Source of the DNA: an uncultured Methylococcaceae bacterium
GTDB lineage: Bacteria; Pseudomonadota; Gammaproteobacteria; Methylococcales; Methylomonadaceae
Length of the DNA: 32,466 nucleotides
NCBI GenBank assembly: GCA_903945375.1
Contig: CAJAVP010000090.1
Coordinates: 1-32,466, forward strand
Direction: 5' to 3'
The notes beneath the pieces were generated by a model. That model saw only the letters and a program-made list of their open reading frames with translations, ran no database searches and was not told where the DNA came from. Of this stretch, positions 1 through 32,466 are shown piece after piece. A program made the translations under genes and the position numbers. The first letter of the stretch is position 1. Each line of letters starts with the position of its first letter.

Positions 1-48
1 AACGCCCAACCGTTCGACTTGTTTGAACTTGAGGACGTGCCTTTTTAA
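1..48 (+). CDS. C-terminal end of an SSB-like protein (partial)
   Basis: Only the last 15 codons are in the window. The visible peptide ends ELEDVPF followed by TAA at 46-48. An acidic stretch ending in a small hydrophobic residue, then Pro-Phe, is the classic C-terminal tip of bacterial single-stranded DNA-binding proteins, which docks onto repair and replication partners. The downstream small protein at 711-956 ends in a similar tip (DNNVPF), which strengthens the reading of a DNA-metabolism gene set. The body of the protein lies outside the window, so SSB identity is an inference from the tail alone. Confidence 0.5.
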   Translation, partial: NAQPFDLFELEDVPF

Positions 49-67
49 CCCAATCCCATTCCAACAT

Positions 68-109
68 AAGGGGTGCTGTCCAATAGTTTTTCTATTAACA
101 GTGCCCTTT
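68..109 (+). other. Intergenic hairpin between the SSB-like gene and the next gene
   Basis: An outer stem of about 12 pairs (68-79 with 98-109, including three G-T wobbles) continues after a small internal loop into a perfect 5-bp stem AATAG/CTATT (82-86 with 92-96) closed by a five-T loop. No long T-tract follows, so it is a poor intrinsic terminator. It could be an mRNA stability or processing element, or a partial attenuator between co-transcribed genes. Confidence 0.55.
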
Positions 110-155
110 GTGTTGGTTGGGACAACTGAACCGACCTAATTATTGGAGAATCCCT

Positions 156-650
156 ATGGCCAGAAAAGCCCAACAGACCCTTGATAACGTAGTCAATTTC
201 AACCAAGAAATCGCTACATCCACTAACCCATTACCGGTTGCCACTAACACCATCAGCACCTTACCGGATTTGAGTACCGCCATTGAAGAACCCATCGAGC
301 TGGGCTACCAATACTGGACACCGGTCAACATCGGTGAGGCCAAGCGCGGGGTCGTCATTGGCATTGAAAACGCCTATTACGACAAGGTTGACGACAGCTC
401 AGGTGAAATCACCGAACTGGAATTGCCTTGCGTGATCTTTGCCGAACAGAAGCCTGACGGCACTTGGCTGAAAATATCCAACGGCTCAAAACGGCTGGTC
501 GGACTGATAGAGAACTGTTTAAAGACCGGTTCAATCATTGCCGGCAAAACCGCGATCCAGATCAAGTACACCGGCAAGCGCAAAAACTCCACCAATGGCT
601 TCTCATCCGATACTTTCGAGGTTAAGCCCCTGCTGTTTAAAGCCGCATAA
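156..650 (+). CDS. Hypothetical protein, 164 aa, mobile-element associated
   Basis: I do not recognise this family. The ATG at 156 was chosen because TGGAGAA lies 6-8 bases upstream; an upstream in-frame start at 108 would fall inside the preceding hairpin. The first 45 residues are polar and low in complexity. From about residue 50 to the end there is a soluble domain with alternating short strands (YWTPVNIGEAKRGVVIGIE, then ELPCVIFAEQ, then KTAIQIKYTGKRK) compatible with a small beta-barrel, although that fold is a guess. It sits between two genes with SSB-like C-terminal tips and upstream of a Gp157-type gene, so a role in replicon DNA metabolism is plausible but unproven. Confidence 0.7.
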   Translation: MARKAQQTLDNVVNFNQEIATSTNPLPVATNTISTLPDLSTAIEEPIELGYQYWTPVNIGEAKRGVVIGIENAYYDKVDDSSGEITELELPCVIFAEQKPDGTWLKISNGSKRLVGLIENCLKTGSIIAGKTAIQIKYTGKRKNSTNGFSSDTFEVKPLLFKAA

Positions 651-670
651 ATAACCATCCCCTACATAAC

Positions 671-693
671 GGCAGGTCTGAAAACGGCCTGCC
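671..693 (+). other. Short intercistronic hairpin
   Basis: GGCAGGTC (671-678) pairs with GGCCTGCC (686-693): eight pairs including one T-G wobble, around a 7-base loop. It lies between the 156-650 gene and the next start at 711, just ahead of the ribosome binding site GGAG at 698-701. There is no T-tract, so processing or translational control is more likely than termination. Confidence 0.5.
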
Positions 694-710
694 CAATTGG
701 AGTTAAGACC

Positions 711-956
711 ATGCACGACAGACGTATTTACAACATCGTCACGTCAAAATCAGACCCAAATCATCCAGACAAAAAATACTGGAGCCAACACGGCATCCTG
801 ATGATGGGCATTGATGATAGTGGCGAACAACGCATCACCATCAAAATCAATTCATTGCCCATCGGCGAGTTTAGCGGCTGGTTCAGCGTTTATCCCAAAG
901 AAGAGAAAAACAACCGTGCCAATTCGGATGAATATGACAACAACGTCCCCTTTTGA
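711..956 (+). CDS. Small protein with SSB-like C-terminal tip, 81 aa
   Basis: ATG at 711 follows GGAG at 698-701. The protein has a compact, strand-rich core (residues 20-60: HGILMMGID, QRITIKINSLP, SGWFSVYPKEE) and then a polar acidic tail ending DEYDNNVPF. That ending imitates the tip of single-stranded DNA-binding proteins and is shared with the partial gene at the left edge. I infer either a small single-strand-binding protein or a protein using an SSB-type tail to recruit the same partners. It is followed 16 bases later by the Gp157-family gene, in the same run of small plus-strand genes. No family name can be assigned with confidence. Confidence 0.65.
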   Translation: MHDRRIYNIVTSKSDPNHPDKKYWSQHGILMMGIDDSGEQRITIKINSLPIGEFSGWFSVYPKEEKNNRANSDEYDNNVPF

Positions 957-972
957 CCAACGAGGAAATCCC

Positions 973-1482
973 ATGAAACTGTATGAAATCTCAAGCCAAT
1001 ACCGGCAAGCCTTAAATGTCTTTGAAGAAATAGACCTGTCCGACTTAAACGAAGAACAGCAACACCAACTCATCACTGACACCCTAGAACCCATAGAAGA
1101 TGACTTCAAGACCAAAGCCCTGTCCATTGGCAGTTACATCGCCAACCTTGATTTAGAGGCAGAAGCCTTGAAAACGATGGAAAAACGTATTGAACAACGC
1201 CGGAAAGCCAATGAACGCAAAGTGAATTGGCTGAAAGATTACCTGCACAATGAAATGAAAGCGATGAATTTGTTAGCCATCAAGGACAACCAAATCAGCC
1301 TGAATGTCAGGAAGAACCCAGGTCGGGTAGTCATCGAAAATGAAACCCTGTTGCCTGACAATTACAAAGAAACCCAGACCACCACCCTGATCCGCAAAAG
1401 CCTGATTGCTGATGCCATCAAGGCTGGTAATAACGTACCCGGAGCTGCCCTACATAATGGCACCCGTTTGGACATACGGTAA
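973..1482 (+). CDS. Siphovirus Gp157-family protein, 169 aa
   Basis: ATG at 973 is preceded by GAGGA at 962-966. The protein matches the Gp157 family in layout: an opening MKLYEISSQY, a central helical coiled segment (residues about 40-95, rich in Glu, Lys and Arg), then a conserved small beta domain with LNVRKNPGRVVIENE and a closing stretch on the pattern PDNYKE, IRKSLIADAIKAG, VPGA. The family was first described in streptococcal siphophages, where Gp157 was linked to phage resistance when carried by the host. It is widespread in phages and integrative elements near recombination genes. The neighbouring SSB-tail proteins fit that setting. The biochemical activity is unknown. Confidence 0.85.
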   Translation: MKLYEISSQYRQALNVFEEIDLSDLNEEQQHQLITDTLEPIEDDFKTKALSIGSYIANLDLEAEALKTMEKRIEQRRKANERKVNWLKDYLHNEMKAMNLLAIKDNQISLNVRKNPGRVVIENETLLPDNYKETQTTTLIRKSLIADAIKAGNNVPGAALHNGTRLDIR

Positions 1483-1486
1483 TGCC

Positions 1487-1633
1487 ATGATGCAGACGAT
1501 ACTTATGTTAGCCGGACTTATCCAGGCCACTGTCCTATTAGGATTTTGGGGAGCTGCATTAGCACTACTCATCTGTGGTGTATTGCTGATATTCAAGTTC
1601 ATCAGCCCATTACTCCTAAAGTTCCTGTTCTGA
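1487..1633 (+). CDS. Small hydrophobic membrane protein, 48 aa
   Basis: The reading frame begins 4 bases after the Gp157 stop, at either of two adjacent ATGs (1487, 1490). Nearly the whole product is hydrophobic: about residues 4-21 and 23-45 could form a membrane hairpin or one long helix, ending in KFISPLLLKFLF. No clear ribosome binding site is visible apart from possible coupling to the upstream stop. Small membrane proteins at this spot in phage-like operons can be holin-like, but nothing here proves that. The tight packing between two other genes supports it being real. Confidence 0.5.
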   Translation: MMQTILMLAGLIQATVLLGFWGAALALLICGVLLIFKFISPLLLKFLF

Positions 1634-1636
1634 CTT

Positions 1637-1996
1637 ATGTCCAGAATCCAACAAGATTGGCTATTGCCATTGATTGAACAGGATGATGAGTTTAGAGAAC
1701 AGTTCTATGACGACAACAACTCATTAGAGCCTAATTACAATCCCTTACCAACAACAATCCATTTTGGAGAAATAACCATGAAGAAGATTTATCAATTCGA
1801 TTGCACTAACGGAATATCAATCACCATTGACCAATTCCAATTAGACCCAAACCAAGTCATCATCAAAGTGCATAACAATGATAATGTCCTGCTGTTACAG
1901 TTTGACAGGGATGAGTTCCATGATTTATGTGGGATGCGTTACAGCATTGATTACCCTGTTGTAACGGCGAAACCCGACTTGTCATTGGTGGCCTGA
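1637..1996 (+). CDS. Hypothetical protein, 119 aa (or 72 aa from an internal start)
   Basis: The frame opens at 1637, three bases after the membrane-protein stop, but has no ribosome binding site there. The internal ATG at 1778 has a good one (GGAGA at 1766-1770), so translation may begin there and give a 72-residue protein. The first 47 residues (acidic, with QDDEFREQFYDD) look coding, which is why the longer form is given. The C-terminal part alternates strands and polar turns (VIIKVHNNDNVLLLQFDRDEF). No family is recognised. The next gene follows with a one-base gap. Confidence 0.55.
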   Translation: MSRIQQDWLLPLIEQDDEFREQFYDDNNSLEPNYNPLPTTIHFGEITMKKIYQFDCTNGISITIDQFQLDPNQVIIKVHNNDNVLLLQFDRDEFHDLCGMRYSIDYPVVTAKPDLSLVA

Positions 1997-1997
1997 A

Positions 1998-2303
1998 ATG
2001 GTTGCCATGACAGTCCCTAACCCCTGTTTCACATTGGGCCATATCATCGCCACTCCAGGCGCATTGGATGCCCTGAATGAACTCAATTATCCACCTTTAG
2101 CCCTTATAAACCGCCATCGACGCGGCGATTGGGGCGACCTGGATGATGAAGATGTGCAAGCCAATAATGAAGCATTGATGGATGGCTCTCGGCTGTTATC
2201 CGCTTATGTGATCCAGAATGTGAAGTTTTGGATCATCACCGAAGCGATGGATGACAATGGCGATCGTGCTGCCACAACAATCCTCCTGCCCAGCGAATAT
2301 TAA
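1998..2303 (+). CDS. Small plasmid/ICE-type conserved protein, 101 aa
   Basis: Starts at 1998, one base after the previous stop; a second ATG at 2007 is also possible. The sequence carries a pattern I associate with a widespread accessory-DNA family: FTLGHIIATPGALDAL, then HRRGDWGDLDDED, NNEALMDGSRLLSAY and a closing WIITEAMDD...ATTILLPSEY. In databases this family is often labelled, probably wrongly, as a type I restriction subunit; no methylase motif is present. Its function is not established. It is common beside SSB and recombination-type genes on plasmids and integrative elements, which fits the block to its left. A strong terminator follows at once. Confidence 0.75.
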   Translation: MVAMTVPNPCFTLGHIIATPGALDALNELNYPPLALINRHRRGDWGDLDDEDVQANNEALMDGSRLLSAYVIQNVKFWIITEAMDDNGDRAATTILLPSEY

Positions 2304-2317
2304 GCTGGAGCATCACT

Positions 2318-2361
2318 TGGGCATTTTGCCCACAGTGGAACTTTACCGTTCCACTTTTTTT
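2318..2361 (+). terminator. Tandem-hairpin intrinsic terminator closing the left operon
   Basis: Two hairpins occur in a row. TGGGCA/TGCCCA (2318-2323 with 2327-2332, TTT loop) is followed by a perfect 8-bp stem AGTGGAAC/GTTCCACT (2334-2341 with 2348-2355, 6-base loop). The second runs directly into a T-tract ending at 2361. It begins 15 bases after the stop at 2303 and fits a rho-independent terminator for the plus-strand operon. Confidence 0.85.
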
Positions 2362-2890
2362 GGTAGGTAAATTTCAAGGCAAAGTTTAAACTTGTCCGAC
2401 TTTGCATCATGGACACTTCTTTCAGAAATCCAGGATGTGAATCCAGTAACCACAACAAAGCAACAGTTGATTTATGGGCATGGGTTACGTTGCGTTCGTA
2501 CCCTGAAAACGCATTAGTCCAGCAGCCTAGCTTGTTGGCTTTCGCTTGCTTTAAGCCAATTTTTTGCTGACCCAACGGATAAATGCCTTTTGACAACCAA
2601 TGCCTGCATATCGACTAAGTTGTAGTGCGCCGTGTTTTTTTATTAGCAAAATTAATGTATCCCATTATTTTTATTAAGAAAAACTGATGAATATTTGTCA
2701 AGAAAAGTGAATAAAAGCCTAAAAAACCAGATAACTGTCCATCATAAGACTAAAATTAGAACTGATTTTTTTCGCTTGGTTAATGCCAATCCAGCCAGAC
2801 CAATCAAGCCACGGTTGGTTTGGCTGGGTTGTAACAAAACGAACTACAAAGCAACATACTTTTTTAACTTATCGGATTAAAGGACAAATA
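2362..2890. other. Intergenic region upstream of the GTPase operon
   Basis: About 530 bases with no convincing gene. A minus-strand open frame at 2300-2596 overlaps the terminator and has no ribosome binding site or recognisable family, so I leave it uncalled. Base composition becomes AT-rich from about 2630. A possible weak promoter for the GTPase operon is TTGTCA at 2695-2700 with TAAAAA at 2720-2725; the spacing of 19 is long. The strong hairpin at 2790-2828 and the binding site AAAGGA at 2878-2883 precede the first start. Confidence 0.5.
2790..2828. repeat. 16-bp-stem hairpin, first copy of a CCAGCCA/ACCAA-type inverted repeat
   Basis: TCCAGCCAGACCAATC (2790-2805) pairs with GGTTGGTTTGGCTGGG (2813-2828): 13 Watson-Crick plus three G-T pairs, with a 7-base loop. 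The same word family (CCAGCCA, ACCAA, TTGGT, TGGCTGG) recurs in a longer hairpin at 14648-14708. No T-tract follows. It lies about 60 bases ahead of the GTPase operon start, so it could be a leader-RNA structure, an operator or a module boundary. Confidence 0.65.
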
Positions 2891-5401
2891 ATGACGCAAT
2901 CACAACATCACAACACCCTCGACGAAGCACGCGAACTAATTACATCCATTCAAGGCAAATTGAATCAAATCTACGCCGTTGCACCGACGTTAAATGGAAA
3001 TAATACGATTAATGAGTCATTAATTCATTGTGCGACAGATTTCCAGCAAGCGGCTGAGAAATTAGCCCATCCCGCCTTACGCATTGCCACTATTGGTACA
3101 ACATCGGCAGGAAAATCGACTTTGGTAAATGGATTAATTGGACGGCAAATTGCACCAATGGATGCGGGCGAAATGTCTGCTGGTGTATTGCATTTAGTTC
3201 ACAGTAACAAACGTCATTTAAAAATCGACGCAGTTAAAGGTTTGTGGGATGGAATTGATGCCGCATATAAAGAAGATTCTGCTATTTACGAACATGTCAG
3301 AGAAAATATTTTTAAGGTTTATCATGAAGCGAAAAAAAATAAGACTATTCAAATACCTGAAATTCGAATTGAAGGTGAATTGTTGCCAGCCGCATGGACA
3401 GAGTTATTAGCATTACCTTCTGGGGTAAATGTTGAAATTTATGATCTTCCGGGTTTGAACAATATTAATGATAAGGAAAATATCAAAGTAATACAGAATT
3501 ATTTAAAACACTGTTTTTCTCTGGTTGTAATGAATTATTTGCACACAGATTCTGCAAGCCGTAAAGAATTATTTAAAGAAGTTAAAAAAATTGTAGATGC
3601 ACTAGGCGGAAAAACAGATGCGATGATTTTTGTTTTAAACGCGGTTGATGCTCGTAGTGAAACAGATAATCCGTTAGAAGATCGTATAAAAGAGTTTGCT
3701 AACGCGATACAACAAGAACTAAAACTAAAGGCAATACCTAATATAATTCCAGTAACCGCACGGGCATTATTTTATGCTCAATGCGCTTGGGGATGGAGCA
3801 ATCCCATAAGTGGTGAATCGGAAATGGACAAATATTTTCAAACAATACAGTTGAAAGGATTTCGTAAGGATTGTGCCTCTTTCATAGAAGAAAATGAGAC
3901 TGATGAAATAGAAAGCTGGCTACAAACTGTGAAGAAAGCACTAAAAGAAAACGATAAGTGCCTTCCTGCCGAGTTGTTATCAGAAGAAAACTTGAAAGTG
4001 TGGATTGAATGGACATGGCAGCACAGCGGAGGATTAAATTTATGGGGAGAATTGAGAAAACGTGTTGATGAACGTTTTGCAGAAATAGTCATAGCACCAA
4101 CATTGATTCAGCCATTAGCCAGTTTAGAAACATTGTTATCGAAATTAGATGACTACAGCAGAACTCAGCGTATTACTGACAAAGTTGATGTCGAAAAAAA
4201 GAAAGCAGAACTTCAACAAAAATTTGAGGAGTTACAATTTTTTTTGGAACAGGAAAGCCTAAAGTTCGAGGAACAAATAAGACTAACCGTCGAAAAAATG
4301 ACCGACGACACAATAAGAACAGATCCAGAAAAAAGAGACATCGTTATTAAAGAATTATTCGGTGCAACCGCAGATGATACAAGACTTATTGCAGCAGAAG
4401 AGGCGCTTCGGAATATTGTGCGTGACATTAAAAATGACTTGATTTTCAATATGATTGAACCCGTTCATGATTTTTATACCAACGAAAACACATCTAAAAC
4501 ATTGACAGAAGAATTAAATAAAATTTTAACACCAGAGCTTAGTGATTCAATAGTGGCAGCAGCAGAACGTTATGGAAAGCGAGCCATGTTTGGTAAAGCA
4601 GTCAAAGAAGGCATTGATAAAAAGGCTCTTAAAAGCAATGAATCAGATATTAATGAAATTAAGTCAATAGAAAATGCTGCGCATATTTTATTCAGAGAAA
4701 TGCGAGCGGGATTATCGGAGCGCGCTTCTTATCTATTACAAACTCGTGATTATGTGATGGAGGAATCGCTCAAAGTGTTGTTGGAACGCGGCATCGTTGC
4801 AACTGAGAAGCGCATTAGAGCAGAACTGCCAGAAGCGGCTGAAACACTGTTATTAATCTATAGACAGCGGGTTGCGAATGTCGATTTAGGCTCATTACCT
4901 GATGACGTTTTTGCATTAGGTAAAGTGGAGGTTGAAGATGCTGTAGAAGAAAAGACAACGACAATAGATAAAAAAGTGATAGAAAATGAGTATTATGAAG
5001 AAGGCAGTTGCTTCAAATCAAAACACACTATACAAGTAGAGCGTATTAAAAAAGTAGATGTCGTTGAAAATGTGGAAGTCGTCAGACTCAGCTTGCCTAA
5101 TGTCGAAGGTATGACATTAATATGGCAAGATGGCATTGAAAAAGCTGAAACCGCATTGTGGCGTGCCGTTGGAGAATGGTTTTCTCAATCTGCCAAGACG
5201 CAAAATCGATTATTTCAAGAAGCACTCAAAGACGCGCAAGCGCATTTGTTAGATTTATTTGTTCAAAGGCTAGAGCAAAGCGAAGCTGAGTATCAGATTA
5301 AACTCGCTGAACTTGAATATTTGGATAGGTTTTGTTCAAGTATCGTATTGGATAATGCTGCTTTGAAAAATGCGGCTAATATGAAGGGGGATATAAAATG
5401 A
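2891..5401 (+). CDS. Dynamin-like GTPase, 836 aa
   Basis: First gene of the operon. ATG at 2891 was chosen because AAAGGA sits 8 bases upstream; the in-frame ATG at 2783 would start before the hairpin and lacks a site. The GTPase domain shows G1 GTTSAGKS (residues 69-76), G3 DLPG (185-188) and G4 NAVD (250-253). A long helical body of about 450 residues follows, with coiled-coil character from about 440 to 540 and again near the C-terminus. This is the layout of bacterial dynamin-like proteins such as the CrfC/LeoA/BDLP groups, which hydrolyse GTP to assemble on or remodel membranes. There is no obvious transmembrane segment. The next gene overlaps by 4 bases (ATGA). The gene is AT-rich compared with those after 8772. 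Confidence 0.8.
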   Translation: MTQSQHHNTLDEARELITSIQGKLNQIYAVAPTLNGNNTINESLIHCATDFQQAAEKLAHPALRIATIGTTSAGKSTLVNGLIGRQIAPMDAGEMSAGVLHLVHSNKRHLKIDAVKGLWDGIDAAYKEDSAIYEHVRENIFKVYHEAKKNKTIQIPEIRIEGELLPAAWTELLALPSGVNVEIYDLPGLNNINDKENIKVIQNYLKHCFSLVVMNYLHTDSASRKELFKEVKKIVDALGGKTDAMIFVLNAVDARSETDNPLEDRIKEFANAIQQELKLKAIPNIIPVTARALFYAQCAWGWSNPISGESEMDKYFQTIQLKGFRKDCASFIEENETDEIESWLQTVKKALKENDKCLPAELLSEENLKVWIEWTWQHSGGLNLWGELRKRVDERFAEIVIAPTLIQPLASLETLLSKLDDYSRTQRITDKVDVEKKKAELQQKFEELQFFLEQESLKFEEQIRLTVEKMTDDTIRTDPEKRDIVIKELFGATADDTRLIAAEEALRNIVRDIKNDLIFNMIEPVHDFYTNENTSKTLTEELNKILTPELSDSIVAAAERYGKRAMFGKAVKEGIDKKALKSNESDINEIKSIENAAHILFREMRAGLSERASYLLQTRDYVMEESLKVLLERGIVATEKRIRAELPEAAETLLLIYRQRVANVDLGSLPDDVFALGKVEVEDAVEEKTTTIDKKVIENEYYEEGSCFKSKHTIQVERIKKVDVVENVEVVRLSLPNVEGMTLIWQDGIEKAETALWRAVGEWFSQSAKTQNRLFQEALKDAQAHLLDLFVQRLEQSEAEYQIKLAELEYLDRFCSSIVLDNAALKNAANMKGDIK

Positions 5402-6351
5402 ATTTAGATATAGCTAAAATAGCATATTCTGTAATTATGAATGAAGGTGAGAAAAATTTAAATGAAAAATTTAAAATTATTCTTGACGATGATCCTAAAT
5501 GGGAACGCATTCTAAATGCCCTGAAAAATACAGTTCTTAAAATTAAAAACATTGATTCTTTTACTGATGAAATAAAACCTCTATTAAAGGCAAATGAGGA
5601 AGACATTGATTATGATGATATAAAAAATAAGATTATTTATTTAATTAACCAAGCCAGTTTAGTAAAAATAATAGATAAAATTAACTCTAACCTTGTACCA
5701 GTTGATATTCTTACTGGTTCAAATGGGGAAAAGAAACTAACCTTTCAAATGGAACCAATGGTGACTCGTGTTAGATTTGAATACGTTAAACGTGAAAATA
5801 TTGGATGGCTAATCATCTTAGTTACCTATATCCAATCAAAGTATGGTATGCAGTCTAACGAAAAATTTTCTGAAACTTTTCTAACTCTTACAAAAGGATT
5901 ATTGAAACAAAAACCTTCAAATATTCTTCCATCAAATCAAACCATCGAAAAACAAAGCTCAGTTACAAGAAAAATAACTGCCAGTGAAGACCCTACAGTA
6001 CCACAAAAAAAATCCTTAGTGCTAGTTTTTGGGCAAAGCTATTTTGCTTCTGTAGACAATATGAACGAAAAAACAAATATCGATAATGACGACTTTCATT
6101 GGTTGATAAAGGGGGTTGAGTGGTATTGGTTTGGTAGTGATTTTGAAGAGCTTCCTAGTGATCCAAACGGTAATGTTTGTCTATTGAAGATAGATGTAAA
6201 ATCGAGTGAACAGGAAATATCTGGAAAAATACAACTTAAAAATTTATTGAAACAAATGACAGAACAAAAAATACCTCTTCTGCAAATTAAATCAAAACCT
6301 GGTGAGCGCTATCAATTAGCCAGTTTTAAAGATAAAGGCTTCCGTCAATAA
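5398..6351 (+). CDS. Hypothetical protein between two dynamin-like GTPases, 317 aa
   Basis: The start overlaps the previous stop by 4 bases (ATGA), suggesting translational coupling. I do not recognise a family. The N-terminal half (residues 1-180) looks helical and charged, with hydrophobic stretches such as ENIGWLIILVTYIQ near 140 that could be a buried helix. A Ser/Thr/Lys-rich linker (about 185-208) leads to a C-terminal domain from about 209 (SLVLVFGQSYF, HWLIKGVEWYWFG, GNVCLLKIDV) that looks like a compact alpha/beta unit. It has very low GC. Its place between two large GTPases suggests a partner or adaptor for them, by position only. Confidence 0.75.
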   Translation: MNLDIAKIAYSVIMNEGEKNLNEKFKIILDDDPKWERILNALKNTVLKIKNIDSFTDEIKPLLKANEEDIDYDDIKNKIIYLINQASLVKIIDKINSNLVPVDILTGSNGEKKLTFQMEPMVTRVRFEYVKRENIGWLIILVTYIQSKYGMQSNEKFSETFLTLTKGLLKQKPSNILPSNQTIEKQSSVTRKITASEDPTVPQKKSLVLVFGQSYFASVDNMNEKTNIDNDDFHWLIKGVEWYWFGSDFEELPSDPNGNVCLLKIDVKSSEQEISGKIQLKNLLKQMTEQKIPLLQIKSKPGERYQLASFKDKGFRQ

Positions 6352-6371
6352 TCAAATATAGGCAATTGAAA

Positions 6372-8759
6372 ATGAGTAACTGGCAACAAACCTGCGAACA
6401 ACAACGCAATCGTTTAGAAAAAACCGAAGTATTGGCAGACAAACTGCTGACATTATGCAGCAAAGCGCAAGCACATTTAACGCCTGAGATTATGCAAATC
6501 ATTCGTACCGAACGCCCAAGATTGGAACGCCAATTGGAACGTTTACGGGCTAATCGTTTTGAAGTCGCGGTCATTGGCCTAGAAAAAGCGGGCAAAAGTG
6601 CCTTGCTTAATGCGTGGTTGGGGCAGGAAATTTTACCATCGGCAAGAGAACGTTGCACTTTCACCAGCACTGAAATCTGGTCAGCAAAAACTGAACTAGA
6701 CCAATTGGTATCAATTCAGTATTACAGTCGTGATGAAATTTTGACTTTGCAAGAACAACGTAAAGCAGCTTTGAATAGTAGCTCAATTGGTGACAAAGAA
6801 AGAAAAGATATACAAGAGGATATTAACGATACTGAAAAAAATTTAAATGCTATTTTTGAATTTGCAAAACAAAGAGAGGGTTATAAACAAAGTTTTTTAG
6901 ATATTAGCGAAGTTTATGAAGTGCTCCAATCAGCGATTTTTAAAAATCGGGCTCAAGCATTGGCAATTAAATCTCTTCAAATTAAGACAGAAAAATTGCG
7001 GAATGATAAAGATATTATTTTTCATGATGTTCCAGGATTTAATTCGGGAGTTTTAATGCACGCAGAACAAGCAATTTCACGTTTGAAAATTTGTGACGCG
7101 ATTATTTACGCCAAAGAAATGAAGCAGCCTTCAATTACTGGCCCAGAAAGGGAAATGTTACTTATTGCAGACGCTGAAGAAACTGGCTTGAAAGTCTCAG
7201 ATAAAATTTTTGTTGTACTTACTCAAGCTGACGGGCTAGATGATCAAATTGATTTCCAAGAAACCTTAACAAAACATAAAGACTTTTGGCCTGATGTACC
7301 AGAGTGTCGGCTATTACCTGTTTGTGCAAGATCACATTTAGTGGAGTTTGGTATTCCCTCTGATGATACTTTGCGCCGTTCTAAAAATGCGGATGATAAA
7401 ACTAAACTCCAAAAACTAGGAATTAGCGATGGTATCAATGAGTTAAAAAATGCAGTTAATTTTTACATTGACAATGAAAGGTCGGCTGTGTTGGTTAAGC
7501 GATGTGATTTTTGGGTTGATAAAATAAAAAAACAAGCGTTGCAAGTTTTAGAAATTTTAGAGCCAATTTATAATCAAGCTATTGATAATAATACAGATGA
7601 AGATGATTTGTTTGGTGAAGACTTTGGTAAATGGTGGGGTAGTGAATGGGCAAGAATTAGACAAGATTTTATAACTTGGGGCGTTGCTAACATTGATGGT
7701 CGTTCGGATACTGATGGCTATGGAAAAGAACATACGAAATTAACTGAATTGCGAAAAGCTTACAATGATGGGGTAAATGCCTTGTTTGCTAATTTGAAAG
7801 AGGCAAAAATAGAAAACATGAGACTGACTTACACGGAAGGAGGAACAAAATTAGTCCCTGTTCCGGCTCATGGAAACAAGGCAATTCGAGAAAAGTTGTA
7901 CTCAGAAATTCAACGCATTTTACAAACAGAGTTACCTAATCAATTAACGGGATCGCTAAAAGCAATTACTGACGAAATAGTCAGTAAAGCCAAACAAAGT
8001 TTGTATGACATTGATGATGTTGAAAGAATTTTACTTGATAGCCCTGCGATCGTTGAGCAACAAATTCGTCATGGATTTAAGACATTGTTCTTGCGCTTTG
8101 GACGAGTTGCGGCTGATGTTTTCATTGCGCTGCCTTTGCATGAGCGCCCACGATTGTTAGAAGAGTATGAAGCCGAAATACTCACACTGGAAGCTTTCTA
8201 TGAAGGTAACGACAAAAAAACTAAAGGTAATTTGGCTGATTATTTACGCGCTGGTTTGTGGGTAGTTAAAGCGGCAAGTGCCATTGGTGTTGTACCGCCT
8301 ATTGTCGGCAAAGGTATCAAGGCAACTGAAAAACTAGGTAGTATTGCGGAAATGATTAATACGCCCAAAAATTCGGGCCCTGTTTTTGATCCATTTCTAA
8401 AATCTCCACATCCGGCAGATGGTGATGAAACATACCATGAGCCTAAAGATTTTGAAGGCGTTGTTGAGGAAATTGAAGGTGATTTGGTTGCATTGCAAGA
8501 CTATCTACAAAATAGTGTATTTCGTGCTGCCGGTTTTATCACTTACTCCAAGCAGGAATTACAGCAAATTCGTGATCGTTTTATCGAGTTGGAAGAAAAA
8601 GAACGCCGCTGGGATGCAATAGTTCGACGTGAAGCCAAACGCCAAAATTCTAATGTTCCTTTTAAAATTCATAATCGTATTGAAGACTTTAGGTTGCGAA
8701 GAGAGATTGCGTTAGAAATACAAGAAATGCTCGCCTATTTAAGCCATGAAATTTATTGA
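6372..8759 (+). CDS. Second dynamin-like GTPase, 795 aa
   Basis: ATG at 6372 is preferred to the in-frame TTG at 6366; the ribosome binding site is weak either way. Motifs are G1 GLEKAGKS (residues 69-76), G3 DVPG (219-222) and G4 TQAD (284-287). The G1 position is identical to that of the first GTPase, so the two share an architecture. A long insertion between G1 and G3 is rich in charged helix. The C-terminal third includes an apolar segment (about 620-660: LADYLRAGLWVVKAASAIGVV and on) that could be a lipid-binding paddle, as in bacterial dynamin-like proteins. Such proteins often occur as unequal pairs that work together, which matches the arrangement here. Twelve bases separate it from the next gene. 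Confidence 0.8.
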   Translation: MSNWQQTCEQQRNRLEKTEVLADKLLTLCSKAQAHLTPEIMQIIRTERPRLERQLERLRANRFEVAVIGLEKAGKSALLNAWLGQEILPSARERCTFTSTEIWSAKTELDQLVSIQYYSRDEILTLQEQRKAALNSSSIGDKERKDIQEDINDTEKNLNAIFEFAKQREGYKQSFLDISEVYEVLQSAIFKNRAQALAIKSLQIKTEKLRNDKDIIFHDVPGFNSGVLMHAEQAISRLKICDAIIYAKEMKQPSITGPEREMLLIADAEETGLKVSDKIFVVLTQADGLDDQIDFQETLTKHKDFWPDVPECRLLPVCARSHLVEFGIPSDDTLRRSKNADDKTKLQKLGISDGINELKNAVNFYIDNERSAVLVKRCDFWVDKIKKQALQVLEILEPIYNQAIDNNTDEDDLFGEDFGKWWGSEWARIRQDFITWGVANIDGRSDTDGYGKEHTKLTELRKAYNDGVNALFANLKEAKIENMRLTYTEGGTKLVPVPAHGNKAIREKLYSEIQRILQTELPNQLTGSLKAITDEIVSKAKQSLYDIDDVERILLDSPAIVEQQIRHGFKTLFLRFGRVAADVFIALPLHERPRLLEEYEAEILTLEAFYEGNDKKTKGNLADYLRAGLWVVKAASAIGVVPPIVGKGIKATEKLGSIAEMINTPKNSGPVFDPFLKSPHPADGDETYHEPKDFEGVVEEIEGDLVALQDYLQNSVFRAAGFITYSKQELQQIRDRFIELEEKERRWDAIVRREAKRQNSNVPFKIHNRIEDFRLRREIALEIQEMLAYLSHEIY

Positions 8760-8771
8760 TCAGATATCATT

Positions 8772-9953
8772 ATGAATATCCTCAACAACTGGACATGGAA
8801 AGGCTTGGGCGACGCGCTGTTTAGCCCAAAAGCAAACGGCCTGGAAGCCAAAATCAACGAAGTGAAACAACGCTTACCCCTGCCTGTTTTTTGGTTGCTG
8901 GGTAAAACGCAGGCGGGCAAGACCTCGCTGATCCGCGCACTGACGAATAGTGATGCGGCAATCATTGGCAATGGCTTTCAGGCGTGTACCAAACGGTCGC
9001 AATTTTATGATTTCCCATCAGCCAGCCATCCGATCTTGCGTTTTCTCGATACGCGCGGTTTGGGTGAAACAGCCTATAATCCTGATGAAGATTTGGCGTG
9101 GTGTGCTAATCAAGCCCATTTGTTAATCGTGGTGCTTCGGGCTACCGACATGAACCAAGCCGAGGTGCTGGATACCGTCAAAACCATTCATGCCAAACAT
9201 TCTGGCTGGCCTATTATCGTGGTGCAAACCGCTTTACATGACGGCTATCCATCCACGGGTAGCCCGCATATCCAACCCTATCCCTATCAACAAACACCCA
9301 TTCCATCCTCTGTACCGCATGGTCTGACGCAGGTTTTGCTGCATCAGCGCGATTGGTTTAAAGGTATTCCGGTGCATTTTGTGCCGGTTGATTTTACCTT
9401 GCCTGAAGATGGGTTTGAGCCTGTCAATTACGGGCTGGAAGCCTTATGGGATACCATTGAAAGCGTGTTGCCTATTGGGGTGATCGGTCTGTTGCGCGGC
9501 TCTGATCTGTATAAGGAATGGCAGGATTTTTATGCCGGACAAGCGCATCCGCATTGTGTCGGTTACGCGCTGCTGAATTTAGGATTGGGCGCAGTGCCGG
9601 TAGCGGGCGTGGCTTTGGCTTTAGCGGTACAAGCTAAGTTATTCCATAGTATTGCGTCCATTTACGAACTGGAGCTAACCCCTAGGCGGTATGCTGAATT
9701 TACCACGCTGATGGGTGCGGGTGTGATCGTTGGCCTGTTAGGGCGAGAATTGCTGGGCTTGGTGCCGGTATATGGCTGGGCGGTAGCGGGTGTTTATTCG
9801 GGGGCAATGACCTATGCCTTGGGTAAGGCGTTTTGTGTGTATCTGCATGGCGTTAAAAAAGGGGCATTGCCTGATCATGCCTTGCTGAAACAAGCGTATA
9901 ACGAGGCGTTTGGTCATGCACGGCAGTTCTTAAGACAAAAGGAGCGTAATTGA
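8772..9953 (+). CDS. DUF697/YcjF-like membrane GTPase, 393 aa
   Basis: The N-terminal P-loop GTPase domain has GKTQAGKT (residues 44-51) and DTRG (93-96). The usual G4 [NT]KxD is replaced by a VVQTALHD segment, which this family tends to show. From about residue 250 there are two long apolar stretches (YALLNLGLGAVPVAGVALAL and GAGVIVGLLGRELLGLVPVYGWAVAGVYSGAM) typical of the DUF697 C-terminal domain that inserts in or lies on the inner membrane. No ribosome binding site is evident. The gene is clearly richer in G and C than the three before it. It overlaps the next GTPase gene by one base (TGATG), so the two are probably translated together. Confidence 0.85.
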   Translation: MNILNNWTWKGLGDALFSPKANGLEAKINEVKQRLPLPVFWLLGKTQAGKTSLIRALTNSDAAIIGNGFQACTKRSQFYDFPSASHPILRFLDTRGLGETAYNPDEDLAWCANQAHLLIVVLRATDMNQAEVLDTVKTIHAKHSGWPIIVVQTALHDGYPSTGSPHIQPYPYQQTPIPSSVPHGLTQVLLHQRDWFKGIPVHFVPVDFTLPEDGFEPVNYGLEALWDTIESVLPIGVIGLLRGSDLYKEWQDFYAGQAHPHCVGYALLNLGLGAVPVAGVALALAVQAKLFHSIASIYELELTPRRYAEFTTLMGAGVIVGLLGRELLGLVPVYGWAVAGVYSGAMTYALGKAFCVYLHGVKKGALPDHALLKQAYNEAFGHARQFLRQKERN

Positions 9954-11476
9954 TGCTATTTTCACGTTTTGGGGTTGTTATCGGACTGGTGTTTTTGCTG
10001 CCTTGGCTGGCTTTAATTGGCTTGGGCGGTTACTGGCTCTGGCAACACGGCTGGCTTTATCATGCTGTGGGTATTTTGTCCGCTAATTTTGCGCTGGTTT
10101 ATGCGTTGTTGCATTGGTGTAAAAAACCCAATGAGTCCTTAGTTTTTAATCCAATTGACATCCAGGCCAATCCGAATTGGCCGGATGATGCCAACGCTGC
10201 ACGGGCCGAGCTTGAGCCGATTAACGCCCGTTGGCAAACAGAAACCGATGTGTTGACTAACCCTAGCAAAGCCTTGGCGTTGACGAATGAAGTGCTGACC
10301 AAAATTGCCCGGCACTTTCACCGTGATTCCCCATACCCTGTTTTGGAATTTCCGCTGCCGGATTTGCTTAAATTGGTGGCCTTGGTGTGCAATGATATTC
10401 AACATGAGGTGTTGGACAACATTCCTGGTAGCCATGCCTTTAAGGTCGGTGACTTTTTACGCGCCAAACAAGCGGTTGACACCTTGAACAAATTTAAGTC
10501 CCTTTTTAATGTCGGCAATTGGCTGTTCAACTGGCCTGGGGCGGCAATGGCTAAGGCACGAGGCATCTTATTCAGCAAGGGAGTCAATACGGTTGCCAAT
10601 GAAATATCACAGCGTTTGATTCGGGCTTATATCGACAAGCTGGGCTACTACGCGATTGAATTGTACAGTGAGCAAATCAGCCTGGATGACAGCTTGCCAA
10701 CTGAGCGTATTAGCCCTTACTCAGGAGAGGATATTGACAAGATTGCCGAACGCGGGCAACAGCAAGAACCCTTACGGCTGCTGGTGATTGGTCAGGTTAG
10801 CAGTGGTAAATCCAGCTTGATCAATGCGTTATTCGGCGAAATGAAGTGTGCGGAAGGGCCATTGCCGACCACTTCAGAAATCACACCTTACTTGCTCGAA
10901 CGTGATGGCCTGCAACAAGCCATTGTGCTGGATACCGCCGGTTATGGTGGATTGACGCATCCTCAAGCCTCAACGGTTTTAAAAACTGAATTAAAAAAAG
11001 TGGATGTGATTTTAATGGTTTGTAATGCCGCACAAGCCAGTCGTGCTGCGGATGCCGGGCAATTGCAGGTTATCCGTCAGTATTTTCAAGCCGAGTGCAG
11101 TAATCAAGCCTTGCCGGTGATCATCGGCGTGGTGACGCATATTGACCGCTTACGTCCAGCACAGGAATGGCTGCCGCCTTATAATATCCAAGCGCCCGAT
11201 AACGCCAAGGCAAATAACATTCAGCAAGCGTGTTCGGTTATAGCAAACGAGCTGGATTTACCCTTAAATCACATTGTCCCCGTTTGCCTTGCTCCAAACA
11301 AATCCATCTACAATATCGAAGATGGCCTGATCACATTGATTCAGCAAGAGTTTAAGGCCATGCAACGGGTGTATTATTTGCGCTGTTTACGCCTGCAACA
11401 AGCAGAAAGCTACTGGCAACACTGGAGAAAGCAGGCATTGCAAGCAGGACAAGCCGTTTTAAAAGTAAAAATTTAA
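9953..11476 (+). CDS. Membrane-anchored P-loop GTPase, 507 aa
   Basis: ATG at 9953 overlaps the previous stop by one base and has AAGGAG at 9939-9944; the TTG at 9950 is an alternative. Two transmembrane helices lie at the N-terminus (about residues 4-28 and 35-55), followed by a helical linker of about 220 residues and a C-terminal GTPase domain with GQVSSGKS (280-287), DTAG (327-330) and THID (395-398). This is the HSR1/50S-binding GTPase superfamily. With the upstream DUF697 GTPase it forms a pair of inner-membrane GTPases, an association seen elsewhere in accessory DNA. The exact function is unknown. The WYL-GGDEF gene follows 12 bases later. Confidence 0.85.
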   Translation: MLFSRFGVVIGLVFLLPWLALIGLGGYWLWQHGWLYHAVGILSANFALVYALLHWCKKPNESLVFNPIDIQANPNWPDDANAARAELEPINARWQTETDVLTNPSKALALTNEVLTKIARHFHRDSPYPVLEFPLPDLLKLVALVCNDIQHEVLDNIPGSHAFKVGDFLRAKQAVDTLNKFKSLFNVGNWLFNWPGAAMAKARGILFSKGVNTVANEISQRLIRAYIDKLGYYAIELYSEQISLDDSLPTERISPYSGEDIDKIAERGQQQEPLRLLVIGQVSSGKSSLINALFGEMKCAEGPLPTTSEITPYLLERDGLQQAIVLDTAGYGGLTHPQASTVLKTELKKVDVILMVCNAAQASRAADAGQLQVIRQYFQAECSNQALPVIIGVVTHIDRLRPAQEWLPPYNIQAPDNAKANNIQQACSVIANELDLPLNHIVPVCLAPNKSIYNIEDGLITLIQQEFKAMQRVYYLRCLRLQQAESYWQHWRKQALQAGQAVLKVKI

Positions 11477-11488
11477 TCGAGAAGCCTC

Positions 11489-12775
11489 ATGAATCTGAGT
11501 CCAGCCGAAGCCCTTCTTTTTCACTTGGCAAACCGCTATTTGCGCCAGCTCATGCCCGCCGAGTATCTGGACGAACTGCAAGGACGCTTCAATGAAGCCG
11601 AGCGGCAAGTCAACGCCCATCCTGAAACAGCGGAGTGGAGCCAACGGGTGTTATGGCTGTCGCATTGGGATGGCGTATTGTCCAACCACCCCCAGCCGGA
11701 TGCCACCGTAGCAATGTTGTCCACGGCCTTGCTGCATAACAAACAAGTCAGTATCCACTATCAGGGCAAGTACACCCCCTTTAACTTCAACTTGTTCGGC
11801 TTGGTCAAGCGTGACCAAAATTTGTTGGTGGTGGGTTCTTACTGGCAACACAACGACCCGTTTGTGCTGTCCGTGCGTAAGATTCTGGCTGTGGAGTTGA
11901 CCGATCACCCCGCCATCCAGCCCGCGCCGGATTTTGACCTGCAAGATTTTCTGCACCGGCAATTGAATTTTCCGCACACCCAGGTAAAACTTCAGTGCCT
12001 GCAAATTGAGTTTTCTGAGGATATGCACAGCTATGTCCTAGACCATGCCCTTGAAGCCGACCAGTTCCATATCACGGCTCCGGCAGATTACCATCACATC
12101 GGCTATTTTTTGCTGGAAGCCCGTGGCGTTGTTGATGGCGAGCGTCTGCGCCAGTGGATCAGTGGTTTTAGCCATAAGGCACAAGTGTTGAAACCGGATG
12201 AGCTGCGTTTGGTGATGGAGCAGGCGCGGTTGGACACACGCACCAACTTGTTTACGGCGACTGAATTCAAGCGTTGTCTGAAACGGGAAATCCAACGCTG
12301 CCTGCGTGATCCACACATGACTTTTGGCTTGCTGATCCTTGATCTGGATCATTTCAAGCTGGTCAATGACCATAATGGCCATGATTTTGGTGATAAGGTG
12401 CTGTTGCAAGTGGCTAATTGCATCCGCGACTATGATGAGGCTGCGCGGCATGGCGGGGAAGAATTCAGCATCCTGCTACCCGATACCAACGCAGCCGAGG
12501 CCTTGGTTATTGCCGAACGTATCCGGAAGAAAATTGAGCAACAAACGTTACAAAATGGGGAGGGTAATGTCGTCCCAGTAACCACCAGCATTGGTCTGGC
12601 GGTTTACCCTGATGATTTGCCAACCGAGCTAAAGGCTCTAATTGGGCAAAACAGGGATATTGCGGAATTAAGTGGGTTGGTGCTTGAAAACATTTTTCAT
12701 CAGGCCGACCAAGCACTTTACCAAGCCAAGGAACAAGGGCGGAATCGGGTTTGTTTGGCGGCTAATCTAATCTAG
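11489..12775 (+). CDS. WYL-GGDEF fusion, probable diguanylate cyclase, 428 aa
   Basis: Residues 1-75 resemble the helical lead-in of WYL proteins, and 80-150 the WYL sensor fold (QVSIHYQG, NLFGLVKRDQNLLVVGSYW, LSVRKILAVEL). No helix-turn-helix is present, so this is a WYL regulator stripped of DNA binding. From about 265 there is a full GGDEF domain: DLDHFKLVND, NGHDFGD, then GGEEF at 322-326, and later TTSIGLAVYP and ADQALYQAKEQGRNRV. RDYD at 313-316 sits five residues before GGEEF, which is the c-di-GMP product-inhibition I-site. Catalytic residues look intact, so it should make c-di-GMP. A stretch of about 30 residues before ADQALY is longer than usual. WYL domains sense nucleotides or nucleic acids in several defence regulators, so a ligand-gated cyclase is my inference. 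Confidence 0.88.
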   Translation: MNLSPAEALLFHLANRYLRQLMPAEYLDELQGRFNEAERQVNAHPETAEWSQRVLWLSHWDGVLSNHPQPDATVAMLSTALLHNKQVSIHYQGKYTPFNFNLFGLVKRDQNLLVVGSYWQHNDPFVLSVRKILAVELTDHPAIQPAPDFDLQDFLHRQLNFPHTQVKLQCLQIEFSEDMHSYVLDHALEADQFHITAPADYHHIGYFLLEARGVVDGERLRQWISGFSHKAQVLKPDELRLVMEQARLDTRTNLFTATEFKRCLKREIQRCLRDPHMTFGLLILDLDHFKLVNDHNGHDFGDKVLLQVANCIRDYDEAARHGGEEFSILLPDTNAAEALVIAERIRKKIEQQTLQNGEGNVVPVTTSIGLAVYPDDLPTELKALIGQNRDIAELSGLVLENIFHQADQALYQAKEQGRNRVCLAANLI

Positions 12776-12822
12776 CGGACAACTAAGCTGTCTTGTCTGT
12801 AAATGGATTCAGCCCAGACCAG

Positions 12823-13392
12823 TTACGCATTAATTTGGACAGTTTCAGTGTCCACCAACAACGGCAGGGATAGCGTATCGGCATAGCCATAAGTGACAAC
12901 TTGCTCTTTGGTTAGCAACCGTGCGCCCCACCAGCCTTCCTTGTGGCTTCCCCATAAGACAATAAAGCAATCGGGTTGGAACTTGGCGTTGCACCACTCC
13001 AACAGCAATTCAAAGACGTGCTGTTCCCATAAAGCTTGTCGGGTAGGATATAACGTCATGCTCGGTTCATCGCAGTAACCGCAGTAAAATTGTCCTTCTG
13101 GTGTCTGTTGTTCCTTGACATCAAATTCGGCGATGCAATCCCAATACTCCCCTTCAGTATTGGTAACATAAATGCCAATCTCTCTTTCAAGGTTAAGGAC
13201 AGCGGTCAGTACCGGATTGATGCCGGTAAACTGCATGGTTAAGCTGTTTTTATCACTTTTGCTGATGACAGGTTGATGAGTGAATCTGTACCGGTTTCTT
13301 TCCAGCCAATCATCCCAAAAATAACGTATTTCAAGCACGTCAGGCTTTTTTGAATGTGAGCGGGAGAGCTTGGTAGATTTTTTGCCTGACAT
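12823..13392 (-). CDS. Hypothetical protein, 189 aa
   Basis: Convergent with the WYL-GGDEF gene, 47 bases away, with no convincing terminator between them. The family is not recognised. The N-terminus is basic and low in complexity (KKSTKLSRSHSKK), followed by a strand-rich soluble domain with many aromatic residues. Visible words include YFWDDWLERNRYRF, GEYWDCIAEFDV, FYCGYCDEPS and GSHKEGWWGARLL. The two cysteines in CGYC could bind metal but there is no second pair. The gene lies 36 bases downstream of the 385-residue gene on the same strand and the two are probably co-transcribed. Confidence 0.7.
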   Translation of the reverse strand: MSGKKSTKLSRSHSKKPDVLEIRYFWDDWLERNRYRFTHQPVISKSDKNSLTMQFTGINPVLTAVLNLEREIGIYVTNTEGEYWDCIAEFDVKEQQTPEGQFYCGYCDEPSMTLYPTRQALWEQHVFELLLEWCNAKFQPDCFIVLWGSHKEGWWGARLLTKEQVVTYGYADTLSLPLLVDTETVQINA

Positions 13393-13428
13393 GGTTACGT
13401 TGTTCCAACGGTTGGCTTGGGTATTATT

Positions 13429-14586
13429 CTAATCCGGGTTGATGGAATTCTGGATGAAACGTATTTCTTTCATCACTATCCGGTGAGCATTTAACGACAA
13501 ATCGCCAATACGCAGCAAATCGCGGGTTTTAAGATGACCATGATCAATCAAATCGTGCATAAAATAACAACAAGCCCGTCCGCCCATCGGATCGTAACCC
13601 AACACCCTAAACGTGTTCCAATCTTCTGTCAAAGGCATATCCGCCATGATGCTAATATTCGGATTGCAATAAACAATATTGTCACGATCTTCTGACCAAT
13701 CAGGATCATCCTTACTCAGCCAGCAGATGAGTTCACAATCAAAATCGGCATCCCAATCCGGCTCATCTGGTAACTGTTTATGCTGATTTAGAGAGTCCAT
13801 ACGTTGTTCACGCGCATAGCGTTCCGCCTCCATAAGCCGCAGGTTAAGGTTCTCAATCTGGTGCCAGTCAGTTTCATCCAATGGAATAACTTGACCATCA
13901 GGGATACGACACACTTGATCCAGTCTTGTTTGCAACGATTCAATACTGGGTAGTCGACCTGAAACATAATCCCGCAAAGCATAGTGATGGCTGAACAAAA
14001 AATCATCTAAACGCAATAGGTCATCATCTGTCATTTGCCGCCAAAGACGATAAAGACTGAGTGGATGGTTGGATTTGTCATAATCAATATGGTTGTGCCA
14101 TTTGCGGGTTTCGTTGGGATAAACAACATCGTTTGAAGCCAGAGGCACCGGCATTCGGGTTTGTTGGGGATCGTCGCGTAAGGTCACATAAAGAAATGGG
14201 TTGATGGCATGGTCTAAAGCATCAATTTCGTGGTCATCCAAAGGCTCTCCGGTAACAGGTGGACGCTTGAGCCACACTTGCAGGTTGCCTAAAGTGGCAA
14301 TAGGCGCTGGATTTGTATCGCGTGCTTCGGCTTGTAGCAAATCGCAGACCTCGCTTTCTTGGCCTGTGCCAATTGTTTGCACCAATGAATTGTCCAGGCA
14401 ACCCGCATAAGCCTTAACACTTACGCCAGTTGGCTTGATATTGAAGGTGATGGTAAGGCTATCTTCTTGAAAAGGCGTGCTTTGTGCGCCCAGCCAGTTC
14501 TCCAACACCTTACGTTGCGCTTCGGTGAGGATAAATTCCACATTACTATCTATGAGCTTTTTATTTCGAACATCAACAAAATTCAT
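13429..14586 (-). CDS. Hypothetical protein, 385 aa
   Basis: The family is not recognised. It is soluble and acidic, with many Asp and Trp residues, particularly around residues 275-310 (PDEPDWDADFDCELICWLS, then DDPDWSEDRDN). The final 60 residues (DPMGGRACCYFMHDLIDH, then a stretch of basic and apolar residues) look like a separate helical end. No catalytic motif that I know is visible. It is read away from the 14648-14708 hairpin and lies downstream of the DUF927 helicase gene on the same strand, so it may be the tail of the element operon or separate cargo. Confidence 0.7.
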   Translation of the reverse strand: MNFVDVRNKKLIDSNVEFILTEAQRKVLENWLGAQSTPFQEDSLTITFNIKPTGVSVKAYAGCLDNSLVQTIGTGQESEVCDLLQAEARDTNPAPIATLGNLQVWLKRPPVTGEPLDDHEIDALDHAINPFLYVTLRDDPQQTRMPVPLASNDVVYPNETRKWHNHIDYDKSNHPLSLYRLWRQMTDDDLLRLDDFLFSHHYALRDYVSGRLPSIESLQTRLDQVCRIPDGQVIPLDETDWHQIENLNLRLMEAERYAREQRMDSLNQHKQLPDEPDWDADFDCELICWLSKDDPDWSEDRDNIVYCNPNISIMADMPLTEDWNTFRVLGYDPMGGRACCYFMHDLIDHGHLKTRDLLRIGDLSLNAHRIVMKEIRFIQNSINPD

Positions 14587-14647
14587 CTTGAGTTAAACAA
14601 CAAACTACTGACACAAACTATCAATGGGGTTTCTATTTAATTCCAGA

Positions 14648-14708
14648 CAAGCCAGCCAAGCCAAACAGACCAGCGATACCCAAAGGTCGGTTTGGTCTGG
14701 TTGGCTTG
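14648..14708. repeat. Long hairpin, second copy of the CCAGCCA/ACCAA-type inverted repeat
   Basis: Arms of 24 bases, 14648-14671 and 14685-14708, pair at 20 positions plus two G-T wobbles across a 13-base loop. Each arm contains the words AAGCCA, CCAAGCC or their complements, related to the hairpin at 2790-2828. It fills the gap between the DUF927 helicase stop and the start of the 385-residue gene. There is no T-tract on either side. A replication-initiation site for the adjacent PrimPol/helicase module, or a module boundary, would both fit. Confidence 0.65.
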
Positions 14709-14745
14709 GGAAATATATGCTAACCCATTAACCCATAAATGATTT

Positions 14746-16689
14746 TTATACAAAATCCATAAAGTCAATCATGCCTTCTTGCGCACCAGGCTTATATGTG
14801 CCATCAATGGTCTCCTCCTCGTGCTTAAGAATCTCAGCTTTAATAGCATAAAAACGGGTATTTGACTCTCCAGAAATAGTTGGAACAGTGTGGCGTGTTT
14901 TGAACTGATCTTTGTCACGCACCAGATAACCGTGTTCATGCAGTGTCCGACAAACCATTTTGAGGTCAAAACCCACACACGCCTCACGGAAACCTGACTC
15001 GTTAAAAAGGTAAAATTCCCCGACAAAAAGGCTAGAGTCTCCAACGGTGTAATTTTTGTGATAGCCAATCATCCGATTTGGAATTGTTGATGCGGGCAAT
15101 AAAGTGACCACATAAAAACGGTTCAAATTACCCATTATGAAATCCCGTATTTTGGCGACACCACGTGCCTTGTCGGAAACATTGCTGTTGTCTTCAACCC
15201 AAAGGTTAAAAACATAGTGAACACTATCGGTAACTTGCCTTTTGCTGAACGGCAAGATATCAAAGTCAACAGCAAATTCCCCGGCAGCTTGTACCAAGCC
15301 AAAGCGGGTCGCAACCCGTTGTTGCGCTTCGCTCAGATTCCGCGATGCCACTAGGTTGTCATAACAATTATGCATGGCTGTGGTTACTAACTCACAAAGT
15401 TTTTCATGGCTTGCCGTTATTTTCAGCAGACCCTCAATTAACGCTGGCATGGCCGTGCCATAATTCTTTGAGCAATCGTTTTTCATTTGATCAGCGAATT
15501 GTTTCGCCGTAAGGTTGCCTGTGTGTGGGAATATTCCCTCTGGAGGAACAGGTATGTCAAGTACGCGGATCAGTTGACCGCCTTTTGCTTCGCCTTTTTC
15601 CTCAATTTTTTCCCGAGCTGATTTCTCGCCGGTACTGTAGCCATGTAAAGTCCATGAACGTGCTTCGCGGATTGTGCGGTCTGACTTCAGTGAGGCCTTA
15701 CCTTGACCGCCAAAAATATTGTAGGCCACAGCACCCACGTCATTAGCCGTACATTTTCCAATCTCATCTAAAGGCAGCATAAGATTATTATACGCAGCAC
15801 AGGTGCCTTCCAAACCATTTGCAGTAGAGTTCCATGTACGGATAGCGGTCAATTTCGGACTGGCCGAAGGATCGGCACCACAACCGAATGTCGAGGTGGC
15901 GATTTGCAGCGTGGTTGTCTTTCCCTCAGTGGTTATCCCGTAATTGTGAATCGCAGCAGAATCCATACCTGCCAATGGCAACAAGGGCGATGCTAACCCC
16001 CACATAATGCCGAAGGCGGGAATAGGATTTTCAGCAACGGGTTTAGCTACTTTGATTTTCCAATCGCTCAATGACCCTTTAGAATGTATGGTGTTGGTGG
16101 TAGCCGAATTTCTTTCGGGCTGATAAACACACCGCTCGCTACCATTACGCGTGATAACGTGGTTAACGAAGGCAAAGTCACCTTGACTTGTCCAGCCCAG
16201 ATTTTTCACGCAATTCTCCTCCTCTGTTATCTTAAATTCCGCCAACATACGCAAAAAATTGCTTTGAAGACCTGGAATGGCCATAAATCCTTTATCGGAA
16301 AAATCCGAAATTAACCCTCCACCTTGCTCATAGAGACGTGGCAATCCAATATACACAATGTGCTCGATGCCTGACTTATTAATAAATGCCGTCTTAAGGC
16401 CGTAATTCTGTCCGTCAAAATCATGAGTGCCAGCGAGTACTGCAATGGGTCCGCATATTTTTTGGTAAGCGATTTCCCCTTTTCGGGTTATTTTTTCGAT
16501 GTATGTGGCATTCGCTGTGACCTTAAAACCATCAGGGATGTTTTGTTCAATCTTAGCCCACGGGCAAGGCGCGTCATCAGATGCACGGGCATTAGTTGTT
16601 GTTACTATATCGTTATTACTGCTGCCAACGCTGAATGTCTTTGGCTCTATATCAAGCCAGCTTAAGAGTTTTGAGAGGTTGTTATTCAT
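14746..16689 (-). CDS. DUF927-type replicative helicase, 647 aa
   Basis: The protein shows the DUF927 pattern seen in replication proteins of plasmids and genomic islands. An N-terminal domain (residues about 45-210, including LGWTSQGDFAFVNHVI at 164-179) leads to a P-loop ATPase: Walker A GITTEGKT (251-258) and Walker B LMLPLDEI (303-310). The remaining C-terminal 300 residues hold GESxxxFY-type words and are less clear. It is expected to unwind DNA at the element origin. Its start overlaps the upstream PrimPol stop by 8 bases, so the two are translationally coupled, as expected for a primase-helicase pair. Downstream lies the long hairpin. Confidence 0.85.
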   Translation of the reverse strand: MNNNLSKLLSWLDIEPKTFSVGSSNNDIVTTTNARASDDAPCPWAKIEQNIPDGFKVTANATYIEKITRKGEIAYQKICGPIAVLAGTHDFDGQNYGLKTAFINKSGIEHIVYIGLPRLYEQGGGLISDFSDKGFMAIPGLQSNFLRMLAEFKITEEENCVKNLGWTSQGDFAFVNHVITRNGSERCVYQPERNSATTNTIHSKGSLSDWKIKVAKPVAENPIPAFGIMWGLASPLLPLAGMDSAAIHNYGITTEGKTTTLQIATSTFGCGADPSASPKLTAIRTWNSTANGLEGTCAAYNNLMLPLDEIGKCTANDVGAVAYNIFGGQGKASLKSDRTIREARSWTLHGYSTGEKSAREKIEEKGEAKGGQLIRVLDIPVPPEGIFPHTGNLTAKQFADQMKNDCSKNYGTAMPALIEGLLKITASHEKLCELVTTAMHNCYDNLVASRNLSEAQQRVATRFGLVQAAGEFAVDFDILPFSKRQVTDSVHYVFNLWVEDNSNVSDKARGVAKIRDFIMGNLNRFYVVTLLPASTIPNRMIGYHKNYTVGDSSLFVGEFYLFNESGFREACVGFDLKMVCRTLHEHGYLVRDKDQFKTRHTVPTISGESNTRFYAIKAEILKHEEETIDGTYKPGAQEGMIDFMDFV

Positions 16690-17458
16690 AGCCTAAAACC
16701 TCCGCCAGTCTTTTTAGAGCCGTGACAGGCTTGTTGCTGCTAATGGCATCGGCAGTCGATTGAACGGCTTTTACTCTCATGCCAACTTCATCGTCTCCGG
16801 CTGCTGTTGCAAGAGTGCTGACAAAGTGTGTCGTCTCGTCCGTTGTCCAGCCGCCTTTGAGTAAAGTGCCAGACAGGGCAAGTGCAAAATCTTGGCGAGT
16901 ACCTTGTGCGGGGTAATTGCGAAGCAATAAACACGCGGCTGCAAGCCGTTTTGCCCGATTGACCAAATCGTCCCCGTTAATGGTGCTTAGGTTTTCGTCT
17001 GCTGAAGTGAACTGGATCAGCTCGCCTGACGGATGGGTGCTGGGTGGAAATACGGTTTGGCTGCCTGTTGATCGGATTTCCAATAGGACGGACTCCTTAC
17101 CATCCGCATTCTTGGCTGAAAATTTCATGGTTTTAGGGAGATCATCTAATGTCTTGAATATCCAGTGCGAAACAGGTTTGCTTGCTCGTCCAAAGGTAAT
17201 CGTGCCAGAAAGAAAGCTGGGGGCGAGCACAATAGCTTCTTGACAATCAAGGTCGATATCGACAATCCCGCCCGAAGGCTCACCATTCAGGATGCCTATA
17301 TTCATGAGTTGGTGAGATGGATAATATTGAGGGATATCATCACTCTTGATGCGTAAGTCTTGCCATCTAGGGATAACTGGTGCTTTCTTTTTGAAAGGTA
17401 CTGGGATAGTTGCAAGACCCGCGTTTGCGTAATTCAATGCGTACTCTGGGATGCTCAT
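16682..17458 (-). CDS. Bifunctional primase-polymerase (PrimPol) domain protein, 258 aa
   Basis: ATG at 17458 was chosen because it overlaps the AlpA-like stop by 4 bases (ATGA); an in-frame start at 17491 would extend into that gene. The N-terminus YALNYANAGLATIPVPFKKK is the typical opening of the prim-pol domain. The metal-binding acidic motif appears in GGIVDIDLDCQEA, the conserved His in PVSHWIFK, and the later VFPPSTHPSG block completes the set. It should lay down primers for element replication. It is short (258 aa) compared with forms carrying a fused helicase; here the helicase is the next gene. Confidence 0.85.
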   Translation of the reverse strand: MSIPEYALNYANAGLATIPVPFKKKAPVIPRWQDLRIKSDDIPQYYPSHQLMNIGILNGEPSGGIVDIDLDCQEAIVLAPSFLSGTITFGRASKPVSHWIFKTLDDLPKTMKFSAKNADGKESVLLEIRSTGSQTVFPPSTHPSGELIQFTSADENLSTINGDDLVNRAKRLAAACLLLRNYPAQGTRQDFALALSGTLLKGGWTTDETTHFVSTLATAAGDDEVGMRVKAVQSTADAISSNKPVTALKRLAEVLGYE

Positions 17459-17634
17459 GCTGCACCACCCTTGCATTTGGTGGCAACCCAAGCATCAAGC
17501 TGGGCTTGAGTCCAAGCTACGGTATTAGGTCCAAGTTTAACGGGTTCGGGAAAATGCCCAGACCTAACCCATCGCCAGATCGTCGAGCGTGATTTTCCTG
17601 TGGTACTACAGATTTCTTTGTAAAATATAAACAT
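17455..17634 (-). CDS. alpA: AlpA-family helix-turn-helix regulator, 59 aa
   Basis: The ATG at 17634 is supported by GAGG a few bases upstream on the minus strand; longer in-frame starts to 17748 add a non-conserved leader. The product has the AlpA/excisionase fold: a helix-turn-helix IYKEICSTTGKSRSTIWRW-type region (one residue differs here, FYKEI), then SGHFPEPVKLGPNTVAW and a closing AQLDAWVATK. AlpA proteins regulate integrase expression and excision in P4-like elements. It leads the PrimPol-helicase unit, overlapping the next gene by 4 bases, so it probably controls its own operon as well. Confidence 0.88.
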   Translation of the reverse strand: MFIFYKEICSTTGKSRSTIWRWVRSGHFPEPVKLGPNTVAWTQAQLDAWVATKCKGGAA

Positions 17635-17958
17635 TGTTGGCCTCAAATATGAAAAAATGAAGCCGGCGTAGGCATTACTGCCTATGGGCGAAGTCAATTT
17701 AGGCTTATGTCTAATTAAGACTAAATTGCACGATTTGAAAAGCACCACTGAAACAATACAGCGGTGTAGACACAGAATGGGATAGTTTCATCGCCGGTTT
17801 TACCGGCAAGCTGGTCACATGACCAAAACTCGGCAAGAATTTTACAGCAAAATAGAATTGTCGCCAAATTTTTTTTGCCTCATTGGAGAAGTTGGGTAGT
17901 GAGAAGTTTTCAATGTCTGGTTGGATTGCCTTACTGGACTTGACGATTTAGCAGGTAT
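17635..17958. promoter_or_regulatory. Control region between alpA and fic, with two palindromes
   Basis: The 324-base gap has no gene. It contains GCCGGT/ACCGGC (17793-17798 with 17802-17807, TTT loop) and, five bases on, TGGTCA/TGACCA (17812-17817 with 17820-17825, 2-base centre). The second looks like an operator half-site pair. Since alpA is read leftward from here, its promoter should lie in the region. The palindromes are candidate binding sites for AlpA or a host repressor. The rest shows nothing further that I can name. Confidence 0.45.
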
Positions 17959-18723
17959 TCAGTCGCCAATTTTTATTGTACCCACAACAGCCAGCACCCT
18001 TTCCATCATCGCAATAACATATTGGGCTATCAACAATAAAAACGGGTTCTTATTCCCTGTCAGGTTACAGATTTCCAACGCATCATAATAAGACAGGCGG
18101 CTCTCTGTATCTCCTGGAATATTGGCGATAGGGTAGCCATTCTGTAACAAAATCAAGTTCATCACCAAGCGTGCGGTGCGGCCATTGCCATCGATGAAAG
18201 GGTGGATGGTGGCAATACGTTCATGCAGTTCCGCCGCAAGCAATACCGGATGTAACGCATGACGTTCGCTGTCATACCAAGCCAAGCAATCTTCCATCAG
18301 TACGGGGACTTGCCAAGGCTGTGGTGGGATATGACGGCTACCGCTAATCATTACGGGCACTCTCCGATAGTGGCCTGCATTCTCCCGATCAATGCCACGC
18401 AGGATCAATCCATGCAATTGGCAGATCAGTGTTTCAGTCAAAGGTGAAGAGTGCTGCACCAGCTCCCGTAACCATAGTACCGCTTCATAATGGTTAATGG
18501 CTTCTAGATGTTCCCGCATTGATTTCCCTCCCACGGTAAGCCCTTTATGAATGATCAGGTCAGTTTCCCGCAGGGTCAACGTATTGCCTTCAATGCGGTT
18601 GGATTCGTAGGTGTATTCAATATCAAGTGCCTGTAATATGCCGGGATACTGTAACGGCCTGGCTTGATCCAATTGGGCTTTGAGGACATCCATATCATGG
18701 AGTAAAGCCTCTAACACTGTCAT
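17959..18723 (-). CDS. fic: Fic-domain protein with N-terminal inhibitory motif, 254 aa
   Basis: The active-site loop HPFIDGNGRTAR lies at residues 174-185 with all key residues of an AMP-transferring Fic enzyme (catalytic His 174, Asp and Gly-Asn-Gly-Arg). An N-terminal S-x-x-x-E-G motif (Ser 41 to Gly 46, SNRIEG) is the self-inhibiting helix of class II Fic proteins, whose Glu blocks the ATP site until displaced. Family members add AMP to protein Thr, Tyr or Ser; the target here is unknown. Its start overlaps the integrase stop by 4 bases (ATGA), so the two are co-translated. It may act as a self-contained regulator or toxin on the element. Confidence 0.92.
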   Translation of the reverse strand: MTVLEALLHDMDVLKAQLDQARPLQYPGILQALDIEYTYESNRIEGNTLTLRETDLIIHKGLTVGGKSMREHLEAINHYEAVLWLRELVQHSSPLTETLICQLHGLILRGIDRENAGHYRRVPVMISGSRHIPPQPWQVPVLMEDCLAWYDSERHALHPVLLAAELHERIATIHPFIDGNGRTARLVMNLILLQNGYPIANIPGDTESRLSYYDALEICNLTGNKNPFLLLIAQYVIAMMERVLAVVGTIKIGD

Positions 18724-19928
18724 AGCGTTTCCGCCTCTTGTCGTGGCGCAGCTTCTGTTGGTTGTGAGAGTATCTGGTTGAGCTTATCGCACCATTGTTC
18801 GAGTGCCTCACGTTTTTCTGAGTCATACGAATGGCGGTCGTACACCGCCGTAATGCCGCTTTCAATATGGTTGAGGATTTTTGACACCGTGAGCCTTGGC
18901 ACACCCAAACTGGTCATGTAACTGGCAGCCGTCCGGCGCAAGTCATGAGGTGTAAAGGGTGGGATGGCAAACTTTGCCTCATTCTTATGTAAGGCATGGT
19001 CAATGCTGGTGTCCAAGATGGCTTTATCTCCCTTGCCGGAAGGGAATAACCAACGTGATTGCCCAGAAAGCAATTTAATCTGTTCAAGCAGCCCTAAAGC
19101 TAACGGTGATAATGGGACACGATGGGATAGTTTGTTTTTGGCTTTCTCATTGGGAACTGTCCACCAGCCATTAGTCAGATCAAACTCGCTCCATTCGGCA
19201 ATGACAATTTCACCTTTGCGCTGTGCCGTCACCAATTGGAACTTTAGGCACAATCGGGTCAGTTCACTCATGGAGGCCGACTCAAGTCCATGCCAGAATA
19301 GGCGGATTTCATCTTCAGTTAAGACACGATCTTTCCGGTTCTCTTTGGCAGGCATTTTTACGGCAGCGCAAGGATTGGCTTCCATCAGGTCACGGCTGAT
19401 CGCCCAATTGAACAGCTTGCGTAACAAAGCCAAGGTCCGGTTCGCTTGGATGGGTGCGCGTTGGACAATGGTGTCTAACAGATTAATTATGTCACGGCGT
19501 TTTATTTCATGGGCTTTGACCGTTTTCCATTTGGGCAGCAGATCATAATCGAGTATGCGTTGGTCTTCTTTCCATGAGCGTTTGTTGGCTTTGGCATAAA
19601 GTTCAATATACTGCCCCGCTATTTCACCAAAGGTTGGCGCACCCCGATTGATCTGTTTTTCTGTGGCAGGATCATTGCCTATGGCTGCCTCATGCAGCAG
19701 CTCTTTGGCTTTTTCCCGGGCATCCGCCAAACCTAATGTAGGATAAGTGCCCAACGTGTAACGGCGCAAGCGTCCAGCATGGCGGTACATGACAAACCAG
19801 CTTTTTCGGCCTGCTGATGAAAGTCGTAAGCCTAAACCGGTGGTGCGTTCGTCAAAAAAATCTATCTGCCCCTTTTCAGGCAGTTTGACAGCATCAATCC
19901 AGCGGTTAGTAAACGAACAGGTAGGCAT
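18720..19928 (-). CDS. int: P4-type tyrosine integrase, 402 aa
   Basis: The N-terminal arm-binding domain (DUF4102, residues about 1-85: FFDERTTGLGLRL, RRYTLGTYPTLGLADAR) is followed by a core-binding domain (97-180) and a catalytic domain with Arg 237 (TAQRKGE), His 328 and Arg 331 (HDLRR), His 354 and nucleophile Tyr 363 (AVYDRHSY). All catalytic residues are present, so the enzyme is expected to be active. Members commonly use the 3' half of tRNA genes as targets; the tRNA fragment 620 bases from the start fits this. The short gap to the frameshifted higA suggests a common minus-strand transcript. Confidence 0.95.
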   Translation of the reverse strand: MPTCSFTNRWIDAVKLPEKGQIDFFDERTTGLGLRLSSAGRKSWFVMYRHAGRLRRYTLGTYPTLGLADAREKAKELLHEAAIGNDPATEKQINRGAPTFGEIAGQYIELYAKANKRSWKEDQRILDYDLLPKWKTVKAHEIKRRDIINLLDTIVQRAPIQANRTLALLRKLFNWAISRDLMEANPCAAVKMPAKENRKDRVLTEDEIRLFWHGLESASMSELTRLCLKFQLVTAQRKGEIVIAEWSEFDLTNGWWTVPNEKAKNKLSHRVPLSPLALGLLEQIKLLSGQSRWLFPSGKGDKAILDTSIDHALHKNEAKFAIPPFTPHDLRRTAASYMTSLGVPRLTVSKILNHIESGITAVYDRHSYDSEKREALEQWCDKLNQILSQPTEAAPRQEAETL

Positions 19929-19973
19929 GAGTAGTTCTATAAAACGGTTTCAATCGAGTAATGGTAAAGCGAC

Positions 19974-20343
19974 TCAAAGGCTGGGTGGACGGATCAGGCT
20001 TTCTGCCGGAATGCCCAGTTGCTCATGCAGTTTTCCAGATCATGGGCAAGGTGAGCGAACGTTTACGGTTCAGGATTTCATAAACCCGATTTATCCGCCC
20101 AATCATAGGCACCAAGTCTTTGGCCGTCAGCCCCGATTGCTCCATCCGAAATTTAATGGCTTCAACGGGATCAGGCAAACCAATTGGAAAATGCTTGTTC
20201 TCATAAGCCTCCACCAACGTCAACAAGACCTCAAATCGATCACCGGCTGGGGTATGGGGTTCCGGTTCATTTTCAAAATACAGGGAGAGTTCACGCATGA
20301 CGTTTTTATAGTCATCTTCAGTATGAATAGGACGGATTTCCAC
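19974..20343 (-). pseudogene. higA: HigA-type antitoxin broken by a one-base frameshift
   Basis: From a GTG start at 20343 the frame reads MEIRPIHTEDDY, then a helix-turn-helix region (FRMEQSGLTAKDLVPMIG, RVYEILNRKRSLTLPMI) typical of COG5499 antitoxins. It stops early at 20023 after WKTA. Shifting frame at the four-T run 20031-20034 (plus-strand letters) restores the expected family ending LHEQLGIPAESLIR, then PPSL and a stop at 19974-19976. One extra base in that run explains the break, as a real frameshift or a sequencing error. No HigB-type toxin gene is visible upstream. GGAG lies about 10 bases before the start. Confidence 0.8.
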
Positions 20344-20402
20344 AATAATTACTCCAGTTCTATGGATTTAGTCATAGTGACCAGCTGATTCAGGAAAAAT
20401 TC

Positions 20403-20520
20403 TAGGTAACACATAGGTAACAAAACGACAGGAACAGTATAGGACTTAATGCAACAAGATGGAACAATAAATTGTCTATTAAACAAATTATATCAATCAG
20501 ATAGGTGTTTAAAGGTGTTT
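20403..20520. repeat. Helically phased TAGGT repeats, candidate integrase arm sites
   Basis: TAGGTAAC occurs at 20403-20410 and 20414-20421 (11-base spacing). AGGTGTTT occurs at 20503-20510 and 20513-20520 (10-base spacing), the first of them within TAGGTGTTT. The words share the core AGGT and lie between the integrase gene and the attachment site, where arm-type binding sites are expected. Their use by this integrase is inferred from position and spacing only. Confidence 0.45.
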
Positions 20521-20547
20521 CATAAAGTTGCAAGATATTGCAATAAT

Positions 20548-20598
20548 GACCGATTTGTAATCAGCCGGTCGCGGGTTCGAGTCCCATCTCCAGCTCCA
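20548..20598 (+). other. 3' fragment of tRNA-Thr(UGU): right attachment site
   Basis: From the anticodon loop TTTGTAA (20554-20560, anticodon TGT) rightward, the sequence reads as a tRNA: the 3' side of the anticodon stem, a variable loop, a T-arm with TTCGAGT, the 3' acceptor strand CTCCAGC and an encoded CCA at 20596-20598. Leftward the anticodon stem loses pairing within three bases and no D-arm or 5' acceptor strand is present. The T-stem also carries a C-A mismatch. This is what remains on the host side after integration into the anticodon loop. The complete gene should be at the opposite end of the element. Confidence 0.8.
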
Positions 20599-20606
20599 AT
20601 AAAATC

Positions 20607-20638
20607 AAAGCCTTACAGTAAAATGTGAGGCTTTTTTT
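20607..20638 (+). terminator. Intrinsic terminator of the displaced tRNA fragment
   Basis: AAAGCCTTACA (20607-20617) pairs with TGTGAGGCTTT (20624-20634) with one G-T wobble around a 6-base loop, running into seven T residues at 20632-20638. It follows the CCA end by 8 bases. It is the original tRNA terminator left on the host side of the junction. Confidence 0.85.
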
Positions 20639-21107
20639 GCCTTGAATTTTTCCAGCACTTGTATATTACTTGTTGAAAAAAAATTTGTGGTCGCCCTTTA
20701 CCTAAAAATACAGGCAAGTGTTGCGGAATTATTTTTGTAATTGAGATATTTTTTTCATTCCTCAACTCATAAGCAATCCTCTTCCTAAATCCTGCAATCA
20801 AATACCTAACAAACTTCAAAACCACTGATAATCAAGAAGATAATATCAGCTTCTTCAAAATCACCCCCAAAACAGCCCACAAGCAAACGGTATGGTCAAA
20901 ATATCCCTAACAATGACAGGATTACCGCACTTATTACCGAGGAGCAGTGAAAATCAAAACATCTTGTTTGGTTTTTAGAGCTTGCAGGATTTAGGTTCTA
21001 TATGGATACTCTGTGACTCGTTTTAGTGAATAGCTAATCATATCTATCATCTCGCCCCATTGCCTACGGTCGTGGAAATAATACGATCATTACCCAAAGG
21101 ATTTTTA
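20639..21107. other. Intergenic region upstream of the Zorya operon
   Basis: No gene is supported; a 70-codon minus-strand frame at 20613-20825 overlaps the terminator and looks random. A distant inverted pair CAGCACTTG (20653-20661) and CAAGTGTTG (20715-20723) is present. The zorA promoter should lie here, but only weak matches are visible (TTGCAG at 20984 with GATACT at 21005, spacing 15). AAAGGA at 21096-21101 is the zorA ribosome binding site. Confidence 0.5.
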
Positions 21108-23885
21108 ATGGCATTTATAAGCACCGAAAACTTAACAGCCTATTGGCATTTGATATTTTTAGGCTTAATTATTCTTGTATTATTAGGATATTTTATCGCC
21201 AAATTTCTATTTCCTGCTTGGCGATTAATAAGAGATTTAAGTCAAGCGATTAAAGCGATCCAATCACTAAAAAGCTCAACAGCCAATGGTCAGGTCATCA
21301 GCATTGACCTTGTTAACAAGCTGATGACAAATCAAAAGCTAGAACATTGCTGGACTGAATTCGCCCAAACTTTGCATAAGCAAACTACCCCTGATGACAT
21401 GGGACAAGAGCGAGTGAAGTGTTGGCGTTCCACGATTCCAGCAGAAGTGTTTTTTAATGTTGAAACGCTGATTGCCGTGGAACTTAAAACCGAATATTTC
21501 AAGCATCAACCGGGCATTCTGACCGGTATAGGCATTATCGGCACGTTTGCAGGATTGTTGCGGGGGCTGTCAACTTTTTCAGTTAGCAGCGATCCTGAAA
21601 CAGTTCGCCTTAGTCTTGATACGCTGATTCATGGGGTACGCGAAGCTTTTTTTGTCTCGCTTTCTGCTATTGCTCTGGCAATGCTGACTACTTTAGCTGA
21701 AAAATTGATTGTCACGCACTGTATCAAACAGGTTGAAGCGTTGTGCCAGTTAATCGATAGCTTATTTGAAAGTGGGGCGGGTGAGGAATATTTAGCACGA
21801 TTAGTCAACGCAGGAGAAAGCAGTGCAACACAAACCGCACAACTTAAAGACGCGCTGGTTACAGACTTGAAAGAAATGCTAACAGAAATTATCCATCAGC
21901 AAACCGAAGCCATTGCCGGAAGCTTTGCAACCAGTTCCAATGACAGCGGCAATCGTATTGCCCAAGCTATTTCAGAAAGTTTAAATGAGCCATTGCAAAA
22001 AATTGCGGCGGCAGTCAATACCACCACCGATAATAATGGCGAAGTGGTGACACGAGCGTTGAACGAAGTCTTACTGACTTTTTCACAGCAAATGCAAGAT
22101 ATGTTTGGCGGGCAAATGGGCGACATCAGCCAATTACTCCAACAAACCACCACGGCAATGCAATCAACTGTTGCCCGCTTTGATCAGCTTACCCATAATT
22201 TGGGTGATGCTGGAAAAAACGCCGCCGATGTGATGAGTGAGCGATTAAGTACCGCACTTGAATCAATGGAAGCCAGGCAACTCGCTTTAAATCACACCAT
22301 GACAGAGTTTGTCACGCAATTACGTGAGATGACACAAACCTCGCAATCGGAAACCAGTAGCCAACTCCAACAAACTTTAGCTTTACTGGGTGAACAGGTA
22401 GCGGCGATGACTCATCAACTCCAACAACAAGCCCAAGCTGCCGCTGATAATCATCAACATCAACAAGACAAGTTACAACAAAATGCCTCCGCGCTCGCGC
22501 AAGAATTGGCAACTCAAGTGCAAACCAGCATGTCTGCCATGCAGCAGCAACTGGTCAGTATGATTGAGCTGATGAAAGAACAAGCCAATCAAACCGCGTC
22601 GAGTAACGCAGAACAGCAAAAATCCCTTACTCAGCATACGCAACAGACAGTAGAGGCACTCACCAACAGATTAGAATCCAGTTTAGCGACTATCGATGAG
22701 CAAGCGAAAATAGCCCAGTCTACAATGCAGCAACAACTTCAACTAATGGTTGATGCGTTAAAAACTAATGCCGAGCGGACAGTATCAGCACAGGATGAAC
22801 AACAAAATCGGTTTTTACAAAATGTTGCAATGACCACTGAACGCCTTCAAACGCAAGCCCAAGCCGCCGCTGATAACCATCAAAACCAACAAGACAAATT
22901 ACAACAAAATGCCTCTGCCCTCGCACAAGAATTAGCAACTCAAGTGCAAACCAGTATGGCAATCATCGACGACCAAGCAAAAACCTCGCAATTCGTAGTG
23001 CAAGAGCAATTACAGGTGATGGTCGAGGCACTTAAACTAAACGCAGTACAATCAACCGCCGCGCAAAATACCCAACAACGCCGACTTTTTGAAAATATGG
23101 AAACCGCTCTGGTTTCCCTAAATGAAAAAGTCGAGAAAACTGTTAGCACCCTAAATAAAACAGTCACCGATTTCGGGACGTTAATGTCCCAACAAGCACA
23201 ACAGTCCTCAGATTCAAACCAGGCGACACAGCGCCAACTCGCTGAACAATCGACGCGATTAATCGAGCAACTAACCCAGCAAGTCCAAGCCATGACAGCG
23301 CAAACTAATAACGCTGTCGCGTCGATGCAAACAGCGGTTGCCTCCATGAGAGATGTCACCAAAGATAATAGCCAACGTATGGAAAGCAGTGCTGGAACGT
23401 TGTCACTAGCAGCCGATAATTTTGCCAAAGCGGGTAACAGTGTGGCGGGTGTTATTCAACAAAGCGGAATCGTCAGCGACAAAATGGCGACTACCACCAT
23501 TGCACTCAACACGGCTGCCGATACCGTACAAGCCGCTGTTAAGGATTACCATCAAGCGGGTCAAACCATGTCGACAATGCTCGACGCATTAAAAGCCACC
23601 GTTGACATCGCTAAACAGGATGCTAGCGTCTCGCAAGCCTTAGTTAACCAGATCAAACAATCAGCTGAACAGTTACAACAGGTGCAATCATCGGTTGATG
23701 TATTTTTTAAAGCCGTATGTGATGAACTAGCAAACGCCCACGAAGAATTTGCCAACAATGTTGTCAAAGGCTTGAAATCCAGCAACACGGCCTATCAGAA
23801 AGAACTCAAAAATGCGGTGGACTACCTGAAAACCGCTATCGAAGAATTAGGTGAAGTTGCTGAAAAAATACCGACGCGGAGATAA
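21108..23885 (+). CDS. zorA: ZorA, MotA-like proton-channel subunit with long tail, 925 aa
   Basis: ATG at 21108 is six bases after AAAGGA; an upstream TTG at 21060 is less likely. A transmembrane helix (residues about 12-36) is followed by a MotA/TolQ/ExbB-type core with helices near 138-155 (GILTGIGIIGTFAGLLRGL) and 178-200. The remaining 700 residues are a Gln/Ala-rich, apolipoprotein-like coiled tail containing an internal duplication. In Zorya, ZorA forms a pentameric channel around ZorB and its tail projects into the cytoplasm as a long rod that transmits a phage signal. First gene of a complete type I operon. The stop is 3 bases before zorB. Confidence 0.95.
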   Translation: MAFISTENLTAYWHLIFLGLIILVLLGYFIAKFLFPAWRLIRDLSQAIKAIQSLKSSTANGQVISIDLVNKLMTNQKLEHCWTEFAQTLHKQTTPDDMGQERVKCWRSTIPAEVFFNVETLIAVELKTEYFKHQPGILTGIGIIGTFAGLLRGLSTFSVSSDPETVRLSLDTLIHGVREAFFVSLSAIALAMLTTLAEKLIVTHCIKQVEALCQLIDSLFESGAGEEYLARLVNAGESSATQTAQLKDALVTDLKEMLTEIIHQQTEAIAGSFATSSNDSGNRIAQAISESLNEPLQKIAAAVNTTTDNNGEVVTRALNEVLLTFSQQMQDMFGGQMGDISQLLQQTTTAMQSTVARFDQLTHNLGDAGKNAADVMSERLSTALESMEARQLALNHTMTEFVTQLREMTQTSQSETSSQLQQTLALLGEQVAAMTHQLQQQAQAAADNHQHQQDKLQQNASALAQELATQVQTSMSAMQQQLVSMIELMKEQANQTASSNAEQQKSLTQHTQQTVEALTNRLESSLATIDEQAKIAQSTMQQQLQLMVDALKTNAERTVSAQDEQQNRFLQNVAMTTERLQTQAQAAADNHQNQQDKLQQNASALAQELATQVQTSMAIIDDQAKTSQFVVQEQLQVMVEALKLNAVQSTAAQNTQQRRLFENMETALVSLNEKVEKTVSTLNKTVTDFGTLMSQQAQQSSDSNQATQRQLAEQSTRLIEQLTQQVQAMTAQTNNAVASMQTAVASMRDVTKDNSQRMESSAGTLSLAADNFAKAGNSVAGVIQQSGIVSDKMATTTIALNTAADTVQAAVKDYHQAGQTMSTMLDALKATVDIAKQDASVSQALVNQIKQSAEQLQQVQSSVDVFFKAVCDELANAHEEFANNVVKGLKSSNTAYQKELKNAVDYLKTAIEELGEVAEKIPTRR
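22431..22958 (+). repeat. Internal duplication in the zorA tail
   Basis: Two 102-base copies at 22431-22532 and 22857-22958 are nearly identical in protein: each reads AQAAADNHQ, one variable residue, QQDKLQQNASALAQELATQ, then VQTSM. Nucleotide differences are mostly silent. The copies lie 426 bases apart, an exact multiple of three, so the duplication keeps frame and lengthens the coiled-coil rod. Confidence 0.9.
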
Positions 23886-23888
23886 ACC

Positions 23889-24614
23889 ATGTTTGGTGCT
23901 CGAATCACACTAAGTAAAAAGTTAAAGGACGAAGCGGAAAAACCGTTTTGGATTTCCTTCGCCGATTTAATGACTGCGCTAATGGTAATGTTTCTACTGG
24001 TCATGAGTGTCGCCTTGTTAGCTGTAACGAAAACCGTTTCTGAAGAACAGCTTGCTGTCGATGCTAGAAAAGACGCTATCGAAAAATTACTAGATGACGT
24101 AGAAAAAGCCGCCAAAGAAGCCCCACAATTTACAGGCATCCACGTCAATCGTGACCGGCAGGTGATTGATTTTGGAGATCGCGCACGTTTTGATACCGCT
24201 AGCCATTTACTCAATAAAGATCAATCGCAATTATTACGCACCTTTATTCCGTATGTGTTGGATATTGCTAACAGCGAGCTGGGTAAAGACTGGCTGAAAC
24301 GCATCGTTGTGGAAGGCTTTGCCGACAAACGCGGCAGTTATTTGCTCAATCTTAATTTGAGTATGCAGCGCAGTCAGCGCGTACTTTGTGTCTTGTTAGC
24401 CAAACCCAATGAAGGTGAAGCAGAACTCTCAGCGCAACAGCATGAGGACATCCGCCAACTCTTTCTGGTCGGCGGTTATTCCTCTAATTCACAAAAAGAT
24501 ACCTTGGAAGAAAGTCGCCGAATTGAATTACGATTAGAATTTAGAGGGATAAAAGAATCTGCTCGCACATCACCGCCCGCCGCAGAAGATAATTTTGGCA
24601 CGTGTGCCCTTTAG
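23889..24614 (+). CDS. zorB: ZorB, MotB/OmpA-like stator subunit, 241 aa
   Basis: A single transmembrane helix (residues about 20-47) contains FADLMTALM with Asp 26, the position expected to carry protons in the MotB-like channel. A short linker leads to an OmpA-like peptidoglycan-binding domain (about 100-220: VVEGFADKRGS, NLNLSMQRSQRVLCVLL, ESRRIELRLEF). With ZorA it makes an envelope-anchored proton-driven complex that detects infection. The gene begins 3 bases after zorA. The next gene starts 9 bases after its stop and carries its own site (AGGAGA). Confidence 0.95.
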   Translation: MFGARITLSKKLKDEAEKPFWISFADLMTALMVMFLLVMSVALLAVTKTVSEEQLAVDARKDAIEKLLDDVEKAAKEAPQFTGIHVNRDRQVIDFGDRARFDTASHLLNKDQSQLLRTFIPYVLDIANSELGKDWLKRIVVEGFADKRGSYLLNLNLSMQRSQRVLCVLLAKPNEGEAELSAQQHEDIRQLFLVGGYSSNSQKDTLEESRRIELRLEFRGIKESARTSPPAAEDNFGTCAL

Positions 24615-24623
24615 GAGAAAAAG

Positions 24624-26372
24624 ATGACTGGATATGTGTGTATCGCTATGCTGGAAGACCCGCCTTATAACATGATTGTTGCAGCAACGAATGACAAGCC
24701 TGAAGATTGGTTGGAAGATTTGCCATTGCCAAGTCACTTGCTGTGCTACGAGCGATTTAAAGACCCCGATGTGATTGTCAAGCAATGCTTGAAACAACTC
24801 AAGGTAGAAGGTGTTAATGCTAAAGCGGACAAGGCGTTCTCGGCATCCGCGCCGTTGGTGATGCGAATATTTTTATCAATTTATGATGAAGCACGAAGCA
24901 ATAATCTCATTGTCGACAACGAGGAAGACAGTGGTTTGGGCGAGGACTATTATGACCAAGCCCTATTGCTGGATTTAGAAGACGAGGAACGCGTTGAATT
25001 ACTGAAACGTGCTGCCGAGGCCGGTGTCCAACCTGCGATTCATGACGTACTTGAAGCCTATTATTATGGCTGGGGTTGTGAAAGAGATATGGAAGCAGTT
25101 GTGGATTGGCTATTTGACAATAATATTGTCCTGACAGGGGAGCTTTGGGATATTGTCAGGGAGTTTTTTGATGATGAGCAACGATTTAGGGTACTCACCT
25201 TAGCCTCAGCCACAGGTTACATTCCGGCTTTAATTGAGCTGGCTCAAGCTTATTACAATGGTTGGGGAGTTGAAAATGATCCAGCGAAAGCGTTAGCTCT
25301 TGCAGAAAAAATCGATATAAACAAGCTGGATTTGCTTGAAAGAACGGGTGGATGGAAGTCATCAGGCATTTATATGGGAGTGTTAGCTGACATATATGAC
25401 TGCTTAGCTGACGATTACGATGGTGGAACTGAAAAGATATTTGAGGATTCAAGTAAAGCCCAGAAGCTTTATAAAAAAGCTCTCACTATTAATCTGCGTT
25501 TGGCAAACTCTGACCTAAAAGATAGCGATAGCGCTTATTTTTACTTATACCTATCCTATTATTATGGTAGGGGTGTTAAAAAAGACCTAAACGAAGCCTT
25601 AAAATGGATAATGAAGGGCATCGAAGTACAGCCATCATGTATATATTTTGGAGGTGCAACTAAAATTTTACTGGAAGCCAAACAAAAATCACGCGCTGAA
25701 AAGCTTTGGCGGCAATATTTCAATTGGCTGAAATCGTGCGACGACCTTGAAAAGATAAGTTCATCGGAAATTCACCCTTACCAACAGCAAGTAGAAAATT
25801 TCGATATATCCCCTATTCACACTGAAAACGATGTTAAAGTCATTCGTGAATTAACCAAAAAATCTCAAGACAAAGGTATTAAAGAATTCATTACCTGGCT
25901 AAATAAGACACGTTTGGTATCGGCAAAATTTATAAAGCAAGATAGCATGGCTGAAGATACGAAAACGGGTTTGATGTGGTTACGTTTCGCTCATGGGCAA
26001 GTTTGGCAAAATGGCACGGCAGAGGGTGATGTAAAATACGTAAGTTGGAATGAGGCTTCTAAAGTGATCAACAATTTTAATCGACGTAAGTATGGAGGCT
26101 ATACGGATTGGAGGTTGCCAACGATTGATGAGTTGAAACTTTTGATTGACAAGATCAAAGGCGAAGAAGGCAACTACATAGATGCAGACGTTTTTCCGAA
26201 TAATGTCGGCGGTTGGTTTTGGTCGTCTTCGCCTTTCACTTACGACAGTGATGATCGCTTATGGTGGTTTGTGTATTTCGATAGTGGTAATGACAACATG
26301 GTCAACAAGCACAGCGACTACGCTGTACGGCTCGTGCGTGGAAATGCAATTCATAAATCAATCAGCAGTTAA
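24624..26372 (+). CDS. Degenerate GIY-YIG / Sel1-repeat / DUF1566 protein, 582 aa
   Basis: Not a standard Zorya gene. The N-terminal 95 residues (TGYVCIAMLEDPPYNM, then LLCYERFKDPDVIVKQCLKQL and KAFSASAPLVMRIF) follow the layout of T5orf172/GIY-YIG domains, but the lysine, arginine and glutamate usually needed for nuclease action are missing or replaced, so it is probably inactive. Residues about 100-340 hold Sel1-type repeats (YYYGWGCERDMEAVVDW, YYNGWGVENDPAKALAL, YYYGRGVKKDLNEALKW) that form a protein-binding solenoid. From about 450 there is a DUF1566/C-type-lectin-like domain (KTGLMWLRF, GYTDWRLPTIDEL, GGWFWSSSPF, AVRLVRGN). An accessory sensor or adaptor for this Zorya system is inferred. 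AGGAGA lies at 24613-24618. Confidence 0.8.
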   Translation: MTGYVCIAMLEDPPYNMIVAATNDKPEDWLEDLPLPSHLLCYERFKDPDVIVKQCLKQLKVEGVNAKADKAFSASAPLVMRIFLSIYDEARSNNLIVDNEEDSGLGEDYYDQALLLDLEDEERVELLKRAAEAGVQPAIHDVLEAYYYGWGCERDMEAVVDWLFDNNIVLTGELWDIVREFFDDEQRFRVLTLASATGYIPALIELAQAYYNGWGVENDPAKALALAEKIDINKLDLLERTGGWKSSGIYMGVLADIYDCLADDYDGGTEKIFEDSSKAQKLYKKALTINLRLANSDLKDSDSAYFYLYLSYYYGRGVKKDLNEALKWIMKGIEVQPSCIYFGGATKILLEAKQKSRAEKLWRQYFNWLKSCDDLEKISSSEIHPYQQQVENFDISPIHTENDVKVIRELTKKSQDKGIKEFITWLNKTRLVSAKFIKQDSMAEDTKTGLMWLRFAHGQVWQNGTAEGDVKYVSWNEASKVINNFNRRKYGGYTDWRLPTIDELKLLIDKIKGEEGNYIDADVFPNNVGGWFWSSSPFTYDSDDRLWWFVYFDSGNDNMVNKHSDYAVRLVRGNAIHKSISS

Positions 26373-26443
26373 TTAAATCATTCGACCGCAAAAGTCTGAT
26401 AATACCTTTCATGTACAATCAATTTATTAGCGAGAATAACCCT

Positions 26444-26689
26444 ATGTCTATTTTATCAAGCCACGGCGATGTCCACATCCCCGACTATCTTATCCATGCA
26501 CTGGGCTTAAAACCGGGTGTCGAGCTAGCGCTTGAACGCCAAGGCGACGCGATTGTGATGCGTCCGGTTAAAACAAATAAAAGCTCACGGGTTGAAGAGG
26601 GGCCAAAAATTTTGGCTTATACCGGAATGACAGTTAGCTTAGAAGAAATGGACGATGCTATTGCCAAAGGCGCGGTGCAATCACTGTGA
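26444..26689 (+). CDS. vapB: VapB-type antitoxin (AbrB/SpoVT fold), 81 aa
   Basis: ATG at 26444 was chosen since family similarity begins with SILSSHGDVHIPDYLIHALG; the earlier in-frame ATG at 26411 has no ribosome binding site. The first 45 residues form an AbrB-type swapped-hairpin DNA-binding domain (VHIPDYLIHALGLKPGVELAL, then VMRPVK), and the C-terminal part would wrap the toxin. Such antitoxins neutralise the PIN toxin and repress their own operon. A possible -10 box GATAAT at 26398-26403 could give the pair its own promoter. It overlaps vapC by 4 bases (GTGA). Confidence 0.88.
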   Translation: MSILSSHGDVHIPDYLIHALGLKPGVELALERQGDAIVMRPVKTNKSSRVEEGPKILAYTGMTVSLEEMDDAIAKGAVQSL

Positions 26690-27093
26690 AGTCGATCGAT
26701 ACCAATATCTTGGTGCGCTACTATGCACAAGATGATGCATTGCAATCACCTCTTGCCCTGAGTATTTTCAGGGATGAACCCGAACTATGGGTGACAAAAA
26801 CCGTTTTGCTTGAGTTTTTTTGGGTTTTGACTCAGGTTGATAAATTTCGATTTTCAACCGAACAATTCATGTCTGTTTTTGAACATCTACAAGGCTTGCC
26901 AAATATCCTTATCGAGGATGCGCTTTCGTTCCGAACTGCTATTGAGTGGTGTCGTGCTGGCCTTGAATTTCCAGATGCCTTGCACTTAGCGGCATCAGAG
27001 ACTTGTACTACATTTTTGACGTTTGATGACCGTAAATTTGCACGTCGTGCCCAACGTCTTAACTTAAAGCCCATTTGTGAAATCCCTGCATGA
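26686..27093 (+). CDS. vapC: VapC-type PIN-domain ribonuclease toxin, 135 aa
   Basis: The GTG start at 26686 overlaps the antitoxin stop. The PIN acidic centre is complete: Asp 5 (SIDTN), Glu 43 (LLEFFW), Asp 97 (FPDALHL) and Asp 114 or 115 (FLTFDDRKFA). VapC toxins cleave tRNA or rRNA when freed from VapB, slowing growth. Its stop overlaps the zorC start by 4 bases (ATGA), so the pair is locked into the Zorya operon and zorC translation may depend on it. That coupling is unusual for Zorya. Confidence 0.93.
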   Translation: MKSIDTNILVRYYAQDDALQSPLALSIFRDEPELWVTKTVLLEFFWVLTQVDKFRFSTEQFMSVFEHLQGLPNILIEDALSFRTAIEWCRAGLEFPDALHLAASETCTTFLTFDDRKFARRAQRLNLKPICEIPA

Positions 27094-28772
27094 ATCTAAT
27101 TCCCGCCTTTCGTGCCCGCTTACAGCAAATCAATGCTGAAATATTACAATCCCCCATTCCCCACCTAGCGGCAGAAATGGCGCAAACTACCCAGCGTTTA
27201 CGTATGGAATACGGTGACATTTCACGCGGCTCGGGTGATCAACACAGTATTGCTACAGCGGTGATTGATTACCTGAACACCCAGCAGTTAAGCACTTATC
27301 GCGACATCAAACGGGTGTGTTTTGGTCTTTCCTCCCAATATGGTATTCCCTTAACCCGTATAATTGAACATGACGTGCTGTTTCCTAAGCTGCTCAATGA
27401 GGTCGAGCGCTTACAATCAGAACCACGTCCGTTTCGCCGTTGCTTTCAAGGCTTGCTGAAAGCGTATTTCCGTTATCCAGGGCAGCAAACAACACACGCC
27501 ATAGGGCATGAAAATTGGTTGGTCTTGCGGGACTTTCTGGCCAAGCACTGCAAGGCGTTAAAACAGCAAAAGCCGGTATTAGAATGGACACAAGCTTTGT
27601 ATGAACATCGTAATTTGTTGGCAGACAATCCTTGTCACGTTTACGGTTCAGCGATGCTAACTGGCGATCAGTCTGTAGTTGAGATGCTTAAAACACGGCT
27701 GGGTATTGATGATGATACGTGGGTCATGGAGGAACTGGTATTGGCACAAGTGCAAGCGGCAACTAAATTACAGGATGAAGAATTCAAGGTACAACTGCTA
27801 CCGTTGGTGCAACTGTTGGAACGGCATTCAGGCTTGATTACCCGAGGCTTGGCGTTATTGCTGAAACGTTATGAAGCGTGCGCGGAACATTCTGATCTCC
27901 CTAGCTTGCGTGAAGTGGCCTTACGAGAATGGAAAAGTCCTTGGTTGGAAGCGAATAAACCATTGTGGCACGCCCAGATTGGCGTAGCGGCGACTAATAT
28001 GGTGAGTTTGTGGTTAAAAAAACGTTCGATTCAAGATTTCTTTGAGTTATTGCAGGCAGACGGACAAGCCGACCGACAAAGGATGGAATTTTGGCTTAAA
28101 TACGCCGAAGCGATTGATGACATTTGGCTGGCGTTAGGCTTAAACAGTCTTTACAACAACAAACCCGATTATTCACGTATCCGTCGTAACATGAGTGGTC
28201 GTTATATGGCGTTAGAAGGCGGGACATACAATCAAGATAACGCTTTTTTAATGCGTATCGGTGGCTATGTGTTCATCGAATTCGGCAAACAAAATAATGC
28301 CTGTCATGTATTTAGAGCAGATAACCTGCCGTTTAAGTTTGGGCAAAAATCGGTGTTAGGCACTCAGGATGGGCTGAAAAATAAATTCCATCCAGGACAT
28401 TGCGAAACCTTAACGCACAGTGAAGGCTGGCAATGGAAATTTGCAAATTTTTTACGTGCTTATGCCCATGCAGCGCCCAGCGACGATAAGCCTATAGTCG
28501 TGTCGGCTTCAGCTCGCCATACAACCCATACGACAAGCCGCTCCATACCACCAACAGAGTCATCATCACAACCGGTTTCTACTCAGCAATCGGCAACGTT
28601 TGACATCGGGCACGTATTGGCATTTTGTAAAGAACGGAAGCTGAAAGTAGAGGATCACCGAAGTCACGGCGGAGCGATTTGGATTCGTATTTCTGAAACC
28701 CATGAGGTCAGTGCAATATTAAAAAGCTTAGGCTTTCGTTATAAAACCGGTAAAGGCTGGTGGCAGACCTAA
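27090..28772 (+). CDS. zorC: ZorC, EH-signature effector, 560 aa
   Basis: The N-terminal 300 residues are helical. The central EH-signature region (about 340-465) includes FWLKYAEAIDDIWLALG, AFLMRIGGYVFIEFGKQNN and FHPGHCETLTHSEGWQWKF, supplying the conserved Glu and His. After a Ser/Thr/Pro-rich linker a small C-terminal domain (about 505-560: LAFCKERKLKVEDHRSHGG, LGFRYKTGKGWWQT) ends the protein. ZorC is one of the two cytosolic partners of type I Zorya and is thought to bind DNA at the infection site. It overlaps vapC by 4 bases and touches zorD by one (TAATG). Confidence 0.92.
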   Translation: MNLIPAFRARLQQINAEILQSPIPHLAAEMAQTTQRLRMEYGDISRGSGDQHSIATAVIDYLNTQQLSTYRDIKRVCFGLSSQYGIPLTRIIEHDVLFPKLLNEVERLQSEPRPFRRCFQGLLKAYFRYPGQQTTHAIGHENWLVLRDFLAKHCKALKQQKPVLEWTQALYEHRNLLADNPCHVYGSAMLTGDQSVVEMLKTRLGIDDDTWVMEELVLAQVQAATKLQDEEFKVQLLPLVQLLERHSGLITRGLALLLKRYEACAEHSDLPSLREVALREWKSPWLEANKPLWHAQIGVAATNMVSLWLKKRSIQDFFELLQADGQADRQRMEFWLKYAEAIDDIWLALGLNSLYNNKPDYSRIRRNMSGRYMALEGGTYNQDNAFLMRIGGYVFIEFGKQNNACHVFRADNLPFKFGQKSVLGTQDGLKNKFHPGHCETLTHSEGWQWKFANFLRAYAHAAPSDDKPIVVSASARHTTHTTSRSIPPTESSSQPVSTQQSATFDIGHVLAFCKERKLKVEDHRSHGGAIWIRISETHEVSAILKSLGFRYKTGKGWWQT

Positions 28773-31700
28773 TGAAATTGACAAGTTTATGGCCGTTCAA
28801 AACCCGCCATCAACCCAGATTGACAACAACGCCCAGTCATCACCTCATTGTCCAGTGTGAAAACGACGGAATTTATTACGGCGCTGCCCCCGATTTAACC
28901 GATTGGTCAAATCAATGGCAATGTTTTGGGCAAGACTCCGCCAGTATCAGCCTATTAAATCAACTTGGGGATTTAGGGCATATTCAAGGCATTGACGAGC
29001 AACTATTCTTAAATTGGGAATCGCTTTATCTGCTTTTGGCAGATGAAGCAGATAATGCAAGCGAACTACTCACGTTATTGAAATTACCTGAATTCAGCGA
29101 TTTTCGCCCCAGTCTTGCCAGCCAAGGTTCTTTGGAAGACTTAGATTTTCGCATCACTTTGGGTGATTGGTCTGATACTCAAGGACACAAACTTATTACG
29201 CCACCGGAGATAACCGGCGCAATCATCCAGTCGCAACATCAACGTTTTTTACTGACCGAAGCCGTTTGGCATCTGGTTCGTGAAGTGCGGGCATTTTATG
29301 CTATGCCGAAAGCCAATAGGACACCCCTGACACATCGGCAATCTTGGAGCGTAATACGCCGTCATGCCTGCGTTGCCGGTGTGCCAATGGCGGATTTTTT
29401 ACAACGCACAGTAGTGCTGTCACCAGAAAAGCTGTTGCTGCATTTACACAAATCAGCCGCATTAGACAGTCAAACCGTGCAGGTAGAGCCAGATTTTGAG
29501 GGCGCACCGCCACAATGGCTAAACACCTTTGACAAAAACACCAGCGTTCCAGAACGTTATGATATTCCAGATGGGCAAGGTATTGTTCAAGTATTAGTCG
29601 CACCTCAAGTGCGCTCCGTATTGCAGGAATTACGCCGCTGGCCCGGACGTTATGTTGCCGGGCAACGCGCCGAAGCATTCATCCGCAACCCGTATGCCGC
29701 GTTGGGTGACGATGCCGTTACCGTTATTGATGAAAGCCAATTTGAACAAGCCAGAGAAAATGCAGGCATTGAGTTTGAACGATTTTTTATCGATGTTGAA
29801 GCGGATGATCATGGCAAAATTATCGGCGTTGCGTTACGGATAGAATCAACTTCAATGCAAAATCCGCAAAGTAGCCGTTATCAATTTGCCGATACCGGGC
29901 AGCTTGAGACGTTTATCACACGTTACGAAAAGCGCATTCTAGGTGGCTTTCAATGTGTTTTTTGGGAAGGTTACGAGCTTGAAATTTTAGGTGATGCCGA
30001 CTATCAACTAGCACAGTTAAAACGTATTCTGTCGGAATGGTTGTCAGCACCCCACGTGAGCATTACCTATGCCGATATTTTTGATCTCAACCGCTATTCT
30101 GATCGGGTTGAAGGGATAGGCATTGAAAAACACTATGTCTCGCCGTTTATTGCACGTAAAACTGACGAGGAAGGCTGGCTGCCGTCCAATGTCGAGTTTG
30201 GACTCGTATTCACACCAGACGATTCATCTGAGCCGGTTCATCTGCAATTAAGTAAAACCGATAGAGCCGTTATTCGAGAGGCGATCATTCAGGCAGAGCA
30301 TCAGGGTTTAACTGAAGTTAATATTCCCGGTGTTGACAAGCCCGTTGCGCTAGCCGAAGCCAAGCAACTGATTGAAACCATTCATACCGCAGAAGCGCAG
30401 GTAAAAAAAGGACAATTTAATCCTAAACAACCTAAAGCCCCCACGCAGTCATTGGTGCTGAAAAGTAATATCAACACCGTCGATTATCAAGAGAGCAGAA
30501 AGCAAGCGTTAGAACTACCCAGTGATCGGCAAGCTGACTTGCCTAGCACTTTGCTGGCATCAATCGCTCTCAAACAGCATCAGTTACAAGGCGTCGCCTG
30601 GTTGCAACATCTTTGGCATCATGCCCCGCAACACTGTCGAGGCGCATTGTTAGCCGATGACATGGGATTGGGTAAGACGCTGCAAATTCTTACTTTTATA
30701 GCCCGTTGCCTAGAAGATAACCCAAAGCTTGAACCGGCGCTCATCGTCGCACCCGTGTCATTGCTGGAAAACTGGCAGGAAGAAATCGCCAAGTTTTTTA
30801 TTCCTCACGCATTACCGGTTTTAATGCTCTATGGCGCAAATTTGCGCGATAAAAAACTCGCTAAATCAGAGATTGATCCGCAATTAGTCCGTGAGGGGTT
30901 GGTCAAATTTTTAGCCCCCAATTGGTTAGGTTCTGCCAAGGTGGTACTAACCACTTATGAAACGCTACGAGATTTAGAATTTTCCTTAGCCGCTCAACAT
31001 TGGTCGATTATGGTTTGTGATGAAGCACAAAAAATTAAAAATCCTAACGCATTAGTGACGCGATCTGCTAAAAAACAAAATGTTCGTCTAAAAATAGCCT
31101 GTACGGGTACGCCGGTTGAAAACTCATTAGCCGATATTTGGTGTTTGTTTGACTTCATCCAGCCAGGATTATTGGGCGCGTTAAACGACTTTGGGTCACG
31201 CTATCGTCGACCTATTGAAGCTAAAACCGATGAAGAAAAAGCCCGTGTTAATGAATTACAGGCGTTAATTGAACCGCAAACGCTACGCCGCACCAAAGCA
31301 CAAGTTGCTAAAGACTTACCGCGTAAAATCGAAGTTGAAAGTTGTCGAAACATACCCTTATCGGCTTATCAGCGGGATTTATATCAGCAGGCTGTTCAAG
31401 CCCATCGGGAGAAACGCGCAGACAGTGCCGTCAATAATCATTTGGGGCTGATCCAATATCTGCGACAACTCTGTACAAACCCTTATCCTGTAGGTGATAA
31501 AACTAAGCTTGATGAGTCCTTAACAAAGAGAGAAATAAAATCGCCAAAATTGAAATGGCTTTTAAGCGTGTTGGAAGATATTCAACAGAAAAACGAAAAA
31601 GTTATCGTGTTTGTTGAGTTTCTTGACCTGCAACGTCAACTCCAACGTTATATTGCGGAGCGTTATCAACTACTACCTGACATTATCAATGGTTCTACAT

Positions 31701-32107
31701 CGGCAGCGGCTTCTGCCACACATAGCAGGCAAAAACGCATCAAAGCTTTTCAAGAAAAACCAGGGTTTGGCATTATTATTCTCTCCCCACTAGCTGTAGG
31801 TTTTGGCGTGAATATTCAGGCGGCTAATCATGTCGTTCATTACACGCGCACCTGGAATCCTGCTAAAGAAGACCAAGCGACTGACAGAGCCTACCGGATT
31901 GGTCAAACCAAGGATGTTTATGTCTATTACCCTGTGATAACAGCCGATTTTATTACCTTCGATATGAAACTGGATAGGCTGTTGGATTGGAAAAGAAATC
32001 TTTCTGATGATATGTTAAACGGCTGTGGTGATTTACTAGGTTCTGATTTTAACGACCTCGGCGCACCAGAGGGTGGTACTGCTTTTGAAAATCTATTCGG
32101 CATATGA
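28772..32107 (+). CDS. zorD: ZorD, SNF2-type helicase/translocase effector, 1111 aa
   Basis: ATG at 28772 overlaps the zorC stop by one base; a GTG at 28760 would add four residues. A family-specific N-terminal half of about 580 residues leads to an SNF2 motor: Walker A GLGKT (632-636), DEAQ (750-753), CTGTPVENSLADIWCLFDF, and motif VI DQATDRAYRIGQT near residue 1045. In type I Zorya, ZorD is the enzyme that acts on invading DNA after ZorAB signalling. All motor motifs are intact, so it should be functional. It closes the operon; only a weak hairpin (CCAAT/ATTGG at 32112-32129) follows. Confidence 0.95.
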   Translation: MKLTSLWPFKTRHQPRLTTTPSHHLIVQCENDGIYYGAAPDLTDWSNQWQCFGQDSASISLLNQLGDLGHIQGIDEQLFLNWESLYLLLADEADNASELLTLLKLPEFSDFRPSLASQGSLEDLDFRITLGDWSDTQGHKLITPPEITGAIIQSQHQRFLLTEAVWHLVREVRAFYAMPKANRTPLTHRQSWSVIRRHACVAGVPMADFLQRTVVLSPEKLLLHLHKSAALDSQTVQVEPDFEGAPPQWLNTFDKNTSVPERYDIPDGQGIVQVLVAPQVRSVLQELRRWPGRYVAGQRAEAFIRNPYAALGDDAVTVIDESQFEQARENAGIEFERFFIDVEADDHGKIIGVALRIESTSMQNPQSSRYQFADTGQLETFITRYEKRILGGFQCVFWEGYELEILGDADYQLAQLKRILSEWLSAPHVSITYADIFDLNRYSDRVEGIGIEKHYVSPFIARKTDEEGWLPSNVEFGLVFTPDDSSEPVHLQLSKTDRAVIREAIIQAEHQGLTEVNIPGVDKPVALAEAKQLIETIHTAEAQVKKGQFNPKQPKAPTQSLVLKSNINTVDYQESRKQALELPSDRQADLPSTLLASIALKQHQLQGVAWLQHLWHHAPQHCRGALLADDMGLGKTLQILTFIARCLEDNPKLEPALIVAPVSLLENWQEEIAKFFIPHALPVLMLYGANLRDKKLAKSEIDPQLVREGLVKFLAPNWLGSAKVVLTTYETLRDLEFSLAAQHWSIMVCDEAQKIKNPNALVTRSAKKQNVRLKIACTGTPVENSLADIWCLFDFIQPGLLGALNDFGSRYRRPIEAKTDEEKARVNELQALIEPQTLRRTKAQVAKDLPRKIEVESCRNIPLSAYQRDLYQQAVQAHREKRADSAVNNHLGLIQYLRQLCTNPYPVGDKTKLDESLTKREIKSPKLKWLLSVLEDIQQKNEKVIVFVEFLDLQRQLQRYIAERYQLLPDIINGSTSAAASATHSRQKRIKAFQEKPGFGIIILSPLAVGFGVNIQAANHVVHYTRTWNPAKEDQATDRAYRIGQTKDVYVYYPVITADFITFDMKLDRLLDWKRNLSDDMLNGCGDLLGSDFNDLGAPEGGTAFENLFGI

Positions 32108-32407
32108 GATGCCAATCCAAAAGCATTGGGATATTTCTTTTGCCTTTAGTTTAGCGTTAAGAATTGCGTCCGCTTCTACAAACTTTGCTCTTGCAGCGTA
32201 AAATATTTCACCAACATGGCATGAATACCGCTCATGCTGGGCGTGTTTTAGTCGTTTATTATCGTCAGATCCGACATTCCGCACCCTCATTACCCAGAAC
32301 AGGCATATAACTGAACATAACGCTCACCGAGTAAGTTAAGCCAGCAATTCTCATTATGGCATCCAGCGCCTAAAATAGCCTACCGAATCCCCATTGAAAC
32401 CTAATTT
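32108..32407. other. Intergenic region after the Zorya operon
   Basis: No gene is supported. A weak hairpin CCAAT/ATTGG (32112-32116 with 32125-32129) with a broken T-tract may end zorD transcription. A minus-strand frame at 32093-32290 overlaps the zorD end and has no recognised family. Nothing else that I can name is visible. Confidence 0.4.
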
Positions 32408-32466
32408 ATGAGCACACCCTTTGGATTAAACGCGTTGACCTTTAGTGACGTAATCAAGTTTGTGCG
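32408..32466 (+). CDS. Possible start of a further gene (partial)
   Basis: An ATG at 32408 opens a frame (MSTPFGLNALTFSDV and on) that runs off the window. There is no clear ribosome binding site. Nothing can be said about function, and the short length means it may not be a gene. Confidence 0.3.
   Translation, partial: MSTPFGLNALTFSDVIKFV

Follow-up and report, generated by a model that had tools for sequence, protein, structure and literature searches.

A composite operon of two dynamin-like proteins, a GTPase pair and a WYL-GGDEF protein, lying beside Zorya: a candidate membrane-acting defence system

Do six adjacent genes of an uncultured Methylococcaceae bacterium make up one system, and would that system serve in defence? 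The genes lie at positions 2891-12775 (+) of the window (the whole stretch of DNA analysed here, 32,466 nucleotides), and the operon of this methane-oxidising-type bacterium sits in a mobile region, adjoining the known defence system Zorya (Table 1). The first-pass annotation, made from the letters alone, had described six tightly packed genes on one strand; ORF coordinates and spacing bear this out, as neighbours either overlap by 4 bases or sit 12-14 bases apart (from DLP1 to WYL-GGDEF: 4-base overlap, 14, 12, 4-base overlap and 12 bases). For the six-gene set as a whole no published description was found among the matches listed, subscription journals mostly and preprints wholly lying outside the scope of the search.

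Table 1. Coordinates of the features of the operon and its surroundings in the window
Feature	Position	Strand	Basis
DLP1, dynamin-like GTPase, 836 aa; rare family defining the trio	2891..5401	+	Dynamin_N
DLP1 P-loop GTTSAGKS	3095..3118	+	motif scan
Middle protein, 317 aa, family-less	5398..6351	+	ORF
DLP2, second dynamin-like GTPase, 797 aa, trio-A clade	6366..8759	+	Dynamin_N; tree
DLP2 P-loop GLEKAGKS	6576..6599	+	motif scan
GTP3, GTPase with helical, weakly DUF697-like C-terminal half	8772..9953	+	MMR_HSR1
GTP3 P-loop GKTQAGKT	8901..8924	+	motif scan
GTP4, N-terminal hydrophobic segments, then GTPase domain	9950..11476	+	MMR_HSR1, hydropathy
GTP4 P-loop GQVSSGKS	10790..10813	+	motif scan
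WYL-GGDEF, HTH-less WYL-WCX-like protein joined to a diguanylate cyclase domain whose signature is intact	11489..12775	+	Pfam, PADLOC, motifs
RxxD (RDYD) at the I-site position	12425..12436	+	motif scan
GGEEF catalytic motif	12452..12466	+	motif scan
Prim-Pol primase, Fic and tyrosine integrase of a mobile element	16682..19928	-	Pfam
Zorya type I-like cluster ZorA, ZorB, ZorC, ZorD; extra genes between ZorB and ZorC	21060..32107	+	NCBIfam, Pfam

Both DLP1 (62.2 bits) and DLP2 (44.2 bits) score above the curated Pfam cut-off of 27 for Dynamin_N, and G1 and G3 motifs were found by motif scan in all four GTPases of the operon; on these grounds we class DLP1 and DLP2 as putative bacterial dynamin-like proteins. 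An earlier ATG of DLP1 is present at 2783; inspection by eye shows an AAGGAC-like ribosome site for the start at 2891. At the limits used, Pfam, PADLOC, PHROGs and NCBIfam gave no match to the protein between DLP1 and DLP2; the earlier description of two dynamin-like GTPases around a family-less protein stands. A single-sequence AlphaFold model of the middle protein (pLDDT 34) was useless for assigning a fold.

GTP3 and GTP4 match MMR_HSR1 with 33.1 bits (cut-off 21.9) and 42.9 bits, respectively (Pfam). GTP3 scores 18.3 bits for DUF697, below the cut-off of that family, and the standard G4 motif was not found in it with the one pattern used. Judged by hydropathy only, GTP3 has hydrophobic helices, and GTP4 has two hydrophobic segments, a strong one at the N-terminus and a weaker one, which agrees with their annotation as probable inner-membrane GTPases. 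A bacterial IRG identity for GTP3, with a G domain flanked by helical domains, was suggested by Foldseek, which ranks IRG chains first with TM of about 0.35 (model pLDDT 66.9), and was set aside, as in VIA-align the IRG rows are tied with many other GTPases and are not distinctive. The IRG literature gave nothing relevant among the matches listed.

The GC3 values change abruptly within the operon, from 30/22/28 in the first three genes to 52/51/59 in the last three, and this break makes the operon look like a join of two modules. The operon is composite: module 1 is a trio (DLP1, the middle protein and DLP2) and module 2 is the GTP3-GTP4 pair.

The trio is rare. DLP1 occurs in 8 of the 201 genomes of the order, and in all eight the next genes encode a small protein and then DLP2; among 398 genomes of the phylum it was found in the window's own genome only, and it was not found in 198 genomes of the phylum of the Desulfobulbus locus (a search run without a positive control). 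The type-A middle protein is present in 3 of the 201 genomes, all three with type-A DLP1, and the type-B middle protein in 5 of 16 genomes, again only alongside DLP1. A hydrophobic segment is present in the type-B and Nostoc middle proteins and absent from type A. A direct profile comparison of the two types was not significant; a Nostoc protein links them weakly (HMM E-values of 0.0078 and 0.00098, best non-member among 1442 ORFs). This protein belongs to a plasmid, the one plasmid match of DLP1, on which a relative of DLP1 (29.5% over 803 aa) and the middle protein adjoin a JukB-like protein and HmaC/HmaB (Hma). DLP1 had no match in phage records and no relative confirmed on viral contigs, and DLP2 had no match among plasmids. 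Relatives of DLP2 are mostly single chromosomal genes, far from any trio. The trio is AT-rich against its flanks at two loci (37 vs 44% GC in L109 and 48 vs 58% GC in L074); at L029, L030, L076 and L110 AT-richness extends over the entire locus and does not set the trio apart.

The pair is commoner. GTP3 occurs in 64 of the 201 genomes of the order (in 23 of these at an identity of at least 66%), mostly without dynamins (27 of 33 GTP3 tree rows, some on short contigs). GTP4 lies directly 3′ of GTP3 in nearly all mapped loci; the exceptions are L025, where none was seen after GTP3, L035, with one intervening ORF, and L037, which is ambiguous. Among plasmids GTP3 matches five Vibrio records, four of them over 24% of its length. 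The 130 neighbours of pair-alone loci (best 25 of 67 families) include strong single matches to DpdE, DpdF, ZorD and PsyrT; compared with single-DLP2 loci (70 neighbours, 8 families), the member counts of defence genes at pair-alone loci are not clearly higher and are not used as evidence.

Do the trio and the pair belong together? They are adjacent in five of the eight trio genomes, and both gene orders occur: the trio comes first in the window and, cut, in G441, and the pair comes first in L110, L029, L076 and L030, the last being the type-B locus of Methylobacter psychrophilus Z-0021. The pair is absent beside three of the eight trios. GTP3 lies within 6 kb of DLP1 in five of eight genomes (rough chance 9e-14). 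It is found in 7 of 8 DLP1 genomes vs 57 of 193 others (Fisher p 0.0016), and close GTP3 (at least 66% identity) in 6 of 8 vs 17 of 193 (p 3e-5), p values that are optimistic because the genomes are related. The place among the HTH-WYL, pair and NERD-helicase genes that a type-A trio takes in L110 is filled by a type-B trio in L029. Co-occurrence across genomes, by which the first-pass annotation had proposed to judge the system, did not refute it. That trio and pair stand side by side in several related genomes makes a single membrane-acting, perhaps anti-phage, system probable.

The GTP3 rows fall in two starred clades of the tree. Our first reading, two independent trio-pair joins, was dropped after a constrained-clade test. 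The six trio rows alone were rejected as a clade (p-AU 5.7e-45) because L118, which has no trio, groups with L078. Seven rows including L118 can form one side of a branch with support of 11/50, and there may have been a single join with one later loss (L118).

The last gene carries a GGDEF domain (PF00990, 122.6 bits, cut-off 23.8) with the GG[DE]EF signature, by which its C-terminus is a predicted diguanylate cyclase. The N-terminal part stays below the Pfam cut-offs (WYL 17.8 vs 21.8, WCX 19.5 vs 23.9); the PADLOC WYL model matches residues 69-243 (2.5e-16, 58.4 bits), and the region was aligned with HTH-WYL proteins. WYL proteins lie near five of the eight trios: HTH-WYL upstream in four and WYL-GGDEF downstream in the window, with one of the five on the other strand about 2 kb beyond the trio (L030). 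Among neighbours of trio loci (55 of 56 rows, the one dropped being a middle protein of the system) five match the PADLOC WYL model and three are NERD+UvrD; the corresponding count is zero for each among 70 neighbours of single-DLP2 loci (of 148 listed, from 6 of 14 loci). Counted by locus, the WYL difference is 4/7 vs 0/6 (p 0.07). For neighbour set A6, 69 of 72 rows were taken. BrxR and CapW are WYL regulators of defence loci; likenesses to them are the WYL-WCX-like region and the HTH-WYL proteins near four relatives of the operon, but the window protein lacks the HTH and has a C-terminal cyclase domain.

The proposal of a candidate system has therefore held in part. It gains from the recurrence of trio with pair, from the WYL proteins at these loci and from the defence neighbours of the window and of the Nostoc relative; it loses in that the full six-gene set is confined to the window species (the window and L014, cut within WYL-GGDEF), in that the pair mostly occurs without dynamins and in that WYL-GGDEF is tied to multi-GTPase operons in two lineages only (that of the window and L112).

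The most likely reading, to which we give about an even chance, is a horizontally assembled, modular, WYL-controlled, membrane-acting multi-GTPase defence operon. We infer its defence role, complex formation, membrane action, phage trigger, and c-di-GMP output with its target. DLP1 and DLP2 would form a hetero-assembly on the inner membrane, for which the middle protein would be the dedicated adaptor or anchor; the membrane-anchored GTP3-GTP4, as a GTP-dependent switch or platform, would recruit or license this dynamin assembly. Control would lie with the WYL protein, in four relatives perhaps the HTH-WYL protein near the operon; in the window, where the WYL part comes with no DNA-binding part and is joined to a diguanylate cyclase, a nucleotide or DNA signal of infection might raise c-di-GMP. 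The output would be membrane remodelling, by which damage is sealed, phage egress is blocked or the infected cell is killed. The c-di-GMP step is the weakest link of this explanation: the genome G000 has 36 matches to the WYL-GGDEF query, mostly via the GGDEF domain, which makes an operon-specific c-di-GMP doubtful, and no c-di-GMP receptor was recognised within the operon. The 4034 plasmid records that match WYL-GGDEF reflect GGDEF only, since none covers 80% of the protein. A wider idea, quite doubtful as a whole, is a new kind of immune system whose membrane dynamins and anchored GTPase pair stand under interchangeable WYL sensors, one lineage having made the sensor a c-di-GMP alarm enzyme with c-di-GMP as the anti-phage signal to membrane GTPases. 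If the preferred reading is true, a two-module, WYL-controlled architecture would join the poorly understood dynamin-type defence systems, a bacterial dynamin pair would have a dedicated partner protein and WYL sensing through c-di-GMP in infection would become testable.

Trio and pair may also be one real system at whose end a separate diguanylate cyclase arrived as a passenger, a possibility that we hold to be somewhat unlikely. A paralogue of WYL-GGDEF in the same genome (73% identical, C60) is not beside GTPases, five relatives at 37-49% are not at multi-GTPase operons (two are near ATP-synthase-like genes, by eye) and no WYL-GGDEF follows DLP2-GTP3-GTP4 in L078, all as expected of a passenger. 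Yet only 12 bases separate GTP4 from WYL-GGDEF, the sibling MAG L038 has a second, diverged copy of GTP3-GTP4 and the start of WYL-GGDEF, a 74%-identical WYL-GGDEF in L112 follows a different, LeoABC/Eleos-like GTPase operon on the same strand, and the HTH-WYL proteins near four other trio loci also speak against a passenger. It is very unlikely, in our estimate, that two unrelated operons came together by chance or through shared insertion sites in a defence island; the GC3 step, the occurrence of each module alone and the possible single origin of the join are in keeping with it, but adjacency in five of eight trio genomes in both orders is not.

DLP1 has a rare, patchy distribution; Zorya, Hma and a JukB-like gene are neighbours of the trio or of its Nostoc relative; and defence loci typically have WYL regulation. 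These points argue against an envelope-stress or vesicle-release machine that rides mobile elements, an unlikely explanation modelled on the described role of LeoABC. On its side, 11 of the 12 genomes searched in the genus carry a DLP2 relative, mostly away from any trio, which points to housekeeping work at the membrane for that lineage, and LeoABC has been linked to vesicle-associated secretion (PMC4159319).

The preferred defence reading has counterparts among known systems. B. subtilis DynA is a dynamin-like protein reported to delay phage lysis (PMC8844932) and is one fused protein (PMC4159319); the window DLPs share with it the dynamin-like type but score 31 and 44 bits against a DynA family cut-off of 1600. 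Tandem bacterial dynamin genes are called common in PMC4159319, and pairs such as that of PDB 5owv likewise encode two dynamin-like proteins together; in the window a dedicated third protein lies between them. Among solved dynamins no close sequence match was found for the window DLPs (best E 0.0009 and 0.002, confined to the surroundings of the P-loop). The DO-GTPase/GAP1 systems, predicted for conflicts in PMC7159879, are also GTPase-centred, partly membrane-associated operons, but they are founded on GAP1 plus a separate family of TRAFAC GTPases. The operon most likely resembles Eleos/LeoABC, a dynamin-like defence or secretion system, in kind without being a member of it. Several dynamin-like GTPases are encoded side by side in both, and in L112 the near relative of WYL-GGDEF comes after a LeoA-like operon; the window operon adds the middle protein, the GTP3-GTP4 pair and the WYL protein. 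None of its four GTPases is a homologue of LeoA or LeoB/C over most of the length: matches lie in or near the G domain, covering 17-244 (DLP1) and 82-179 (GTP3) of 601 in LeoBC and 10-100 (DLP2) and 48-142 (GTP4) of 559 in LeoA. In contrast, one gene of the L112 operon encodes a 518-aa protein that matches LeoA with its residues 35-508 (3.1e-26) and covers 51-543 of 559.

The six genes that the first-pass annotation had read as one operon do form a same-strand set: two dynamin-like GTPases (DLP1 and DLP2) around a middle protein (the trio), the GTPases GTP3 and GTP4 (the pair), and a WYL-like protein fused to a diguanylate cyclase domain (WYL-GGDEF), spaced by −4, 14, 12, −4 and 12 bases. A motif scan found G1 and G3 motifs in all four GTPases of the operon; WYL-GGDEF retains GGEEF, plus RxxD at the I-site position. 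The operon looks like two modules joined. GC3 is 30 in DLP1, 22 in the middle protein and 28 in DLP2; it is 52 in GTP3, 51 in GTP4 and 59 in WYL-GGDEF. The window is on contig C90 of a 3.59-Mb genome, and proteins 99.9–100% identical to those of the window are encoded on a contig (L014) of a lake Methylococcaceae MAG, from which the order was inferred to be Methylococcales.

DLP1 is rare: it was detected in eight of 201 genomes of the order (E 1e-20) and, among 398 genomes of the phylum, where the order is thinly sampled, in its own genome only. In all eight DLP1 genomes the gene is followed by one for a protein of 265–338 aa and then by DLP2. The trios are of two kinds, type A (the window, L109 and L110) and type B (L029, L030, L073, L074 and L076), which are strongly diverged (23% identity between the DLP1 proteins of the window and L030); of a type-A trio, genome G441 shows just a part of DLP2, at a contig end. 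Of 201 genomes, all three with a type-A trio and no others yielded the type-A middle protein; of 16 searched for the type-B one, all five type-B genomes and no others did. Direct comparison of the two middle proteins gave no significant match. A DLP1 with 29.5% identity over 803 aa to that of the window is encoded on a Nostoc conjugative plasmid (L129:11977-23795), and is followed by a 282-aa middle protein, in which a hydrophobic segment is seen; genes for a JukB-like protein and for HmaC/HmaB (Hma) complete this almost consecutive series. This 282-aa protein was the best non-member among 1442 ORFs for both the type-A and the type-B HMM, with weak E-values (0.0078 and 0.00098). Some irregular copies were seen as well: a Crenothrix type-B DLP1 near a contig end (L134:5496-7253) is broken by an internal stop and looks decayed; L076 has an additional, incomplete copy of the middle protein's C-terminal portion (4126-4302), located between the middle protein itself and DLP2; and the L073 DLP1 (5943-8057, 704 aa) has, by the ORF rule used, no ATG, GTG or TTG start ahead of the P-loop region, the frame remaining open farther upstream.

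The trio and the pair probably belong together. They adjoin in five of the eight trio genomes (the window's own genome G000, and G369, G391, G397 and G464), and in the cut locus of G441 DLP2 adjoins the pair. The order is trio–pair in the window and G441, pair–trio in all other adjoining loci. No pair was seen at L109 and L073; G363 has a distant GTP3 (47%) far from its trio, and in G388 the pair starts a different contig. The co-occurrence values are all optimistic because the genomes are related: a rough chance estimate of 9e-14 for five of eight within 6 kb, p 0.0016 for GTP3 in 7/8 trio genomes versus 57/193 others, and p 3e-5 for close GTP3 (6/8 versus 17/193). In the GTP3 tree, the window and G441 group with the trio-less pair of L118 (100/98), whereas L110 groups with three type-B loci (100/100). 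A single clade of the six trio rows alone was rejected by the tree test; a clade of these six with L118 is possible (support 11/50). Either a single join together with one loss and an altered gene order, or else two joins, could account for this history. L110 and L029 share the flanking genes (HTH-WYL, the pair and the NERD helicase); the trio between them is type A in L110 and type B in L029.

GTP3 is present in 64 of the 201 genomes, at an identity of at least 66% in 23 and ∼41–51% in the remainder. In the named genome collection it occupies 25 loci, the majority in Methylococcales, with some in Desulfobulbus, Desulfofustis and Phycisphaerales. GTP4 lies immediately 3′ of GTP3 in nearly all mapped loci (L025 has no visible GTP4, L035 has one ORF between and L037 is ambiguous). 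Among the 33 GTP3 tree rows, 27 represent pairs with no mapped dynamin alongside, a number of these 27 being on short contigs. Some pairs look vertically kept, because three Methylobacter genomes (L016, L018 and L034) have the same genes upstream of the pair. A sibling MAG carries a second, diverged partial GTP3 with GTP4 and the start of a WYL-GGDEF (L038:3-2224), the match to the latter stopping after ∼113 residues.

DLP2 has relatives in 44 of the 201 genomes, mostly at 56–62% identity, including 11 of the 12 genomes of the genus; one of the 44, G363, has the type-B form only. Neither DLP1 nor GTP3 was found alongside the 14 mapped single-copy loci (L059–L072), where a single dynamin-like protein, at a distance from trio genes, is conserved in one methanotroph group. 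The window's own genome also carries such a cousin, on contig C12. Trio-A DLP2s, four in number, make one clade of the tree (95/93) inside an unresolved set with single copies, and the type-B DLP2s a separate one (100/100); by this placement trio-A DLP2 either descends from the chromosomal lineage or is its sister.

BrxR, CapW and DriD are WYL proteins to which roles have been ascribed. In each of L029, L030, L074 and L110, an HTH-WYL gene on the same strand precedes the locus by ∼0.2–1.6 kb, with small ORFs intervening in L029 and L030; none was seen upstream in L073 and L109, and the L076 contig ends ∼1.2 kb upstream of the locus. Around the seven trio loci other than the window's, PADLOC WYL models match five of 55 neighbours (the fifth match, in L030, is downstream on the other strand) versus none of 70 neighbours of control loci, that is, single-copy DLP2 loci away from the trio; by locus this is 4/7 versus 0/6 (p 0.07). 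The window's WYL-like protein is without HTH and bears the cyclase domain. Its relatives of ∼430 aa are encoded on another contig of the same genome (C60, 73%), in G415 (74%) and in five further cases (37–49%). Upstream of the G415 gene are a small membrane-like ORF, a gap and three GTPases with LeoA/LeoBC matches, a LeoABC/Eleos-like operon with WYL-GGDEF following on the same strand (L112:9263-15722); no such operon was seen at C60 or the five more distant relatives.

That the operon is a WYL-controlled membrane GTPase defence system we judge an even call, its c-di-GMP step having the least support. A housekeeping-stress role of the operon is a live alternative, as is the reading of WYL-GGDEF as a passenger. 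PMC11811056 places dynamins and Eleos in one group; LeoABC, DynA and the DO-GTPase/GAP1 conflict systems are the subjects of PMC4159319, PMC8844932 and PMC7159879.

Features in the window flanking the operon
Feature	Position	Strand	Remarks
PHROG 253 match (annotated Mu Gam-like end protection)	811-1482		E 7e-40
Satellite-like set: DUF927, Prim-Pol, Fic, integrase	14746-19928	-	Pfam
Diverged Zorya type I-like cluster	21060-32107	+	
Sel1/Lcl_C gene	24624-26372		between ZorB and ZorC
PIN-type toxin-like gene	26686-27093		between ZorB and ZorC; read by eye

The left flank is of phage or plasmid type. Downstream of the operon lie a primase set, Fic and a tyrosine integrase, perhaps a mobile element carrying the island, and then the Zorya cluster. 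Scores stay below the equivalog cut-offs for ZorA1, ZorB1, ZorC and ZorD (ZorD, 1124 bits against 1500), yet the matches are long, and ZorA exceeds one subfamily cut-off (384 against 250). A short antitoxin-like ORF, also read by eye, precedes the PIN-type gene.
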